From positions 1 through 64,000 of the forward strand of contig DYEY01000063.1 in assembly GCA_020725465.1 (NCBI GenBank): a stretch of DNA of 64,000 nt. The letters run 5' to 3'. A model generated the notes under the pieces. That model was not told the DNA's origin, searched no databases, and saw only the letters and a program-made list of their open reading frames with translations. This document shows positions 1 through 64,000 of the stretch, one piece after another. The position numbers and the translations under genes are program-made. The DNA comes from Dethiobacter sp. GTDB taxonomy: Bacteria > Bacillota > Dethiobacteria > Dethiobacterales > Dethiobacteraceae. The stretch's first letter is position 1. Each line of letters begins with the position of its first letter.

Positions 1-15
1 CCGTCTCCGACACCA
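1..15 (+). tRNA. 3' end of a tRNA, probably tRNA-Arg(CCU) (partial)
   Basis: The first 15 bases end in ACCA preceded by CTCCGAC, which fits the 3' acceptor strand, discriminator base and encoded CCA of a tRNA whose 5' end would be GTCGGAG. Bacterial tRNA-Arg(CCU) genes commonly end in GACACCA, so that is the best guess. A hairpin terminator follows 13 bases later, as expected for the last gene of a tRNA unit. The rest of the gene lies outside the window, so the identity is inferred from 15 bases only. Confidence 0.45.
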
Positions 16-27
16 AGCCTGAATTTT

Positions 28-60
28 AAGCCGTGGCTTTATCGTCACGGCTTTATTATT
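28..60 (+). terminator. Intrinsic terminator after the tRNA end
   Basis: Eight-bp stem AAGCCGTG (28-35) with CACGGCTT (46-53), a 10-nt loop and a T-rich tail reading TTTATTATT. It would end transcription of the gene entering from the left. Confidence 0.7.
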
Positions 61-295
61 TAGCAAAAACGTACGCGCCTGACACGTCCGCAAGTTACGG
101 AGAATGGGAGAAAAGCGAATAGCGTACGTCCCGGAGGGATGATGTTTTTTCAGAGCTCTGGAGAGGCGCCTATCTGTGTACCGCAGAGGCGGAAGTCAGA
201 GTCCTAGAATTAAAAAGAACAATGCATGCCGGCAGTCGTGCTGCGAAACAGCGCTGGAACTTATAAAAGAACGTCTATAATGGAGTGGACCTTGA

Positions 296-427
296 AGTGA
301 ATTGCATCCAGAAAATTATGGAACAAAAGTTAAGAAAGCAATGGAGCTAAAGTCTAAAGGCCTTAATATAGATATTATAGGTGAAGAGGATTTGTTTAGC
401 ATTATTGAATTGAACCCTTCTGCATAA
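296..427 (+). pseudogene. Remnant of a BRCT-like C-terminus
   Basis: One frame reads about 43 codons ending at TAA 425-427. It contains HPENYGTKVKKAMELKSKG followed by NIDIIGEEDLFSII. That pattern (GxKxKKAxEL, then a hydrophobic strand, then an EE/F patch) resembles the C-terminal half of BRCT domains at the ends of DnaQ-like exonucleases and DNA ligases. An in-frame stop precedes it and there is no start codon or ribosome site, so this is read as a degraded gene end. The resemblance is from memory of the family and the piece is short. Confidence 0.35.
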
Positions 428-881
428 TAATCCTGAAATTGCGTTGCTTATCATGTTTTTTGTCGGTAACAAATATTCTTACCGGCAATTGCGTTGTAGT
501 TTAGCCGAAAACACGCTAACGGGGTAAGAATTCAGCCGAAAAAATAGTCAGCTGTGGATATGTCGCTCATGCGGATTTGTGGATCATGAAAAAAATAGTT
601 GCACGAACCTGTGGTTATGCTATTGCTCCGCTATTGCTGGAAAGAAAAAACGCCATACCTATGCCAAAAAAGTGGGCGGTGACACTGTTTCCCTGTTAAT
701 CACCGGGTCCACCACATTATCAGGCTGTCTGGCGTGTTACGAACTTCGTATTTTTCTGAACTGTAAAACTTACGATACGGAGGCCAGGAGGAAGAGCAAG
801 GCAGCTACCAGAAATACCCACCAGAGTTCCGGACTCCCTGTCATACCGGAACCTCCTTTCAAAAAAATGCGGTACCTGTGG
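428..881. other. Non-coding, degenerate stretch
   Basis: No convincing gene is seen. Short open frames here have unlikely composition and no ribosome site. The segment is more AT-rich than the rest of the window and, with the BRCT remnant and the tRNA end to its left, looks like eroded DNA next to a tRNA gene. Confidence 0.4.
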
Positions 882-2264
882 TTAGCCGATATAAACAGGA
901 TTGGTAAAGGCAACCAGTATTTCTTCTCCGCCAGGCTCTGAGAGTTCCATCCGGAACCAGTCACCGCTGTCGGCAACTGTGTCCAGGCTGTAGCTGAAGC
1001 TGTCATGAGGTACGGTAACTTTTTGCAGTGATTCTCCGTTTTTTATTACTGTCAATACCAGGGGGGCCATTCCCCGGCAGTTTATCCGGGCGGCAAGCTT
1101 TATTTTGCCTGCTGCCAGGGTTCCTCCGGGCAACGTGTGGGTGGAGTCGGACAGGGCGTAATAATAAATTTCCGGACCCCGGGTGACAAAGACCCGCCCC
1201 TGCCGGATGGCCTGCAGGAGATTTGCGCGGGAAAGTCCGGAAAGGTACAGGTAATTCACCGGTAACCCCAAATGCTGGCTGCCTTCTCCCAGATAGTGGG
1301 CGTCGCTGCCGCCAAGGCCGGTTATCCGTAGTCCCCGGTTGAGCAGGCTGTCCCACAGGGCCCGGCACTGGCGGTTGGACTCCTCCCCGCCGGAGAAAAC
1401 GGGAGCGTTCCAGATTTCCAGGGCATCCGCCTTATGCCAGTCGAAATCCGGGTGGCGCCAGGAGGCGTGGCCTTCAGGCAGGCCGGGGGTACAGGGATGG
1501 TTTACGCTGAAGATGCCCCCCTGTAAATGCACGTCGTCGGCGATATCATTAATGGTGCGTCCGTTTCTGCCGGTGCGCCAGTCCACCCAGTCATTGATGC
1601 CAAAGGCGTTGGCATGGCCCAGAAAAGTGGTTATTTCCATGGCGGGCAGCGGTAGTATGCCGTTGATTTTGCCGGGAAGCTTCCACTGACTGAACAGGTT
1701 GTTATGGTCGGTAATGGCCAGAAAGTCCAGCTCTTTTTCCAGGGCAATGGCAAACAGCTCTTTGGCAGTTTTTGTGCCGTCGCTGTCGGTGGAATGCACA
1801 TGGAGGTCACCCCTGTACCAACCTGGAACGTCGTTTATTTTTTCCGGCCGTGGCGGCATGCTCTGGTTTTTGGCCGGCGTGGTACTGCCCGGCCACACCT
1901 GAATTGTAAGTTCAAAAGGGCAGGGCCGCTTTATCTGGTTAGTGCTGATTTCCGCCTGCCATCTGCCGGGAAGTATGGGGCCTGCCGCCGCTCCTGGTGT
2001 GTTTTTGCCACTAAAGACCTCGGCTTTCAACTGGACAAAACCTTCTTTTTCTTCCGTCCGCCCAAAGGCGCGTATGCTGCCCTGTTCATACAATGTCAAC
2101 CCAAGGTAGTTGCCGGGGCCGCTGTAGCGGACAACGGCACTGATAACAATCGCCGGCTCTGTCACGTTAAAACTGTAGGAAAAATAATCATGTATTTCCT
2201 TAAGGCCCAAAAAACCTTTGAAGTGGTGGCAAACCGGTTTTACCGCCGGTGCTGCCTTGCTCAA
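882..2264 (-). CDS. PHP-domain metallohydrolase, CehA/McbA-like
   Basis: Predicted metal-dependent hydrolase of 460 residues with unknown substrate. The first 150 or so residues look like a beta-sandwich. The PHP domain then begins at GDLHVHSTDSDG, with the metal-ligand HxH, and continues with AITDHNN, SVNHPC and GGSDAH, the usual order of PHP metal ligands. A further beta-rich tail follows. The start is TTG at 2264 with GGGAGGG eight bases upstream. No signal peptide is seen, so it is probably cytoplasmic. It stands alone, with no partner genes on the same strand, so a pathway cannot be assigned. The CehA/McbA family includes carbaryl and microcin-processing hydrolases, but substrate does not carry over at this level. 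Confidence 0.8.
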   Translation of the reverse strand: MSKAAPAVKPVCHHFKGFLGLKEIHDYFSYSFNVTEPAIVISAVVRYSGPGNYLGLTLYEQGSIRAFGRTEEKEGFVQLKAEVFSGKNTPGAAAGPILPGRWQAEISTNQIKRPCPFELTIQVWPGSTTPAKNQSMPPRPEKINDVPGWYRGDLHVHSTDSDGTKTAKELFAIALEKELDFLAITDHNNLFSQWKLPGKINGILPLPAMEITTFLGHANAFGINDWVDWRTGRNGRTINDIADDVHLQGGIFSVNHPCTPGLPEGHASWRHPDFDWHKADALEIWNAPVFSGGEESNRQCRALWDSLLNRGLRITGLGGSDAHYLGEGSQHLGLPVNYLYLSGLSRANLLQAIRQGRVFVTRGPEIYYYALSDSTHTLPGGTLAAGKIKLAARINCRGMAPLVLTVIKNGESLQKVTVPHDSFSYSLDTVADSGDWFRMELSEPGGEEILVAFTNPVYIG

Positions 2265-2680
2265 GTTTTTTCCCTCCCATTGAATTATAATATTACTGTA
2301 ACAAGCTATTATTAATTTTGGTACGGAATTTATGTTAACTTATTGTTAAACCTGCTTACAATGAGGACATCCTGGTGCATGTGGGTCACCCGGAACAGGG
2401 TAAGTAAGAGAAAGAACGCCGGCGATTAACGCTGTTAAGGGCGCTACGGTCAACAGTTATGAATGCCGCAGGAACCTGAGTAAGGGCACAGCCCGGCTCA
2501 GGTTCCGCTAAAAGGGACGGATGGGTTTACTGATGGCACGGACAGCTGGTTTGCCACGCTGAATTTTTGTGATTTCCGCCTGCTTAAAGTAGATGTCCGC
2601 ATCAGCAACATGGCAACACACTGTCTGCTTGTGGAGCGATTGACTCACAAAATTACAAACTCGCCTCAACAGATTTTGCC
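2265..2680. other. Intergenic region with one hairpin
   Basis: About 416 bases without a supported gene. It holds a 10-bp inverted repeat, GGAACCTGAG at 2471-2480 with CTCAGGTTCC at 2497-2506, separated by 16 nt and with no T-tract. Its role is unknown; it could be a structured leader or a remnant. Confidence 0.4.
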
Positions 2681-2717
2681 TTGAAAAATTAGCAAAATTA
2701 TGATAATTATATGCTAA
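2681..2717 (+). promoter_or_regulatory. Promoter and palindromic operator of the toxin-antitoxin pair
   Basis: A -35 TTGAAA (2681-2686) and -10 TAATTA (2704-2709) are 17 bp apart. Overlapping the -10 is an imperfect palindrome: TTAGCA (2689-2694) pairs with TGCTAA (2712-2717), with inner AATTAT and ATAATT arms. Antitoxins of the Phd/YefM family normally repress their own operon from such a site, so this is the likely operator. Confidence 0.55.
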
Positions 2718-2738
2718 AGAAATTGTGGAGGTGATTCT

Positions 2739-3026
2739 ATGCCACATATTAGGCCGGTATCGGATTTGCGGAATAACTTCGCAGAGATTTCAAGGATTGT
2801 CCACGAAACATCGGAACCTGTTTTTCTTACTAAAAATGGGTATGGAGATATGGTTGTGATGAGTTTTGAAGCATATGAAAAACTTCAATTTGAAAGTGAA
2901 GTGTATTTCAAATTGAAGGAAGCAGAATTGCAAGCAAAACAAACCAATCAGCGTTTTTCCCATAAAGAAGTTTTGGACAGTTTGAGGCAAACTTTGCAGG
3001 AAAAGACAGACGCCGGGAATGTATAA
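2739..3026 (+). CDS. Type II antitoxin, Phd/YefM family
   Basis: A 95-residue protein. The N-terminus has the Phd/YefM pattern: RPVSDLRNNFAEISRIV, then PVFLTKNGYGDMVVMSFEAYEKL, i.e. a short DNA-binding fold. A charged helical tail of about 45 residues should wrap the toxin. GGAGGTG stands eight bases before ATG 2739. The gene overlaps the downstream toxin gene by 8 bp, the usual translational coupling. It should neutralise the ParE-like partner and repress the operon through the palindrome upstream. Confidence 0.85.
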   Translation: MPHIRPVSDLRNNFAEISRIVHETSEPVFLTKNGYGDMVVMSFEAYEKLQFESEVYFKLKEAELQAKQTNQRFSHKEVLDSLRQTLQEKTDAGNV

Positions 3027-3330
3027 AATCATTTACCGTCCGATAGCCAGGCAGGATATAACGGACATTATCTTGTATATATCCGACCAGTTAAATGCGC
3101 CAAAGGCAGCAATGGATCTGCTGGATGCATTGGAGCATTCTATCTCCCTGTTAAGGGATTTTCCTTATGCGCACAAGATATACCGCCCTATTAAACCTTT
3201 GGTAGAAGATTATCGAATGTTCCCAGTGAAAAATTATGCTGTTTTTTATGTTGTTCGGGAAGAGGAGAAAACAGTTGAGATCCGCCGCATAATTTATGCA
3301 AAGATGGATTTGACAAAATCGATTAAATAG
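3019..3330 (+). CDS. Type II toxin, ParE/RelE superfamily
   Basis: A 103-residue protein with the ParE/RelE fold signature: YRPIARQDITDIILYISDQL at the N-terminus, a central helix, then YRMFPVKNYAVFYVVREEEKTVEIRRIIYAKMD. The pattern is closer to ParE (gyrase poison) than to RelE (ribosome-dependent RNase), but the target cannot be decided from sequence. Its ATG lies within the last codons of the antitoxin gene. Both genes look intact. Confidence 0.85.
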   Translation: MYKIIYRPIARQDITDIILYISDQLNAPKAAMDLLDALEHSISLLRDFPYAHKIYRPIKPLVEDYRMFPVKNYAVFYVVREEEKTVEIRRIIYAKMDLTKSIK

Positions 3331-3472
3331 TGTCCCTGTACTTGATAGAGTCCGATTCCGTCCCCTGGCAACCCAGCGTCAGGGCACCGGTGGAGACGAT
3401 GAAAAAGGGTCACATCTTTGTTGATGACGCCGGAAAGGGCCTTTTGGCCCGATGCGATGGAAGTGGCAAAGG

Positions 3473-3509
3473 AAATGCGGGACTTCCTTTGGAGGAGGTC
3501 CCGCATTTT
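3473..3509 (+). terminator. Hairpin terminator between convergent units
   Basis: Perfect 11-bp stem, AAATGCGGGAC (3473-3483) with GTCCCGCATTT (3498-3508), and a 14-nt loop. A short T run follows on the plus strand. It sits between the toxin gene and the convergent ECF operon and may serve both. Confidence 0.55.
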
Positions 3510-3575
3510 GTAACCCTGACGCCGTAAGCAGGACGGGCCTTGGTTCTGTTAAAGCCGGGTAATGGCAGGGAGTTT

Positions 3576-5075
3576 TCACACGCCCTTATTTAATTGCCGG
3601 GTATTCCCAAAATATGCGTCAATCAGCTCCCGGCCTCCGTACCGGGGAGATTTACCTTCTTCCAGCAAGATTACCCGGTCGGCAAGCTGTTTGGCGGCAT
3701 AACGGTCATGGGTGGCAGTCAGTATGGAGGTCCCCCACTCCCGGCTGATATAGGACAGCACTGTCAGCATCCGGTCCAGGCTGGCATAGTCCTGGCCGAT
3801 GGTGGGTTCATCCAGCAAGAGCAGGCTGGGGCGGTGGGCCAAAACTGCCGCCAGGGCCAGCAGCCTTTTTTGTCCCTGGCTTAAAGTAAAGGGATGGCGC
3901 TGTTCCAGACTCTTTAAAGCAAAAAGCTCCAGTATTTCTTCCACCATGGCGCTGTCCCCGCTGCCAAAGGCGATTTCTTTGCGCACGCTGTCCATAAAGA
4001 GCTGGTGGTGGGGGTTTTGCATGACCAGTCCCGTTTCCCCGGAAAAGTCGGCAGGTAATTTCCTGATATTTTTGCCGTTTAGCCGGAAAAGGGAAAAAGA
4101 AACCGTGCTTAGGCCTTTAATGCCGCATAAGGTTTTGAGCAGGGTAGATTTGCCGCTGCCGTTGTGACCCAGTATGACCACCCTTTCGCCGGCGTTTACC
4201 TGCAGGTCGAGGTTCGAAATAACCTGTCGCGGGCGGTAAGCAACGGTCAGGCCTTCGATTTCCAGCACCGCCTTGTTGCTGTTGCCACCGGAGGCAGCCG
4301 TCTCCTGCCGGGTTTGGCGCTGGTCGCTTTCTTTTGTTGCCCCGGCCGGGCCGCGGGTGCCCACCGGGTAGCTTAGCCCACCAGGCCGGCTTGCTCCGCA
4401 GCCTGCGGATATTTCCACAGCCGTGCCCCCTTCCAGCCTGATGATGCGCCGGACATAAGGAGCTGCTGCCTCCTGCCGGTGTTCAGCCATAAGCACGGCG
4501 GTACCCTGCCGGCAAAGTTCCCCGAGAAAGCCAAGCAGGCGGTTCACAGCGGGGGGGTCCAGGTTAGCCAGGGGCTCATCAAGGAGCAGGACGGAAGGGC
4601 CGGTTGCCAGGACAGAACCGATAACCAGCCGCTGCTTCTGTCCACCTGAGAGGGAAGCCACCGGCAGGTCTGGCCCAAGTTGCACCAGGGGCAGGACGGC
4701 TCTGAGTATTTCTGTCATTTCCTGCCGGGTGTACCCCAGGTTTTCCGGCCCGAAAACCAGCTCGTCCTCCACGGTCTGCTGCAGAATCTGGGCTTCCACG
4801 TTCTGCCAAACCACACCCACATGGCGGATAACTTCCGCCGGCCGGTATTTCCCCATCCATTTGCCTGCCACCCTCACTTCCCCTTCCAGCCGTCCCTGCA
4901 GCAGGTGTGGGACAATACCGCACAGGCATTTAAGCAGGGTGGATTTCCCGCTGCCGCAGTCTCCCGTCAGCAGGACCATCTCTCCTGCCTCCAGGGAAAA
5001 GCTAACGCCGGCAAAGACCGGCTCCCTTGTGTCAGGGTACCAATAAGCCAGGTTGGTTACTTCCAGCAGGGGCAT
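3576..5075 (-). CDS. ECF transporter, fused double ATPase (EcfA1-EcfA2 type)
   Basis: Energises uptake through the ECF membrane subunits. The 499 residues hold two ABC ATPase domains in tandem, joined by a linker of about 50 residues. Domain 1: Walker A GDCGSGKST (38-46), Q-loop, LSGGQKQR, Walker B LLLDEPLA. Domain 2: GHNGSGKST (about 300), then LSQGQKRLL and LLLDEPTIGQD. Most Firmicutes encode the two ATPases separately, so the fusion is notable but not rare. It is the third gene of the minus-strand operon S-T-A, 13 bp after the T component. The divergent chelatase genes suggest a metal or tetrapyrrole-linked substrate such as cobalt or nickel, but the ATPase does not show which. Confidence 0.85.
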   Translation of the reverse strand: MPLLEVTNLAYWYPDTREPVFAGVSFSLEAGEMVLLTGDCGSGKSTLLKCLCGIVPHLLQGRLEGEVRVAGKWMGKYRPAEVIRHVGVVWQNVEAQILQQTVEDELVFGPENLGYTRQEMTEILRAVLPLVQLGPDLPVASLSGGQKQRLVIGSVLATGPSVLLLDEPLANLDPPAVNRLLGFLGELCRQGTAVLMAEHRQEAAAPYVRRIIRLEGGTAVEISAGCGASRPGGLSYPVGTRGPAGATKESDQRQTRQETAASGGNSNKAVLEIEGLTVAYRPRQVISNLDLQVNAGERVVILGHNGSGKSTLLKTLCGIKGLSTVSFSLFRLNGKNIRKLPADFSGETGLVMQNPHHQLFMDSVRKEIAFGSGDSAMVEEILELFALKSLEQRHPFTLSQGQKRLLALAAVLAHRPSLLLLDEPTIGQDYASLDRMLTVLSYISREWGTSILTATHDRYAAKQLADRVILLEEGKSPRYGGRELIDAYFGNTRQLNKGV

Positions 5076-5088
5076 GCTGCTCTCTCCT

Positions 5089-5802
5089 TTACAGGTTCCC
5101 CGTAAGTTTGTGCAGCGCTGTCAGGGCAAGCAAACCCGCAGCCAAAAATAAAACGTCCCTGCCGTGCAGGGACACCTGCCGGAAAGAGGTGGGACGGGGG
5201 TTGTTGCCAAAGCCCCTGACATGCAGGGCAAGGGTAAGGTCATCGGCCAGGGTAAAGAGCCGGTAAACGAAAGGGACCATTATTCCCCGGTAAAACAGCG
5301 GTAACGAAAGACGGTTTGCCTTTTTCCTGAGGGAATAAGATAAGGCGATAGCCTTCATTTCGGCCGCCAGCACGGGAATAAAGCGGAGAACAATCAGCAA
5401 CCCCATGCATAAGGGGGGAGGCAGTTTCAGAGCATGCAGGGAGCGCAAAAACGAAGCCGGACTGGTGGTGGCGCCAAAGATAATAAATGCCTGGAAAAAG
5501 ATTAATATGCGCAGGGCAAAAACAGAGGCGTCGGCCAGGGTGCCGCCCAGGAGAAAACTGACGAAAAACATCCCTGCTCCCACCAGCAGGGAAGGAAGAA
5601 ACATTTGCAAAGCCGGGCGGACCAGGCCGCTGCCGCCAAGGAAGACCAGCAGCGTGAGATAAACTGCCGCCAGCGAGTAGGGTGAACGGACAGCCAGGGT
5701 ATAGGAAAATAAGGCCAGGGAAAGAAACAATTTGCTCAGGGGATGAATACGGCTGAGAAAGCCTGTCGCCTGGCTGCCGGTCATCAGCAAAGAACGGAGC
5801 AT
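5089..5802 (-). CDS. ECF transporter transmembrane T component (CbiQ/EcfT family)
   Basis: A 237-residue integral membrane protein that couples the ATPases to the substrate-binding S component. Hydrophobic segments occur near residues 25-60, 70-100 and 110-150 and at the C-terminus. The region SYSLRKKANRLSLPLF and the downstream ALHVRGFGNNPR match the coupling-helix region of CbiQ/EcfT proteins, which carries AxxxRG-type motifs (here ALHVRGFG). ATG 5802 is preceded by GGAGGG. It lies 20 bp after the S component and 13 bp before the ATPase. Confidence 0.85.
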   Translation of the reverse strand: MLRSLLMTGSQATGFLSRIHPLSKLFLSLALFSYTLAVRSPYSLAAVYLTLLVFLGGSGLVRPALQMFLPSLLVGAGMFFVSFLLGGTLADASVFALRILIFFQAFIIFGATTSPASFLRSLHALKLPPPLCMGLLIVLRFIPVLAAEMKAIALSYSLRKKANRLSLPLFYRGIMVPFVYRLFTLADDLTLALHVRGFGNNPRPTSFRQVSLHGRDVLFLAAGLLALTALHKLTGNL

Positions 5803-5822
5803 GGGGCCATCCCTCCGGGTTT

Positions 5823-6365
5823 TTACTTAACCAGGGAAATACTTTTAAATTCCCGCGCTATTTTTACCCCCAGGAAGGCGCCCAGCGCCCCCAGGCCAAA
5901 ACAGACCAGGGCAGCGCCCAGGATAAACAGGGGGGCTGTAAGCAGGGCAGCCAGCGGTGTCCGGCCGGCCATGAGCGCTCCGAAAAAGGCACCGAAAGGG
6001 ACCATCACCGCCATGTATACTCCCGCCGTGATAATGACATGGGCCGGCTTTTGGGGGTCCCGCCACAGGAAATAGCGCAGCAGGTCGGTCACTATGCCGC
6101 TGGCGAGCAAAAAAACCAGGATAACCGGTGCGATGAAAGTCTGCACCGCTCCGGTTAAAAAAGAAACCAGTGTCAATGTGGCGGGATGTTTAATCCGGAC
6201 CAGGGCCAGGGAAAGGAAGAGACCGAAAAAGGGGGCTACCACCAGGTTGCGGATACCCGGAATGGGGACGGCCACCACCAGGGGGACGGCCACCAGGCTG
6301 ACCACAATCATGGCAGCGGCGATGATGGCAGCAAAGATAATTTCTTTTGTGGCAAACATTTTCAT
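5823..6365 (-). CDS. ECF transporter S component (substrate-binding membrane subunit)
   Basis: A 180-residue, strongly hydrophobic protein with about six membrane spans. It has the general look of ECF S components: a short charged N-terminus, then FAAIIAAAMIVVSLVAVPLVV, and a Gly/Ala-rich C-terminal span ending FLGVKIAREFK. The start at ATG 6365 has GGAGGCC upstream; longer versions of the frame run through the promoter region. Substrate is not readable from sequence. It is not a CbiM/NikM-type core, which has a conserved N-terminal MHI motif, so a vitamin-like or metal-chelate ligand is as likely as a bare metal ion. First gene of the operon with the T and ATPase subunits. Confidence 0.75.
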   Translation of the reverse strand: MKMFATKEIIFAAIIAAAMIVVSLVAVPLVVAVPIPGIRNLVVAPFFGLFLSLALVRIKHPATLTLVSFLTGAVQTFIAPVILVFLLASGIVTDLLRYFLWRDPQKPAHVIITAGVYMAVMVPFGAFFGALMAGRTPLAALLTAPLFILGAALVCFGLGALGAFLGVKIAREFKSISLVK

Positions 6366-6377
6366 TAACAGGCCTCC

Positions 6378-6449
6378 TTGCTTTTTTGGTATCACGAAAG
6401 TTATAATAATAACACTTATAATATTACCAGTCATGTGCGGAATTGGCAA
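6378..6449. promoter_or_regulatory. Face-to-face promoters of the ECF and chelatase operons
   Basis: Plus strand: TTGCTT (6378-6383), 18-bp spacer, TATAAT (6402-6407), reading toward the chelatase genes. Minus strand: TTGCCA (6449-6444), 17-bp spacer, TAATAT (6426-6421), reading toward the ECF S component. Both would start transcription near 6413, each running through the other promoter. TTATAATA occurs twice, at 6401 and 6416. A regulator bound between the two -10 boxes could control both units. Confidence 0.5.
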
Positions 6450-6570
6450 GCTTTTTAAGGGGCTCTTCGCGGCAACCGGTAAACTGTGGCATTGCCGCCG
6501 GAAAAGAAGGAATAACAGCACGTCGCGGCGAAAAACCCCGGAGTCGTCATAGACAGGAAGGAGCAGAGCC

Positions 6571-8412
6571 ATGCACCATAAGTTTGTGATTTATCCCTTT
6601 GCCGCCATTGTGGGGCAGGACCTGATGAAAAAGGCGCTTTTGGTAAACGCGGTGGACCCGGCGGTGGGAGGCGTACTGATTAAAGGAGACAAAGGCACAG
6701 GTAAATCTACGGCGGTCAGGGCCCTGGCGGACCTTTTGGGTGAAATCAGGGTGGTGCAGGGGTGCCCCTTCCAGTGCCACCCGGAGAATAAAAGGCTCAT
6801 GTGCAAAACCTGCCAGGAACGGCTGGAAAGGGACGGGAAATTGCCCTGGTCCGAAAAAAAAATGGAGATCGTGGATATGCCCTTGTCAGCCACGGAGGAC
6901 ATGGTTATCGGCTCCATTAACATCAAAAAAGCGCTGAAAGAAGGGAGCAAAGCGCTGGAACCGGGGCTGCTGGCCCGGGCCAACCGTAACGTCCTTTATA
7001 TAGACGAAGTAAACCTGCTGGACGATTACCTGGTGAATATCCTGCTGGACGCCGCTGCCATGGGTGTCAACGTGGTGGAACGGGAGGGCATTTCCCTCTA
7101 CCACCCTGCCCGTTTTATCCTTATTGGCACCATGAACCCGGAAGAAGGTGAGCTGCGGCCACAAATCATGGACCGTTTCGGCCTGTCGGTGGAAATAACC
7201 GCCCTGTCTTCCGCGGAAGAAAGGCTGCAGGTCCTGGAAAACCGCCGCCTGTTTGACCAAGACCCTTATGCCTTTGAGCAAAAATACCGCTGTGGGCAGG
7301 ACAGTATCAGGGAAGCGGTTTTCCGGGCCCGGGAAAACCTGCCCCGCACCGGTCTTTCCCGGGAGATGCTTTTGAAGATAGTGGAGCTGACCAGCTCGCT
7401 TGGCATCAAGACCCACCGGGCCGATATCGTCATGGAAAAAACCTCCCGTGTTCTGGCCGCCCTGGAAGGCCGGGACCAGGTGCTGGAAAAGGATATTAAG
7501 GAAGCGGCCTTTTTGGCCCTGACCCACCGTATGCGCCAGGACCCGCTGCAGCGCGGGGAGCGGCTGACCCGGGAGCGGATTGAGGAACTCCTGCCCCCTG
7601 AACAGGGCGAAGAACAACAGCGGGAGCATCGGCAGGAAGCGGGCACTGCGGACGATATCCAGCCCGTGGAGCGGACCGGGTCACTGCAGGCTGGGCTGTC
7701 AAGGCTAGCCGGGGCGGTAAACGGACGGGGCCGGGACAGTTGCCGGACAGAAAGCAACCGGGGGCAGTTTGTAAAAGCCCGGCCCAACAGCGACCCGGGC
7801 AGCCTGGCGGTGGAGGCCACACTGCGCCGGGCCGTGAGCCAGACAGGCAGGCTGGAGGTGCTGCCTGAACACCTTATGGAAAAGGTGCGCGTGTCCCGGG
7901 GCAAGGCCCTGTACCTGCTCCTCATGGACACTTCCTCTTCCATGCGCATGGAACGAAAAATAAAGCTGGCCAAAACGCTCTCCTGGCACCTGCTGCAGCA
8001 GTCTTACCAGAAGAAAAACCGGGTGGGCCTGATGGTGTTTCGCGGTGAAGAAGTGCGTTTGCTGGTTCCCCCTACCGGCGATGTGCTGAAAATAGAAGAG
8101 GCGCTGCAAACTCTGCCCACCGGAGGCAAAACGCCGCTCACCCCCGCCCTTTACCGCGCTCTGGAACTGGCCGGGAGGGAGCGGGAGGCCCGCCCGGTGA
8201 TTGTGGTCATTTCTGACGGCAAGGCCAACGTTTTCCTGGGAGAAGGGCTGGAGCAGGATCTGGCCCTGATAGCTGACAAAATTACACCGGAGGCAAGTTT
8301 TGTGTTGGTAAATACGGAAAGCAGCAGGCGGAGCCCGGGAGTGCTGGAAATGATGGCAAAGACCCTGAATGCTCCCCATTTTTACCTGGAAGATATCCTG
8401 CAGACTGGCTGA
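6571..8412 (+). CDS. Chelatase ATPase/VWA fusion subunit (ChlI-ChlD type, putative cobaltochelatase)
   Basis: The 613-residue motor subunit of an ATP-dependent metal chelatase, joining the ChlI AAA+ part to a ChlD-like von Willebrand A part. Walker A is GDKGTGKST (39-47). A CxxxC-x8-CxxC cluster follows (Cys 65, 69, 78, 81). Walker B region is [11 protein letters not shown]. An acidic, Gln/Arg-rich linker lies around 340-400. The MIDAS motif DTSSS is at about 452-456, with later TPL and SDGKAN loops. This matches the fused family paired with CobN in anaerobes. It is followed 41 bp later by a CobN-type gene, so the two probably form one cytosolic chelatase. The start is ATG 6571 with GGAAGGAG upstream. 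Confidence 0.85.
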
Positions 8413-8453
8413 CTGCGGCCCGCTGACCTGCCGTGCCGGAGAGGAGGATTTTT

Positions 8454-11400
8454 ATGCCCAAAAAGACCCCCACACGTATCCTGGCCCTGACCAATATGGA
8501 CAATACGCTGGCTTTAAAGGAAGCGGTGGACGACCTGCTTGCAGAATACGGTACCGTACTGGAACTGAAAAAAATCTATTTTCAGGACTTCGAAGACCCG
8601 CAGGTGCCGCTTTGGGCCCTGGCGGAAGAAACAGCCAAAGCTGACATTATCCTGGTGGATGTGCGCGGCGACGTGCGGGTGGCCCGGGAGCTGAAAAACC
8701 TGCCGGGCATGGCTGGCAAGACGGTGGTGGTACTGATTGGCGGTGACCGTGAGCTGTTCGCCCTGACCAGCATGGGCAGGTTCAGGGGAACCAAGCTTTT
8801 CCGGCCGGGAGGGGGCCGGGAAAAAGAATTCGACGTCAGCGCCTATCTGCGCACCAAAAAGTTTTCCGCTCTCACCAAAAGGCTGGGAGCCTTCCTCCCC
8901 GTTGGTATGCTGGGCGATATGCGCAACTGGGTGCTGGCCCAGGAATATTATGCAGAGGGAGACACGGCCAACCTGAAAAACATGCTGCTGCTTCTGCTCA
9001 GAGAGTACGGCGGCCACGGCAATCTGAAGCCTCCCGCGCCGCCGCGGCGCCAGCCGGACTTCGGCCTTTATCTCCCGGGAGCGGGGATTATGACTGACAG
9101 GGATGCCTACTGCCGGGAAGCCGGCCACCGGGAAGGGCTGCCACTGGTAGGGGTGCTGATTTACGGCGGTATGCATTTTTATGATACCGCCCCGGTGGCG
9201 GACGTTCTTTTTGAGCACCTGCGGGACGAAGCTAACCTGCTTTGCGTATTCTCCCGGGTGGAATACAACCTGATGGCGCTGGAAAAATATTTGGCAGGGG
9301 TGGACCTGCTTATCAACCTGCAGTATTTCCGCCTGCACGGCGGGCCTTATGGCGGCGACCCCGAACCGACCTACCGCCTGCTGGAAAAAATGGACGTGCC
9401 GGTACTGACCGGGCTGCGCGCCTTTGAAACAGAAACAGCAAAATGGCAAGAGGACAGCCGGGGCCTGAGCCCCCTGGAAATAATTCTGGGCATTACCCTG
9501 CCCGAGCTGGACGGCGCCATCGAACCTGTTTTTGTTTCAGCCATGGAGTCTTTTGCCGACTCCCAGATCGGCAAGGTAAAACGGCAGGCCGTGCTGGAGG
9601 AGCGCATAATCAGACTGGGCCGGCGGGCCCTGTCTTGGCTGGCCCTGCGCCGTAAACCCGCCAGCGAAAAAAGGGTAGCGGTTTTGACTTATGATTACCC
9701 GCCCGGGGAAAGCAACCTGGCTTCCGCCGGTTACCTGGACGTTTTCGCCAGCCTGGAAGTATTCCTGCGTGAGCTGCGGCAAAACGGCTACCGGCTGGAA
9801 CTGCCCACTGTGCCCCTGTCCCGTTTCTTCCTGCAGGAAGGGCTGGTAAACACCCCCCAGTACGGCCAAAAGGGCGGCCTGCGCCTGCCCCTGTCCCTTT
9901 ACCGTCAGTGGTTTGCCTGCCTGCCACGGGAAGTGCAGCAACGGGTAGTCAGCCGTTTCGGGGAGCCTCCCGGTGAAATCATGGTGGAAAACGGGGAGCT
10001 GGTGTTGCCCGCCTATATCACCGGCAATATCCTTTTAGGTGTCCAGCCTTCCCGCGGTGTCCACGAAAATCCCGAAGCGGCATACCATGACCGGGACCTG
10101 CCTCCCACTCACCAGTATCTGGCTTATTATTTATACCTGCAAAAAGAGTTCCGGGCCGACGCCGTCATCCATTTTGGCATGCACGGTACCCTGGAATTCA
10201 ACCGGGGCAAAGAGGTGGCCCTCTCGCCGGAATGTTTCCCCGACCTGCTGATTGGCGAAATGCCCCATATTTATTATTACTGGATTGGCAACACCGCCGA
10301 GTCCACCATCGCCAAGCGGCGTGCGTATGCCCTGTGCCTTTCCCACGGCTCTCCCCCTGTTAAAAACTCTGGCCTTTACGAAAACTACCTGGTCTTGGAA
10401 GATTTGCTGGACCAGTGGGAAACCGGTCAGGACGGGGCGATCCTGTCCCAAATCAGCGAGCTGGCGGCCGGGCTGCGCCTGGAGGGCGACCCGCAGCACC
10501 TGCGGCGGGAGCTTTGCCGCCTGAAGCGCCGCCTGATTCCTGACGGCCTGTATGTGATGGACAGGGTATGGCAGGAGAATGAGCTTGCCGCCTACCTGTA
10601 CGGTGTGCTCCGCCACGACCGTGAATTTCCCTCCCTGCTTAAGATACTGGCCCGGGAAGAGGGGCTCGAATGGGAAGACATAAAAGGGACCGCCCGGGGC
10701 GACAGCATTGAGACCACCGCCCGGGAACTGGCCCTGGACCTGGTAAGGGGGCAGGCTCCCTCCTGGTTGCCTCCTGGCTACGCTGCCCAGGCGGCGGAGC
10801 TGGTGGCCCGCCTGAACCGGCCCCGGGAAAGGGAAAACCTGCTTAGGGCGCTGGAAGGACGTTATATCCTGCCCGCCAGGGGCGGAGACCCGGTAAGGGA
10901 CCCGGAAGTTTACCCCTCAGGAAGGGCCATGTATGCCTTTGACCCCCGCCTGATCCCCACCGTGGCGGCCCAGAACCGGGGCCGCGAAGCGGTGCAGAAG
11001 CTGTTGTCCACCCTCCGGGACAAAAACGGCCGCTATCCGGAAACGGTGGCGCTGGTCCTGTGGGGCTTTGAGACCATGAAAACAGGCGGTGACACCATTG
11101 CTGCCATCCTGGAGCTGCTGGGGGTACGCCTGCGCAGGAAGAGCGCCTGGTTCAGGGAGCTGGAGGTAATACCGCTCACAGAGCTGGGCAGGCCCCGCAT
11201 CGACGTTATGGTCAACATCTGCGGTATCTTCCGGGACACGTTCGCCACCCACATCGACCTGCTTAACCGGGCCGTGGAGCTGGTGGCCGGCCTGCCGGAG
11301 CCGGAGGCGGAAAACTATATACGCAGGCACCGCCTGCAGCTGGAACCGAGGCTGGGCCGGCTGGCGCAGGCCCGCATCTTCGGGCCCGCCCCTGAAGAGT

Positions 11401-12077
11401 ACGCCACCTCCCTCACTTCCCTGATAGAAAGCGGTAACTGGTCCAAAGAAGAAGAGCTGGCAGACAGTTTCCACCGCAGCATGTCTTACGCTTATCTGCC
11501 GGGCAGGGCGGAACAAACCGGGGAAGCCTACCGCGAAGTGCTGCAGACGGTGGAAGCCATCGTGCAGGAACGGGATAACACGGAGTACGAGGTAACGGAC
11601 CTGGACCATTACTATGAGTTCATGGGTGGGCTGGCCGGCAGCCTGCGCCGCGGTACCGGCAGGGAAGCGCAAATTATGGTCATTGACACCACTGAGGAAG
11701 AGGTGGTGGTGGAAGACCTTAAAATCTGCCTGGAGCGGGCCTCCCGTACCCGTCTTTTTAATCCCTCCTGGCTGGAGGGGATGCTGAGGCACGACTTTCA
11801 CGGCGCCAAAAAAATAAAAGACCGGGTGGAGTACCTGTTGGGGTTTGCCGCCACCACCAACCAGGTGGAAAGCTGGGTATTTGACCAAGTGGCTGACCGC
11901 CTGCTTTTTGACGGCGAGACGCGGCGCCGCCTGCAGCAAAATAACCCTTACGCCGCGGTGAAAATCGGTGAGCTGCTCATGGAGACGGAGCGGCGGGGCT
12001 ACTGGCAGGCCGACCGACAAAAACTGGACAACCTGCGCGGCCTGCTGCTGGAGATGGAAGGAGAAGCAGAGCGGTAA
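8454..12077 (+). CDS. Cytosolic CobN/ChlH-type chelatase large subunit
   Basis: A porphyrin-binding subunit homologue of 1207 residues, similar in length to CobN and BchH. The central conserved block reads HFGMHGTLEF, then FPDLLIG and TIAKRRAYA; the C-terminal domain has ELGRPRIDVMVNICGIFRDTF. Relative to the usual block (HGTxEWLPGK, NNPGEG) it has FNRGK and GNTAES, so it is a divergent member. No signal peptide or membrane span is seen, so it is cytosolic. ATG 8454 sits eight bases after GAGGAGG; an upstream GTG at 8433 overlaps the ribosome site and is less likely. Metal and tetrapyrrole are unknown. Anaerobes usually insert cobalt early with CbiK/CbiX and do not need an ATP-dependent cobaltochelatase. 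Confidence 0.85.
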   Translation: MPKKTPTRILALTNMDNTLALKEAVDDLLAEYGTVLELKKIYFQDFEDPQVPLWALAEETAKADIILVDVRGDVRVARELKNLPGMAGKTVVVLIGGDRELFALTSMGRFRGTKLFRPGGGREKEFDVSAYLRTKKFSALTKRLGAFLPVGMLGDMRNWVLAQEYYAEGDTANLKNMLLLLLREYGGHGNLKPPAPPRRQPDFGLYLPGAGIMTDRDAYCREAGHREGLPLVGVLIYGGMHFYDTAPVADVLFEHLRDEANLLCVFSRVEYNLMALEKYLAGVDLLINLQYFRLHGGPYGGDPEPTYRLLEKMDVPVLTGLRAFETETAKWQEDSRGLSPLEIILGITLPELDGAIEPVFVSAMESFADSQIGKVKRQAVLEERIIRLGRRALSWLALRRKPASEKRVAVLTYDYPPGESNLASAGYLDVFASLEVFLRELRQNGYRLELPTVPLSRFFLQEGLVNTPQYGQKGGLRLPLSLYRQWFACLPREVQQRVVSRFGEPPGEIMVENGELVLPAYITGNILLGVQPSRGVHENPEAAYHDRDLPPTHQYLAYYLYLQKEFRADAVIHFGMHGTLEFNRGKEVALSPECFPDLLIGEMPHIYYYWIGNTAESTIAKRRAYALCLSHGSPPVKNSGLYENYLVLEDLLDQWETGQDGAILSQISELAAGLRLEGDPQHLRRELCRLKRRLIPDGLYVMDRVWQENELAAYLYGVLRHDREFPSLLKILAREEGLEWEDIKGTARGDSIETTARELALDLVRGQAPSWLPPGYAAQAAELVARLNRPRERENLLRALEGRYILPARGGDPVRDPEVYPSGRAMYAFDPRLIPTVAAQNRGREAVQKLLSTLRDKNGRYPETVALVLWGFETMKTGGDTIAAILELLGVRLRRKSAWFRELEVIPLTELGRPRIDVMVNICGIFRDTFATHIDLLNRAVELVAGLPEPEAENYIRRHRLQLEPRLGRLAQARIFGPAPEEYATSLTSLIESGNWSKEEELADSFHRSMSYAYLPGRAEQTGEAYREVLQTVEAIVQERDNTEYEVTDLDHYYEFMGGLAGSLRRGTGREAQIMVIDTTEEEVVVEDLKICLERASRTRLFNPSWLEGMLRHDFHGAKKIKDRVEYLLGFAATTNQVESWVFDQVADRLLFDGETRRRLQQNNPYAAVKIGELLMETERRGYWQADRQKLDNLRGLLLEMEGEAER

Positions 12078-12104
12078 CCACTTCCTCCGGTTTACCGTAC
12101 GTTT

Positions 12105-12455
12105 ATGCCTCTCGAACACAAACATTACACGCACGTCGTCTTTCGCGCTGTCGAGAACCGTGTGGCAATGGTCAAGGCGGACGGTGGCTATAATTCGGCG
12201 ATCATTGATCCCTACGGGCGCATCCATGCTCTGGCTGTTTTCCCTGAGGGCGGCGGAGCCACACTGGTGGCGGATATTCCCATCGGCAGCGGCAAGGGCA
12301 CGCTGACTACCCGCCTGGGTGACTGGATGGGCTGGCTGGGTCTGGCGGGGTTAGTTTTCTTTGCTTTTGGCAGCGGCTGGCTGGAGAAACGTGTTTCTGG
12401 CTGCCGCCCTGGCCCGCGGGGGCGGCCATGGTGCCGGGCGCGGTTTACTCGGTAG
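12105..12455 (+). pseudogene. C-terminal fragment of an apolipoprotein N-acyltransferase-like gene
   Basis: About 95 residues match the end of the nitrilase domain and the final membrane span of Lnt-type proteins: VFRAVENRVAMVKADGG, SAIIDPYGRIHAL, ATLVADIPIG, then a TRLGDWMGWLGLAGLVFFA span. The N-terminal 350-400 residues, including the catalytic Glu-Lys-Cys, are absent, and after residue 95 the frame goes into an Arg/Pro-rich tail typical of a wrong frame. There is no ribosome site at 12105. It is a relic lying between the chelatase and the ABC transporter operons. Confidence 0.7.
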
Positions 12456-12556
12456 ATTTTTTAAAAAAATTGAGAGGCTGAGGCAGGAAATCTAAGGTTT
12501 TTTATAGAAGAAAAAAAGTGCAGTTGAGGACAAAAGGGTGGTTATCCTCTTATTTT

Positions 12557-12594
12557 TTGCTCATGCAGTAGCACTAATTTTATAATAATAACAC
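12557..12594 (+). promoter_or_regulatory. Promoter of the Nik/Opp-type ABC transporter operon
   Basis: TTGCTC (12557-12562), 18-bp spacer, TATAAT (12581-12586). The 15 bases 12580-12594 are identical to 6401-6415 in the chelatase promoter and occupy the same place relative to the -35. The leader to the ATG at 12658 contains GGCATTGCCG, also present in the chelatase leader (6488-6497). Confidence 0.55.
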
Positions 12595-12657
12595 CGGTTT
12601 GCCGGGGCACCACTTCTGCCGCGGAGGCATTGCCGGATAAATTCAGGGGCTGAAATA

Positions 12658-14370
12658 ATGGACGGCAGCGACACAAAAAATATTTTGCTTGGCGTTAGGG
12701 AGTTAAGCGTGCACTATAAAACAAAGCATAATTTCCTCACCGCCTTAAATAAAATATCGTTCACCGTGAAAAACGGGGAAAATCACGGCATCATAGGGGA
12801 ATCGGGAAGCGGGAAAACAACGCTGGCCCTGTCTCTTTTGGGTTTGATCGGATTGCCGCACAGGGTGGAAGGGAAGATAACTGTCACAGGCAAAGAAATG
12901 CTCTCCCTTCCCGAACGAGACAAAAAAAAGCTGCGCTGGAAAACGATAGCCCTGGTTTTTCAGAATTCCCTGGATGTGCTAAATCCGGTTATGAAGGTTG
13001 GACAGCAGATTGTGGAGCCTTTAAAAGAAGCAGACGGTCTTACGGAAAGGGAGGCAGCTTCCGAAGCGGTAAGGCTGCTGGAGCTGGTGGGTCTGGAAGC
13101 ATTCTGGAAAGACGCATTTCCTTATCAGCTGTCTGGCGGCATGAGGCAACGGGTGCTTTTGTCCATGGCTTTGTCCTGCAGACCCCGGTTGCTTATTTTG
13201 GACGAACCCACCAGTTCGGTGGATGCTGTCACCAGGAAAAACCTGTTTGAATGTATCCGTAAGCTGCAAGAGAAAATGGGGTTCTCCATGTTGGTCATAT
13301 CCCATGACCTCTCAGTCATGTCGGACCTTACCGATAAAATGATGGTGCTTTACGGGGGAGAAATATTGGAAAAAGGGCTGACCCGGGAGGTGGTTGAAGA
13401 GCCGGCCCACAATTACACCAGGGGCCTTGTGAATTCTTCGGTCCAGGCCTTTCCTTACAAAGACCTCTGGGGTATTCCGGGAGAACCCCGCTATGGGACT
13501 AAAGGATGTGCCTTCCACAACAGGTGTACCCAGGCATTAACGGAATGCAGCGAGAAAAAGCCTTGGCTTGAGCTGGTTGCCGCTAACAGGGAGGTGGCCT
13601 GCCAGCGGGGAGGGATCGTCGACCTGCTTAAAGCAGATGGTATTACCAAAAGTTTTAAAGTCCGTCATACCTGTGTACAGGCGGTAAGGGCTGTATCGCT
13701 GCGAGTGCGCCACGGAGAGACAGTGGCTTTGGTGGGCAGGTCAGGCTCAGGCAAATCTACCCTTGCTCATATCCTCGCCGGATTTTTGCCGGCGGATAAA
13801 GGGGAAATCGTTTTTGACAACCAGGTAATCAAAGACAACGGGCCTGCTTGCCGGGAGGGAGGCATCCAGCTGGTTTTACAGGACCCTTTTAGCTCCTTAA
13901 GCCATAGGTTTACCGTTTCTGACGCGCTGCTTGAGCCTCTGCGGGTTAATAAAATCGGCTCACCGGAAGAGAGGACGGAACGGGTAAAAAGCGCATTAAG
14001 GGACGTCCAGCTCCCAGCTGATGATTCTTTCTTAAACAGGTACTGCTCCTCATTAAGCGGAGGACAAAGGCAAAGGGTTGCCATTGCCCGCGGGTTGGTT
14101 ATGAAGCCAAAGTTATTACTGGCCGACGAAATAACTACCATGCTGGATGTCTCGACCCAAGCCAACCTGTTGCGCCTGCTGAAAGGATTGCAGAACAGCA
14201 ACGGTTTTGCCATGGTTTTCATCACACATGATTTGCCGCTGGCCCGAAAAATAGCCGAAAGGATTATTGTTCTTCATCATGGAGCAATTATAGAGCAGGG
14301 ATCATCCAGTTATGTAACGGAAGATTCCTGCTGCTGTCTGACCAAAGAACTGATGGAGGCAGGTCTCTGA
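12658..14370 (+). CDS. Opp/Dpp/Nik-type ABC transporter, fused double ATPase
   Basis: The 570-residue ATP hydrolysing subunit combines the DppD and DppF (or NikD and NikE) halves in one chain. Domain 1: Walker A GESGSGKTT (about 56-64), LSGGMRQR, Walker B LLILDEPTSSVD, then the oligopeptide/nickel C-terminal extension with GCAFHNRC and conserved Cys. Domain 2: GRSGSGKST, LSGGQRQR, LLLADEITTMLD. It opens a five-gene run on the plus strand with two permeases, an FmdE-family gene and a lipoprotein. Substrate is unproved; nickel, a metal chelate or a peptide are all possible, with the island favouring a metal complex. Confidence 0.85.
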   Translation: MDGSDTKNILLGVRELSVHYKTKHNFLTALNKISFTVKNGENHGIIGESGSGKTTLALSLLGLIGLPHRVEGKITVTGKEMLSLPERDKKKLRWKTIALVFQNSLDVLNPVMKVGQQIVEPLKEADGLTEREAASEAVRLLELVGLEAFWKDAFPYQLSGGMRQRVLLSMALSCRPRLLILDEPTSSVDAVTRKNLFECIRKLQEKMGFSMLVISHDLSVMSDLTDKMMVLYGGEILEKGLTREVVEEPAHNYTRGLVNSSVQAFPYKDLWGIPGEPRYGTKGCAFHNRCTQALTECSEKKPWLELVAANREVACQRGGIVDLLKADGITKSFKVRHTCVQAVRAVSLRVRHGETVALVGRSGSGKSTLAHILAGFLPADKGEIVFDNQVIKDNGPACREGGIQLVLQDPFSSLSHRFTVSDALLEPLRVNKIGSPEERTERVKSALRDVQLPADDSFLNRYCSSLSGGQRQRVAIARGLVMKPKLLLADEITTMLDVSTQANLLRLLKGLQNSNGFAMVFITHDLPLARKIAERIIVLHHGAIIEQGSSSYVTEDSCCCLTKELMEAGL

Positions 14371-14371
14371 C

Positions 14372-15442
14372 ATGAGCAAGACAGGGTTACGGCTGTTTGA
14401 ATATCTGCTGGCTTTTCTGGTGATTGTCAGTTTAAACTTCGCCCTGCCCAGGATGATGCCCGGAGACCCTTTCCTGCATTATTCCGCTGAAGTCGACGAA
14501 ACGGTAGCATTTTATTCCAGGGAGCAGATACAGTATTTCCGGGAATATTACGGCCTTAACAGGCCGTTGCACCAGCAGTATGCGGCTTATCTCAAAGAAC
14601 TCGCCAGGGGAGACCTGGGCTTCAGTTATTACTACAAAGAAAACGTGCTCAGCATAATCTTGCGCAGGTTGCCCTGGACCTTGTTTCTGGTGGCAAGTGC
14701 CATGGTCTTTAGCATCGCCCTGGGAATAATCCTCGGTAGTTATTCAGCCTGGCGCAGGGACAAATGGCAGGACAGTGTGCTGTATACAGTTTTTATTGTT
14801 TTTTCCGAGATCCCGGCTTTTCTTGTGGGCTTGGCCCTGCTGATCTGGTTTGGAGCCGGGCTTGGACTGTTTCCCCTGGCGGGTGCGGTTACCCATTTTG
14901 CCCGGTATAACAATATCTGGGAAAGGGTAAAGGACATACTTCACCATGCGGCCCTGCCCGTTCTTACTTTGACTCTTGCCAGGACGGGAGGTATTTATCT
15001 TCTGGTGCGCAACAGCCTGGGAACGGTTCTGACCAAAGATTATATGCGTACAGCCAGAGCCAAAGGGCTAAAGGAGTTGAGGATCCGCTACAGCCATGCC
15101 CTGCGCAATGCCCTGATGCCACTGGTTACCCGCCTGGCCATTCAGCTGGGAGCCCTGCTGGGAGGAGCGATCCTGGCAGAAAACGTTTTTTCTTACCCGG
15201 GGGTCGGTGTTTTAATGCGCTCAGCAGTGGTAGTACGAGATTATCCTTTGATTCAGGGGATTTTTCTTGTCCTGGCGGTGGGGGTAATGGCGGCGAATGT
15301 GCTGGCGGACCTGGCCTACAGGTATCTTGACCCCCGGACGAGGCCGGCGGCTGTCACCGGCCGGGATGCCTGGAAAGTAAAAGTCACCACCTGGACAGGA
15401 GTCGGTTATGAACTTGAACTTAAAGATGATTCTTGCGGGTAG
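14372..15442 (+). CDS. ABC transporter permease, DppB/NikB family
   Basis: A 356-residue inner-membrane permease. It has the DppB layout: an N-terminal span, a periplasmic-type loop with PGDPF and YYGLNRPLHQQYAAYL, then five spans. The coupling motif is DYMRTARAKGLKELRIRYSHALRNALMP, the EAA loop of this family. The gene starts one base after the ATPase stop and overlaps the next permease by 35 bp, so translation is coupled. It pairs with the NikC-like subunit to form the translocation path. Confidence 0.88.
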   Translation: MSKTGLRLFEYLLAFLVIVSLNFALPRMMPGDPFLHYSAEVDETVAFYSREQIQYFREYYGLNRPLHQQYAAYLKELARGDLGFSYYYKENVLSIILRRLPWTLFLVASAMVFSIALGIILGSYSAWRRDKWQDSVLYTVFIVFSEIPAFLVGLALLIWFGAGLGLFPLAGAVTHFARYNNIWERVKDILHHAALPVLTLTLARTGGIYLLVRNSLGTVLTKDYMRTARAKGLKELRIRYSHALRNALMPLVTRLAIQLGALLGGAILAENVFSYPGVGVLMRSAVVVRDYPLIQGIFLVLAVGVMAANVLADLAYRYLDPRTRPAAVTGRDAWKVKVTTWTGVGYELELKDDSCG

Positions 15443-16283
15443 CCAGGCCGTCTGGTATAACCTGAAACCAACGGGAAAGATTTCGGTAATGATCCTGGCA
15501 ATGTTAATTGTTTTGGCGGTATTTGCCCCTCTGTTTACCTGGCTGCCTCATGACCGCTCTTCCGGGCCTCCCCTCTCGCCACCGAGGTTACCGCATCTTT
15601 TAGGGACCGATGACTTGGGAACGGACATCTGGGCCATGATCTGTTTTGGTGCCAGGGTAAGCCTGGCAGTGGGTCTTGGTACCGCTCTGCTGGCCGGTCT
15701 GGGAGGAGGCATTGTCGGGATGCTTGCCGCCTACCGTGGTGGTTGGACAGACAGGCTTTTGATGAGGATTATTGACATCATGATTGCCTTGCCCAGTTTA
15801 CCGGTGATGATAGTCCTGGCAGCTTTCTTTGGTCCCAGCCTGCTGAACATCGTTATGGTCCTTACCCTGTTTTCCTGGTCTGTGCCGGCCAGGGTAGTAA
15901 GGTCGGGGGCACTTTCCCTCAAGGAGCAGCCGTATATAAAAATGGCTGCCCATTACGGAGCCGGGACTTTTTATCTGCTGACACGGCATTTTATTCCCGA
16001 GTTGCTGCCCATAGTTACGGTGAGCATGATCAGGTTGGCCGGCATGGCTATCGTTACCGAAGCGTCCCTGGCCTTTCTGGGCCTGGGTGATCCCACCTCC
16101 AGGAGCTGGGGCTTAATTATCAACCACGCCGTAAATTTCAGGGGCATTTACTTTACGGATTTTTGGAAATGGTGGCTGTTTTATCCCTGGCTGTTTCTTA
16201 CCCTTTTGGTTACTTCCCTCGCCCTTTTGGGAAGAGACCTGGAAAGGATGGCTGACCCCCGGCTGGGAAGATTTACGAAATAA
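15408..16283 (+). CDS. ABC transporter permease, DppC/NikC family
   Basis: A 291-residue permease with six predicted spans. Family marks are LLGTDDLGTDIWAMICFGARVSL after the first span, the EAA loop around YIKMAAHYGAGTFYLLTRHFIPELLP, and EASLAFLGLGDPTSRSWG near the end. The ATG at 15408 has AGGAG seven bases upstream. This places the start inside the previous gene; ATG 15426 is a weaker alternative. It is the last gene before a 320-bp gap and the FmdE-family gene. Confidence 0.88.
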   Translation: MNLNLKMILAGSQAVWYNLKPTGKISVMILAMLIVLAVFAPLFTWLPHDRSSGPPLSPPRLPHLLGTDDLGTDIWAMICFGARVSLAVGLGTALLAGLGGGIVGMLAAYRGGWTDRLLMRIIDIMIALPSLPVMIVLAAFFGPSLLNIVMVLTLFSWSVPARVVRSGALSLKEQPYIKMAAHYGAGTFYLLTRHFIPELLPIVTVSMIRLAGMAIVTEASLAFLGLGDPTSRSWGLIINHAVNFRGIYFTDFWKWWLFYPWLFLTLLVTSLALLGRDLERMADPRLGRFTK

Positions 16284-16603
16284 GCCAGGTAAATCTGTGA
16301 TTGCAATAAATAATCTGCGCCCTTAAGGTAGCAATAATATCAATATCGTGTTACTGTTTTGGAAAATGCTCCGGTAGCCGGATGGCTTGATGGCTGGCGA
16401 CAAAAAATTTGAAAAAACGAGACGGAGGTGAAAGATATTGTTAAACTTCCGGGATGTTTGCGCTGCGTGGGCCGCTGTCCAGCTGCGGGGGAGCGAATGA
16501 CCAGAGGTTGTGAGAACAAAATATTTTCGTTTGCCGTGTTTGCTTTGCTCAGTCTGTTTGCTTAACGTGCCCAAAAAATATCCGATAGGGGGTGTTAATT
16601 ACC
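16284..16603 (+). other. Long gap inside the ABC transporter operon
   Basis: A 320-bp gap separates the NikC-like gene from the FmdE-family gene. It contains the small frame at 16428-16565 and a GC-rich TCCGGTAGCCGGA hairpin near 16369. No clear promoter or known riboswitch was recognised. It may carry an internal control element for the FmdE and lipoprotein genes. Confidence 0.35.
16428..16565 (+). CDS. Possible small Cys-containing membrane peptide
   Basis: A 45-codon frame from GTG 16428 encodes KLPGCLRCVGRCP, another Cys, and then a hydrophobic C-terminus (FSFAVFALLSLFA). It lies in the 320-bp gap between the permease and the FmdE-family gene. The GGAGGTG ribosome site overlaps the GTG, so it fits better a TTG at 16438 in another frame, which gives only 20 codons. 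Real translation is therefore uncertain. The four Cys within 25 residues before a membrane segment make it worth recording in a metal-handling operon. Confidence 0.25.
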   Translation: MKDIVKLPGCLRCVGRCPAAGERMTRGCENKIFSFAVFALLSLFA

Positions 16604-17212
16604 GTGGATAAAACCATGTGGGAAAAAGTAGTGGAATTTCATGGCCATGTCTGCCCTGGGTTGGCCATAGGCTACAAGGTGGCCGGGATTGCGCTGGAAC
16701 ACCTGCAGGAAAGCAGGGCGGAGGACGAGGAAGTAATGGCTGTTGTTGAAAATGACGCCTGCGGTGTAGACGCAATTATGGTTATGACAGGATGCACACT
16801 GGGTAAGGGCAACTTAATATTTAAAGATACCGGTAAACAGGTTTATACCTTTGGCAGCCGCAACTCAGAAAAAGCGGTCAGGATTTCGGTGAACGGGAAT
16901 ATCCTGCAGGGAAGCCGGGAAATAAGGGAGCTGCATAAAAAAATCATGGAGGATGCTGCCTCTGAGGCGGAAAAAGAAGCATACCAAATACTGCGCCAAC
17001 AAATAATTGATGATATTTTGAAGATGCCAGGCGGGCAGTTTGCTTCGGTCAAAGAAGTGGCCTTCGCAGTGCCCGGAAAGGCTCGTTTGTTTCCATCATT
17101 ACAATGCGGCTGCTGCGGCGAATATGCCATGGAGCCGAGAACAAGGAATCAAAACGGGAAAGTTGTCTGTCTGGATTGTTTTGATGATTATACAAGGACT
17201 ATAAAAGTATAG
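16604..17212 (+). CDS. FmdE-family protein (formylmethanofuran dehydrogenase subunit E-like)
   Basis: About 202 residues. The FmdE domain begins WEKVVEFHGHVCPGLAIGYKV, with the conserved His and Cys of the family, and continues with ENDACGVDAIMVMTGCTLGKGNL. The C-terminus is a zinc ribbon: CGCCGEYAME, then VVCLDCFDDY. FmdE proteins outside methanogens are common in anaerobes and are thought to bind metal, but no reaction is established. GGGGGTG lies nine bases before GTG 16604; GTG 16592 and ATG 16615 are alternatives. Placement between permease and binding-protein genes suggests a metal chaperone or sensor for the transported substrate. That is inference. Confidence 0.85.
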   Translation: MDKTMWEKVVEFHGHVCPGLAIGYKVAGIALEHLQESRAEDEEVMAVVENDACGVDAIMVMTGCTLGKGNLIFKDTGKQVYTFGSRNSEKAVRISVNGNILQGSREIRELHKKIMEDAASEAEKEAYQILRQQIIDDILKMPGGQFASVKEVAFAVPGKARLFPSLQCGCCGEYAMEPRTRNQNGKVVCLDCFDDYTRTIKV

Positions 17213-17225
17213 GGAAGGTGCCATA

Positions 17226-18839
17226 ATGTTAATGCCGTATAAAAAGAAAACTGTTGCATTACTATGCCTGCTTGTGGCCCTTATGTTTTTTGCCGCAGGC
17301 TGCGGTACTTCCGGCCAGAAAGGAAAAGCACCGGAAACCGGTGGCCCCGGCGGCGACCAGCAGGCAGTGCCGGCTGAGCCGGTGGTATTGCGGCTGGCAG
17401 GCGGGGACTGGGGTTTTCCCCAGCCTTATACCCGTTATGCCAGAGGGCCCGGCAACGCCAAAGTGAACTATATTTTCGACAAGCTTATCGAAAAAGATGA
17501 AAAAGGCTTTATCCCCTGGCTGGCTAAAAAATGGGACATACTGGATAACGGAACGAAATACGTATTTTACCTTGAGCAGAATGTTAAATGGCATGACGGG
17601 ACACCGTTCACCGCTGATGACGTGGTTTTCACCTTCGACTACATTAAAAAATACCCACCGGTAAGCCCGGTAGGTATTTTCACGGACGACAGATTCTTGC
17701 ATGAAGTCAAAGCCCTGTCAGGTCACCAGGTGCAACTTTCTCTGGCCGAGGCAGATCCCAACTTCTTTGAAGCTCTTTCCTCGGTATATATCCTGCCACG
17801 GCACATCTGGTCTGCCATAGACCGGCCGGATGAATTCACCGCACCTGAAGCGGTAACAGGCACCGGACCATTTGTCCTCACTGAATACAGCAAGGAGCAT
17901 GGAACCTACCGTTATGAGGCGTTCCCTGATTTCTGGGGGCCGAAACCGGCCGTGGATGTGTTAGAATTTATTCCGGTAAGCGACAGCGTCCTGGCACTGG
18001 AAAAAGGAGATATTCATATCGCTGATATACCAGTTGATGCGCTTTCGCGTTTTGAAAATGACCCGAAGTTTACCGTGATGCAAAAACCAGGGTTCTGGGG
18101 TTACCGGCTCAGGTTTAATATGGAAAAAGTGAAAGAATTTAAGAACCGGGAGCTGCGGCAGGCCTTTGCCTATGCCATCGACCGCCAGGATTTGGTCAAT
18201 AAAACAGCCAGGGGCGCCGCGGTGGCCGGCAGCCTGGGGGTCCTTCCGCCTGACCACCGCTGGTTTAACCCTGATTTGCCAAAGTACGAAAGAGATGCGG
18301 AAAAAGCCAAAAAGCTGCTTAAACAGGCAGGGCTGGCTGACAAAAAGCTGCAATACGAACTGCTTGTCGGTGAAGGGAGAGAGGTAAGGATAGGGGAGCT
18401 TATCAGGGAGCAACTTGCAGACATCGGAATCGAGATCAAAGTTGTGTCCACAGACATGAAAACCCGGGATGCCCGCATTGCTCAGGGCAATTACCAGCTG
18501 GTCCTGGTAGGCCATGGTGGTTGGGCCAGGGATCCCAATTATCTGGGAACCAGGTTTACCGGAGGTGACCGGGGGAGCTGGGCAGACGGAACGCCAGGGT
18601 ATTATAACCCGGAAGTGGAAAGGCTGGCGGAAATGCTACGCCGGGAATTAAACGAAAATGCCAGGAAGGAATTATCCATGCAGCTGCAGCAGGTCCTGGC
18701 CGAAGATGTGCCTGAGATTTCCCTGTATTTAACCACTGGGCAGGTTGTGTTCAGGAATGATATCCATAATGGCTGGATGCACGTTTTCGACCATCATGAA
18801 ACCTCACATAACATATTGTCTTTCCTGAAAAGAAGTTGA
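17226..18839 (+). CDS. ABC transporter substrate-binding lipoprotein, family 5 (Opp/Nik type)
   Basis: A 537-residue extracellular binding protein. The N-terminus is a lipoprotein signal (KKKTVALLCLLVALMFFAAGC, lipid-modified Cys near residue 27), then a Gly/Pro linker. Family 5 marks include NVKWHDGTPFTADDVVFTFDY, then AVTGTGPFVLTEY and RELRQAFAYAIDRQDLV. It should deliver its ligand to the two permeases upstream. Nickel-, peptide- and heme-binding members share this fold, so the ligand is open. It is the last gene of the unit and faces a shared terminator. Confidence 0.88.
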   Translation: MLMPYKKKTVALLCLLVALMFFAAGCGTSGQKGKAPETGGPGGDQQAVPAEPVVLRLAGGDWGFPQPYTRYARGPGNAKVNYIFDKLIEKDEKGFIPWLAKKWDILDNGTKYVFYLEQNVKWHDGTPFTADDVVFTFDYIKKYPPVSPVGIFTDDRFLHEVKALSGHQVQLSLAEADPNFFEALSSVYILPRHIWSAIDRPDEFTAPEAVTGTGPFVLTEYSKEHGTYRYEAFPDFWGPKPAVDVLEFIPVSDSVLALEKGDIHIADIPVDALSRFENDPKFTVMQKPGFWGYRLRFNMEKVKEFKNRELRQAFAYAIDRQDLVNKTARGAAVAGSLGVLPPDHRWFNPDLPKYERDAEKAKKLLKQAGLADKKLQYELLVGEGREVRIGELIREQLADIGIEIKVVSTDMKTRDARIAQGNYQLVLVGHGGWARDPNYLGTRFTGGDRGSWADGTPGYYNPEVERLAEMLRRELNENARKELSMQLQQVLAEDVPEISLYLTTGQVVFRNDIHNGWMHVFDHHETSHNILSFLKRS

Positions 18840-18875
18840 TGGCGATGTTCGTTAACCGAGGCTAAAAATTTTCAA

Positions 18876-18903
18876 GGCCGGGGTAAATTATTTTACCCCG
18901 GCC
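18876..18903 (-). terminator. Shared terminator between the two halves of the island
   Basis: Perfect 12-bp stem, GGCCGGGGTAAA (18876-18887) with TTTACCCCGGCC (18892-18903), and a 4-nt loop. On the minus strand it is followed by TTGAAAATTTTT, so it most clearly ends the riboswitch-controlled operon; it may also stop the plus-strand transcript. Confidence 0.75.
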
Positions 18904-18970
18904 TGCAGTTTCAGGGCCGGCTTTAAATTCATTTGCCGGCAGTTTGACAGAATTACCGTCAACAGCCATT

Positions 18971-19651
18971 TTATTTTCGGCAGCCCATGCGGTAACCGGC
19001 TGCCAGCAGTACGCCGGCTGCCGTCCATGTGCCCAAAATAACCGGCGCATGTGTAAGCCGGATACCGGAAAAGCTCATCCGGGCTGCCTGTACCAGGTTG
19101 GGGACCAGAAAAATCATTACCAGGGTAGTCATCCCTGTCAAAAGCAGCAGGGAATTCATGGTTTTCAGGGAACCGCTCCGATTCTGCCCTGACAGCCTGC
19201 GGATACTGAAGGCCACCACCAGCAAAAGCAAAGTGAAAACGGCGCAAAAGGCCAGGTCTGGCAGCAGGTGGTGATGTCCGGCCCTTTGTTTGAGCAGGAT
19301 AAGGCCGAATGCCGTGGCCAGAAGGCAGAAGGGGCAGGGCAAAAATGCCCCCAGGTACAGGACTCCCGGCTTCTGGCAGGAGTCTCCCTCTCCGCAGTTT
19401 CCGCCAAGACCAAGGTAAACAAACAAAGCAGCTATGGCCAGGCTGACCGGGAAAGTATATTCTTCCACCAACCAGGCGATTTGGGCGGCATACGGCCCCA
19501 GTATCCTTGATAGCAATAGCAGAAATGCTCCGAAGAAAAGGGAAACGCCGAATATCTGCCTGTTTCCCAGCCAAGACGTACCCAGGATGGCTCCGGTTTT
19601 GAGACTGAGGATAAAGATGGCTGTAAGGTTACCTGCTGCCAGCGCGTCCAA
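18971..19651 (-). CDS. Membrane transporter-like protein, probable DUF2162 family
   Basis: A 226-residue integral membrane protein with about six spans. A loop has paired Cys (NCGEGDSC), and the following span carries LPCPFCLLATAFGL, a CPxC-type motif inside or next to the membrane. This fits the predicted-transporter family DUF2162, which I recall being linked with CobN-like and ExbB-like genes in methanogens; that link needs checking. It is the last gene of the riboswitch operon, starting at TTG 19651 after GGGGGGAGA, 30 bp after the CobN-like gene. A role in moving a metal or small ligand across the membrane is inferred. Confidence 0.7.
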   Translation of the reverse strand: MDALAAGNLTAIFILSLKTGAILGTSWLGNRQIFGVSLFFGAFLLLLSRILGPYAAQIAWLVEEYTFPVSLAIAALFVYLGLGGNCGEGDSCQKPGVLYLGAFLPCPFCLLATAFGLILLKQRAGHHHLLPDLAFCAVFTLLLLVVAFSIRRLSGQNRSGSLKTMNSLLLLTGMTTLVMIFLVPNLVQAARMSFSGIRLTHAPVILGTWTAAGVLLAAGYRMGCRK

Positions 19652-19681
19652 TGTTCTCCCCCCGTTTTATGGTTCAATTGC

Positions 19682-22600
19682 TCAGCTGCCGGCTGCCTTT
19701 TTTTTACGGGAATACCCGTAAACCGCCAGCCCTACCAGAAGCAAGCCTACCAGCAGCGCGGGAACCGCCACAGCGGAGGCCACGGGAGCCAATGCCGGCT
19801 GCTCCGGGATCACTTCATAGGCCCTCACCTGTTTTTCCGGTGACGCTGTTTTTTCCCGCTCCCGTTCTTTTGGCTGAGGAAGATCAGGCTGCTGCTCAGG
19901 TGCGGGAGGGGCCGGCAAGGCGCCGGCAGTGCGCCGGTGGGGCTGGGTCAGCCTCTCCTGTGGCTCAGGGCCTACAGGTTTGGCTATAACTATTAATTCA
20001 GGGGTTATTTCCGGTTCTGACCGGTCTTCCTCCGCTGCGGGAAGCTCCAACGGCAACTCAACCTTTATTTCTTCAACGCGTGGCTCCTGAACTTCTGTTA
20101 CAGGGTCCGGGCTAAAGGGCGGCATTACCGGACGTTCAAAAGACAGGTCCCGGTAAGTGGCTTCCTTAAATATCTCCCGGAACCGGTCCAGCAAGCGGTC
20201 ATCCAGGAGGGAAAAGTTGGCTGCCCACTGGTTTAGGGTCAGATTCCGGCAGGTATGGTGGCAGCAGACTACCCCATACTTCACAGCAGTTTCCAGATAA
20301 ATATCAGCAAGCCTGGCTTTTTCTTCCGCGGTGGCCGCCCAAAGGTCTTTGCGGGCTGACTCCAGCAGGGTGGCTGCAATAGACTGCAGGGCGTAAGGAT
20401 CAAGGCGTTTACGCACCTCTTCATCAAAAACATAGGTTTCGGCCAGCCGGCTCCAGGAGCGGTCGCTGATGGCGCCGGTGGTGATGTCCATGTAAAATGC
20501 GTTGGTGATCCACTTGGCCACTGTCCGTGCCCCTGAATAGCCCTCCTCCAGCATTTCCCGGACAAAAACCGGGTTTAAAAGCCGGCTCCACAGTTCCAGG
20601 GACACAAATTCCTGCAGCGGCTGTACCAGAAGGTGGTTGGGACCAAGGCGGGAATTGGCGATGTAGGCTGGTATTTCGACCCCTGAAAGCCACTGGACTG
20701 CCAGTTTCAGCCCGCCCAGGTACTGGGCCACGTCGTCGTTGTCCAGAGTCCCATAGATGGAGTCGCGCACCTGTACCACTGCTTCTACCCGGCTGAGCAC
20801 CCGGGCCAGCAGGTCCTGGCCCCTGATACCGTAAACCGGGGATCCGTCTGCCCGGTCGTTACCGAAAATGAAGCCCATCCGGCTGATGTAAAGTTCGGCC
20901 AGGCTGCCGGCGCCGTCCCACTGGTCAGAAAAATCCATCAGCTCCGAAAGGCCCAGGCCGTAGGCACCGGGCTCAGCGCTAAAGACCCGGGATGCAGCCA
21001 GGAAGTCGGCTTCTTCTGCCGACAACCCTGCCGACAATAGATCCGTGAAAATTTCCTCATAATGTTTTTTGATATAATTATCTTCAAAGCTTTCACCGGT
21101 TTTGGCCAACTGGCGTGCTACCCGGTCCAGCAGGGAGTTCACCAGGGAAAAAGCATCCCGGAAAAGGGAGGACCCGGTTAAAGCCACGTCAATGCGCGGT
21201 CGCCCCAGCTCGCTGACCGGCACCACCCGGAAGGAAGTGACGCGGCCGGCGCTGTCCCAGCGCGGTTCAACTCCCATCAGCCGCATGGCCAGGGCGATGC
21301 TTTCGCCACCTGTGCGCATGGTTTCGATAGCCCAGAGCACCACTCCCACCGACTGCGGGTAGCTGCCGTGGGCAGCATAGTGCGACGCCAGAAGCTTATC
21401 CGCCAGCTCGCTGCCGATCCGCCAGGCTGCCCGATCCGGGACGGTGCGCGGGTCAAAAGTTTTAATGTTCCTGCCTGTGGGCATAACATCGGGATTACGT
21501 ACCGGGTCCTTGCCCAGCCCCGGCGGGACAAAGCCGCCCTCCAGGGCCAAAAGCAGCATGTCCATTTCCTCAGTGGTCCGGGCCAGATCGGCAGCGATCT
21601 GTTCCCGCTGGGCTTCCCTGTTTTCCGGATCATAATTGATAATGGCGTTTACCATTAAGTCAAAACGCTCCCCCTGGGGGGCAACCCCGAAAGTATGGAG
21701 ACCGAGGGGAGTTACAGTGGCCTCCATCAGGTGCAGGAAATCATGTACCGCCTCCACCAGCTCCTCAAAAGTCAGCCGGTCAGGGTCAAGCCCCATCTCC
21801 GCCGCCATGTTCTCCTCAGCCAGGAGAAAGTTGATCCGGGTCTTAATGCGCTCCAGGGCCTGGTTGTCCCGTACCAAGTCTGACATATACTTTTCATATT
21901 CATGGATAAGGTTGTGCAGCTCAAGCAGGTTGCCGTAAAGCTCAGTGTTGGCCACCGCCGCCGTCAGGTGGCTGAGCAGCACTGCGTAGCCCCTCCGCTT
22001 GGCTTGGGTGCCCTCGCCGGGGTTATTGACAATGTAGGGGTAAATATTGGGCAGGTGGCCGTGGACCACATCGGGCCAGCATTCCGCCGCAAGGCCCACC
22101 GCCTTGCCAGGCAGCCATTCCGCCGTACCGTGGGTGCCAAGGTGGATTACCGCGTCAGCTTTAAAGCAGTGCTGCAGCCAGTAGTAAAAAGCCAGGTACT
22201 GGTGGGAAGGAGGCAAATGGGGGGAATGGATGATTTTTTGGATGTCTTCTCCCCACCCCCGCATGGGCTGTGGCCCGAAAAAAACGTTGCCACTGATGTG
22301 ACCGGGCAGGACGAAGCGCCCCTGGTGCACCATTACGTTGCCGGGAGCAGGCCCCCACTCCGCTTCCACTTTTTCCTGTAAAGCGCCGGGCAGCCCCCGG
22401 AACCACTCCAGGTAACCGTCCACTTCCAGGGTAATTATGCCGTCCGCCGCTGCCAGGCGCTCCAGCTCGCCCGGCGCCCAGCCCCCCACATTCCGTCCTT
22501 TGCGGAAAATAATTTCCAGTACTGCTTCTTCGCAAACCGACTCCTCCGGGCCGTTGAGCTCCCCGTCTTCATTCACCCTGTAGCCCTGCTGCTGTAACGC

Positions 22601-24133
22601 CTGCAGGATTTTGGCCACGCTGCGGGTGGAATTCAGGTAAGAGGCCCCGATGTCGTCCCGCCCGCCTCCGTAATTGTAGTAAAGCAGGGCAACTTTTTTG
22701 TCCTGGTTGGCTGACTTTTTCAGCCGCGCCCAGGCCGCTGTCCGCCCGGCCAGCCGTTCGATGCGGTCGGGCAGGGTAATCTTTTTGGTCACCACGGCGC
22801 CGGTGGCTTCATCCACAGCTAGGGTTACGTTTCCTCCCATCAGCACCGGCTCGATGCGGCCTTCCAGTTCCGGCATGGCCACCTGCCAGTGCAGTACGTC
22901 CATGGCGCCAGCCGGGTTGGCGAACCACTTTTCCAGGTCGCCGGTATAAATGGGGTTTAGCACCGGGACGTTCATGTCTTTAAAAAGCTGCAGGGTGCCC
23001 AACTCGTTGCGGGAATCAAACTGGAAACCTATGCAGAGGATAAAGGCATGGATTGCCGGTTCCGGATGGCCGTCGCCGTTCAGGTCCCGGAAGAAAAACT
23101 TCCTGGCTGCCAGGATGCGGTCCTGGTTCCGGGGGTAAACCGGTATCACATTCAGCCCCAGCCTCTCCAGCGCCAGCACCGTATCGTTGTACAAGTCCAT
23201 GTCGGCATTTTTAAAAAACGAATCGTACCCTATAAGGCCAATCCAAGGTGCCTCGGGGTCAAAACCAAGACGGCTTTCATACCAGGCAAAATAATCGGGC
23301 GGTTCATAAAAAATACCGGTGTGGCTGGCTGCCGGGTCTCCTTCGTAATATTTTGAGCTAGAGTCGGCAGCCGGGTGGTAAGCAAAATTGCCAAGGAGCA
23401 CCACCGGGTCCAGAGATTCCGTAGTCTCCAATCCGGCAAACCGGGAGGCCAGGTAAAGCAGCAGCCGTTCCATGTTGGCGACGCCGCCGTTGATAAGGTA
23501 CTGGTTCAACCTTGTCCAGTCAGTGTCGTCTTTGTTGACAACCACCTCAAGGTCCCTCACCATTTCCACCAGCAGCCCCGCTTGCGCCCAGCTGCCGTCG
23601 GCGGCCTTTTCCGCTGAGCGCTGCAACAGGATTTCCGGCTGAGCCTGCGGTTCCAGCTTGGAAAAGATTCCCCTCAGTGCGTCGGCCCGGTTGGCACCGA
23701 TCATTTCCAAAAGGACAGCGTCGGAGCGGAGGACAGACTCCTCCACCAGTGCCAGCCGGTCAGTTATATCCAAGTCGCCCGGAGCAAAAATTTTCAGGGT
23801 AAAACCATACTCTCTCCGCATCAGGTTATGGTAGGCTTCCACCAGGGAAGCCACCATTGCCGTGGTGCCTGTAATAATGGTCAGATGGGGGCTTGTCCCT
23901 GTTTGGTAAATTCCGGCCTCTTCTTCCCCGTCAGGCTGTTCCTCACCGGACCCGGTCTCAAGTCCCGGTCCTTTTCCTGTTTCTTCTTCTTCTTCTTCAA
24001 CAGCCAGCTGTCCTTCGCCGGCCAGAGCATGGCCTTCTTCCGCCGGCCCGGTAGCCAAAGCCGGCCCCAGGGCAACGCACAGGTTACCCAGCAAGAGCAA
24101 CAGTACCAATAATAACGATAAACGCCTTTTCAC
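19682..24133 (-). CDS. Extracytoplasmic, membrane-anchored CobN-type chelatase subunit
   Basis: A 1483-residue CobN/ChlH homologue. Residues 1-28 are a signal peptide (KRRLSLLLVLLLLLGNLCVALGP cut short by Ala residues), then an acidic linker. The chelatase body spans about 75-1290, with the full family block HLGTHGTAEWLPGK, CWPDVVHG, NNPGEGTQAKRR and, later, ELGRPRIDVALTG. A Pro/Glu/Lys-rich stretch of about 130 residues follows, then one span (VPALLVGLLLVGLAVYGY) and a KKK tail. The body should therefore lie outside the membrane. GTG 24133 overlaps the DUF2149-like stop (GTGA). No ATPase partner is encoded in this operon; ExbB and DUF2149 neighbours suggest proton-motive force instead. Confidence 0.85.
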   Translation of the reverse strand: MKRRLSLLLVLLLLLGNLCVALGPALATGPAEEGHALAGEGQLAVEEEEEETGKGPGLETGSGEEQPDGEEEAGIYQTGTSPHLTIITGTTAMVASLVEAYHNLMRREYGFTLKIFAPGDLDITDRLALVEESVLRSDAVLLEMIGANRADALRGIFSKLEPQAQPEILLQRSAEKAADGSWAQAGLLVEMVRDLEVVVNKDDTDWTRLNQYLINGGVANMERLLLYLASRFAGLETTESLDPVVLLGNFAYHPAADSSSKYYEGDPAASHTGIFYEPPDYFAWYESRLGFDPEAPWIGLIGYDSFFKNADMDLYNDTVLALERLGLNVIPVYPRNQDRILAARKFFFRDLNGDGHPEPAIHAFILCIGFQFDSRNELGTLQLFKDMNVPVLNPIYTGDLEKWFANPAGAMDVLHWQVAMPELEGRIEPVLMGGNVTLAVDEATGAVVTKKITLPDRIERLAGRTAAWARLKKSANQDKKVALLYYNYGGGRDDIGASYLNSTRSVAKILQALQQQGYRVNEDGELNGPEESVCEEAVLEIIFRKGRNVGGWAPGELERLAAADGIITLEVDGYLEWFRGLPGALQEKVEAEWGPAPGNVMVHQGRFVLPGHISGNVFFGPQPMRGWGEDIQKIIHSPHLPPSHQYLAFYYWLQHCFKADAVIHLGTHGTAEWLPGKAVGLAAECWPDVVHGHLPNIYPYIVNNPGEGTQAKRRGYAVLLSHLTAAVANTELYGNLLELHNLIHEYEKYMSDLVRDNQALERIKTRINFLLAEENMAAEMGLDPDRLTFEELVEAVHDFLHLMEATVTPLGLHTFGVAPQGERFDLMVNAIINYDPENREAQREQIAADLARTTEEMDMLLLALEGGFVPPGLGKDPVRNPDVMPTGRNIKTFDPRTVPDRAAWRIGSELADKLLASHYAAHGSYPQSVGVVLWAIETMRTGGESIALAMRLMGVEPRWDSAGRVTSFRVVPVSELGRPRIDVALTGSSLFRDAFSLVNSLLDRVARQLAKTGESFEDNYIKKHYEEIFTDLLSAGLSAEEADFLAASRVFSAEPGAYGLGLSELMDFSDQWDGAGSLAELYISRMGFIFGNDRADGSPVYGIRGQDLLARVLSRVEAVVQVRDSIYGTLDNDDVAQYLGGLKLAVQWLSGVEIPAYIANSRLGPNHLLVQPLQEFVSLELWSRLLNPVFVREMLEEGYSGARTVAKWITNAFYMDITTGAISDRSWSRLAETYVFDEEVRKRLDPYALQSIAATLLESARKDLWAATAEEKARLADIYLETAVKYGVVCCHHTCRNLTLNQWAANFSLLDDRLLDRFREIFKEATYRDLSFERPVMPPFSPDPVTEVQEPRVEEIKVELPLELPAAEEDRSEPEITPELIVIAKPVGPEPQERLTQPHRRTAGALPAPPAPEQQPDLPQPKEREREKTASPEKQVRAYEVIPEQPALAPVASAVAVPALLVGLLLVGLAVYGYSRKKKAAGS

Positions 24134-24444
24134 CTGACTTCCTCCCCTTTGTCAGTAATAGGCTCTGCGGCGTTTGCCGCCGGGAGTTCCTCAATCAAAA
24201 TAAGCCTGCCGGTCTCCGGGTCCTGATAAACTTTTCCCCGCTCCTGGTATCCCTGCCCGCCTCCTTCTTCAATCAGCGGCAGCTCTTTTAATTCCTTTCC
24301 CCGCTCTACCGGTATAAAAACCAGGTGCTGAAGGTTCCAGGATAAAACCAGGGCAATAATAAGCCCTACACTGAATACCAGCATAACGTCCAGAAGGTTG
24401 ACCAGCCCGGCCATAAAATCCTGTTCCTGTTCAGACAGAAACAC
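24130..24444 (-). CDS. Small single-span protein, probable DUF2149 family (ExbD-like role)
   Basis: About 104 residues with one membrane span near the N-terminus (NLLDVMLVFSVGLIIALVLSW) followed by a hydrophilic, Glu/Gly-rich tail, the overall layout of ExbD/TolR. An Asp stands at the start of the span (LLDVML), as in ExbD. It lies between the ExbB-like and CobN-like genes, overlapping the first by 14 bp and the second by 3 bp. GTG 24444 is chosen because AGGAGCAGGGG precedes it; GTG 24468 would be the longer form. I infer that it completes the proton channel with the ExbB-like protein. Confidence 0.7.
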   Translation of the reverse strand: MFLSEQEQDFMAGLVNLLDVMLVFSVGLIIALVLSWNLQHLVFIPVERGKELKELPLIEEGGGQGYQERGKVYQDPETGRLILIEELPAANAAEPITDKGEEVR

Positions 24445-25117
24445 CTTTTTTCCCCTGCTCCTCAACACGCTGACCGTTCCTCCCCTCCAGCAGTTCCAGG
24501 AAACTTTCCATGTAGTTCAGGTCCCTTTGGTACCAGCCCCGCCGTATGCGGGACAGCACAAAACAGACAGCGCCAACGGCAATACCCATAACAGTGGTAT
24601 CAAAAGCAATAATTACCGCCTCAGAAAGCCCTTTCAGGTCACCCTGACCCAGGGCAGCCAGTCCGGGACCCAGTGGGATCAGGGTACCCATCAGGCCAAG
24701 TACAGGCCCCAGCCTGCTCACCAGCTCCGTCCGGTATAAGGTCCTTTCGTAACGGTATTCTTCCCGGTCCAGCAGCGCCCTGGCCAGAGCCTTACGCTGC
24801 CTTTTTCCAAGGTCCTTCCTGGCAGCAAACTCCATAAGGGCTTTTTTCTGGGCGGCACTTAAAACGCTGTTTTCCAGTTCCTGCAGCAGGCTGTGTTCCT
24901 GCCACACCTCGCTTCTGGTTGCCAGCGGTCTAAATAACCCATGCAGCCCGGAATCTGCCCGGCGCCGGCATTGGCGCTCCGCCAGGAAATTACCTGTCTC
25001 CAACACCGTAAAAAGAGCCATCAGCAAAAGCCCCAAGAGGACAGGGAGCAAAAGGCTCTGTGCCAGCGCGTGCAGTAAAATAATCAGATACCCGGAACCA
25101 GTGATGCCCATCATCAT
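24431..25117 (-). CDS. MotA/TolQ/ExbB-type proton channel protein
   Basis: A 228-residue membrane protein. One span lies near the N-terminus (GYLIILLHALAQSLLLPVL), then a cytoplasmic helical region. The family core is in the C-terminal half: GPVLGLMGTLIPLGPGLAAL and SEAVIIAFDTTVMGIAVGAVCFVLSRIRRG, the two channel-lining spans of MotA/ExbB. It is the first gene of the cobalamin-riboswitch operon. ExbB proteins turn proton flow into mechanical work on a partner, usually TonB. Here no TonB is encoded; the CobN-like protein itself has the Pro-rich linker and membrane anchor that a partner would need. ATG 25117 has GGGG six bases upstream. Confidence 0.85.
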   Translation of the reverse strand: MMMGITGSGYLIILLHALAQSLLLPVLLGLLLMALFTVLETGNFLAERQCRRRADSGLHGLFRPLATRSEVWQEHSLLQELENSVLSAAQKKALMEFAARKDLGKRQRKALARALLDREEYRYERTLYRTELVSRLGPVLGLMGTLIPLGPGLAALGQGDLKGLSEAVIIAFDTTVMGIAVGAVCFVLSRIRRGWYQRDLNYMESFLELLEGRNGQRVEEQGKKGVSV

Positions 25118-25190
25118 TACCCCTTTCAGCTAAAACCCAAAGAAAAACCTTTTTACGGAGCTCTCCCTGCCCTGTGCGGGGAACAATAAA

Positions 25191-25212
25191 AGCTCCCTCT
25201 GGCAAGGGAGCT
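25191..25212 (-). terminator. Riboswitch expression-platform terminator
   Basis: Eight-bp stem, AGCTCCCT (25191-25198) with AGGGAGCT (25205-25212). On the minus strand it is followed by TTTATTGTT. It lies between the aptamer and the ExbB-like gene, so it is the likely ligand-controlled terminator. Confidence 0.75.
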
Positions 25213-25283
25213 GAAGTTTGCAACATTTATTGCGGCATAAACAAAAGCACCTCCCTATCGGCCGTAGGTAAGTGACATTGATA

Positions 25284-25440
25284 TACTGCAGGCAGTTCTC
25301 CTGGCTCTGGTTCATTGCCAACCCAAGCCTTCCCAGGGTATAACCCCAGTGGCACGTTTTGGGCAGCTCACCATCACAGTGGCGGGACCGCACCGGACTT
25401 ACACCGGTTTCTCTATTAACCCACAAAGGGACCTGCAATA
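25284..25440 (-). promoter_or_regulatory. Cobalamin riboswitch (adenosylcobalamin aptamer)
   Basis: Minus strand. Closing stem TATTGCAGG (25440-25432) pairs with CCTGCAGTA (25292-25284). The core GGTGTAAGTCCGGTGCG, followed by CCCGCCACTGTGA, is at 25405-25374, and a second GCCACTG lies at about 25353. The B12 box GCCAGGAGAACTGCC is near the 3' end. These are the hallmark elements of the cobalamin aptamer in the expected order. It should turn the ExbB/DUF2149/CobN/DUF2162 operon off when cobalamin is plentiful. Confidence 0.93.
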
Positions 25441-25459
25441 GGCAATATTTTTTGATGTT

Positions 25460-25488
25460 ATACTAGCATAGTTTTCTGGGAAAGTCAA
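25460..25488 (-). promoter_or_regulatory. Promoter of the riboswitch-controlled operon
   Basis: Minus strand TTGACT (25488-25483), 17-bp spacer, TAGTAT (25465-25460). The predicted start near 25453 falls about 13 bases before the aptamer. Confidence 0.6.
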
Positions 25489-25509
25489 CGTAGGTTTAAA
25501 CGTTCTGTT

Positions 25510-26118
25510 TTACATTGTTGTCATGGTATGAGAGGGCACACAGAGCACGTCACCCGGGAAAATCAGATTGGGGTTGGGGATATGCGGGTTGGCGCTGATT
25601 AGGGCCTGCAATGTTACGCAAAACCGCCGGGCAATGAAAAACATCGTGTCTCCCGGTCTTACCGTATACCTGCCCTGGAAGCCCGGAGGGCAGGAAACGG
25701 GAACCCGGCCAGGCTCAACTGTGGGTACACAGAGCACGTCACCAGGGAAAATCAGATTGGGGTTAGGGATATGCGGGTTGGCGCTGATTAAGGCCTGCAA
25801 TGTGACCCCAAACCGCCGGGCAATGAAAAACATCGTATCTCCCGGTCTTACCGTATACCTGCCCTGGAAGCCCGGAGGGCAGGAAACGGGAACCCTGCCG
25901 CTGAAAGACTGGGCGAAGAACATGGATTGCACAGGCTCCAGTGATAACAATTGACGCTGTGCCTGCAGTATCGCCTCAAGCGTCATGCTGTACACCTGCA
26001 AAGGATCGATGCCAATCCCCCCCTGGGGTACAGACTCATTTGCCTGGGTTTGATTGTTCTCAGTGTTATCAGTGCATTCACACAATTCGGGGTGATTGCC
26101 CGGTTCATTATAATCCAT
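25510..26118 (-). CDS. LysM-domain protein with two near-identical repeats
   Basis: About 202 residues. The first 85 are polar with no clear signal peptide. Two copies of a 63-residue unit follow, each RVPVSCPPGFQGRYTVRPGD then TMFFIARRF, VTLQALISANPHIPNPN and LIFPGDVLCVP, i.e. a LysM domain with a Cys-Pro lead-in. ATG 26118 follows AAGGACG; an upstream start would lack a ribosome site. Such proteins in spore formers coat spores or bind peptidoglycan. Without a signal peptide, a spore coat or cortex role is plausible but unproved. Confidence 0.8.
   Translation of the reverse strand: MDYNEPGNHPELCECTDNTENNQTQANESVPQGGIGIDPLQVYSMTLEAILQAQRQLLSLEPVQSMFFAQSFSGRVPVSCPPGFQGRYTVRPGDTMFFIARRFGVTLQALISANPHIPNPNLIFPGDVLCVPTVEPGRVPVSCPPGFQGRYTVRPGDTMFFIARRFCVTLQALISANPHIPNPNLIFPGDVLCVPSHTMTTM
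25537..25894 (-). repeat. Tandem 189-bp repeat inside the LysM gene
   Basis: Two DNA copies with a 189-bp offset (for example AGAGCACGTCAC at 25542 and 25731) are nearly identical, including silent positions. One difference changes Gly to Cys in the RRF(G/C)VTL segment. This is a recent in-frame duplication or gene conversion. Confidence 0.85.
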
Positions 26119-26230
26119 ATGCCGACGTCCTTTCTTTAAAAATGTAATCTGATACTGATACTTTAATGTCAATATCGCTATATCTTATGCTGTAACCCGG
26201 TGAAAGGTTCTTAAGGGGCTAAAAAGAAAA

Positions 26231-26719
26231 TTATTGACGTCTGTTTACAGGAAACTTTAGCAGTGTCGCCGCCAGGCCGCCGAGGAGGGCGTTATACAGC
26301 TGGGGGAAGAGGAGGACGCCGGTGAGCGGTCCCGGCAGGGTCAATACGTGGGAAGCGGCGCCGGCTATAATTAAAAACTTGGCGGTGGCACCTGCAATTG
26401 CTCCTGCAACTTTGCCGGCCGGGGTGGGAAGGCGGCGGAAAATGAAGCCGATGGCCAGGGCGAAGCAGGCGTTGCCGGCCATAATGAAAGGGATGGCGGG
26501 AGCCAGGGGTGGTGGCAGGATGCCAAAAAACAGTGCGGCCGCGGGCGTAAGAAGCCCGATTATCGCGCCGCTGGCCGGTCCATTCCAGAAGGTGGCGGCG
26601 GCCAGGAGAAAGTTGACCAGCGGGCCCGTCATAAACACGGGCAGGCGCAAGGCCTGCAGCGCCAGGGTCAGGGCGAGGAAAAGGGCTGTACGGGTGAGAA
26701 AGACGGTGTCTGTCCTCAT
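26231..26719 (-). CDS. Integral membrane protein resembling an ECF S component
   Basis: A 162-residue hydrophobic protein with five or six spans. The N-terminus (TVFLTRTALFLALTLALQALRLP) and the PLVNFLLAAATFWNGPASGAIIGLLTP segment resemble ECF S components. No T or ATPase gene is adjacent, so it would have to borrow the shared module, possibly the one at 3576-6365. It is transcribed away from the hydrogenase operon. ATG 26719 has GGAGGG upstream. Substrate unknown. Confidence 0.6.
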   Translation of the reverse strand: MRTDTVFLTRTALFLALTLALQALRLPVFMTGPLVNFLLAAATFWNGPASGAIIGLLTPAAALFFGILPPPLAPAIPFIMAGNACFALAIGFIFRRLPTPAGKVAGAIAGATAKFLIIAGAASHVLTLPGPLTGVLLFPQLYNALLGGLAATLLKFPVNRRQ

Positions 26720-26838
26720 AAAATGTCCCTCCGGGTGTTTGTTACTAAGTATATGAGCCGCGGCCTGATTTATTGAATGTATATTTTCCGGCCGTAAAAA
26801 CACAAACTTTAGGTAATTGACGGTTACGGGAGGGACCC

Positions 26839-27324
26839 ATGAAAAGAACGGCGATCAAAAGGAAAGAGAAGTATCAGGAGCTGGACGGTGTACTGGAAAA
26901 GTATAAAGGCCGGAAGGGGGTGCTGATTAAGGCGCTTAGTGAAGCACAGGAGATGTACGGCTTTCTGTCGCGGGAGGTGCTCATACATATCGCCTGCGAA
27001 CTGGACGTGCCGCTCAGTGAAGTCACCAGCGTGGTCAGCTTTTATTCCCTTTTTAAAACTGAGCCTTCGGGACGGTGCCATATCGAAATCTGCAGCGGTA
27101 CGGCCTGCTATGTCAAGGGCATGCAAGACCTTCTGGAAACCCTGGAGGAGGAGATAAACATAAAGCCGGGCGAAGTTACCGGAGACGGCCGGTTCGGGCT
27201 GTCCACCGTAAACTGTGTCGGTGCCTGCAGCGCCGCTCCTGTTGTTAAAATAGGGGACGAGCTGATTGGCGATGTTGACTCAAAGCGCCTGAAGCAGCTG
27301 CTTGGGAAGTATGGCCATGATTAA
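26839..27324 (+). CDS. hndA: [FeFe] hydrogenase subunit, NuoE-like (HndA/HydC type)
   Basis: The 161-residue small subunit carrying a thioredoxin-like [2Fe-2S] cluster. Residues 20-75 form the helical NuoE N-terminus (KRKGVLIKALSEAQEMYGFL-like, with VTSVVSFYSLF). Cluster ligands are in CSGTACY and CVGACSAAP. In trimeric NAD-linked hydrogenases it passes electrons between the flavin subunit and the iron-sulfur chain. GGAGGG precedes ATG 26839. It is the first gene of a three-gene operon. Confidence 0.9.
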   Translation: MKRTAIKRKEKYQELDGVLEKYKGRKGVLIKALSEAQEMYGFLSREVLIHIACELDVPLSEVTSVVSFYSLFKTEPSGRCHIEICSGTACYVKGMQDLLETLEEEINIKPGEVTGDGRFGLSTVNCVGACSAAPVVKIGDELIGDVDSKRLKQLLGKYGHD

Positions 27325-29173
27325 CCTGATGACCGGGCTAAAAGAGCGGGTAGCCGGGACAAAACCGCGGGAAAGGCATCTTTTGCTCTGCGGTGGGGTG
27401 CCCTGCCTGTCCCTTGGCTGCCGGCAGGTGAAAGAGGCGGTAATGCGGGAACTGGATAATTATAAGCTGTCCGGCGAAATAGAGCTTCTGGAGGCCGGGT
27501 GCATCGGTAACTGCCGGTTAGGGCCGACCCTTATCGTTTATCCCGAGGGGGTGGTTTACCGGCGCCTCACGGTGGAGAACGCAAAGGAGATAATAGAGGG
27601 ACACGTCCTGGGCGGCCGGCTGCTGGAACACCTGCTGCACCGGGATGATCTGACCAATGAGATTCAACGCCGTAGGGAGGATATGCCCTTTTACCGCAAA
27701 CAGCAGCGGCTGGTACTCCGAAACTGTGGTGTAATCCCCCCGCATATTGAATCATATATGAGCAACCAGGGTTACGCTGCCCTGGCCAAAGCGCTGACTG
27801 AATTGTCGCCGGGCCAGGTGATTGAGGAAATATTACGCTCAGGGCTGCGGGGGCGGGGCGGCGGTGGCTTCCCCACGGGCAGGAAGTGGCAGGCGGCAAG
27901 GGAGGCGGAAGGGCCGCGGAAGTACGTCATCTGTAACGGTGACGAGGGTGACCCGGGCGCGTTTATGGATCGCAGTATCATGGAAGGAGATCCCCACAGC
28001 GTACTGGAAGGGATGATCCTGGCCGGTTATGCAGTGGGCGCCGGACAGGGCTACATTTATGTGCGGGCGGAATACCCGCTGGCGGTGCGAAGGCTAGAAG
28101 ACGCCATCGCCGAGGCCCGTAAGGCCCTCTTGCTTGGCAACAACATTCTCAGGCAGGGATTCAGCTTCGACGTGGAAATCCGGGTGGGTGCCGGAGCCTT
28201 TGTCTGCGGCGAGGAAACGGCACTGATATCTTCGGTGGAAGGGACCCGGGGTGACCCCAGCCCGCGTCCTCCCTTCCCGGTAAGTAAAGGGGTGTGGGGT
28301 TGTCCCACGGTTATCAACAACGTGGAAACACTGGCCAATATCCCTCCCATCATTCTGAATGGGGGAGAATGGTTCAGCCGGATCGGCACTGAAAGCAGCA
28401 AGGGCACCAAAGTGTTCGCCCTGGCCGGCAAAATCAGGCACAGCGGGTTGGTGGAGGTGCCCATGGGCACCACCCTGCGTGAGGTAATCTTTGAGATAGC
28501 CGGGGGCATCCCGGATAACAAGGAATTTAAGGCAGCCCAGACGGGCGGACCTTCCGGCGGTTGTCTCACCACCGGTCACCTGGACCTGCCCCTTGACTAT
28601 GAGTCCCTGCGGGAAGCAGGCAGCATCATCGGCTCCGGCGGTCTGATTGTGATGGACGAGGATACCTGCATGGTTGATGTGGCCCGCTATTTCAGCGGCT
28701 TCAACCGCCAGGAATCCTGCGGTAAGTGTACCACCTGCCGCATCGGCACCAAAAGAATGCTGGAAATACTTGAGAAGATTGCCGGGGGCCGGGGTACGGA
28801 AGAAGATCTGGCCAGGCTGGAGAGCCTGGCTGAACTGCTCAGGAATGCTTCGCTGTGCGGCCTCGGCCGGTCCGCCCCTAACCCGGTGCTTAGCACCCTT
28901 CGTCATTTCCGGGACGAATATCTGGCGCATATCAGGGAAAAGCGCTGTCCGGCCGGCGTCTGCCCGGACCTGACCCGCCATGTCATCCGGGAGGAGCGGT
29001 GCCGTGGTTGTGGCCTTTGTCACAATATATGTCCCGCTGGGGCAATCAGCAAAGAAGGAAGGACTTTCCGGATTGACCCGGACAAATGCGTGGACTGCTC
29101 AGCCTGTGTGAGGGAATGTCCCTTTGAAGCTGTCAGGGGCCGCAAGAGAAGAAAGGAGCTAACCCGGGCATGA
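27311..29173 (+). CDS. hndC: [FeFe] hydrogenase flavin subunit, NuoF-like (HndC/HydB type)
   Basis: About 620 residues. Domains in order: a thioredoxin-like [2Fe-2S] domain (CGGVPCLSLGC and GCIGNC, residues 25-80); the NuoF core with FMN/NADH loops GRGGGGFPTG and GAFVCGEETAL; a [4Fe-4S] site at ESCGKCTTCRIGTKR; and a C-terminal two-cluster ferredoxin domain (CRGCGLCHNICP, CVDCSACVRECP). It oxidises or reduces NAD(H) and, in bifurcating enzymes, splits electrons to ferredoxin. It overlaps hndA by 14 bp; ATG 27317 is another possible start. Confidence 0.9.
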   Translation: MAMINLMTGLKERVAGTKPRERHLLLCGGVPCLSLGCRQVKEAVMRELDNYKLSGEIELLEAGCIGNCRLGPTLIVYPEGVVYRRLTVENAKEIIEGHVLGGRLLEHLLHRDDLTNEIQRRREDMPFYRKQQRLVLRNCGVIPPHIESYMSNQGYAALAKALTELSPGQVIEEILRSGLRGRGGGGFPTGRKWQAAREAEGPRKYVICNGDEGDPGAFMDRSIMEGDPHSVLEGMILAGYAVGAGQGYIYVRAEYPLAVRRLEDAIAEARKALLLGNNILRQGFSFDVEIRVGAGAFVCGEETALISSVEGTRGDPSPRPPFPVSKGVWGCPTVINNVETLANIPPIILNGGEWFSRIGTESSKGTKVFALAGKIRHSGLVEVPMGTTLREVIFEIAGGIPDNKEFKAAQTGGPSGGCLTTGHLDLPLDYESLREAGSIIGSGGLIVMDEDTCMVDVARYFSGFNRQESCGKCTTCRIGTKRMLEILEKIAGGRGTEEDLARLESLAELLRNASLCGLGRSAPNPVLSTLRHFRDEYLAHIREKRCPAGVCPDLTRHVIREERCRGCGLCHNICPAGAISKEGRTFRIDPDKCVDCSACVRECPFEAVRGRKRRKELTRA

Positions 29174-30951
29174 TCAACCTTACCATTGACAGGCAGCAGG
29201 TGTCGGTGGAAAAAGGTACCCCGGTCCTGGAAGCGGCCCGGAAAATTGGGATTGATATTCCGACTCTGTGCTATTTAAAAGATCTGAACGCGCCGGCCGC
29301 CTGCCGTGTCTGCATCGTGCAGGTGGAAGGCCGGCCGGCTTTTGAAGCCTCCTGCGTACTGCCGGCTGAGGAGGGTATGGTGGTTCACACCAATACACCG
29401 GCGGTGCTGGCGGCGCGCAAGCAGGTGCTGGAGCTTTTTCTCTCCGACCACCCCTTTGAATGCCTGACCTGCGAGCGTAACCTGAACTGCGAGCTGCAGA
29501 GGCTGGCCAAGCGCTACGGCATCCGGGACCTACCCGTGGAAGGTGAGCGCAACCACTATCCCATTGACCATGTCTCGCCTTCGGTGGTGCGGGAGCCGGA
29601 CAAGTGCATCCGCTGCCGGCGCTGTGTCAGCGTATGCGAAAATTATATATCTGCCAATATCTACCGGATGATGGACCGCTCTTTCCAGGCCGTGGTGGGC
29701 CCGGCCTACAACGGTTCCCTCATGGAATCACCCTGCATCTATTGCGGCCAATGCATCACGGTCTGCCCCACCTCGGCGCTGCGGGAACAGGATTCCACCG
29801 CCCGGGTTTTTGAGGCGCTGGCCAATCCGGAACTGCACGTGGTGGTTCAGACGGCGCCTTCCATCCGCAGCTCCATTGCCGAGGAATTCGGGCTGCCGGT
29901 GGGAACGCCGGTAGAGGGGCAGATGGTGGCGGCCCTGCGGCGTCTTGGGTTTGACCGGGTTTTTGACGACTGTGTAGCCGCCGATATCTGCGTCATCGAA
30001 GAAGCCACCGAGTTTATGGAGCGCCTGAAAAAGGGAGGCCCGTTTCCCCAGTTCACCTCCTGCTGTCCCAGCTGGGTGCTTTTCTGTGAGAAATTTTACC
30101 CGCAGTTCGTGGCGAACCTGTCTGAGGTAAAGTCACCGCAACAGATCTTCGGGGCGCTGGTAAAGACTTATTACGCCAAGCGCGCTGGCATTGATCCCGC
30201 CAAAATCTTCGTGGTCTCTGTAATGCCCTGTGTTTCAAAAAAATATGAATTGCTAAGGCCGGAAATGAAAGCAAGCGGCTGCCAGGATATCGATGCCGAA
30301 ATAAGCACCAGGGAGTTTGTCCGGATGCTGTTCCAGGCGGGACTGGATATCAGGAAGCTGCCCAGGGAAGAGTTTGATTCTCCCCTCGGTTCCGCCAGCG
30401 GCGCCGGCGTGATTTTCGGCTCCACCGGCGGCGTGCTGGAGGCTACCCTGCGCACCGTGTACGAGTGGGCCGGCGAGAAACCACTGAAACGCCTGGAATT
30501 TGAAGAGGTGCGCTCACTGGAATACAAGGAAGCGGTGATTCACGCCGGTCCCCACGAGCTGAGGGTGGCGGTGGCCAGGGGCACCGGGGCGGCCCGGCGG
30601 CTGATGGACCAGGTGCTGGCCGGCAAAAAGCGGTATCATTTTGTGGAAGTTATGGCCTGTCCCGGCGGCTGCGTGGGCGGAGGGGGTCAGCCCATCTATA
30701 TTGAAACCAACGACTGGAACGAGCAGGTCAGCCACCGCACCAGGCGCGCCGGCGGGTTATACCAACTGGACCGGGAAAGAGAGTATCGCAAAGCCCACGA
30801 AAACCCGGTAATTCTTAAGTTATATGAGGAATATCTGGGCCGGCCGGGCGGGCCGCGGGCGCATAAACTTTTTCATTCAGGCCATGTTTCCCGCAAGCTG
30901 TATGCCGACGAACCTCTGCTTAAGAAAGAAAGGGATTTGGTCAGGCGTTAG
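29170..30951 (+). CDS. hndD: [FeFe] hydrogenase catalytic subunit (HndD/HydA type)
   Basis: A 593-residue catalytic subunit making or using H2. The N-terminal [2Fe-2S] domain has CYLKDLNAPAACRVC, then a NuoG-like Cys/His region, and a two-cluster ferredoxin domain (CIRCRRCVSVCE, CIYCGQCITVCP). All three H-cluster motifs are present: TSCCPSW, MPCVSKK and MACPGGCVGGGGQP. The C-terminal small-subunit-like domain ends near HSGHVSRKLY. The ATG overlaps the hndC stop (ATGA). Together the three proteins fit an NADH/ferredoxin-linked hydrogenase, which would suit fermentative or syntrophic H2 production. Confidence 0.93.
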   Translation: MINLTIDRQQVSVEKGTPVLEAARKIGIDIPTLCYLKDLNAPAACRVCIVQVEGRPAFEASCVLPAEEGMVVHTNTPAVLAARKQVLELFLSDHPFECLTCERNLNCELQRLAKRYGIRDLPVEGERNHYPIDHVSPSVVREPDKCIRCRRCVSVCENYISANIYRMMDRSFQAVVGPAYNGSLMESPCIYCGQCITVCPTSALREQDSTARVFEALANPELHVVVQTAPSIRSSIAEEFGLPVGTPVEGQMVAALRRLGFDRVFDDCVAADICVIEEATEFMERLKKGGPFPQFTSCCPSWVLFCEKFYPQFVANLSEVKSPQQIFGALVKTYYAKRAGIDPAKIFVVSVMPCVSKKYELLRPEMKASGCQDIDAEISTREFVRMLFQAGLDIRKLPREEFDSPLGSASGAGVIFGSTGGVLEATLRTVYEWAGEKPLKRLEFEEVRSLEYKEAVIHAGPHELRVAVARGTGAARRLMDQVLAGKKRYHFVEVMACPGGCVGGGGQPIYIETNDWNEQVSHRTRRAGGLYQLDREREYRKAHENPVILKLYEEYLGRPGGPRAHKLFHSGHVSRKLYADEPLLKKERDLVRR

Positions 30952-31029
30952 AAGCGGTGGTATACGTTTATTGAGCAGGAGGCCTTGCCGCCCCCTGCCT
31001 TTTGTTTGTTTGAAATTGCGGTTAATCGA

Positions 31030-31058
31030 TTGGCTTTTGCCGGATTATGGTTTATAAT
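31030..31058 (+). promoter_or_regulatory. Promoter before the 194-residue hypothetical gene
   Basis: TTGGCT (31030-31035), 17-bp spacer, consensus TATAAT (31053-31058). It sits 39 bases before ATG 31097. Confidence 0.6.
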
Positions 31059-31096
31059 CAGGATTAAAGATGGCTTTTTCAAAGGAGGGGTCTTGT

Positions 31097-31681
31097 ATGT
31101 TCAGGTATAAATACGGCACCATTACTGAAAAGAATGAACTGAAGACGTATGATAATCACAACACCTGGTTTGTAAAGGAATATGAAACCTTTAAAAGGAT
31201 TACCATCGCCCCGGCCAGCGGTGAGATAGAGCTGGCCCTGGAGATAGTAAGCGGTTTTGAGTTGCCCCTGAAGATACTTTACATGCTTTTCAGGCCCGGC
31301 AATTATTCCATCGCGGCCGGGCGCTATCACAGCCCCGACATATTAACCTTTGAAGACGTGGAAAATTTCTGTCACAGGTTCAGGGACTTCCTGGAAACAG
31401 ACGGCCGGCATCACCTGTGGATCATGTCTGCCAACGACATGGGAAGAAAACAGTTCCTGATTTATGACAACCACCACCTGCTCCATGTCTATGATGACAT
31501 CGACAGAATAAGGGAGATAGTGGCCAAGCGCCGGTTCAGCGAAGGGGAGATCAGTGTTCCCGAGCCGCATATTCATCTGTCCAAATCCGAATTTGACGCC
31601 ACTGAAAAGGAACTTATCGGTTACTGGGAATGGATTCACCTGCCGCACCGGCACAAAGTCAAAGAAAATCACCGGGTTTAA
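31097..31681 (+). CDS. Conserved-looking hypothetical protein
   Basis: I do not recognise this 194-residue protein. It is soluble, mixed alpha/beta in appearance and rich in His and aromatic residues ([40 protein letters not shown], then [16 protein letters not shown]). ATG 31097 has an excellent ribosome site (AAAGGAGGGG) and a consensus promoter, so it is surely expressed. It has no signal peptide. It is the first gene after the hydrogenase operon but has its own promoter. Confidence 0.65.
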
Positions 31682-31745
31682 GCTGAGGCTGCGGGCGTTC
31701 CCGTGGCTTTTTTTCTGCACAAAACAATGCAGGGCAGGGGAAACT

Positions 31746-32270
31746 ATGGCCGGGCCCAAAAAAGCAAAAAGCATAAGACCGCTTATAGCCTGCATAACCT
31801 TTTTCGTCCTGTCGGTGGCCTTTGTTACAATCTTTGGCCTGCAGGTGCCCTTCAGTCCGGTAAGCCCTGATGGGCTGGAACAGGAAGCGCCGGTACAAAG
31901 CGACGATTTGCCTGTAATTAACGGTTATATTCAGGGCGGACTGGATTTCCCCACCGAGCCGTTTCCCGAATATATGAAAGTCTTTGCCTATAACCTGGAC
32001 ACTGAAAAAGAGTATTGGGTGGATTCCGGGGGTAAAAAAACGTACCGGCTTGAGGTGCCGCCCGGCCGGTACCACGTGTATGCTTTCCTGGACGTGATGC
32101 CTACCTACCGGGCTTACTTCAACGAATTCGTGGTAAGTGGTATGGAACCGGGCTGCGGCATGGGTCAGCCTGTGGTGGTGGAGGTATATCCCGGCCAGGT
32201 GACTGACGGAGTAAACCCGGTGGACTGGTATCACTATATTGACGACCGCTTTTATGAACGGCACGGCTGA
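31746..32270 (+). CDS. Hypothetical exported or membrane-anchored protein
   Basis: A 174-residue protein with a Lys/Arg-rich start and one hydrophobic segment (PLIACITFFVLSVAFVTIFGL), so anchored or secreted. The outer domain contains a beta-rich stretch: GGKKTYRLEVPPGRYHVYAF, similar to small carboxypeptidase-regulatory-like or surface beta-sandwich folds. Start ATG 31746 follows CAGGGG. It is 64 bp after the previous hypothetical gene and probably cotranscribed. Function unknown. Confidence 0.6.
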   Translation: MAGPKKAKSIRPLIACITFFVLSVAFVTIFGLQVPFSPVSPDGLEQEAPVQSDDLPVINGYIQGGLDFPTEPFPEYMKVFAYNLDTEKEYWVDSGGKKTYRLEVPPGRYHVYAFLDVMPTYRAYFNEFVVSGMEPGCGMGQPVVVEVYPGQVTDGVNPVDWYHYIDDRFYERHG

Positions 32271-32281
32271 TAAAGAATAAA

Positions 32282-32298
32282 AGCCGCCGGAGGCGGCT
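32282..32298 (+). terminator. Hairpin after the two hypothetical genes
   Basis: AGCCGCC (32282-32288) pairs with GGCGGCT (32292-32298) around a 3-nt loop, just after the stop at 32270. The plus-strand tail (AAAAGATTTGG) is only weakly T-rich. Confidence 0.4.
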
Positions 32299-32456
32299 AA
32301 AAGATTTGGTCTTGCTTTTTGGGCAAAATCCGCATATGTGCTTTTAAAAGGTGCTGCAAAAAAAAATGTTGAAAAGCAGTAGGACCAGTACCATAATTTT
32401 TATTATAGTGGTAAAATACTTTCGGAGGAAATTAAATTGCCTGAGGAGGCGGGGTT

Positions 32457-33545
32457 ATGTTAAAGAGGGGTATTAGCTTCGTACTGGTTCTGGTGCTGGC
32501 GGCAGCCATGTTCTCCGGCTGCGGCAAGCAGGCGGACAAGCCCGAACCCGGAAAACCGGCTCTTAAAGTCGGTATGGTTACCGACTTTGGCACCATTGAT
32601 GACAAGTCTTTTAACCAGGGGACCTGGGAGGGAGTTTTGCGGGCCGGAAAGGAATTTGGCCTGGAAACAAGGTATTTAAAGCCGGTGGGTACCACCGAAG
32701 CTGACTACATGAAGGAAATAGGGAACCTGAGTGACGCTGGTTTCAAGCTGATAGTCTGTCCCGGCTTTAAGTTTGAAACCGCCATATTCCAGGCGCAGGA
32801 CAAGTATAAGGATACCAAGTTTGTATTGATAGACGGCTACCCCCACAAAGGTGACTGGGCTCCGGTGGTAAAGGAGAATACGGTCTCCATCTTCTTTGCC
32901 GAGCACGAGTCGGGTTTCCTGGCCGGACTTGCCGCCGCCCTGCAGCTGAAGGAGGGAGAATTCGGCTTTATCGGCGGCATGGAAATTCCCCCGGTTCAGA
33001 AATTTAACTGGGGTTTCCAGCAGGGCGTGAAGTATGCCAACACCAACTACGGCACCAACGTAAGTATGAAAGCGGAAAACGTTATTTACCAGGGTACTTT
33101 TGACAATGTGGCTGCCGGCCAGCAGCTGGCCGCCCAGATGTATGACCGGGGAGTGAGGGCTATCTTTACCGCCGCCGGTGGTGTGGGGGTGGGCAGTATC
33201 AACGAGGCCAAAGCGCGGGCCAAAGCAGGGAAGGAAGCCTGGATTGTGGGTGTTGACGTCGACCAGTACGGCGAAGGAGTCTACGAGGGCAACAAGTCTG
33301 TTATTCTTACCTCGGCCATGAAATATATTGATGTGGCGGCCTACGACATGATTAAGGCCGAAAAGGAAGGCAAATTCCCGGGCGGGCAGATACTCACCTT
33401 CAGTGCGGTAAACGATGGCATCGGTATCCCCAAGACTAACCCGAACCTGAGCGACGATGTTTACAAAAAAGTTATGGATGCTTTTGCCAAACTTAAAAAC
33501 GGCAGCCTGAAGGTCTCGGATACCCAGGGTGACCTGCTCAGGTAG
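32457..33545 (+). CDS. BMP-family nucleoside-binding lipoprotein
   Basis: A 362-residue substrate-binding protein of the PnrA/BMP family, which binds purine nucleosides. A lipoprotein signal ends at FSGCGK (Cys near 22). Family marks include VGMVTDFGTIDDKSFNQGTW, then FKLIVCPGFKFE, FAEHESGFLAGLAAAL, and a late GVDVDQY. ATG 32457 has GGAGG upstream. It is followed by a hairpin terminator and then by the ATPase and two permeases, the standard order of nucleoside ABC transporters. Confidence 0.9.
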   Translation: MLKRGISFVLVLVLAAAMFSGCGKQADKPEPGKPALKVGMVTDFGTIDDKSFNQGTWEGVLRAGKEFGLETRYLKPVGTTEADYMKEIGNLSDAGFKLIVCPGFKFETAIFQAQDKYKDTKFVLIDGYPHKGDWAPVVKENTVSIFFAEHESGFLAGLAAALQLKEGEFGFIGGMEIPPVQKFNWGFQQGVKYANTNYGTNVSMKAENVIYQGTFDNVAAGQQLAAQMYDRGVRAIFTAAGGVGVGSINEAKARAKAGKEAWIVGVDVDQYGEGVYEGNKSVILTSAMKYIDVAAYDMIKAEKEGKFPGGQILTFSAVNDGIGIPKTNPNLSDDVYKKVMDAFAKLKNGSLKVSDTQGDLLR

Positions 33546-33563
33546 TTTTGACAGTAGCCAAAG

Positions 33564-33589
33564 AGGGGCGGTATTTCCGTCCCTTTTTT
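33564..33589 (+). terminator. Terminator between binding protein and transporter genes
   Basis: AGGGGCGG (33564-33571) pairs with CCGTCCCT (33577-33584), with one G-U pair, a 5-nt loop and a T6 tail. It likely lets the binding protein be made in excess over the membrane subunits by partial readthrough. Confidence 0.75.
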
Positions 33590-33699
33590 GGTATTGTGCA
33601 AAAGGCCGGTTTTCGGCTATGATCCGGGGCAGCGATAAATGCCGGGGAATGTGCCGGATTATACCGCGACACTGTATAGAGGAAGGAGGAGGCTGAGGT

Positions 33700-35223
33700 A
33701 TGGAGTACGTGATAGAGATGCTGAACATAAGGAAGGAATTTCCTGGGGTGGTGGCCTGTGATGATATTACGCTGCAGCTTAGAAAAGGGGAAATACTCGC
33801 CCTGCTTGGGGAAAACGGTGCCGGGAAGTCGACGCTGATGAGTATCCTTTTTGGATTGTACCAGCCGGACAGCGGCGTAATCCGGCTGAAGGGAAAAGAG
33901 GTAAGGATATCAAACCCCAACGTAGCCAACGCGTTGGGCATCGGTATGGTACACCAGCACTTTAAGCTGGTCCATAACTTTACCATTACCGAAAACATTA
34001 TTCTCGGCAGTGAAACGACCAGAGGACTGGTGGTGGATACCCGCTCCGCCGCCAGGCGCATCAGGGAACTGTCAGCGCGGTACGGACTCAATGTGGACCC
34101 AGACGCGCGGGTTGCCGACGTTTCGGTGGGTATGCAGCAGAGGGTGGAGATACTGAAAATGCTCTACCGGGATGCGGAAATACTGATATTTGACGAACCC
34201 ACCGCCGTGCTCACGCCCCAGGAAGTTCAGGAACTGATGAAAATATTGCGCGGTCTGATTTATGAGGGGAAATCTGTTATCCTGATAACCCATAAGTTAA
34301 AAGAAATAAAAGCTGTCGCTGACCGCTGCACCGTGATCCGGCGAGGCAGGTTGATCGCCACTGTTGACGTGGAGACCACCTCCGGGGAGAAACTGGCGGA
34401 GATGATGGTAGGACGTAAAGTTACCTTCCAGGTGGATAAAAAAGCGAAAAAACCGGGGGAGGCCATCCTGGAACTGGACAACCTTTCAGTGCGCGGCCCT
34501 GGCGGGGTGGCGGGCCTGAAAAATTTCACCCTGGAGGTGCGATGCGGTGAGATCGTGGGTATTGCGGGAGTGGACGGCAACGGGCAAAAAGAACTGGTGG
34601 AGGCGGTAATTGGTCTGAGGAAGGCGGACAGCGGGCGGATACTGCTCAAAGGCAATGACGTGAAGGATTTACCCGTGCGTGGACGCATTGCCAGGGGGAT
34701 GGCTTTCATTCCGGACGACAGGCACAAGTACGGTCTGATACTGGACTATTCCCTGGAATACAACCTTATTTTAAAGGACTATTACCGGACGCCATTTTCC
34801 AGGAAAGGGCTGCTTGACCACAAAGCCATCCGCCGTCACGCTGTCCGGGTAATCGAAGAGTTTGACGTCCGTGCCGGGCAGGGTGCGGCGGCAACTGTGC
34901 GGTCCCTGTCCGGCGGCAACCAGCAGAAAACCATCGTGGGCAGGGAGATAGATGCCAACCCGGATCTGCTGATTGCAGTACAGCCCACACGCGGCCTCGA
35001 CGTGGGCGCCATCGAATATATTCACCGGCGGTTGCTGGAGCAGAGGGACAACGGCAAAGCAGTCCTTCTTATCTCTCTGGAGCTGGATGAAATCCTGAAA
35101 ATATCCGACCGGATAGCGGTTATCAATAACGGAGAGCTGGTAGGTGTGGTGAGGGCAGCGGAGACAGACGAAAACGAAGTGGGCCTGATGATGACGGGCA
35201 TAAAAAGGGGTGCAGTTTCATGA
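33700..35223 (+). CDS. Nucleoside ABC transporter, double ATPase
   Basis: A 507-residue ATPase of the sugar/nucleoside class with two domains. Domain 1 is complete: Walker A GENGAGKST, Walker B ILIFDEPTAVLTPQE, with the signature VSVGMQQRVEI. Domain 2 is degenerate at Walker A (GVDGNGQKEL) but keeps LSGGNQQKTIVGREI, as is normal for this class. GGAAGGAGG precedes ATG 33700. It overlaps the first permease by 4 bp. Confidence 0.9.
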   Translation: MEYVIEMLNIRKEFPGVVACDDITLQLRKGEILALLGENGAGKSTLMSILFGLYQPDSGVIRLKGKEVRISNPNVANALGIGMVHQHFKLVHNFTITENIILGSETTRGLVVDTRSAARRIRELSARYGLNVDPDARVADVSVGMQQRVEILKMLYRDAEILIFDEPTAVLTPQEVQELMKILRGLIYEGKSVILITHKLKEIKAVADRCTVIRRGRLIATVDVETTSGEKLAEMMVGRKVTFQVDKKAKKPGEAILELDNLSVRGPGGVAGLKNFTLEVRCGEIVGIAGVDGNGQKELVEAVIGLRKADSGRILLKGNDVKDLPVRGRIARGMAFIPDDRHKYGLILDYSLEYNLILKDYYRTPFSRKGLLDHKAIRRHAVRVIEEFDVRAGQGAAATVRSLSGGNQQKTIVGREIDANPDLLIAVQPTRGLDVGAIEYIHRRLLEQRDNGKAVLLISLELDEILKISDRIAVINNGELVGVVRAAETDENEVGLMMTGIKRGAVS

Positions 35224-36332
35224 CGACCCGGGCGGGCAGAGAATATATACTGTCACTGGTGGCAATAGTACTGGGACTGGTTGCCGGCGCTGTGCTGATG
35301 TTGCTCTCCGGTAATAACCCGCTGCTGGGATATCTTTACCTTTTCCGGGGCGGCCTGATGAATATAGAGAGGTTGGGCAATACGCTGGCAACGGCAACGC
35401 CGCTGATTTTTACAGGGCTTTCGGTTGCTTTCGCTTTCAGGACCGGACTTTTCAATATCGGTGCGGCCGGACAGATGCTGATAGGCGGCCTGTGCGCCAC
35501 GGCGGTGGGACTCACCTTCCCCTGGTCCAGACCTGTTTTGCTCGCAGCGATGCTGACCGCCGCGCTGGCGGGGGGTGGACTTTGGGCGGCGCTGCCGGGA
35601 TGGCTGAAAGCCAGGTTCAACGTGCATGAAGTTGTCTCCACCATAATGATGAACTGGATAGCGTTCTGGACGGTCTTTTACATGGTCCCCCGCTATTTTA
35701 AGGGGCCTTTCCTGGAAACCGAATCGCAAAAGCTCCCCGATACAGCTTCTTTGAAAACGCAATGGCTATCCGCCCTTTTTAATGGCTCCTACATTAACCT
35801 TGGTATAGTCCTGGCAATTGTGTTTGTAGCCTTAACCGCCTTTATTCTGGACCAGACAACCTTCGGCTACGAACTGAAAGCGGTGGGTTTTAACCGGCAC
35901 GCGGCCGGGGTTGCGGGCATTAACGTAAACCGCAACCTTATACTGTCCATGACCATCGCCGGGGCGCTGGCCGGACTGGGCGGGGCTACCTTCTATGCCG
36001 GTTATGCCTCCAATATGCAAATCGGCGTGCTGCCAAGCCAGGGTTTCGACGGAATAGCGGTTTCTCTGCTTGGCGCCAACTCACCGCTTGGTGTGCTGGG
36101 GGCAGCCATTTTCTTCGGCCTGCTGCATACAGGCAAAGGTTTCATGAACGCCATGACCAGGATACCACCGGAGATTGCTGATACCATCATTGCCACCATT
36201 ATCTACTTTGCCGCCACCAGCATCATGGTGGAACGGGTCCTGGACCGTCTGAAAAGGAGAAGAGCGGGGCAGTTACCTGTAGCGGCAGGCCGGGATACCA
36301 TAGCGGCGCCAAAGAAGGGAGGTGCACGGTAA
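35220..36332 (+). CDS. Nucleoside ABC transporter permease 1
   Basis: A 370-residue permease of the BPD_transp_2 (RbsC/BmpC) family with about nine spans. Characteristic pieces are FAFRTGLFNIGAAGQMLIGG, ARFNVHEVVSTIMMNWIAFW, GFNRHAAGVAGINV and LPSQGFDGIAVSLLGAN. It starts within the ATPase stop (ATGA overlap) and is directly followed by the second permease. Confidence 0.9.
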   Translation: MTTRAGREYILSLVAIVLGLVAGAVLMLLSGNNPLLGYLYLFRGGLMNIERLGNTLATATPLIFTGLSVAFAFRTGLFNIGAAGQMLIGGLCATAVGLTFPWSRPVLLAAMLTAALAGGGLWAALPGWLKARFNVHEVVSTIMMNWIAFWTVFYMVPRYFKGPFLETESQKLPDTASLKTQWLSALFNGSYINLGIVLAIVFVALTAFILDQTTFGYELKAVGFNRHAAGVAGINVNRNLILSMTIAGALAGLGGATFYAGYASNMQIGVLPSQGFDGIAVSLLGANSPLGVLGAAIFFGLLHTGKGFMNAMTRIPPEIADTIIATIIYFAATSIMVERVLDRLKRRRAGQLPVAAGRDTIAAPKKGGAR

Positions 36333-37280
36333 ATGTGGAGCCTTATCACCCAGATATTTCCCTACGCCGTGGCATTTACCATCCCCCTGCTGATAACTTC
36401 CCTGGGAGGGCTGTTCAGCGAGAGGAGCGGCATCGTCAATATCGGCCTGGAAGGGTTGATGATAATAGGTATGTTTACCGGAGCGCTGACCATTTCCGTC
36501 CTGGAAATCGCCATGCCCGGTGCAGCCATCTGGGTGGGGTTGCTTGCGGCCTTTATTGCCGGTGCTCTCTTTGCAATGCTCCATGCCTTCGCCTGTATCA
36601 CCCTCAACGCCAACCAGGTAATCAGCGGAATTGCCGTTAATATGGTGGCCGGTGCCCTTACCACTTATCTCGCCAGGAATATTACCGGCAGCGGCAACAT
36701 CCTGATTATCCACGGTCTGGTCAGAAAAGACGTGCCGGTTCTGTCCGCGCTGCCAGTCATTGGCAGGCTGGTATTCACCCAAACCTATGCAACCACCTGG
36801 CTTGTGCTGTTCCTGGTTGTATTGTCAACTTTTACTCTTTACAAAACCAAGTTCGGCTTGCGCCTGCGGGCCTGCGGCGAACATCCTCACGCCGCTGACT
36901 CAGCAGGTATCAATGTTCACCTGGTGCGCTATTTAGCCGTGATGATTTCCGGCGCCTTTGCCGGTTTAGGCGGGGCCACGGTAATTGTAACTTATTCAGG
37001 GGAATTTAACGGCACAGCTGCCGGACTCGGTTTCCTGGCACTGGCCGCGCTGATTTTCGGGCAGTGGAAACCGCTTGGTATTCTGGGGGCAACCTTTTTC
37101 TTCGGTTTTGCCAGCACGGTGGCCAACGTGTCACAGGCCATACCCGCCCTGGCCAAAATATCCGGTATTTACCTGAAAACGTTTCCCTATATCGTCACCC
37201 TCATTGCCCTGGTCCTGTCATCAAAGTCGTCACAGGCGCCAAAAGCCCTGGGTGAACCCTACGACAAGGGGAAACGCTAA
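36333..37280 (+). CDS. Nucleoside ABC transporter permease 2
   Basis: A 315-residue permease, same family as permease 1. Marks are SERSGIVNIGLEGLMIIGMF, LNANQVISGIAVNMVAGALT, LRACGEHPHAADSAGINV and GLGFLALAALIFGQWKP. The ATG immediately follows the stop of the previous gene. The two permeases form the channel. No purine salvage genes lie nearby. Confidence 0.9.
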   Translation: MWSLITQIFPYAVAFTIPLLITSLGGLFSERSGIVNIGLEGLMIIGMFTGALTISVLEIAMPGAAIWVGLLAAFIAGALFAMLHAFACITLNANQVISGIAVNMVAGALTTYLARNITGSGNILIIHGLVRKDVPVLSALPVIGRLVFTQTYATTWLVLFLVVLSTFTLYKTKFGLRLRACGEHPHAADSAGINVHLVRYLAVMISGAFAGLGGATVIVTYSGEFNGTAAGLGFLALAALIFGQWKPLGILGATFFFGFASTVANVSQAIPALAKISGIYLKTFPYIVTLIALVLSSKSSQAPKALGEPYDKGKR

Positions 37281-37365
37281 TATCCGGAATAGGGGAATTG
37301 TCCTTTACCAGGTCGGACAGGCGTGTTAATATTGTAAAAAGAAACCTGGCACGGGAGGTAAGGAG

Positions 37366-38787
37366 ATGGACAGGGAAGAGTTCCGGCGGTTCGGGCACGC
37401 TTTTGTGGACTGGGTAGCTGATTACTTTGAAAATGTTGGGGAGCTGCCGGTCCGGCCAGCGGTCAGTCCGGGTGAAATCAGGGCTAAACTGCCAAAAGAG
37501 GCGCCCCGGTCCGGAGAAAACATGGCTGACATTTTCAATGATTTTAAAGAAATCATCCTGCCTGGTATGACTCACTGGCAGCATCCCGGTTGGTTTGCTT
37601 ACTTTCCCGCCAACAACAGTCCGCCCTCGGTGCTGGCGGAAATCCTGACCGCCGGGATGGGCGCGCAGTGTATGATCTGGCAGACTTCCCCGGCGGCGGC
37701 GGAGCTGGAAGAAGTGGTGATGGAATGGCTGCGCCGGATGCTGGGATTGCCGGAAGGCATGGCCGGAGTAATCCAGGACACTGCCTCCACCGCCACCCTT
37801 TGCGCTTTGCTGACCGCGCGGGAAAAGGCCACCGGTTTTGCCGTCAACGAAAGGGGTTTCCGGGAAAGGCTCACCGTCTACGCTTCCGCTGAGACGCATT
37901 CCAGTGCGGACAAGGCGGTAAAAATCGCCGGCTATGGGATAAAGCAGCTGCGCCGGGTCCCCACGGACAAAGATTTTGCCATGGTACCGGCACAGCTGGA
38001 GCGGATGATAAGAGAAGACCGTGAGCGGGGACTGCTCCCGGCCTGTGTGATTGCAACTCTTGGCACCACATCATCGGCGGCGGTGGACCCGCTTGTACCC
38101 ATCGGCGATATCTGCCGCCGTCACGGCGTTTGGCTGCATGTTGACGCGGCTTACGGTGGCAGCGCGGGAATCCTGGAGGAGAGAAGGTGGATCTTCAACG
38201 GGGTGGAAGCGGCCGATTCGCTGGTATTTAACCCTCACAAGTGGCTGCTGACCAATTTTGATTGTTCAGCCTACTTTGTCAAAGACCCCGGACTTCTTAT
38301 CAGGACCTTTGAGATTCACCCGGAGTACCTGAAAACAGGGGTGGATGCGGAGGTAAAAAACTACCGGGACTGGGGAATACAGCTGGGCAGGCGTTTCCGG
38401 GCGCTGAAGCTCTGGTTTGTACTGCGGTCTTATGGTGTGGAGGGCCTGAAAAATGTCCTAAGGGAGCATTTGCGCCTGGCACAGGAGTTCAGGGGGTGGG
38501 TGGAAAGCGATGAGCGCTTTGAGGTGATGGCTCCTGTCCATTTTGGCCTGGTTTGTTTCCGCTTTAATGACGGGTCGGCGGAGAACGAGCTGGAGCGGAT
38601 TAACAGGGAGATCATGACCAGGGTAAATGACAGCGGGCGGGCCTACCTGACCCACACCTCCCTGGGCGGCCGCTTCTGTATCAGGATGTCGGTGGGACAG
38701 CGCACCACCGCGGAAAAGCACGTCCGCGAGGCCTGGGAACTGGTGCTGCAGGCAGCCGGCAGCCTTGCCGGGAAAAAGGCGAAATAA
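37366..38787 (+). CDS. PLP-dependent group II decarboxylase (aromatic amino acid decarboxylase-like)
   Basis: A 473-residue enzyme of the DDC/AADC family. N-terminal FVDWVADYFENVGELPVRP and MTHWQHPGWFAYFPANNSPPSVLAE are typical of aromatic-L-amino-acid decarboxylases. VHVDAAYGGSAGI-like sequence (WLHVDAAYGGSAG) binds the cofactor ring and the PLP lysine lies in NPHKWLLTNFDCS. It likely decarboxylates an aromatic amino acid to an amine. GGAGGTAAGGAG precedes ATG 37366. It is 85 bp after the nucleoside transporter and may be cotranscribed; no functional link is obvious. Confidence 0.88.
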   Translation: MDREEFRRFGHAFVDWVADYFENVGELPVRPAVSPGEIRAKLPKEAPRSGENMADIFNDFKEIILPGMTHWQHPGWFAYFPANNSPPSVLAEILTAGMGAQCMIWQTSPAAAELEEVVMEWLRRMLGLPEGMAGVIQDTASTATLCALLTAREKATGFAVNERGFRERLTVYASAETHSSADKAVKIAGYGIKQLRRVPTDKDFAMVPAQLERMIREDRERGLLPACVIATLGTTSSAAVDPLVPIGDICRRHGVWLHVDAAYGGSAGILEERRWIFNGVEAADSLVFNPHKWLLTNFDCSAYFVKDPGLLIRTFEIHPEYLKTGVDAEVKNYRDWGIQLGRRFRALKLWFVLRSYGVEGLKNVLREHLRLAQEFRGWVESDERFEVMAPVHFGLVCFRFNDGSAENELERINREIMTRVNDSGRAYLTHTSLGGRFCIRMSVGQRTTAEKHVREAWELVLQAAGSLAGKKAK

Positions 38788-38822
38788 TCACAGCCCCGCC
38801 GGAAAGCGGGGCTGTGATTATT
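38783..38822. terminator. Strong bidirectional terminator
   Basis: A 17-bp perfect stem (38783-38799 with 38806-38822) and 6-nt loop, spanning the stop codons of the decarboxylase and of the convergent LysM gene. A/T-rich stem bases give a T run on both strands. Confidence 0.8.
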
Positions 38823-39408
38823 AGCGGCTGCGGACCAGGATTTCCCCGGCGGAGCTGCATACGATCTGGTTGCAGCCGACAATAAACAGCGTGCCCCGGG
38901 TACGGGCCGGCACATCCCAGGTAAAGCGGGCGGTGCGCTGTGGCGGGCTGACGATTACCGAGCCAACCAGGTGTACCGGACGAAAAATGTTGGTCCCGGA
39001 GGGAGCCAGGAAGAAAAAAACCTGGTTTACGGGTCTTGAGAAAATTACCCTGATAAAACTACGGGGCGCAAGCAGGACGAAACCGTTCTGCACCGGCAGG
39101 GTTTCGCCGAATGGGCCAAAGAACTCCACAAACAATACCCGGGGCGCCCGGGGGTCAATAACAGTAAGCACCCTGATTTCCGGTATACAGATTAACTGGC
39201 TGATAAATATGGACCGGGTATGCGGCGAAAGCTGCGGGTTTACATCAACAATCTTTTTAACCGGACAGTTAAATTTTTTGGCAATGGAGTTTAGAGAATC
39301 TCCCTTCTGAACTGTATACAAAAAACCATCACAGGTTGCCGGCGGCCCGGGGATAACATGGGAGTTTACCGCCCTTACGGTGCGTGGTGATTTCCGTCCG
39401 GATTCCAT
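38821..39408 (-). CDS. LysM-domain protein with C-terminal beta domain
   Basis: A 195-residue protein. After 27 or so residues comes one LysM domain (FLYTVQKGDSLNSIAKKFN, then VNPQLSPHTRSIFISQLICIP). About 120 residues of beta-strand-rich sequence follow (VLFVEFFGPFGETLPVQNGF, RVIFSRPVNQVFFFLAPSG). No signal peptide is seen. ATG 39408 has AAAGGAGG upstream; this is the start. It could be a spore coat or wall-associated protein like the LysM protein at 25510, but the C-terminal part is not recognised. Confidence 0.75.
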   Translation of the reverse strand: MESGRKSPRTVRAVNSHVIPGPPATCDGFLYTVQKGDSLNSIAKKFNCPVKKIVDVNPQLSPHTRSIFISQLICIPEIRVLTVIDPRAPRVLFVEFFGPFGETLPVQNGFVLLAPRSFIRVIFSRPVNQVFFFLAPSGTNIFRPVHLVGSVIVSPPQRTARFTWDVPARTRGTLFIVGCNQIVCSSAGEILVRSR

Positions 39409-39545
39409 GATATGTCCTCCTTTGCAAGGGGATATATACAACAGTATATGTTACGCAGGAGGATATGGTGCAATCACCTGTAAAACAAGGGCGGCAGCAG
39501 GCTCCGGGATAATGGGTTCCCGGGAGGTTTCAACAATGGAGATAA

Positions 39546-39686
39546 CTAAAAGAGAGAGCGGATAAAGGGGAATACATGGCGGGCGATGAAATAGAGCACG
39601 ATTAACAGGCTGAGCAGCCAGGCACCGTACTTGATGGCGGCAAAACCCATGTCTTGTTCACGGCTGTGGTCTTTAAGGTCGGTCAT
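39546..39686 (-). CDS. Very small membrane protein (46 residues)
   Basis: Begins MTDLKDHSREQDMGFAAI, then one hydrophobic span (WLLSLLIVLYFIA) and a basic end RHVFPFIRSLF. A ribosome site GAAAGGTG stands before ATG 39686. It sits downstream of the other small membrane gene (39747-39932), on the same strand, separated by a hairpin. Function unknown. It was found by direct reading because it is short. Confidence 0.55.
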   Translation of the reverse strand: MTDLKDHSREQDMGFAAIKYGAWLLSLLIVLYFIARHVFPFIRSLF

Positions 39687-39716
39687 ATGATTACACCTTT
39701 CATTCTGTATTTACCG

Positions 39717-39742
39717 GGATGGGCACCCTGCGGTGCCCATCC
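39717..39742 (-). other. Hairpin between the two small membrane genes
   Basis: Eleven-bp perfect stem GGATGGGCACC (39717-39727) with GGTGCCCATCC (39732-39742) and a 4-nt loop. No T tail follows on the minus strand, so it may stabilise or attenuate the message rather than end it. Confidence 0.5.
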
Positions 39743-39746
39743 TGGT

Positions 39747-39932
39747 CTAGCTTTTGTTTTTGACGTCGGTATTGTTCTTGGCGAAGAGCATGTAGATGTT
39801 GTAGATAGCTACCACCACACCGATGACCACGTTGTTGATCATCAGGGTGTTCGGGCTTAAAAACGGCATAAAGTTGACAAAAGCGAGCCAGGCGCCCACA
39901 ACAATGTGGATCCAGTGAAATGTCGTCATCAT
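39747..39932 (-). CDS. Small two-span membrane protein, SPW-repeat-like
   Basis: A 61-residue protein from ATG 39932, preceded by GGAGGTG. It has two hydrophobic segments: WIHIVVGAWLAFVNFM and NVVIGVVVAIYNIYMLFA. The GAWL...N pattern and two-span size resemble SPW-repeat proteins, a family of unknown function. The longer upstream frame has no ribosome site. Probably cotranscribed with the 46-residue membrane protein. Confidence 0.6.
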   Translation of the reverse strand: MMTTFHWIHIVVGAWLAFVNFMPFLSPNTLMINNVVIGVVVAIYNIYMLFAKNNTDVKNKS

Positions 39933-40032
39933 GGTTATCACCTCCTTTTTACATAATTTGCACGATTGCCGCCTGCTGTATACATAGCAAAAAAAACGTC
40001 CCGGGGATGTCTGCCCGGGACGCGCGGTTAGC

Positions 40033-40506
40033 TTACTGTTTTTGGCTTTCTTTAAGCAGCCGGTCCAGCCGTGCGGGGAAATCCTCGCCATATGTTTCAT
40101 TCAGTCCGTAGCCCAGTGCCAGTTCACAGACGGCCGCAGCCTCCTTTAGTCTGCCCTGTTGTTCATAAATATCGGCCAGGACGGCAAAAGACGGGAAATA
40201 GGGAGGAGGCACACTGTGGCCGTACTGTGCCAGCCAGGCTTCATAAAAATCGGGAAAGAGGCTGATATCATCTTCACAGATGGCGGCCAGTGCGTCGGTT
40301 TCCGCCGGGTTGTCAGCGGCAAGCCGGCGGTAAAGGTGTATCAGCTTGATATACGCGTAGTGGCGGTCAAGGGGTGAAGCTGAACTGGCGGCGGCCAAAA
40401 GCAGCTCTTTGGCTTCAGCGGTTTTCCCTTTCCTGATCAGCTTGCTGCCGCGCTGCCACAATTGGCGCACACTTACTGTTTTTGACCTTCGCAGCCGTCC
40501 AAACAA
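40033..40506 (-). CDS. Small TPR-like helical protein
   Basis: A 157-residue, mostly helical soluble protein. Segments such as LWQRGSKLIRKGKTAEAKELLLAAA and FAVLADIYEQQGRLKEAAAVCELALGYG have the Trp/Leu/Gly/Tyr/Ala spacing of TPR repeats, two or three copies. The TTG start at 40506 lies eight bases after AAAGGAGG. It overlaps nothing and diverges from the methyltransferase gene. A scaffolding role is likely; partner unknown. Confidence 0.6.
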   Translation of the reverse strand: MFGRLRRSKTVSVRQLWQRGSKLIRKGKTAEAKELLLAAASSASPLDRHYAYIKLIHLYRRLAADNPAETDALAAICEDDISLFPDFYEAWLAQYGHSVPPPYFPSFAVLADIYEQQGRLKEAAAVCELALGYGLNETYGEDFPARLDRLLKESQKQ

Positions 40507-40562
40507 TGCGGCGCCTCCTTTGCAGTGAACCTGGCAGGGATTGGCTGAAAAAAGGTGAATAC

Positions 40563-41222
40563 ATGAAAACAAAGGGGTGTGAAAGTGTGGATTTACCGCT
40601 GCGCAAATATGTGTTTGCCCTGCCGGGCAGGGAGGTTATCCTGGATGTGGTGGCAGACGTGGAGAGCCTGATTACCGACCTCTCCGACGGGGACAAAATT
40701 CCCTGCTGGGCGGAAGTCTGGCCGGCCGCGCGCACCCTGGGCAGGTACATCTGGGAGCATACCCGGATGTGGGGTCAGTCTGTGCTGGAACTTGGCTGTG
40801 GATTGGGCCTGCCGGGTACGGTCTGTGCGCTGAAAGGTGCGCTGGTAACATTTTCTGACTATAATGAACAGGCGGTAAACCTCTCCCTGGGTAACGCGGC
40901 GCAAAACGGCGTTTCAGCCCGGGGGCACGTGGCAGACTGGCGCTGCTTTGAACCGGCGGGACGGTTTGACTGGATAATCGGCTCTGATGTTTTTTGTGAC
41001 CCAAAGCTTAATCCTTATGTGCTTGCTGTTATCAAAAGTCACCTGAATAAGGAAGGGCAGATTCTGCTCTCACACCAGCGCCGCCTTCCCACTTACGAAT
41101 TTGTTGCCCGGGTCAGGGAGGAACTTCTGCTTGATGAAATCAGGCTCGACCTGGTGGAGGTGGTGGAGGAGTCTGTGTACGGTCGGTTTGCGGTCAGCGT
41201 ACACCACCTGCTGAAAAGGTAG
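40563..41222 (+). CDS. SAM-dependent methyltransferase (lysine methyltransferase-like family)
   Basis: A 219-residue Rossmann methyltransferase. Motif I is VLELGCGLGLPGTVCA; then VTFSDYNEQAVNLSLGNA (acidic loop) and WIIGSDVFCDPKL. The upstream WAEVWPAARTLGRYI matches family 16 methyltransferases (nicotinamide N-methyltransferase/METTL21-like), which modify proteins or small molecules. Start ATG 40563 after AAGGTG. The 3' end overlaps the convergent GalT-like gene by 29 bp. Target unknown. Confidence 0.75.
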   Translation: MKTKGCESVDLPLRKYVFALPGREVILDVVADVESLITDLSDGDKIPCWAEVWPAARTLGRYIWEHTRMWGQSVLELGCGLGLPGTVCALKGALVTFSDYNEQAVNLSLGNAAQNGVSARGHVADWRCFEPAGRFDWIIGSDVFCDPKLNPYVLAVIKSHLNKEGQILLSHQRRLPTYEFVARVREELLLDEIRLDLVEVVEESVYGRFAVSVHHLLKR

Positions 41223-42267
41223 GGTCGGTGCCTCTCACCTGTTGGAAATGGGGCCTGATTTCCCGGGCAATATCCTCCGGTTTCAGGACGCAGATGGGCT
41301 GCTGCAGGGCCATCTGAAAGAAGTTGGCATCGGGCGGGAAATCCCGTGTATTCAGGAAAGTGCGCGGCAGGAAGCGGATGGTGAGCGGAAAGTCTTCCAC
41401 CGTGTCCGGGGCGAAATGGAAAGTGGCGTTGAAGCTGTAGACGCCAGAATGCCGGTAATAGGAGAACAGGCAGCTTATGCCGTCGACAATGGCCCGCACC
41501 GCTTCCGGGGTAATGTCTTCGGGGGTGTGGATACCGGGCGCTACAGCCAGCACGTCACCCAGTATACCGAGGGGCGCGAAAGCGGCCAGCCAGTGCACTC
41601 CGGCGGTTTTACCCACATAACGTTCGCCGGCGCTCAGTTCGGCCTCTATCAGGTCGGGCCAGAACGGGCGGCCGTTTTCCCGTTGGTAGCGCGCGGCTCC
41701 CTGCAGGCAGTCAAGAAAGTTATTGCCCGGGTTAGTGCTTCCGAAAACCTGGATATGGGGATGCACCAGCCCGCCGCCGGATGGAGGCATATAGTTCCAG
41801 CCCAGGAAAGAGTAGGGGATGCGGGGATTAACCTCCCGGACACGGCCAAGAAAAGCGAAGGCGAGGCTGAGGGAGTCAGAAAGCCGCTCCGGGGTCAGTT
41901 CCTCCAGGGGAAGCACATGGCGGTCGGAAACAATAACGAGCCCGCTGTAAGCATCGTAAGGGGCAATGTTGGCAATCAGCGAGGCCTCGCCGCGTTGCAG
42001 CACACCACCGGGAACCAGTTCCCCGGGGAAACGGGAGGCTGCTTTGGCCAGGTTGGGTGGACAGAAGGGGCAAAATCCTATACGCTCATCGCTGTAGACA
42101 GTGAGATCCAGGGGAACCGGCCTGATGGCGCCGAAGTGGGCCAGGCGGCTGGTGCGGCCTGTGAGCGGGTCGTACCGGAACTCCATGTCATGGACGACAG
42201 GCGCGAAATCCCGCCTCGGGTCAAGGATAGTGCTTTGCACCGGTTCGGTGCGGAATACAACAGGCAT
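41194..42267 (-). CDS. GalT-like (HIT superfamily) nucleotidyltransferase
   Basis: A 357-residue protein related to galactose-1-phosphate uridylyltransferase. Zn-type CPFC lies at about residue 62, and the HIT-like catalytic signature is GGGLVHPHIQVFGS (HPHxQ). The usual order of GalT is kept, but the wider sequence is divergent and no other Leloir pathway gene is nearby, so a different sugar or nucleotide phosphate substrate is likely. AGGAGG precedes ATG 42267. It follows the PrcB-like gene by 28 bp in one operon. Confidence 0.7.
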   Translation of the reverse strand: MPVVFRTEPVQSTILDPRRDFAPVVHDMEFRYDPLTGRTSRLAHFGAIRPVPLDLTVYSDERIGFCPFCPPNLAKAASRFPGELVPGGVLQRGEASLIANIAPYDAYSGLVIVSDRHVLPLEELTPERLSDSLSLAFAFLGRVREVNPRIPYSFLGWNYMPPSGGGLVHPHIQVFGSTNPGNNFLDCLQGAARYQRENGRPFWPDLIEAELSAGERYVGKTAGVHWLAAFAPLGILGDVLAVAPGIHTPEDITPEAVRAIVDGISCLFSYYRHSGVYSFNATFHFAPDTVEDFPLTIRFLPRTFLNTRDFPPDANFFQMALQQPICVLKPEDIAREIRPHFQQVRGTDPTFSAGGVR

Positions 42268-42295
42268 TACATAACCTCCTGTTAACAAAAATTTT

Positions 42296-42670
42296 TTATT
42301 CATCCTGGCCTGGAATAGGGGTAAAACCCGGAGCAATTTCCTGTTGTTTCCGGCCATGTTTGAAAACAAAACGGGGCAGATAGCCCGGCTCCGGGAACAG
42401 CAGCTCGTATGGATAGGTGATGACTTGGATGACGAAGTCGTCCCTGCCGGGCGCCTGGACGCTATAATAGACAGTGCTGTGGTCAGGCGAAACAGACACG
42501 GTTACACGGTAGCCACCGGTGGGACGCTCTCCCGCCGCCAGGAGGATTACCGGCCGGCCCCGGTAAGAAGTAACATATACTCCGGGAGCTGTTTTCAGGT
42601 TTTCGGCCCAGTGGCGTACCTCGGTGGGCACTGCGGTTAAGCTGCCCAGGACAAAGGGGAGTCTGTCCAT
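42296..42670 (-). CDS. PrcB-like domain protein
   Basis: A 124-residue protein. TGGYRVTVSVS, VYYSVQAPG and VIQVITYPYELL match the PrcB C-terminal domain seen in protease-complex subunits and small lipoproteins. No signal peptide or lipobox is seen, so here it would be cytoplasmic. ATG 42670 has AAAGGAG upstream. It precedes the GalT-like gene in the same operon. Function unknown. Confidence 0.6.
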   Translation of the reverse strand: MDRLPFVLGSLTAVPTEVRHWAENLKTAPGVYVTSYRGRPVILLAAGERPTGGYRVTVSVSPDHSTVYYSVQAPGRDDFVIQVITYPYELLFPEPGYLPRFVFKHGRKQQEIAPGFTPIPGQDE

Positions 42671-42700
42671 ATTTTACTATTCTCCTTATCGTGTGTTTAA

Positions 42701-42716
42701 CCTGCCGGCCGGCAGG
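42701..42716. repeat. Perfect 16-bp palindrome upstream of the PrcB-like gene
   Basis: CCTGCCGGCCGGCAGG, self-complementary with no loop, 31 bases upstream of ATG 42670 and about 87 bases before the divergent hydrolase start. Could be an operator for either unit. Confidence 0.4.
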
Positions 42717-42802
42717 AATTCCTGCGGAAACGCCAGGCAGGAGTAATGCGGAATTCTGCTGAATACAATAAGCAATCCTTAAACAAAGGAGGTCCGGCGT
42801 GG

Positions 42803-43462
42803 ATGCCAGTGATCACGGAGAATATTTACCAGCTGGCCGGCAGCGGACTGTCCCTGCCTGAAGACGGGGCTGTTTACCTGGTGAAAGGGACGGACGGCGG
42901 TTGCCTGATTGATGCGGGGGCAGGCAGAACTGCAGCCAAAATTGCCGCACAGGTCGGGGAACTGTGCAAAGGCCCCATGTATCTGGTGGCCACGCACTGC
43001 CATATCGATCACGGCGGGGGGCTGGCCGCGCTGCGCCGGCTGCTTGGCGGCAAAGTGGTGGCGCACCGGCTTGACCGCGAAGCCATTGAGAACGGTGAAG
43101 CAACACGGACGGCTGCCGGTTACTACGGGATGACTTTTCCACCCTGTCCGGTGGATATGGTCATGAACGGTGAGGAAATGACGCTGGAGCTGGGCGGACT
43201 TACCCTGCACCTTTTACACACGCCGGGGCACACGCCGGGTAGCATCTGTGCCTGGACCGACTGCGGTGGGCAGAGGATACTCTTCGGGCAGGACCTGCAT
43301 GGACCGCTGCACCATGACTGGGGATCCGACGAGCCGGCGTGGCGGTCTTCGCTCCAGAAACTGCTGGCGCTGGGGGCTGATATCCTCTGCGAAGGCCACT
43401 TTGGCATTTTCCGCGGCCGCCGCCAGGTCGAACAGTATATCAGGTCATACCTCTACCGCTAA
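42803..43462 (+). CDS. MBL-fold metallohydrolase
   Basis: A 219-residue hydrolase of the metallo-beta-lactamase fold. The zinc motif is ATHCHIDHGGG (HxHxDH), with later HTPGHTPGSIC and a final CEGHFG histidine. It fits glyoxalase II-like thioesterases and related hydrolases; substrate unknown. ATG 42803 follows AAAGGAGG by ten bases. The MFS transporter gene follows 36 bp later, so both may be one unit. Confidence 0.85.
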   Translation: MPVITENIYQLAGSGLSLPEDGAVYLVKGTDGGCLIDAGAGRTAAKIAAQVGELCKGPMYLVATHCHIDHGGGLAALRRLLGGKVVAHRLDREAIENGEATRTAAGYYGMTFPPCPVDMVMNGEEMTLELGGLTLHLLHTPGHTPGSICAWTDCGGQRILFGQDLHGPLHHDWGSDEPAWRSSLQKLLALGADILCEGHFGIFRGRRQVEQYIRSYLYR

Positions 43463-43498
43463 AAAAGAATTTAAAATAAATCCCGAGAGAGGCTTCCC

Positions 43499-44728
43499 AT
43501 GCCTAAAAAAACGTGGTTGTACCTGCTTTGCCTGGCTGAAATCGGGACCATGCTGGTTCTGCTCAATTACTCAGCCGTCCTCCCCATACTGAAAGAAGAG
43601 TGGCACCTTACCAACGCGCAGGCCGGCCTGATTTTCAGTTCCTACCAGGTGGGCTACATCCTGCTGGTGATCCTGTTGTCTACGCTCACCGATTACCTGG
43701 ATACCAAGAAAATCTATGTGTTCTCCGCCCTGTGGGCGGGAGCGGCAGGGGTTCTCTTTTCACTCCTGGCCGGGGGGTTTGCCAGCGCGCTGATTTTGCG
43801 CTCCCTTACCGGTTTTGGCCTGGCGGGAACCTACATGCCGGGCCTGAAGATGGTGTCCTCCCGTTTTGGGCCGGAGGAGCGCGGCGAAGCGGTGGGACTG
43901 TACGTGGGCGCCTTTTCCCTGGGCACCGCTCTCTCCCTGTATGTATCAGGGCTTTTAACCGGGTTATTTCACTGGCGGGTAGCCATGTTGGTGACTTCGC
44001 TGGGACCGCTGGCAGGGGGGCTTCTGGCCTGGCGGATACTGGATGATATGCCGCCGGCGCCCGCGGCCGGGCGGCTGCGGGACGTTAAAGCCCAAATTTT
44101 TGCCAACCGCCCGGCCTTGCTGGTCATGGCCGGGTACGCCGCCCATATGTGGGAGATGTTTGGCATGCGCGGCTGGATTGTGGCCTTTTTCGTGGCGGTG
44201 CTGGCCACCCGGAGTATGGAGGTGTCCCGGGCGGCCAGCTTGGGTGCCATGCTGTCCTCCCTGATCGTGCTGGCCGGTGCCTTTTCCACCGCCTTGGCGG
44301 GGCGCCTGTCGGACCGCTTCGGTCGCACCGCCACCATCAGCGTTATCATGCTCTGCAGCGCCGCCTGTTCCCTTGTTTTCGGCTGGCTGCGGCCGCTGCC
44401 GGTGGCTCTGGTGGTAACGGTGAGCCTTATATACGGTTTCCTGGTGACCGCGGAGTCCTCCGTGCTTTCCACCGCGGTCACGGAAATGGTTTCCTTCCCA
44501 TACCTGGGAGCAGCCATGGCCCTGCAGTCGTTCCTGGGTTGGACCGCCGCCAGCCTGTCACCGGTGGTCTTTGGCGCGGTACTGGACCTGACCAACCCGG
44601 CCGCCAGGGTAGCCGCCGCCGGCTATACACCGCTTTGGGGGCCGGCCTTCATGGTGCTGGGACTGGGGGCGCTGTGCGGGCCTTTGGCTATGCGCCTGAT
44701 AAGAAGCGGTGAAAATACAGATACTTAA
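43499..44728 (+). CDS. MFS transporter
   Basis: A 409-residue transporter with 12 predicted spans. MFS loop motif A appears as LSTLTDYLDTKKIYV after span 2 and as LAGRLSDRFGRTATI in the second half. GFGLAGTYMPGLKMVSSRFGPEERGEAVG is typical of cyanate/sugar-like (CynX/NarK) groups. The cargo is unknown. ATG 43499 has AGAGAGG upstream. Confidence 0.85.
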   Translation: MPKKTWLYLLCLAEIGTMLVLLNYSAVLPILKEEWHLTNAQAGLIFSSYQVGYILLVILLSTLTDYLDTKKIYVFSALWAGAAGVLFSLLAGGFASALILRSLTGFGLAGTYMPGLKMVSSRFGPEERGEAVGLYVGAFSLGTALSLYVSGLLTGLFHWRVAMLVTSLGPLAGGLLAWRILDDMPPAPAAGRLRDVKAQIFANRPALLVMAGYAAHMWEMFGMRGWIVAFFVAVLATRSMEVSRAASLGAMLSSLIVLAGAFSTALAGRLSDRFGRTATISVIMLCSAACSLVFGWLRPLPVALVVTVSLIYGFLVTAESSVLSTAVTEMVSFPYLGAAMALQSFLGWTAASLSPVVFGAVLDLTNPAARVAAAGYTPLWGPAFMVLGLGALCGPLAMRLIRSGENTDT

Positions 44729-44798
44729 GACATGACTGAAGGCGAATGACCGGCCTTAAAAAAGGGTGGTGTGATTAAAACTGGATAAGAGCGGTTCA

Positions 44799-45095
44799 TT
44801 GTTTGAACAGGTGGAAGAACGGGAGGTAAGGGGAGAAATCTTCCAGGTGACGCACCGGCTGTTGAGAGTGCCCAGGCAGGCGTACCTGGCGGTAGTGGAG
44901 GGTTTTGCCGAACCGTTCAGTGAAGTGGCCGTCCAGGAGTTTGTGGAGCAATACCTGAAATGGTGCGGCGACCGGGACGGGGTTGTCGGCATGGTGCGCT
45001 TTAATGAAGAAGAGGGTTTTGTGGTTATGGACGCGGCCGTGCGCTACCGTATAGACCCCCGCGGGCGGCCTTCCTGCGGTTGTCACCAGGGTTAA
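44799..45095 (+). CDS. Small hypothetical protein
   Basis: About 98 residues, not recognised. It is acidic and soluble: EQVEEREVRGEIFQVTHRLL, RQAYLAVVEGFAEPFSEVAVQ, then VVMDAAVRYRI and a C-terminal CGC. TTG 44799 is used; a CTG at 44784, ten bases after GGGTGGTG, may be the true start and would add five residues. It is convergent with rqcH and ends 8 bp before it. Confidence 0.5.
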   Translation: MFEQVEEREVRGEIFQVTHRLLRVPRQAYLAVVEGFAEPFSEVAVQEFVEQYLKWCGDRDGVVGMVRFNEEEGFVVMDAAVRYRIDPRGRPSCGCHQG

Positions 45096-45103
45096 CCTGT
45101 AAG

Positions 45104-46834
45104 CTACTTTTCTGCCTTTCCCGGTGACACGTAAATTGTACGCTGGTGCGTGTATACAACCATGCCCGGACGGGCTCCCTTGGGCTTGCGCACGTGGCGG
45201 ACAAGAGTGTAATCAACCGGGACTTTGTCTGAGCTCCCGGCCTTGCTGTAAAGGGCGGCCAGCCTGGCGGCCATAAGCAGGGTGCCGGCCGGCGGATTGC
45301 TGTCTTTGATAATCACATGGGCACCGGGGATATCCCTGGCATGGAGCCAGGTGTCTTCCGGTGCTGCTTTTTTCAGGGTCAGCAGGTCGTTTTGCCTGTT
45401 GTTGCGACCGACCCAAATACTGATGCCGTCAGGTGAGGTGAAATGGAGAGGCCGGGAGGACGGCTCCGGTTCACGGGCCGGGCGGTGGCTTTGGCGGATC
45501 AGCCCGCTTTGTTCCATTTCCAGCCGGATTTCACCGAGGGTCTCCAGGTCGGCGTGGCTGATGGCAAGCTGGAGAGAGGAGAGGTAATGCGTCTCCTCCT
45601 CGGTTTCGCGCAGGCGTTTCGCCAGCTGTAAACAGCCTTCCTTTAATTTGCGGTATTTTTTAAAATAACGCCTGATGTTTTCCTGTGGTGACAGGGTGGG
45701 ATCCAGGGGGATGCTCACCGTTTCCTGGTTGTCCGAATAATAGTTGGTGACTTGGGCCGTGGCGGTGCCCGGCTTTATATTGTGCAGGCCGGCGGTGAGC
45801 AGCTCACCGTAAAGCCGGTATCTGTCGGCATCTTCCGCCTCCTCCAGCTCTCTTTGCCGGAGGTTTGTTTTCTTTGCGGCGCGGTTGCAGGCGGCATCCA
45901 CCGCCTGCTTCAGTTGCTGCCTAAGGCTGTCTTCCCGGTGCCGGCGCAGAACAAGGCGGTAATAGCTGTCAAGCGCATCATTCATGCGGGTAAAAGAATG
46001 AAGCCATTCCGGCGGGTACCGGGTCAGGCCAAGAGGGGCGAAAGCTCTCGGCGCGCCGTCCGGCGAGACAACGATGCAGGGCTCAAAGCTCCCACGCTTC
46101 AGCATGGTGGCCAGCCGGTGCAGCTCAATGGTCAGGGGCCGGACCACTTCCAGCGGGTGAGTGTGCAGGTCGCCCGCAGCCCGAAACAGCAGTTCCCGGC
46201 TGATCTCCGGGCTAAGGCCTGATACTGTTTCAACCAGCAGCTGCTCCGGTTTATGGCCGGTCTGTGCGTTCAGCGCCAAAGCCAGTGCTTCTTCGCTGAC
46301 AGCGGTCAGGGAGAGTTTTTGCCGGTGCGGCGGCGTGAGGTATGTTTCGCCCGGAGCTACGGCGCGGTAGCGGCTCATTTCCCAGGTAACGGTTTTGACG
46401 CTCCCCAGGATCTGCCGGTGTCCGGAGGGGGCTTCCTCTGCCAGGATCAGGTTGGAGTGCTTGCCCATGATTTCACATATCAGGTGTTTCCTGGCCGGCA
46501 TACCGGCCTCGTTTTGGGAGCGGAAAGTAAACACCAGTACCCGGTCCAGATCCTGCTGGCTGATTTCCAGCAGCCGGGCCCCTTCCAGGTGTTTGCGCAG
46601 CAGCATGCAGAAAGGGGGCGGGCTGGCGGGGTAACCCTGTTTTTCCTCTGACAGGTGGACGCGGCCAAACCTGGCATCAGCGGAGCAAACCAAGAGCAGC
46701 GGGCCGTTTTTAGCACGCAGATGAAGGTGCACCTCCAGCCTGGCGGGTTGATAAATGCGTTCCAGGCGGGCGCTCTCCAGGTCATTTTTCAGTTCAGTGC
46801 AGACCGCCGCCATGGTCAGGCTGTCGTATAACAA
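45104..46834 (-). CDS. rqcH: RqcH, ribosome-quality-control NFACT protein
   Basis: A 576-residue protein of the NFACT (fibronectin-binding A, Tae2/NEMF) family. It recruits tRNA-Ala to stalled 50S subunits to add Ala tails. N-terminal NFACT-N has DSLTMAAVCTELKN, a long coiled coil lies at about 270-430, and the NFACT-R domain has ISIWVGRNNRQNDLL, DTWLHARDIPGAHVII and DYTLVRHVRKPKGARPG. GGAGGTG precedes TTG 46834. Confidence 0.92.
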   Translation of the reverse strand: MLYDSLTMAAVCTELKNDLESARLERIYQPARLEVHLHLRAKNGPLLLVCSADARFGRVHLSEEKQGYPASPPPFCMLLRKHLEGARLLEISQQDLDRVLVFTFRSQNEAGMPARKHLICEIMGKHSNLILAEEAPSGHRQILGSVKTVTWEMSRYRAVAPGETYLTPPHRQKLSLTAVSEEALALALNAQTGHKPEQLLVETVSGLSPEISRELLFRAAGDLHTHPLEVVRPLTIELHRLATMLKRGSFEPCIVVSPDGAPRAFAPLGLTRYPPEWLHSFTRMNDALDSYYRLVLRRHREDSLRQQLKQAVDAACNRAAKKTNLRQRELEEAEDADRYRLYGELLTAGLHNIKPGTATAQVTNYYSDNQETVSIPLDPTLSPQENIRRYFKKYRKLKEGCLQLAKRLRETEEETHYLSSLQLAISHADLETLGEIRLEMEQSGLIRQSHRPAREPEPSSRPLHFTSPDGISIWVGRNNRQNDLLTLKKAAPEDTWLHARDIPGAHVIIKDSNPPAGTLLMAARLAALYSKAGSSDKVPVDYTLVRHVRKPKGARPGMVVYTHQRTIYVSPGKAEK

Positions 46835-47001
46835 AATTTCACCTCCCTGGTTTCTTCTAAAGTATAACAGCCGCCGCCGCACTAATCAACAGCGTGGGGC
46901 TTTGCCCTTTGAGGTGCTTTTTTGACCGGGAGCAAAATATACATGCAGGGAGGGGATACGCCGGAAGATTTTCATTGGTACCGGTCCTGGAGGTGTTTAT
47001 A

Positions 47002-49746
47002 ATGACGAGACTACCCTGGCCAAAGATGAGCCGGGAAGAGGTATGCTTGCATTTAAAAGCAGACAAAACCGGGGGTCTGACCGAATCCGAAGCGGCCAGG
47101 CGCCTGCGGCAAACTGGCAGAAATGTACTGGCGGAGAAGAAAAAGACATCGCTTATCCTGCTATTTCTGGACCAGTTCCGGGATTTCATGGTGCTGGTGC
47201 TGCTGCTTGCCACCCTGGTTTCGGGGCTTTTGCAGGAGTACAGTGATGCCATTACCATAATGGTAATTGTGCTGGTCAACGCCTGTCTCGGTTTTGCCCA
47301 GGAGTACAGGGCGGAGCGCTCGCTGGAAACGTTGCGCGACCTGACCGCGCCGGTGGCCAGGGTGATCAGGGAAAAGACGCGGAAAGAGGTACCGGCACAG
47401 GAGCTGGTGCCGGGAGACGTGGTGCTGCTGGAAGCCGGTGACCGCGTGCCGGCCGATATCAGGCTGTACGAGGTCCGGCAGCTGATGGTGAATGAGGCGC
47501 CCCTTACCGGCGAGTCAGAACCGGTTTTAAAGCATACCGCTGTACTGAAAGAGGAGGGGGCATCCCTGGGCGACCAGCGCAACATGGCGTTTATGGGAAC
47601 CATGGTGGTAAGCGGGCGGGGCAGCGGCCTGGTGGTAGCTACCGGTATGGACACGGAAATGGGCCGGGTGGCGCACCTCATCCAGCACGCAGAGCAGGGA
47701 GAAACACCGCTGCAAAAGAGACTGGCGCAGTTGGGCCGTTACCTGGTGCTGGGCTGCCTGGTTGTGTGCGCTCTGGTGGTTGCCATGGGCCTGGCCAGGG
47801 GATTACCCGCCTACAAAATGTTTATGGCCGGTGTATCACTGGCTGTGGCGGCTATCCCGGAGGGGCTGCCGGCGGTGGTAACCATAGCGCTGGCCATCGG
47901 TGTGCAGCGCATGGTGCGAAAAAGCGCCATTGTGCGCCACCTGCCGGCGGTAGAGACTCTGGGCTGCGCCACCGTTATCTGTTCCGACAAGACCGGCACA
48001 CTGACACAAAACAAGATGAACATGCGGGAAATCTGGGCGGCCGGGGTATCATACCGGGTGGAGGGGGAAGGATACAGCCCGCAGGGGATTTTTAGCAAAG
48101 GTAACCACAAGGTGAAGCCGGCGGCGGAGGAAGAGCTGATGCTGGCTCTGTCGGTGTCTGTGCTCTGTAATAATGCCCGGCTCCACAAAGGGCCGGTGGA
48201 AATACGGCCGCTCTGGCGCGGAGGCAGGACGGCGGAATGGAACATTGAGGGCGACCCTACGGAGGGGGCGTTGCTGGTGGCCGGGGCCAGGGCCGGCTTA
48301 TGGCGGGAAGACCTGGAGCGGGAATGGGAAAGGGTGGCCGAAATACCCTTTGACGGCACCCGCAAGAGGATGACAGTTATTTACAGCGGTGCGCATGGTC
48401 CGGTGGCGTATGTCAAAGGGGCCCCGGAGGAGGTGATTTCCCGCTGCAGCCGGATATTTCTGAACGGAGAGGTGCGGGAACTGACAGCTTACTGGCGGCA
48501 GGAGGCGGCGGCTATGGTGGAAACCATGGCCGCCCGGGCACTGCGTAACCTGGCGGTGGCTTACCGGCCACTGGCAGGCAACAGCAGCGATTACAGCGCC
48601 GAAAAGGTGGAACAGGATTTGATACTGGCAGGTGTGCTGGGTATGATGGACCCGCCGCGCAGCGAAGTGCTGCCGGCCATCAGGAAGTGTCACGCCGCCG
48701 GTATCAGGACGGTGATGATTACCGGCGACCATAAAACCACGGCGGTGGCGGTGGCCAGGATGTTACACTTGCTTCCCGCTGCCGGCGGTGTGTTAACCGG
48801 TGCGGAGCTGGATCAAATGACAGATGAAAAGCTGGCCACGGTGGCGGACAAAATTTTTGTTTATGCCCGGGTTACACCGGAACATAAGCTGCGCATTGTC
48901 AGGGCTTTGAAGAAACGGGGTCACGTGGTGGCCATGACCGGAGACGGCGTCAATGACGCCCCTGCCGTCAAAGAGGCCGATATCGGCATAGCCATGGGAC
49001 AGACCGGTACCGATGTGACCCGGGAGGCGGCTGCCCTGGTGCTGGCTGATGACAACTTTGCCACCATTGTGAGCGCGGTGGAGGAAGGAAGGGGCATTTA
49101 TGACAATATCCGTAAATTTATCCGGTTTCTTTTGTCCTGCAACACCGGCGAGATACTCACAATGTTTATTGCTATGCTGGCCGGCCTGCCGCTGCCGCTG
49201 AGAGCCATCCAGATTCTCTGGATCAACCTGGTTACCGACGGCTTGCCGGCCATGGCGTTGGGAGTGGACCCCCCCGGGGAGAACGTGATGTTAAGGCCGC
49301 CACGTCCCCCGGAGGAGGGTATCTTCGCCCGGGGCCTGTGGCTGGAGATAATTTTCCGGGGTTTACTGATCGGAGTGGTTGCCGTGGCAGTGTTTGCCTG
49401 GAGCCTTGATGGGGGAATGTCCCTGGATACGGCCAGGACAATGACTTTTGCTACCCTTATTGTTTCCCAGTTGTTATACGTGTTTGAATGCCGCCGGGAA
49501 AACGCCGGCGATAAGAGCGGCCTTCTCAGCAATCCCTGGCTGGTGGGCGCGGTGCTGTCTTCTTTTGGTTTGTTGCTTTTGGTAATCTACCAGCCTGTCC
49601 TGGCGGCGGTTTTTGGAACCACGCCGCTGGAACCACTGGGGTGGGCCTTTGTTTTTGGAGCTTCCCTGCTGCCCAACGTGGCCCGGATTTTTGTGGGCAC
49701 AGTGGTATCCGTTACCAGGCTACGGGTTGCGGTGGTCAGAAAATAG
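47002..49746 (+). CDS. P-type Ca2+-transporting ATPase (SERCA/PMCA type)
   Basis: A 914-residue P2-type ATPase that pumps Ca2+ out of the cytoplasm. Order: N-terminal cation ATPase domain (LTESEAARRLRQTGRN), APLTGESEPV, AIPEGLPAVV in span 4, the phosphorylation site SDKTGTLTQNK, GDPTEGALLVAG, the hinge TGDGVNDAPAVKEADIGIAMG, and six C-terminal spans with ILWINLVTDGLPAMALGVDPP. GGAGGTG lies before ATG 47002. It is transcribed divergently from rqcH. Confidence 0.92.
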   Translation: MTRLPWPKMSREEVCLHLKADKTGGLTESEAARRLRQTGRNVLAEKKKTSLILLFLDQFRDFMVLVLLLATLVSGLLQEYSDAITIMVIVLVNACLGFAQEYRAERSLETLRDLTAPVARVIREKTRKEVPAQELVPGDVVLLEAGDRVPADIRLYEVRQLMVNEAPLTGESEPVLKHTAVLKEEGASLGDQRNMAFMGTMVVSGRGSGLVVATGMDTEMGRVAHLIQHAEQGETPLQKRLAQLGRYLVLGCLVVCALVVAMGLARGLPAYKMFMAGVSLAVAAIPEGLPAVVTIALAIGVQRMVRKSAIVRHLPAVETLGCATVICSDKTGTLTQNKMNMREIWAAGVSYRVEGEGYSPQGIFSKGNHKVKPAAEEELMLALSVSVLCNNARLHKGPVEIRPLWRGGRTAEWNIEGDPTEGALLVAGARAGLWREDLEREWERVAEIPFDGTRKRMTVIYSGAHGPVAYVKGAPEEVISRCSRIFLNGEVRELTAYWRQEAAAMVETMAARALRNLAVAYRPLAGNSSDYSAEKVEQDLILAGVLGMMDPPRSEVLPAIRKCHAAGIRTVMITGDHKTTAVAVARMLHLLPAAGGVLTGAELDQMTDEKLATVADKIFVYARVTPEHKLRIVRALKKRGHVVAMTGDGVNDAPAVKEADIGIAMGQTGTDVTREAAALVLADDNFATIVSAVEEGRGIYDNIRKFIRFLLSCNTGEILTMFIAMLAGLPLPLRAIQILWINLVTDGLPAMALGVDPPGENVMLRPPRPPEEGIFARGLWLEIIFRGLLIGVVAVAVFAWSLDGGMSLDTARTMTFATLIVSQLLYVFECRRENAGDKSGLLSNPWLVGAVLSSFGLLLLVIYQPVLAAVFGTTPLEPLGWAFVFGASLLPNVARIFVGTVVSVTRLRVAVVRK

Positions 49747-49830
49747 CCGTCAGCTATATTGCAGGATTTACCTTTGGTATGTTATTGTTAAAATAAAAAA
49801 CCGTTGTTGCCAGGGAAAGAGGTTTGATTA

Positions 49831-50709
49831 TTGGTAAGCAGCATGACAGGTTTCGGACAGGCTGAAAGTGAAGGGCAGGGCCCTGCCCGCTACCGGGTGG
49901 AGGTAAAATCGGTTAACCACCGTTACCTGGACGTGGCCGTCAGGATGCCAAGAGACATCCAGGCCCTGGAGGAAAGGGTGCGGCGTACTGTACAGCAATA
50001 TGCCGGGCGCGGCCGGGTGGAAGTTTACATCAATCGTCAGGAGGCGTCAGCGGATACCAAGGTTGTCTTTGACAGCTCCCTGGCCGCGGCCTATCTTTCC
50101 GCCCTGGGCGAAATGTGCAGTTTTTGTTCGCTCGAAGAAAGACCAGGCCTGGACCTGCTTGCCCGCCTGCCCGACGTTTTGCGCCTCGAGAAGAAAGAGG
50201 CCGACCTGGAGCAGTCTTGGGCCGAACTAAGCCCGGTACTGGAGCTGGCTTTGCAGAGGTTGGCCCGGCAGCGGCAGACGGAAGGGATACGCCTGGCGGA
50301 GGATATTGCTGCCAGATTGGCGGCGGTGGCGGAGCTGGCAGCGGCGATTAAAGAGCGGGCTCCGGCAGTGGTGGTGGATTACCGTCTGCGCCTGGAGGAA
50401 AAGCTGCGCGGTTTCTTTGACGTGACTGAAACCGACAGGGCGAGGATGCTGACTGAAGTGGCCATTTTTGCCGACCGCAGCAGCATAGATGAGGAGCTGG
50501 TGCGGCTCGGCAGCCACCTGAAGGCCTGCGGTGAAACTCTGTCAGGGCAGGGGCAGGTGGGCAGAAAGCTTGACTTTATAACGCAGGAATTGTTCCGTGA
50601 GGTGAACACCATTGGTGCCAAAGCCAACGATTACCACATTGCCAGTCTGGTGGTGGACATTAAGACCGAACTGGAAAAAATACGCGAGCAGGTGCAAAAT
50701 ATCGAATAA
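49831..50709 (+). CDS. yicC: YicC/YloC-family endoribonuclease
   Basis: A 292-residue protein beginning VSSMTGFGQAE, the YicC/YloC signature, with VEVKSVNHRYLDVAVRMP. Family members are endoribonucleases. The C-terminal half is helical and ends GAKANDYHIASLVVDIKTELEKIREQ, also conserved. The start is TTG 49831. It opens the standard yicC-remA-gmk-rpoZ-coaBC order. Confidence 0.92.
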   Translation: MVSSMTGFGQAESEGQGPARYRVEVKSVNHRYLDVAVRMPRDIQALEERVRRTVQQYAGRGRVEVYINRQEASADTKVVFDSSLAAAYLSALGEMCSFCSLEERPGLDLLARLPDVLRLEKKEADLEQSWAELSPVLELALQRLARQRQTEGIRLAEDIAARLAAVAELAAAIKERAPAVVVDYRLRLEEKLRGFFDVTETDRARMLTEVAIFADRSSIDEELVRLGSHLKACGETLSGQGQVGRKLDFITQELFREVNTIGAKANDYHIASLVVDIKTELEKIREQVQNIE

Positions 50710-50739
50710 GCGCGGATAAGCTTATAAGAGAAATGCCTC

Positions 50740-50769
50740 TTGCATTTTTTCTCCAAATTCCGTTATACT
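50740..50769 (+). promoter_or_regulatory. Promoter before remA
   Basis: TTGCAT (50740-50745), 18-bp spacer, TATACT (50764-50769). The start site would lie about 55 bases before the remA ATG. Confidence 0.55.
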
Positions 50770-50831
50770 ATTAGTCAGAGCACCATTAACCACGATTGAC
50801 GGTCACGGATGCCAAAGGAGGCTGAAATAGA

Positions 50832-51101
50832 ATGCCCATTAAGCTAATCAACATAGGATTTGGCAACATTGTCTCGGCCAACAGGATTATCGCCATCGTA
50901 AGCCCGGAGTCGGCCCCCATCAAGCGTGTAATCACCGAGGCCAGGGACCGCGGCATGCTGATTGATGCCACCTATGGCCGGCGCACCCGTGCCGTTATCA
51001 TCACCGACAGCGGACATGTTGTGCTTTCAGCGGTACAACCGGAAACGGTAAAACACAGGTTGCATACCAAAGAAACCAGCCCTGCCGAGGAAGAAGAATA
51101 A
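50832..51101 (+). CDS. remA: RemA-like extracellular matrix regulator (DUF370)
   Basis: An 89-residue DNA-binding regulator. The sequence [44 protein letters not shown] and a [14 protein letters not shown] tail is characteristic of RemA. In Bacillus it activates matrix and osmolyte genes. AAAGGAGG precedes ATG 50832. The position between yicC and gmk is the common one. Confidence 0.92.
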
Positions 51102-51116
51102 GCCGGAGGAAAAGCA

Positions 51117-51734
51117 TTGGCCAGACAGGGTTTGCTTATTGTGATTTCCGGTCCGTCGGGCGCGGGCAAGGGAACGGTGTGCAGGGCCTTGCTTGAGCAG
51201 AACCGGGAGCTGGTGCTGTCTGTATCCAAAACCACCCGCCCGCCCCGTGCCGGTGAACGGGACGGGGTTAATTATTTTTTTGTCACCAGGGAGGAATTTC
51301 TCGCGGCCGCCAGCGCCGGGGAATTCCTGGAGTATGCCCTTGTTTACGGTGAGTATTACGGGACACCCAAAGATGAGGTTGCCAAAAAACTGGCGGCGGG
51401 ACTGGACGTCATCCTGGAAATTGACACCCAGGGTGCCCGCCAGGTCAGGGATTCAGGGGCGGCTGGGATATTTATCTTTCTGTTGCCGCCCTCGGCCGCC
51501 GAGCTTGCCCGGCGTATCACCAGGAGGGGGACTGAATCGGCGGAAAGCCTGCAGCGCCGACTTGCCGCCGCGGTAAACGAGGTGGCGGAAGCTGCCTGGT
51601 ATGACTATGTGGTTGTCAATGAAGATGTTAATGAAGCCAGGGATGACGTCCTTGCCGTTATCCGGGCGGAAAAACTGCGGGTCCGGCGTAACAGCGATCT
51701 TATTTCGGCTATAATCAAGGAGGCAAAGGCATGA
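51117..51734 (+). CDS. gmk: Guanylate kinase
   Basis: A 205-residue enzyme that phosphorylates GMP to GDP with ATP. P-loop SGPSGAGKGT (11-20); GMP-binding SKTTRPPRAGERDGVNYFFV and GEYYGTPKDEV; the lid ends RRGTESAESLQRRL. The start is TTG 51117 (ATTGGCC) after GGAGG. It overlaps rpoZ by 4 bp. Confidence 0.95.
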   Translation: MARQGLLIVISGPSGAGKGTVCRALLEQNRELVLSVSKTTRPPRAGERDGVNYFFVTREEFLAAASAGEFLEYALVYGEYYGTPKDEVAKKLAAGLDVILEIDTQGARQVRDSGAAGIFIFLLPPSAAELARRITRRGTESAESLQRRLAAAVNEVAEAAWYDYVVVNEDVNEARDDVLAVIRAEKLRVRRNSDLISAIIKEAKA

Positions 51735-51937
51735 TATACCCGTCCATCGACCGCCTGATTAACAGGGTTGACAGCAAGTACACGCTGGTTATAGCTGCGG
51801 CCAAGAGAGCCCGTCAGCTCAATGAGGGCATGGAGCCGCTGATAGACACCAATCTTACCAAGAGCGTATCCATTGCGCTGGAAGAAATCGCCCAGGGCAA
51901 AATATTATATGAACGGACCAAGTCGGGGATTAAATAA
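51731..51937 (+). CDS. rpoZ: RNA polymerase omega subunit
   Basis: A 68-residue subunit assisting assembly of RNA polymerase. YPSIDRLINRVDSKYTLVIAAAKRARQL is the RpoZ core, with KSVSIALEEIAQGKI at the end. It begins inside the gmk stop region (ATGA) and is followed by coaBC. Confidence 0.93.
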   Translation: MIYPSIDRLINRVDSKYTLVIAAAKRARQLNEGMEPLIDTNLTKSVSIALEEIAQGKILYERTKSGIK

Positions 51938-51949
51938 GGGGTGTGGTCA

Positions 51950-53146
51950 GTGCTGGACGGCAAGCGCATCGTGCTGGGAGTTACCGGAGGTATCGCCGCT
52001 TACAAGGCGGTGGAGCTGTGCCGCCTGTTTGTCAGGGCGGGCGCCGAAGTGCGCACAGTAATGACGGCAGCGGCCAAAGAGTTTGTAGCCCCCCTCACCT
52101 TTCAGTCGATAAGCCGTAATCCGGTTTTTAGCAGCCTGTTTGCCGGCGTGGAGCGGTATGATCACGTGCATATCGCGTTGGCCGAATGGGCTGACCTATT
52201 TGTAATCGCCCCCGCCACCGCCAACTGCCTGGGCAAGATAGCTGCAGGGATAGCCGACGACCTGCTTACCACCGCGGTGATGGCCGCCCGTTGCCCTGTA
52301 CTCCTGGCGCCGGCCATGAACAGCGCCATGTATGAAAATCCTGTGACCCAAGGCAACCTGCAGAAGCTACAGGCGCTGGGCTACCGGTTTGCCGGGCCGG
52401 AGGAGGGCGAACTTTCCTGCGGTGAAACCGGCCGTGGCCGCCTGGCCGCGGTAGAGTTAATCTTTGAGCAGGCCAGGGCTCTCCTGGCTGCGGAGAAACT
52501 GCTGGCAGGTCTTAATGTGCTGGTCACCGCCGGGCCGACCAGGGAACCGCTGGACCCGGTCCGTTACCTGACCAATCACTCCAGCGGCCGCATGGGGTAT
52601 GCCCTGGCTGCTGCCGCGGCGCGCTTCGGTGCCCGGGTGGTGCTGGTGTCGGGTCCTACCAGTCTCGCCAGGCCCTGGGGTGTCAGGGTTGTTGATGTTA
52701 CCACCGCCCGTGAGATGAGGGAAGCTGTCCTGCCGGAGTTTGAAAAGTGCCAGATAGCCGTTAAGGCGGCCGCGGTGGCGGATTACCGGCCGGGCAGCGA
52801 GAGCGGAACCAAAATAAAAAAGAGCGGGGAACTTACCTTGCACCTGGTAAAAAACCCGGATATACTGGAGGAGCTGGGCAAACTCAAAGGTGAACGGTTC
52901 CTGGCTGGTTTCGCCGCTGAAACTGAAGATGTCAGGGAAAACGCCCTTGATAAAATGAGGCGAAAGAACCTGGACCTGATAGTGGCCAACGACCTGACCG
53001 AACCGGGAGCCGGCTTCAACGTCGAAACCAATATCTGCCGGCTTTTGTTCAGGGACGGCACTGAGCTGCCCTTGCCGAAAATGAGCAAAGACCTGGTGGC
53101 GGAAACTATCCTGCGGGAAATCGCCAAAAGATACAGAAAACAGTAA
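51950..53146 (+). CDS. coaBC: Bifunctional phosphopantothenoylcysteine decarboxylase/synthase
   Basis: About 398 residues. The CoaC flavoprotein domain comes first (IVLGVTGGIAAYKAVELCR, catalytic His in the AEWADLFVIAPATANCLGK region, PAMNSAMYENP). The CoaB domain follows (LVTAGPTREPLDPVRYLTNHSSGRMGYALA, KKSGELTLHLVKNPDIL, GFAAET). It makes 4'-phosphopantetheine for coenzyme A. The start is GTG 51950, seven bases after AAGGGG; GTG 51941 is less likely because it overlaps the ribosome site. Confidence 0.94.
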   Translation: MLDGKRIVLGVTGGIAAYKAVELCRLFVRAGAEVRTVMTAAAKEFVAPLTFQSISRNPVFSSLFAGVERYDHVHIALAEWADLFVIAPATANCLGKIAAGIADDLLTTAVMAARCPVLLAPAMNSAMYENPVTQGNLQKLQALGYRFAGPEEGELSCGETGRGRLAAVELIFEQARALLAAEKLLAGLNVLVTAGPTREPLDPVRYLTNHSSGRMGYALAAAAARFGARVVLVSGPTSLARPWGVRVVDVTTAREMREAVLPEFEKCQIAVKAAAVADYRPGSESGTKIKKSGELTLHLVKNPDILEELGKLKGERFLAGFAAETEDVRENALDKMRRKNLDLIVANDLTEPGAGFNVETNICRLLFRDGTELPLPKMSKDLVAETILREIAKRYRKQ

Positions 53147-53170
53147 AAGAGCCGGCCCAGGCCGGCTCTT
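53147..53170. terminator. Terminator between coaBC and the SpoIIM-like gene
   Basis: Eleven-bp stem (53147-53157 with 53160-53170) after the coaBC stop, almost fully paired, between convergent genes. A-rich on one side and T-rich on the other, so it can act on both strands. Confidence 0.65.
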
Positions 53171-53175
53171 GTCAT

Positions 53176-53793
53176 TTAAAAGGGTTGTTGCAGGAAGGCC
53201 CGGACCAGGCCCGGAGTAACGAAAACTTCAAGCAAGGCGGCGATGGCCAGAAGAAGCGCGATAAAAGGGACACAATCCCTGATTTCCAGGAGAATGTGGC
53301 CGAGGGTGGCCCGGCGGCCGCGGCCGGGCAGGGGAAATACAATGTGATAACCCATTTTCAGACCCAGCGCGGCACTGATGAAAAAGGCCGGCAACTCAAA
53401 AATTCCGTGGGGCATAATGCCCACCAGCAAAAACTGCAGAGGCATGATCCCCTCCTGGGCCATACGGGCCACAAAGGCGCCCAGGAGGGAGCCGTTGGCC
53501 AGGGCGGAAAACAGAGCCGGAATGCCCAGGATGAAGCCAAGCAGGATGATCTGAAGAGATGCCGCCAGGTTATGTGCAAACAGTATCAGCGAACCGGTAA
53601 GAAGGTTGTCACTGAACACCAGCTCGCCCAGTTCCCTTAAAAAAGGAATGGCCGCTTCTTCCAGCAGTTTGAACAGCTCCGGATCGCGGCTCAGTGCATT
53701 AAAGGAAAGCAGGTAACCCATGGCGAAAAAAGAACAGGAAAGAAAAAGCCACGAGCGGTTGTCGCGCAGTATGAAACTGAAACGGGCAAGCAA
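53176..53793 (-). CDS. Stage II sporulation protein M-like membrane protein
   Basis: A 205-residue protein of the SpoIIM/DUF95 family with five spans. Marks: LFAHNLAASLQIILLGFILGI, GSLLGAFVARM, LVGIMPHGIFELPAFFISAALGLKMG (HGxxEL motif) and a C-terminal LLLAIAALLEVFVTPGLV. SpoIIM has a part in septal membrane remodelling with SpoIID/SpoIIP, but members outside the sporulation cluster exist, so the role here is open. The start is TTG 53793, after GGGGGG. Confidence 0.8.
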   Translation of the reverse strand: MLARFSFILRDNRSWLFLSCSFFAMGYLLSFNALSRDPELFKLLEEAAIPFLRELGELVFSDNLLTGSLILFAHNLAASLQIILLGFILGIPALFSALANGSLLGAFVARMAQEGIMPLQFLLVGIMPHGIFELPAFFISAALGLKMGYHIVFPLPGRGRRATLGHILLEIRDCVPFIALLLAIAALLEVFVTPGLVRAFLQQPF

Positions 53794-53976
53794 AATAATT
53801 CCCCCCTCGCCGCCGTGTGGCAGGTCGCTGTAAATATCACTACAGCTCATTTAAGCAAAATTTCGCTTTAGTAATATTATACCGGACGGATAATATTTTG
53901 CAAGGAAGCAACCGGCGCAGGGGACTGCAGGATACTTGCGGAATGTAACGCTAAGAAGATATGCCGCGGAGGGTTT

Positions 53977-56352
53977 ATGGAAAAACTGGCAGAGATAATA
54001 ATTGCCATTCATAGTGACGAGCTGGACAGGCCTTTTACCTACCGCGTGCCGCCGCATCTGGAAGTGCGGCCGGGAAGCCGGGTGGTGGTGCCTTTCGGCT
54101 CGCGCCGGCTGGAAGGATACTGTGTGGCTGTAACGGAGGCGGAGCCGGCAGGCGGCCCCTTTAAAGATATCGAGGAAGTACTGGACATAGAGCCGCTGCT
54201 GACTGAAGAGTTGCTGGAACTCACCCGGTGGGGGGCAAAGCGGTACCTGTGCCGGCGCGTCGACTTTCTGCAGGCCATGCTGCCGCCCGGTGTGCGCTGG
54301 ACTGCTGAAAAACTGGTAAGGTATAAAGGCGACGGTGAGCCCACAGATCAGGCGCTGGCGACGCTTAAAGAAAAGGGCCGGCTGCCCCTGGCCGAATGGC
54401 GCAGGAACTTTCCGGAGCTTACGCTGCAGCAGTTGCACCTCCTGGAAAGTAAGGGTATAATTGAAATTATAAACAGGGACAACCGGGGCGTGAAAGAAAA
54501 GAAAGTAAAGACGGCGGTCCTTGCTGACCGGGATGGACCGGTCCTTAATCTGGGGGAAAAGCAGAAGCAGGCGCTGGACTTTTTAAAACGTCAGAAGGGC
54601 AGTGCGACCCTGGCGCAGTTGGCCAGGGCCGGGATTGGGCGATCCACAGTGCTTTCTCTGGAACGGAAAGGCTGGCTTTTGGTCAGGGAGACCGTAACCA
54701 GGCGCCGTCCGGAACCGGCAGCAGAGCTGCCGGAGCAGGATCCGCCGCCTCTTACCGCGGACCAGGAGGAGGCGCTGCGGAAAATCAGGGAAGGACTGGA
54801 CGGTGGGCAGGGGAAAATACTCCTGTACGGTGTCACCGGCAGCGGTAAAACCGAAGTTTACCTGCAGGCCATTGCAACGGTACTGGCCTGGGGAAGGGCC
54901 AGCATCGTGCTGGTGCCGGAGATAGCACTCACTCCCCAGATGATAGAACGGTTTACCTGCCGCTTCGGGGACGAAGTGGCGGTCCTGCACAGCCGGTTGT
55001 CGGCAGGGGAGCGCTATGATGAATGGAGGAGGGTAAGCACAGGCGAAGCCAGGGTGGTAATCGGCGCCCGCTCCGCGGTGTTTGCCCCGGTCAGAAACCT
55101 GGGGCTCATTGTGCTCGACGAAGAGCATGAGCATACCTACAAGCAGGAAGAAAGCCCCCGCTACCACGCCAGGGATATTGCCATGTGGCGGGCTGGTTGG
55201 CACGGCGCCGTTACTGTGCTGGGCAGCGCCACGCCGTCACTGGAGACTTTTTTCCTGGCCCGGAAAGGGGATTATACTCTCTGCCGCCTGCCCGCGCGCG
55301 TGGCCGGCAGGCCGCTGCCGGCGGTGGAAGTGGTTGATATGCGGGAAGAACTGAAGAGCGGCAACAGGAGCATGTTCAGCAGGCCGCTGGCGGCGGCCCT
55401 GACCGGGGTGCTGGAGGGCGGCCGGCAGGCTATCCTGTTTTTGAACAGGCGGGCCTATGCCACCTTTGTCCTCTGCCGGTCCTGCGGTCATGCCATGCGC
55501 TGCCCTGAGTGCCTGGTAGCGCTGAAATACCACTCGGTCGATACTGCGCTGCGTTGCCATTACTGTGAACACAGCGAGCCATACCCCATTGCCTGCCCCG
55601 CCTGCAGCGGCAGGTATATCAGGCATTTCGGCACCGGTACGCAGAAGGTGGCGGAAGAGCTGCAGAAGATGTTCCCCGGCAGCCGCATCGGCCGCCTTGA
55701 CGCCGACACCACGGCCCGAAAAGGCGCACACAGGCAAATTCTGAGTTCCTTTCGGCGGGGCGAAACAGATGTCCTGGTGGGTACCCAGATGATTGCCAAA
55801 GGGCTCGACTTTCCCAATGTGACCCTGGTGGGAGTGATTAGCGCCGATACTTCCCTGAACCTGCCTGACTTCAGGGCAGGGGAGCGGACCTTCCAGCTGC
55901 TGACCCAGGTGGCGGGCAGAGCGGGGCGGGGGGAAGCGGTGGGAAGAGTGGTGGTGCAAACCTATTCACCGCACCATCACGCCGTGCTGACCGCGCGGGA
56001 ACATGACTACGAATCTTTTTACCAACAGGAGATAAATGCCCGCCGCGAGCTGGGCTACCCTCCTTTCTCCGTCCTGGCGAAAGTTTTGTTTGCCGGACCG
56101 GATGAAGGCAAAACCGCGGCGGCGGCAGAATCGTTCGCCCTGGTACTGGCTGGACAGGCTGAAATGCTTGGCCCTTCTCCCTGCCCTATTCCCCGTATCA
56201 GGGGGCAGTACCGCTGGCAACTGGTACTTAAGGCGCACAGCCTGCACTCCCTGCTGGCCGTGTTGCGTCTTACCGCGGCTGAGTACAGGCAGAAGGTCAG
56301 GTTTGACCAGGTAAAAATGACCATTGACGTTGAACCGCAAAATTTACTTTAG
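53977..56352 (+). CDS. priA: Primosomal protein N' (replication restart helicase)
   Basis: A 791-residue DNA helicase. Order: 3'-DNA-binding domain (RVPPHLEVRPGSRVVVPFGSR), winged helix, helicase with Walker A GVTGSGKTEVY and the DEEH box IVLDEEHEHTYKQEE, zinc fingers (CRSCGHAMRCPEC and CHYCEHSEPYPIACPAC), then VGTQMIAKGLDFPNVTLVGVI and TQVAGRAGRG. It reloads DnaB at stalled forks. It opens a plus-strand unit with def and fmt. Confidence 0.95.
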   Translation: MEKLAEIIIAIHSDELDRPFTYRVPPHLEVRPGSRVVVPFGSRRLEGYCVAVTEAEPAGGPFKDIEEVLDIEPLLTEELLELTRWGAKRYLCRRVDFLQAMLPPGVRWTAEKLVRYKGDGEPTDQALATLKEKGRLPLAEWRRNFPELTLQQLHLLESKGIIEIINRDNRGVKEKKVKTAVLADRDGPVLNLGEKQKQALDFLKRQKGSATLAQLARAGIGRSTVLSLERKGWLLVRETVTRRRPEPAAELPEQDPPPLTADQEEALRKIREGLDGGQGKILLYGVTGSGKTEVYLQAIATVLAWGRASIVLVPEIALTPQMIERFTCRFGDEVAVLHSRLSAGERYDEWRRVSTGEARVVIGARSAVFAPVRNLGLIVLDEEHEHTYKQEESPRYHARDIAMWRAGWHGAVTVLGSATPSLETFFLARKGDYTLCRLPARVAGRPLPAVEVVDMREELKSGNRSMFSRPLAAALTGVLEGGRQAILFLNRRAYATFVLCRSCGHAMRCPECLVALKYHSVDTALRCHYCEHSEPYPIACPACSGRYIRHFGTGTQKVAEELQKMFPGSRIGRLDADTTARKGAHRQILSSFRRGETDVLVGTQMIAKGLDFPNVTLVGVISADTSLNLPDFRAGERTFQLLTQVAGRAGRGEAVGRVVVQTYSPHHHAVLTAREHDYESFYQQEINARRELGYPPFSVLAKVLFAGPDEGKTAAAAESFALVLAGQAEMLGPSPCPIPRIRGQYRWQLVLKAHSLHSLLAVLRLTAAEYRQKVRFDQVKMTIDVEPQNLL

Positions 56353-56370
56353 AACGCAGGTGTAACAGGG

Positions 56371-56835
56371 ATGGCAATCAGGATAATCCGCAGGGAAGGC
56401 GACCCGGTGCTGCGTGAGAAAGCACGGGATGTACGGGAAATTAACACACAGATACTGGCTTTGTTGGACGACATGGCCGAGACCATGAACGACGCTGAAG
56501 GAGTTGGTCTGGCCGCAACCCAGATTGGCATAAGCAAGAGACTGATAGTGGTGGATATAAAGGATGAGCACGGCCTGCTGAAGCTGATAAACCCGGTGAT
56601 TATTCACCGTGAGGGCAGGGAGTCCGCTGTGGAAGGATGTCTGAGCCTGCCGGGGGTGGCTGGCGAGGTGGAAAGGGACGCCACAGTGACCGTGCGGGCG
56701 CTGACTCCGGAGGGAGAGGAAAAGGTAATCTGCGCCACCGGCCTGCTGGCGCGCGCCTTCCAGCATGAAATAGACCACCTGGACGGCATCCTGTTTGTGG
56801 ACCGGGCCACCCGTATTATCGAAAAGGAGGACTGA
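56371..56835 (+). CDS. def: Peptide deformylase
   Basis: A 154-residue Fe/Zn enzyme removing formyl from nascent proteins. Three motifs are intact: GVGLAATQIG, EGCLSLPG and HEIDH. ATG 56371 follows AACAGGG; 18 bp after priA. It ends shortly before fmt, its pathway partner. Confidence 0.95.
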   Translation: MAIRIIRREGDPVLREKARDVREINTQILALLDDMAETMNDAEGVGLAATQIGISKRLIVVDIKDEHGLLKLINPVIIHREGRESAVEGCLSLPGVAGEVERDATVTVRALTPEGEEKVICATGLLARAFQHEIDHLDGILFVDRATRIIEKED

Positions 56836-56860
56836 AGGCAAGTCCCGGAAAGGAGCAGCC

Positions 56861-57820
56861 GTGGCAAGAGTAGTGTTTATGGGAACGCCGGAATTTGCAG
56901 TCCCGGCCCTGAAAGCCATAAACGCAAGATTCCGGATCGTGCTGGTGGTTACCCAGCCAGACCGGCCGCGTGGGCGGGGCCAAAAAACCGCCCCAACCGC
57001 TGTTAAGGAGGCAGCGCTGGCCATGGGCTTACCCGTACTGCAGCCAAAGTCTCTGCGTGGGGAAGAATTCATGGACAAGCTTATCTCCTCCCGTCCTGAT
57101 TTCCTGGTAGCGGCAGCATTCGGTCGCATCCTGCCCGGGCATGTTCTCCGGGTTCCCACAGTGGCGGCGGTTAATATCCATGCCTCACTGCTGCCGCGTT
57201 ACCGCGGCGCCGCTCCCATTCACCGGGCTGTCCTGAACGGTGATAAGGAGACCGGCATTACCATCATGCATATGGACGAGGGCATGGATACCGGCGATAT
57301 TATATGCCGGCAAAGCATTCCCATCGGCCCCGATGACACCACGGGGAAAATACACGATGTCTTAAAAGAGCTGGGCGCCGGCCTGGTAGTGGCTGCCCTG
57401 CAGGCTCTTCTGGAGGGCAGCGCCCCCCGGATAAAGCAGGACCACAATCTGGCCACACCGGCGCCGCCTCTTGCCGCCGGTGAGGAAGAAATAGACTGGG
57501 CAGCGCCTGCGGACGCTGTCCACAATCTGGTGCGCGGCATGAACCCCTGGCCCGGTGCGTATACTTACTTTAGGGGAAACAGGCTGAAAATCTGGCTGGG
57601 ACGGCCGGCGGACACCCTGGGATATCAGCCGGGGCCGGCAGGCACGGTGATTGCCGCCGGTGCGGACGGCATCCGGGTGGCCACGGGGCGGGGTGACTAC
57701 CTGATCACGGAGCTACAGCCTCCCGGCAGGCGCGCCATGACGGCGGCGGAATACCTGTGCGGCAACACCGTTGTACCGGGAGAAGTACTGGGCGGGAGGT
57801 GCGCGCATGGGAGTGCGTAA
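56861..57820 (+). CDS. fmt: Methionyl-tRNA formyltransferase
   Basis: A 319-residue enzyme formylating Met-tRNAi. RVVFMGTPEFAVPAL opens the fold; the N10-formyl-THF domain has NIHASLLPRYRGAAPIHRA and ITIMHMDEGMDTGDI; the C-terminal OB-like domain follows. GTG 56861 has AAAGGAG six bases upstream. The end overlaps the DUF116 gene by 14 bp. Confidence 0.94.
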   Translation: MARVVFMGTPEFAVPALKAINARFRIVLVVTQPDRPRGRGQKTAPTAVKEAALAMGLPVLQPKSLRGEEFMDKLISSRPDFLVAAAFGRILPGHVLRVPTVAAVNIHASLLPRYRGAAPIHRAVLNGDKETGITIMHMDEGMDTGDIICRQSIPIGPDDTTGKIHDVLKELGAGLVVAALQALLEGSAPRIKQDHNLATPAPPLAAGEEEIDWAAPADAVHNLVRGMNPWPGAYTYFRGNRLKIWLGRPADTLGYQPGPAGTVIAAGADGIRVATGRGDYLITELQPPGRRAMTAAEYLCGNTVVPGEVLGGRCAHGSA

Positions 57821-58562
57821 GCGGCTTTTCCTGGGATTGTTAAGCGCTGCTCTGCTTATTTTGGCCGGGTCGCTGGTTTACGTCTGGTTAACGCTGTTTA
57901 AACAGGGCAGCAGCGTTCTCAGGTTTCTTTCCGGCCTCGCGGTACTGGCGGTACTGGTGGTGCTGTCTGTGGTGGGAATAGGTTTTGTGGGCATAGTGAT
58001 TTCATTGCTTTCCGAACGTAATATCAGACTGTTGGAAAAACCGATGAACTTTACGGTAGCTGTGCTCTACCCGGTGGTGATAAGGCTGGGCAAAATGTTC
58101 AGAATCGCCCAGGACCGGATCCAGCGGTCTTTCGTTGAAGTAAACAATCAGTTGGTCCGGGCCAGGAAAACCAGGTCAGCTGAGGGCCGCCTGCTGCTTT
58201 TGCTGCCGCATTGCCTGCAGGGGTCCGAGTGTACCAGGCGTGTTACCGCCAACCCGGATAACTGCCTCCGCTGTGGCCGTTGCAGCGTGGGCGACCTGCT
58301 TAATCTGGGCGACCGGCACGGCGTACCTTTGCGTATTGCCACCGGCGGCACACTGGCCAGGCAGGCGGTGCGGGAGACAGGCCCGCTGGCTATTATAGCC
58401 GTTGCCTGTGAACGGGATCTGACCAGCGGCATCCTTGACGCCATTCCCCTGCCGGTACTGGGTGTCACCAATGAGAGGCCTTTCGGCCCCTGTCACAATA
58501 CCACTGTAAACCTGGAGGCCGTGGAAAAAGCCATACTGTTTTTCAAAGAAAGGAGAGATTGA
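57807..58562 (+). CDS. DUF116 family membrane protein
   Basis: A 251-residue protein. Two spans lie at the N-terminus (LFLGLLSAALLILAGSLVYVW and a second near residue 50). The cytoplasmic domain carries Cys: LLPHCLQGSEC, NCLRCGRCSVGDLL and, near the end, FGPCHNTT, compatible with an iron-sulfur site. The gene is regularly found between fmt and the zinc peptidase in Peptococcaceae, which fits here; its function is unknown. GGGAGG lies before ATG 57807. Confidence 0.85.
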   Translation: MGVRKRLFLGLLSAALLILAGSLVYVWLTLFKQGSSVLRFLSGLAVLAVLVVLSVVGIGFVGIVISLLSERNIRLLEKPMNFTVAVLYPVVIRLGKMFRIAQDRIQRSFVEVNNQLVRARKTRSAEGRLLLLLPHCLQGSECTRRVTANPDNCLRCGRCSVGDLLNLGDRHGVPLRIATGGTLARQAVRETGPLAIIAVACERDLTSGILDAIPLPVLGVTNERPFGPCHNTTVNLEAVEKAILFFKERRD

Positions 58563-58564
58563 CC

Positions 58565-59257
58565 ATGTTTTTTCTGCCTCCTGACATAACCATGCTGTTG
58601 GTGATCCCTGCTTTTATTTTTGCGGTATGGGCGCAAAGCCGGGTGCAGTCAACTTATTACCGGTATTCCCGCGTCTTTGCCCGTTCCGGCGCCACCGGCG
58701 CCCAGGTGGCCAGAAGACTGCTGGACAGGGCCGGCCTGTATGACGTGGGAGTGGACCTGGGCCAGGGTTACCTCAGCGACCATTACGATCCTCGCAGCCG
58801 TCGTATCCGCCTCTCCCCGGAAGTATACCGGAGCAATTCCCTGGCGGCTCTGGGCATAGCCGCCCACGAAGCCGGGCACGCCATCCAGCACGGTGACGGC
58901 TATATCCCTCTTTCTTTCCGCAACAACATCTTCCCCATGGCCAATATCGGGTCACGCATGGCGGTGCCGCTGTTTCTGATCGGATTTTTCTTTGCCCAGG
59001 CCGGCATGGGCTGGCTGATGGACGTTGGCATTCTCTTTTTTGCCTTCGCCGTCGTTTTCCAGCTGGTGACGCTGCCGGTGGAATACAACGCCTCCAACCG
59101 CGCCCTGGCCCTGCTGGAGGCTGAGGGATTCCTGACCCGGGAGGAAGTGGGCCCCACCGGGAAGGTACTGAATGCCGCCGCCCTGACTTACATTGCCGCG
59201 GCGGCAGTGGCACTGACCCAGCTTTTGCGCCTGCTCATGCTGCGTAACAGGAGGTAA
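58565..59257 (+). CDS. Zinc metallopeptidase, YugP family
   Basis: A 230-residue membrane peptidase with an N-terminal span and two or three C-terminal ones. The zinc site is LGIAAHEAGHAIQH (HExxH). The N-terminus is PPDITMLLVIPAFIFAVWAQ. Substrate unknown. ATG 58565 has GAGAG upstream; it follows DUF116 by 2 bp. Confidence 0.88.
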   Translation: MFFLPPDITMLLVIPAFIFAVWAQSRVQSTYYRYSRVFARSGATGAQVARRLLDRAGLYDVGVDLGQGYLSDHYDPRSRRIRLSPEVYRSNSLAALGIAAHEAGHAIQHGDGYIPLSFRNNIFPMANIGSRMAVPLFLIGFFFAQAGMGWLMDVGILFFAFAVVFQLVTLPVEYNASNRALALLEAEGFLTREEVGPTGKVLNAAALTYIAAAAVALTQLLRLLMLRNRR

Positions 59258-59260
59258 GGA

Positions 59261-60610
59261 GTGAAAAAGAAGTTTTCCGCCAGAGAAGCTGCCTTAGCCG
59301 CACTCAGGCGGGTAGATGCCGAAGGCGCCTTTGTTAACCTGGCGCTGGCCGAAGTTTTGAGCGGTGCCGGACTTGCTGCCCGGGACCGCGCTTTTGCGTC
59401 CGAGCTGGTCTACGGGGTCACTGCCAGGCGCCTGACCCTGGACTGGATAATCAGCCTGGCCGCGGGCCGGCCTGCTGACCGGATTGACAGGGAAGTGCTG
59501 GATATTCTGCGTATAGGTGTCTACCAGCTTTTCTACCTGGACCGGGTGCCTGCCTCTGCCGCCTGCCATACCGCGGTGGAGCTGGCCAAAAAGGGCAGAA
59601 AAAAAGCGCTGGCACCTTTTGTCAACGGCGTCCTGCGCGGTGTGTTACGCCTGGGAGGTGCCCTGCCCTGGCCGGACCGGAAAAGTGACGAGGCCGCTTA
59701 CCTGTCGCTCTTTTACTCCTACCCCCGCTGGCTGGTTGAACGCTGGCTTTTGCGTTACGGTTCCGCTCTGACAGAAGCTTTGCTGGCAGCCAATAATGAA
59801 CCGGCGCCGCTTTCACTGCGCGCCAATACCCTGAAGATTGCACCGGAGGAATTGCTGGCAATGCTGCGGGCGGCGGGTTACCGGGCTACAGCGGGCAGAG
59901 TGGTACCGGAGGGCATTACAGTAGAAAAAGGGGGGCGGTTGCCTGAACTGCCGGGACACAGTGAAGGTTACTTTCAGGTCCAGGGCGAGAGCTCTATGGT
60001 TGTTTCCCGCGTGCTGGACCCCCAGGCCGGCGAGCTTGTCCTGGACTGCTGCAGCGCACCGGGCGGCAAGACAACCCACCTGGCTCAGCTTATGGACAAC
60101 CGGGGCCGGATACTGGCCCTTGACCTCCATGAACACCGGCTGCGATTGGTGGAGGCCAATTGCCGGCGCCTGGGGGTTAAAATCGTGCAGACCGCCCTGG
60201 CCGACGCCAGGTCGCTGCCCGCGCTGGCGGACCGGGGATATGACCGGGTGCTACTGGACGCCCCCTGCTCCGGCCTTGGTGTCATCAGGCGAAAACCTGA
60301 CCTGAAATGGAGGCGCAAAGAGCAGGATATCGGTGAGCTGGCCGCAATCCAGCGACAGCTCTTAAAGGAAGCGGCCAGGGTCACCGCCGGTGTTCTGGTC
60401 TACAGCACCTGCACCAATGAACCGGAAGAGACGGACAGGGTGGTAGCGGACTTTCTGGAGACCCACCCTGGCTTTCAGGCGGAGGATCCCGGACCATGGC
60501 TGCCGGCGTCATGGCGTGATGCCACCGGCCCGCGGGGTGTCCACCTGTTCCCTCACCGGCACGGAGTGGACGGTTTCTTTATCGCCCGCCTGGTCCGCCG
60601 TAAACTCTGA
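59261..60610 (+). CDS. rsmB: 16S rRNA m5C967 methyltransferase
   Basis: A 449-residue enzyme. The N-terminal NusB-like domain (REAALAALRRVDAEGAFVNLAL) joins an RsmB domain with SAM loop CCSAPGGKTTHLAQL and the catalytic pair in LLDAPCSGLGV and YSTCTNEPEE. It methylates C967 of 16S rRNA. GTG 59261 follows GGAGGTAAGGAG, 3 bp after the peptidase. Confidence 0.94.
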   Translation: MKKKFSAREAALAALRRVDAEGAFVNLALAEVLSGAGLAARDRAFASELVYGVTARRLTLDWIISLAAGRPADRIDREVLDILRIGVYQLFYLDRVPASAACHTAVELAKKGRKKALAPFVNGVLRGVLRLGGALPWPDRKSDEAAYLSLFYSYPRWLVERWLLRYGSALTEALLAANNEPAPLSLRANTLKIAPEELLAMLRAAGYRATAGRVVPEGITVEKGGRLPELPGHSEGYFQVQGESSMVVSRVLDPQAGELVLDCCSAPGGKTTHLAQLMDNRGRILALDLHEHRLRLVEANCRRLGVKIVQTALADARSLPALADRGYDRVLLDAPCSGLGVIRRKPDLKWRRKEQDIGELAAIQRQLLKEAARVTAGVLVYSTCTNEPEETDRVVADFLETHPGFQAEDPGPWLPASWRDATGPRGVHLFPHRHGVDGFFIARLVRRKL

Positions 60611-60611
60611 A

Positions 60612-60650
60612 GCAGAATCTGCCGCAAAGCGGGGACGGTCCTGATTCTGC
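60612..60650. repeat. REP-like nested hairpin
   Basis: GCAGAATC (60612-60619) pairs with GATTCTGC (60643-60650), enclosing an inner CCGC/GCGG hairpin and a GGGGACGGTCC segment. CCCCCAGGGGG follows. It lies right after the rsmB stop; it could be a terminator for rsmB or a dispersed palindromic element. Confidence 0.45.
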
Positions 60651-60665
60651 CCCCAGGGGGTTACA

Positions 60666-60694
60666 TTGCATTTTTATTGCTGTTTTGGTATACT
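60666..60694 (+). promoter_or_regulatory. Promoter before rlmN
   Basis: TTGCAT (60666-60671), 17-bp spacer, TATACT (60689-60694). The start site would lie about 35-40 bases before the rlmN ATG. It would also serve the overlapping PP2C gene and pknB. Confidence 0.65.
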
Positions 60695-60738
60695 TGGTGC
60701 AGTATTGAAAGCCTGATACAGTGGGGACCGTGATTTCA

Positions 60739-61833
60739 ATGGACAAAACGGTTGTCCTTGCCCTTGCCCGGGCTGAACTGGCCGAATTCCTTGACCGCTT
60801 GGGGGAGGCCCCTTACCGGGCGGATCAGATACTTGATTGGCTTTACCGCAAAAATGCTGTTACTTTCCAACAGATGACCAATTTGCCGTTGCAGCTGCGC
60901 CGGAAACTGGAAGATGAGGCTGTGACCGGTTTGCTGGCTGAAATTGACAGGCAGGTGTCAGAAGACGGCACGGTAAAGTTTCTTTTTGCCCTGCCGGACG
61001 GTCACAGCGTGGAGACAGTGCTGCTGTCCTACCGCAGCGGCAGCAGCGCCTGCATTTCCACCCAGGTGGGCTGTCGGATGGGTTGCCGGTTCTGCGCCTC
61101 GGGATTGCCCGGGTTCATTCGCAACCTGGCGGACTGGGAGATGACGGCGCAGGTGCTGCAGGTCAGGAAATGGCTGATGGCGGAAAAGAGAGCCTTGGGC
61201 GGCCTGGTGCTGATGGGCACCGGTGAACCACTGGATAACCTGGAGGCTTTAAAAGGGTTTCTCGGGGCGGTAAAGGACCCGTCCCGGCTTGGCATAAGCC
61301 TGCGTAACGTGACGGTATCTACCAGCGGCCTGGTGCCCGGCATACTGGAGCTGGCGCGGCTGCGCTGGCCCATTACCCTTTCGGTGTCACTGCATGCCCC
61401 GCATGATGAACTGCGGGACCGGATTATGCCTGTAAACCGGAAATATCCCCTGGCTGTGCTGATGGACGCCTGCCGCCGGTTCGCAGAGATTACCGGCCGG
61501 AGGGTGACTTTTGAATATATTCTGATCGAAGGGTTGAACGACGGCGCAAAAGAGGCGCGGGAACTGGCCGCATTGCTGGAAGGGATGCGCTGTCATGTGA
61601 ACCTGATTCCGCTTAACCTGGTGCCCGGGTTAAGCTTCCGCCCCAGCGGGGACCTGGCCGTCGGCCGCTTTGCCGGGATATTGAAAGAAAGAAAGATAAA
61701 AGTGACCGTAAGGCGCAGGCTGGGAGCGGATATTGCGGCAGCCTGCGGGCAGTTGCGCAACCTTTATCAGGGGAGTGATCCTGATGGATGCCGCAGGTAT
61801 GAGCGACAGGGGACAAGTAAGGGAAAAAAATGA
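60739..61833 (+). CDS. rlmN: 23S rRNA/tRNA adenine C2-methyltransferase
   Basis: About 364 residues. Radical-SAM enzyme methylating A2503 of 23S rRNA. The cluster motif is CRMGCRFC; other marks are GGLVLMGTGEPLDN, STSGLVPGI, SVSLHAPHDELRDRIMPVN and, late, RRRLGADIAAACGQL with a final catalytic-type Cys. ATG 60739 is used; GTG 60721 or 60730 are possible. It overlaps the PP2C gene by 50 bp. Confidence 0.94.
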   Translation: MDKTVVLALARAELAEFLDRLGEAPYRADQILDWLYRKNAVTFQQMTNLPLQLRRKLEDEAVTGLLAEIDRQVSEDGTVKFLFALPDGHSVETVLLSYRSGSSACISTQVGCRMGCRFCASGLPGFIRNLADWEMTAQVLQVRKWLMAEKRALGGLVLMGTGEPLDNLEALKGFLGAVKDPSRLGISLRNVTVSTSGLVPGILELARLRWPITLSVSLHAPHDELRDRIMPVNRKYPLAVLMDACRRFAEITGRRVTFEYILIEGLNDGAKEARELAALLEGMRCHVNLIPLNLVPGLSFRPSGDLAVGRFAGILKERKIKVTVRRRLGADIAAACGQLRNLYQGSDPDGCRRYERQGTSKGKK

Positions 61834-62515
61834 AGACAGTTACCTGATCTGCCGTGAAGGGCCGATTTGGCTGTTTGCCGTGGCCGACGGCATGGGCGGG
61901 CACGCAGCGGGAGAAGTTGCCAGCACCCTGGCCCTGGAGGCGTTAAGCAGCTACCTTAGCGCACACGGGCGGGAGCTGTTGGAGGGTGCCGTACCGGCAC
62001 ACATTTTTGTGCATAATATGCTGGCCCGCGCCAATTTAAAGGTGCTGGAAGCGGCCAGGGCGGACCGCTCCCAGTCGGGTATGGGGACCACACTGACACT
62101 TATTTTGGGCTGGGAGAACAACTTCTGGCTCGGCCACGTGGGTGACAGTCGCGCTTACCGTATCAACAATGACGGTATTTTCCCCCTTACCGAGGATCAT
62201 ACCCTGGTTAGCCAGCTGTTGCGTAACGGACGGATCAGTGAAGAGGAAACCAACGGTCACCCGCAGCGCCACATCCTGACCAGGGCGCTGGGGACCGAAA
62301 ACAGCGAAGAATTTGATATTGCACCGCTTGACTTCAGTCCGGGTGACGCGGTGCTTCTTTGCAGCGACGGCCTGTATTCACAGGTAGACGATAACGAAAT
62401 TCTGGCTGCGGTACGCAGTGGGGGAGAACCGTCAGCTGTAATCGCGCACCTTGTTCGGTTGGCCAACGAACGAGGCGGTACAGACAACATAACCGCCGTG
62501 CTTTTCCGTGTCTGA
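61784..62515 (+). CDS. PP2C-type serine/threonine phosphatase (Stp/PrpC)
   Basis: A 243-residue Mn2+-dependent phosphatase. Motifs: SDRGQVREKNEDSYL, AVADGMGGHAAGEVAS, GMGTTLTL, HVGDSRAYRI and LLCSDGLYSQV, with the end NERGGTDNITAVL. It reverses phosphorylation by the PknB-type kinase immediately downstream. ATG 61784 lies inside the rlmN end; ATG 61799 is an alternative. Confidence 0.93.
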   Translation: MDAAGMSDRGQVREKNEDSYLICREGPIWLFAVADGMGGHAAGEVASTLALEALSSYLSAHGRELLEGAVPAHIFVHNMLARANLKVLEAARADRSQSGMGTTLTLILGWENNFWLGHVGDSRAYRINNDGIFPLTEDHTLVSQLLRNGRISEEETNGHPQRHILTRALGTENSEEFDIAPLDFSPGDAVLLCSDGLYSQVDDNEILAAVRSGGEPSAVIAHLVRLANERGGTDNITAVLFRV

Positions 62516-62544
62516 CCTCCGGAGGAGAGACTTGAGGTGAAAAT

Positions 62545-64000
62545 ATGATCGGCAAAATATTGGGGAACCGTTACCAGGTGGTTGAAAAAATCGGAGATGG
62601 CGGTACAGCCTTTGTTTTCAGGGGACTGGACAACCTGCTGAACCGGAGCGTCACTATCAAGGTATTGCGCCCTGAATATGTGAGCGACCAGGACTTTGTC
62701 CGGCGTTTCCGCCGTGAAGCCCAGGCCGCCGCCAGTCTTTCTCACCCCAATATTGTCAGTATTTATGATGTGGGCCAGGAAGACGGTATCTATTATATCG
62801 TAATGGAATACGTTAAAGGCCAGTCGCTGAAGGAACTGGTTAACAAAATGGGCTTCCTGCCGGTACGTATGGCGGTGGACTACGCCTGCCAGACCGCTCA
62901 CGCGCTGGCTCATGCGCACCGGCACGGCATCGTTCACCGTGACGTAAAGCCGCATAACATTCTGATCAACGAAGAGGGCCGGGTCAAGGTGACCGACTTT
63001 GGCATTGCCCAGGCCGTAACGGCGGCGACGGTCACCTATAACGGAGCCATTCTCGGTTCTGTGCATTATTTTTCACCGGAGCAGGCCAGCGGAGGACAGA
63101 CCGGGGAGAAATCGGACATATATTCACTGGGCGTGGTTATTTACGAGATGTTGACCGGCGCCGTTCCCTATGCCGGTGATTCACCGGTGTCGGTGGCGCT
63201 GAAACACCTCCAGGAACCTTTCCCTGAGGTGCGGGAGCAAAATGCAGAAGTACCGGAGGAGATTGCCCGGATCATCCGCAAGGCGGTGGCCAAGGAGCCG
63301 GAGAAGCGCTACCAGTCGGCCCGGGAAATGGCGCAGGATCTTTCGGACTTTTTGCTCGGCAGGAGTACGCCTCACGTCCCGGCGGTTGACAATGGGACCG
63401 GGCCGGGACGGGAAAAGGCGAAAGGCAGAGCCGGGAGGCCCTTCAACTGGCGCCTGGCAGGCCTGATCTTTTTGTTTGTGTTCCTGCTGGCTGTAACGGT
63501 GGGCGTGATGCAGCTGCGGGAGCTGCTGGTGGTGCCGGAAGTGGAGGTGCCCCTGGTAGAGGGCGAAAGCCTCACCAGGGCGGCTGCTATTCTGGACGAA
63601 AAAGACCTGCGGTACAGGATAGTTGAATCGGTGCACGACGACGAGGTGCCTTCCGGCCACGTCCTGCGCCAGGTGCCCTCCGCCGGCCGCCGGGTTAAAA
63701 AGACAAGGCAGATTGAATTGACCCTCAGTGCCGGGCCAGTGCTGGTGACAGTGGAAGATGTATCCGGAAAAACAGAACTGGAAGCCATACTGATCCTGGA
63801 AGGTCTTGGATTTTTCGTGGATGTGCAGCGCGAATACAGTGATGAAGTGCCACCGGGTACCGTCATCAAGCAGAATCCGGGCGAGGGCTTTTCGTTGCCC
63901 AGGGGGTCCCGGGTTTCTATTGCCGTAAGCCAGGGGGGACGCCCCTTCCCCATGAAAGACCTGACCCGTACTTCCCTGGAAGACGCCAGGGACTGGATTG
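62545..64000 (+). CDS. PknB-type serine/threonine kinase with PASTA repeats (partial, cut by window end)
   Basis: At least 485 residues, still open at the right edge. The kinase domain has GDGGTAFVF (Gly loop), TIKVLRPEYV (Lys), HGIVHRDVKPHNILI (catalytic loop), TDFGIAQA and SPEQA. A Lys/Arg-rich juxtamembrane segment, one span (LAGLIFLFVFLLAVTVGVM) and at least two PASTA repeats follow (VPEVEVPLVEGESLTRAAAIL, VTVEDVSGKTELEAILILE), with a third beginning at the edge. It senses muropeptides or lipid II and controls growth or spore germination. GAGGTG precedes ATG 62545. Confidence 0.94.
   Translation, partial: MIGKILGNRYQVVEKIGDGGTAFVFRGLDNLLNRSVTIKVLRPEYVSDQDFVRRFRREAQAAASLSHPNIVSIYDVGQEDGIYYIVMEYVKGQSLKELVNKMGFLPVRMAVDYACQTAHALAHAHRHGIVHRDVKPHNILINEEGRVKVTDFGIAQAVTAATVTYNGAILGSVHYFSPEQASGGQTGEKSDIYSLGVVIYEMLTGAVPYAGDSPVSVALKHLQEPFPEVREQNAEVPEEIARIIRKAVAKEPEKRYQSAREMAQDLSDFLLGRSTPHVPAVDNGTGPGREKAKGRAGRPFNWRLAGLIFLFVFLLAVTVGVMQLRELLVVPEVEVPLVEGESLTRAAAILDEKDLRYRIVESVHDDEVPSGHVLRQVPSAGRRVKKTRQIELTLSAGPVLVTVEDVSGKTELEAILILEGLGFFVDVQREYSDEVPPGTVIKQNPGEGFSLPRGSRVSIAVSQGGRPFPMKDLTRTSLEDARDWI

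What the first reader, a model, noticed from the sequence alone, without database searches (positions are those of the whole stretch)
18971..25488. Cobalamin-riboswitch operon pairing an extracytoplasmic CobN with an ExbB-type proton channel
Seen directly: promoter, complete cobalamin aptamer with terminator, then ExbB/MotA-like, DUF2149-like, CobN-type and DUF2162-like genes, overlapping or within 30 bp. The CobN-type protein has a signal peptide and C-terminal anchor. Known: CobN is normally a cytosolic, ATP-driven cobaltochelatase subunit; ExbB proteins transmit proton force to a partner; cobalamin riboswitches repress B12 uptake or synthesis genes. Inferred: a proton-driven envelope system that binds, loads or strips metal from a corrinoid or related tetrapyrrole and passes the product inward through the DUF2162-like protein. 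Similar clusters in methanogens are recalled from memory only.
Basis: partly seen in the sequence, partly recalled or inferred. Interest (0 to 1): 0.92.

Follow-up and report, generated by a model that had tools for sequence, protein, structure and literature searches.

The report
Proton-driven cell-surface vitamin B12-pigment handling operon
This bacterium switches on, when vitamin B12 runs low, a four-gene machine that places a cobalt-chelatase-like enzyme on the outside of the cell and probably powers it with the proton gradient; it is a monoderm, B12-controlled cousin of the gut-bacterial machine that strips iron from heme, and its chemistry has never been tested.

Summary
A strong cobalamin aptamer (RF00174, 124 bits) with promoter and terminator precedes ExbB-like, DUF2149, exported CobN-like (1483 aa) and DUF2162 genes, tightly packed. 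The set is not unique: it recurs under cobalamin riboswitches in 16 of 16 genomes of many Bacillota families plus one actinobacterial bin, and on the Trichlorobacter lovleyi plasmid pSZ77. Methanobacteriota carry the DUF2162-ExbB-DUF2149 triad, often beside a CobN-like gene. CobN-like + ExbB + DUF2149 is already known as HmuS-U-V of the Bacteroidota heme operon; B12-switched relatives have been remarked on, unstudied. This operon is therefore a variant of a known kind. Three findings are added here. (1) Hosts lack TonB receptors, and pSZ77 carries a separate ExbB-ExbD-TonB, so the ExbB-DUF2149 motor probably drives the chelatase-like protein, not an outer-membrane receptor. (2) The active-site motif is CobN-type, not HmuS-type, which favours a corrin. 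(3) A C-terminal Cys motif (CCHHTC, CCDHTC or CCDCSC) occurs in CobN-like proteins encoded beside DUF2162, which has an invariant PCPxC; this suggests a thiol or metal relay. Whether it strips, loads, reduces or only captures corrinoids is unknown.

The parts
25460..25488 (-). Promoter-like site (TTGACT-17-TAGTAT, extended -10)
   Evidence: position directly upstream of the aptamer; not statistically above chance on its own
25274..25451 (-). Cobalamin riboswitch aptamer (RF00174)
   Evidence: 124.4 bits, complete model 1-189
25191..25212 (-). Intrinsic terminator (expression platform)
   Evidence: AGCTCCCTTGCCAGAGGGAGCT TTTATTGTTC
24431..25117 (-). ExbB/TolQ/MotA-type proton-channel subunit, 228 aa
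   Evidence: PF01618 6.1e-10; alignment A4
24130..24468 (-). DUF2149 protein, 112 aa: one TM helix with invariant Asp27 (ExbD-like), conserved C-terminal TGKLI segment
   Evidence: PF09919 6.7e-13; A3; AF2 helix 18-50 (low confidence)
19682..24133 (-). Exported, C-terminally anchored CobN-like protein (CobNx), 1483 aa; His668, Asp1133/Asp1134/Gln1137; CCHHTC motif 1290-1295
18971..19651 (-). DUF2162 membrane protein, 226 aa, about 6 TM helices, invariant PCPxC (105-109)
   Evidence: PF09930 3.2e-26; A2

Best explanation
A B12-repressed, extracytoplasmic corrinoid/cobalt acquisition machine that works like the Hmu heme-dechelatase module. Shown: the riboswitch and gene set are real and conserved; CobNx has an export signal and a membrane anchor; the hosts have no TonB receptors. 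Inferred: CobNx binds extracellular corrinoids (or cobalt tetrapyrroles) in a CobN-type pocket. ExbB-DUF2149 is a proton motor that drives CobNx's conformational cycle, replacing the AAA+ ATPase that cytosolic CobN/ChlH use and that cannot act outside. DUF2162 and the CobNx Cys motif form a relay across the membrane that carries either electrons outward (to reduce Co(III)) or released metal inward. The corrinoid is probably reduced or demetallated and the product taken up, partly by the co-regulated BtuFCD and CbiMQO. Layered estimates: B12-controlled corrinoid/cobalt acquisition about 0.8; the motor acts on CobNx about 0.65; actual metal removal or exchange rather than capture or reduction only about 0.4.
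For: Riboswitch upstream of the operon in 16/16 genomes and pSZ77. The genome's other three cobalamin riboswitches precede btuFCD-like genes, cbiM/Q/O with corrin-synthesis genes, and cobT. L035: riboswitch, ribonucleotide reductase, FecCD-type ABC importer with binding protein, then the four genes in one run. L031: a cbiM/Q/O-like cluster next door. 12 of 13 hosts keep CbiC and 9 of 11 sampled genomes CbiD. No TonB-dependent receptor in 12 of 13 distinct hosts versus 11-56 in proteobacterial hosts in the same search. pSZ77 carries ExbB-DUF2149 and a separate exbB-exbD-tonB side by side. Active-site motif matches true CobN. Cys motif tracks DUF2162. HmuS, with the same ExbB/DUF2149 partners, removes iron from heme (PMC12583661).
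Against: No biochemistry on any DUF2162-linked member. Removing cobalt from an intact corrin is chemically very hard, and no paper on a corrinoid dechelatase was found (library incomplete). Most hosts make B12 themselves and have cobalt or corrinoid importers, so the need is not obvious. Archaeal DUF2162-ExbB-DUF2149 triads often lie beside giant adhesin-like ORFs instead of CobN, and Bacillota ExbB-DUF2149 pairs also serve SLH/Big_2 surface-protein operons, so the motor's partner need not be a chelatase. DUF2149 has no detectable sequence match to ExbD beyond the TM Asp pattern.
Confidence: 0.5

Rival explanations
1. Capture-and-reduction only: CobNx is a corrinoid receptor without chelatase turnover; the motor opens and closes it and DUF2162 supplies electrons through the Cys motif so that cob(III)alamins are reduced or freed of their upper ligand before BtuFCD import.
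For: Co-regulation with btuFCD; one-operon arrangement with an ABC importer in L035, whose genome shows neither CbiC nor CbiD but has CobS (only 81% complete); invariant PCPxC in DUF2162 with CcdA among weak fold matches (TM 0.42, Z 6.6).
Against: The chelatase catalytic His668 and Glu707 and the Asp pair are invariant; the fold matches are within noise.
Confidence: 0.25
2. A heme or porphyrin dechelatase for iron, that is, a true HmuS-type system, with the riboswitch incidental.
For: Shared fold and ExbB/DUF2149 partners.
Against: Riboswitch in all 17 loci; HmuS hallmarks His254, His1209/Glu1212 and Met-rich insertion absent; no HmuY, HmuR or HmuT in the operon; HmuT is unrelated to DUF2162; the B. 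finegoldii hmu operon has no cobalamin riboswitch.
Confidence: 0.07
3. Metal insertion outside the cell: CobNx loads Co(II) into metal-free or wrongly metallated corrinoids, as cytosolic CobN does.
For: CobN-type motif; AAA+ subunits are absent from the operon and a proton motor could substitute.
Against: Extracellular cobalt-free corrinoids are not known to be abundant; the closest characterised exported relative, HmuS, works in the removal direction.
Confidence: 0.1
4. ExbB-DUF2149 energises an outer-membrane TonB receptor, as assumed for HmuU/V in Bacteroidota.
For: Literature model for HmuU/V.
Against: No TonB receptors in 12/13 hosts; pSZ77 has a dedicated ExbB-ExbD-TonB beside the pair; present in methanogens.
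Confidence: 0.03

Closest known systems
Hmu operon of Bacteroidota (hmuYRSTUV), HmuS heme dechelatase (PMC12583661; B. finegoldii copy L197)
   Same: Exported, membrane-anchored CobN-fold protein encoded with an ExbB-type protein and DUF2149; a further multi-TM protein in the operon; superfamily His538/Glu577 conserved
   Different: Here a cobalamin riboswitch, no HmuY/HmuR, DUF2162 instead of HmuT (unrelated), CobN-type Asp/Gln in place of HmuS His1209/Glu1212, no Met-rich insertion, an extra CCHHTC motif, host without TonB receptors
BtuS family (Rodionov 2003, as cited in PMC6460266) and B12-riboswitched hmu-like operons of Bacteroidota (PMC10100974)
   Same: Third CobN type; cobalamin riboswitch before an hmu-like cluster noted
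   Different: Those are diderm clusters with TonB receptors; no Bacillota or DUF2162 version described in the passages read; the 2003 paper itself could not be read
Trichlorobacter lovleyi pSZ77 cobN cluster (PMC3403914; L198)
   Same: Same four genes under cobalamin riboswitches, CCDHTC motif, PCPxC
   Different: Diderm: adds TonB receptors and a separate exbB-exbD-tonB; the paper discusses cobN with exbBD/tonB, and the passages read do not discuss DUF2162-ExbB-DUF2149
Cytosolic cobaltochelatase CobN (CobNST)
   Same: Fold and active-site motif DxDDxxQ[YF]xGG
   Different: Exported and anchored; no CobS/CobT in the operon; proton-motor genes instead; separate clade

Membership tests
HmuS heme dechelatase family | PF02514 fold, signal peptide and membrane anchor | tested here: met
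HmuS heme dechelatase family | Operon partners ExbB-type (HmuU) and DUF2149 (HmuV) | tested here: met
HmuS heme dechelatase family | Catalytic His538 in HFG(T/A)HG | tested here: met
   HLGTHG, His668; conserved superfamily-wide, so not diagnostic
HmuS heme dechelatase family | LSLDHxxEFMGG (His1209, Glu1212) | tested here: not met
   TLDNDDVAQYLGG: Asp1134, Gln1137
HmuS heme dechelatase family | Heme site 1: Met79 and His254 | tested here: not met
   no His at the His254 column; Met79 column is Ile with Met one position before, in a loosely aligned region
HmuS heme dechelatase family | Methionine-rich insertion | tested here: not met
   gap at that place
HmuS heme dechelatase family | HmuY, HmuR and HmuT in the operon | tested here: not met
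HmuS heme dechelatase family | Removes iron from heme | not testable with these tools
   needs an enzyme assay
CobN cobaltochelatase (CobNST) | Active-site motif DxDDxxQ[YF]xGG and GxHG His | tested here: met
   (Mtb CobN DSDDYFQYHGG; window DNDDVAQYLGG)
CobN cobaltochelatase (CobNST) | Cytosolic, partnered by AAA+/VWA subunits CobS/CobT or ChlI/ChlD | tested here: not met
   signal peptide and anchor; none in the operon; the window's ChlI/D-like gene sits with the other CobN
CobN cobaltochelatase (CobNST) | Groups with true CobN in a tree | tested here: not met
   DUF2162-CobNx clade support 97, with archaeal sisters 99; cytosolic CobN rows group apart (98); quick method, unrooted
ExbB-ExbD/TolQR/MotAB proton motors | MotA_ExbB domain | tested here: met
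   PF01618, 39.4 bits versus cut-off 22.9
ExbB-ExbD/TolQR/MotAB proton motors | Partner with one TM helix carrying an essential Asp (ExbD/TolR/MotB) | tested here: inconclusive
   DUF2149 Asp27 invariant in 16/16 but no ExbD sequence match
ExbB-ExbD/TolQR/MotAB proton motors | Proton flux coupled to work | not testable with these tools
   needs an experiment
Cobalamin riboswitch (RF00174) | Score above gathering threshold, full model, plausible expression platform | tested here: met
   124.4 versus 31.5 bits; terminator
TonB-dependent uptake system | TonB-dependent receptor in the genome | tested here: not met
   controls positive
CcdA-type thiol electron transporter (for DUF2162) | CcdA fold with redox Cys pair | tested here: inconclusive
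   PCPxC invariant; CcdA TM 0.42, Z 6.6, not above background; no Pfam DsbD match

The most novel reading that the evidence does not exclude
A proton-motive-force-driven (de)chelatase for corrinoids on the outside of monoderm cells: an ExbB-DUF2149 motor replaces the AAA+ motor of CobN/ChlH, and a DUF2162 PCPxC to CobNx CCHHTC relay moves metal or electrons across the membrane, giving a B12-switched cobalt/corrin salvage route shared by Bacillota, methanogens and some diderms.
Probability: 0.3. Interest if true: 0.88.

Novelty: new variant of a known kind. Interest (0 to 1): 0.62.

Why it matters
If right, it changes two assumptions. First, the ExbB-type pair in hmu-like operons (HmuU/V) would drive the chelatase itself rather than TonB, which can be tested in Bacteroides too. 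Second, it offers a function for a large set of exported 'CobN' proteins of archaea and thermophilic bacteria that the HmuS paper lists as unassigned (PMC12583661), and the riboswitch names a likely substrate class. The Cys-motif/PCPxC pairing gives point mutations to test for the unknown electron or metal route.

Tried and rejected
A single-protein scan of genome contigs with CobNx found nothing; the alignment-based scan gave 80 loci. A viral-contig scan with DUF2149 found no relatives. DUF2162 structure and fold search: mean pLDDT 70.6, best Foldseek E 0.3; CcdA had the highest TM-score of the rows read but within background, so not used as proof. DUF2149 model too uncertain to search. Considered: HmuT = DUF2162 (rejected, hhalign 2.6%); motor for TonB (rejected for this clade); heme substrate (disfavoured). 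Considered an exact CCHHTC rule: archaeal members carry CCDCSC instead, so the rule was widened. Rodionov 2003 could not be read. Two Rfam calls failed on size; the Bacillota and archaeal loci were rerun, of the proteobacterial ones only four.
Full report
OBSERVATION. On the - strand, a promoter-like site (25488-25460) abuts a complete cobalamin aptamer (25451-25274; 124.4 bits), followed by an intrinsic terminator (25212-25191). Then come ExbB-like (25117-24431), DUF2149 (24468-24130), CobN-like (24133-19682) and DUF2162 (19651-18971), identified by Pfam at 6e-10, 7e-13, 1010 bits and 3e-26. The CobN-like protein, here called CobNx, starts MKRRLSLLLVLLLLLGNLCVALGPALA and ends with a hydrophobic segment plus RKKKAAGS. 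Hydropathy maxima at both ends match a signal peptide and a C-terminal anchor; the window's second CobN, at 8433-12077, has neither.

CONSERVATION. In 398 genomes of the phylum, 9 have DUF2162 above cut-off, the window's own among them. In all of these the gene lies in one run with CobNx, and wherever the contig is complete all four genes are adjacent. An alignment-based scan of named genomes added Peptococcaceae UBA2264, Desulfotomaculum, two Desulforudis, Anaerophilus nitritogenes, Anaerovorax and an actinobacterial bin, and put names to genomes already found (for example Carboxydocella and HGW-Firmicutes-8). A cobalamin riboswitch precedes the set in 16 of 16 distinct genomes, usually 50-510 nt before the first gene, tandem in several. 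In L035 it lies 6 kb upstream at the head of one gene run: ribonucleotide reductase, binding protein, ABC ATPase, FecCD permease, then the four genes. The window genome has four cobalamin riboswitches; the other three precede btuFCD-like genes, cbiM/Q/O with corrin-synthesis genes, and cobT. 12 of 13 hosts keep CbiC and 12 of 13 CobS. The operon therefore belongs to a B12-supply regulon, mostly in organisms that also make B12.

ARCHAEA AND DIDERMS. DUF2162 exceeds cut-off in 127 of 150 Methanobacteriota genomes. In 18 loci examined the triad is nearly always contiguous (two lack a called member, which may be ORF-calling), beside or near a CobN-like gene in about eight and otherwise often beside giant adhesin-like ORFs. 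Proteobacterial CobN-ExbB-DUF2149 clusters lack DUF2162. Trichlorobacter lovleyi plasmid pSZ77 has two cobalamin riboswitches, then TonB receptor, DUF2162, ExbB, DUF2149, CobN, and a second, canonical exbB-exbD-tonB plus receptor. Its 2012 description already tied this cobN to cobalamin metabolism with unknown role (PMC3403914).

THE KNOWN RELATIVE. In Bacteroidota hmuYRSTUV, HmuS is CobN-like, HmuU ExbB-like and HmuV DUF2149 (PMC10434189; direct annotation in B. finegoldii). HmuS is a membrane-bound, NADH-dependent heme dechelatase with a solved structure (PMC12583661). The same paper says the archaeal and thermophile 'CobN' groups have no assigned function. A 2023 paper notes that some hmu-like Bacteroidota operons carry a cobalamin riboswitch and perhaps act on cobalamin (PMC10100974). 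Rodionov 2003, known to me only through PMC6460266, named a third CobN type BtuS. Pairing CobN with ExbB under a B12 switch is therefore not new in itself.

WHAT DIFFERS. HmuS hallmarks His1209/Glu1212, His254 and the Met-rich insertion are absent; the window has Asp1134/Gln1137 as in true CobN, while superfamily residues His538/Glu577 are kept as His668/Glu707. HmuT is not DUF2162. In a quick unrooted tree the DUF2162-linked proteins form one clade (97) with archaeal sisters (99); cytosolic CobN rows, including the window's second CobN, form another (98), so exported forms lie on one side of a branch. The branch for HmuS is long and its exact place unsure.

A MOTOR WITHOUT TonB. 12 of 13 distinct DUF2162 hosts have no TonB-dependent receptor, against 11-56 matches in proteobacterial hosts in the same search; the one exception is a single hit in a Desulforudis MAG. 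Together with pSZ77, where the ExbB-DUF2149 pair sits beside a full ExbB-ExbD-TonB, this argues that ExbB-DUF2149 drives the extracytoplasmic partner directly. DUF2149 has one predicted TM helix with an invariant Asp27 in an ExbD-like pattern (the ExbD pattern is from general knowledge), although no profile links it to ExbD. Because ATP is not available outside the cell, replacing the AAA+ motor of CobN/ChlH by a proton motor is a natural inference, not a demonstration.

CYSTEINE RELAY. DUF2162 has PCPxC in every aligned bacterial and archaeal sequence. CobN-like proteins encoded next to it carry a Cys motif at one place after the chelatase body: CCHHTC in Bacillota and the actinobacterial bin, CCDHTC in T. 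lovleyi, CCDCSC in five archaeal loci, 20 of 21 in all; the exception, L174, is a broken gene with CSGSVC. None of 68 proteobacterial-type rows, HmuS, or L140 has it. L138 keeps the motif in a broken CobNx in a genome not listed as having DUF2162. Inheritance within clades inflates these counts, but the association spans Bacteria and Archaea. It suggests thiol electron transfer or metal hand-over between the two proteins.

MECHANISM. Most likely: B12 shortage lifts termination; CobNx captures corrinoid or cobalt tetrapyrrole outside; the ExbB-DUF2149 proton motor cycles it; DUF2162 and the Cys motif pass electrons out or metal in; the products feed corrin synthesis or BtuFCD. Substrate class and regulation are well supported by inference; direct drive moderately; actual demetallation weakly, because cobalt is very hard to remove from corrins.

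VERDICT. Real, conserved, and a distinct variant of a known kind; function untested.

Noticed in passing
window 6571-12077 (+): A second, cytosolic CobN (8433-12077) beside a ChlI/ChlD-type AAA+/VWA protein and, divergently, a CbiQ/ABC (ECF-type) transporter (3576-6572). It carries the HmuS-like motif TDLDHYYEFMGG (His/Glu of HmuS 1209/1212), unlike the exported CobNx.
   Followed up: partly
window 12658-18839 (+): Dpp-like ABC transporter genes with an FmdE/zinc-finger protein; FmdE and/or Dpp-like transporters recur near the CobNx operon in L028, L032, L033 and L034.
   Followed up: no
L141-L154: ExbB-DUF2149 pairs without CobN in many Bacillota lie in operons with secreted SLH, Big_2, Fn3_assoc and molybdopterin-oxidoreductase-like surface proteins; in L144 and L152 an ABC_cobalt-type ECF transporter follows; L153 has a Moco riboswitch. 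A second kind of ExbB motor use in monoderms.
   Followed up: partly
L173-L190: Methanobacteriota DUF2162-ExbB-DUF2149 triads without CobN often lie beside giant adhesin-like ORFs of 1000-1900 aa.
   Followed up: no
L140:5720-11410; L049:12343-17277: Divergent exported CobN-like proteins: L140 with ExbB-DUF2149 but without DUF2162, Cys motif or cobalamin riboswitch; L049 (Carboxydocella) a second CobN-like gene directly after the operon, also without the Cys motif.
   Followed up: partly
L138:707-5428; L139:6874-7284: Decayed CobNx genes (frameshifted or reduced to a fragment) behind DUF2149.
   Followed up: no
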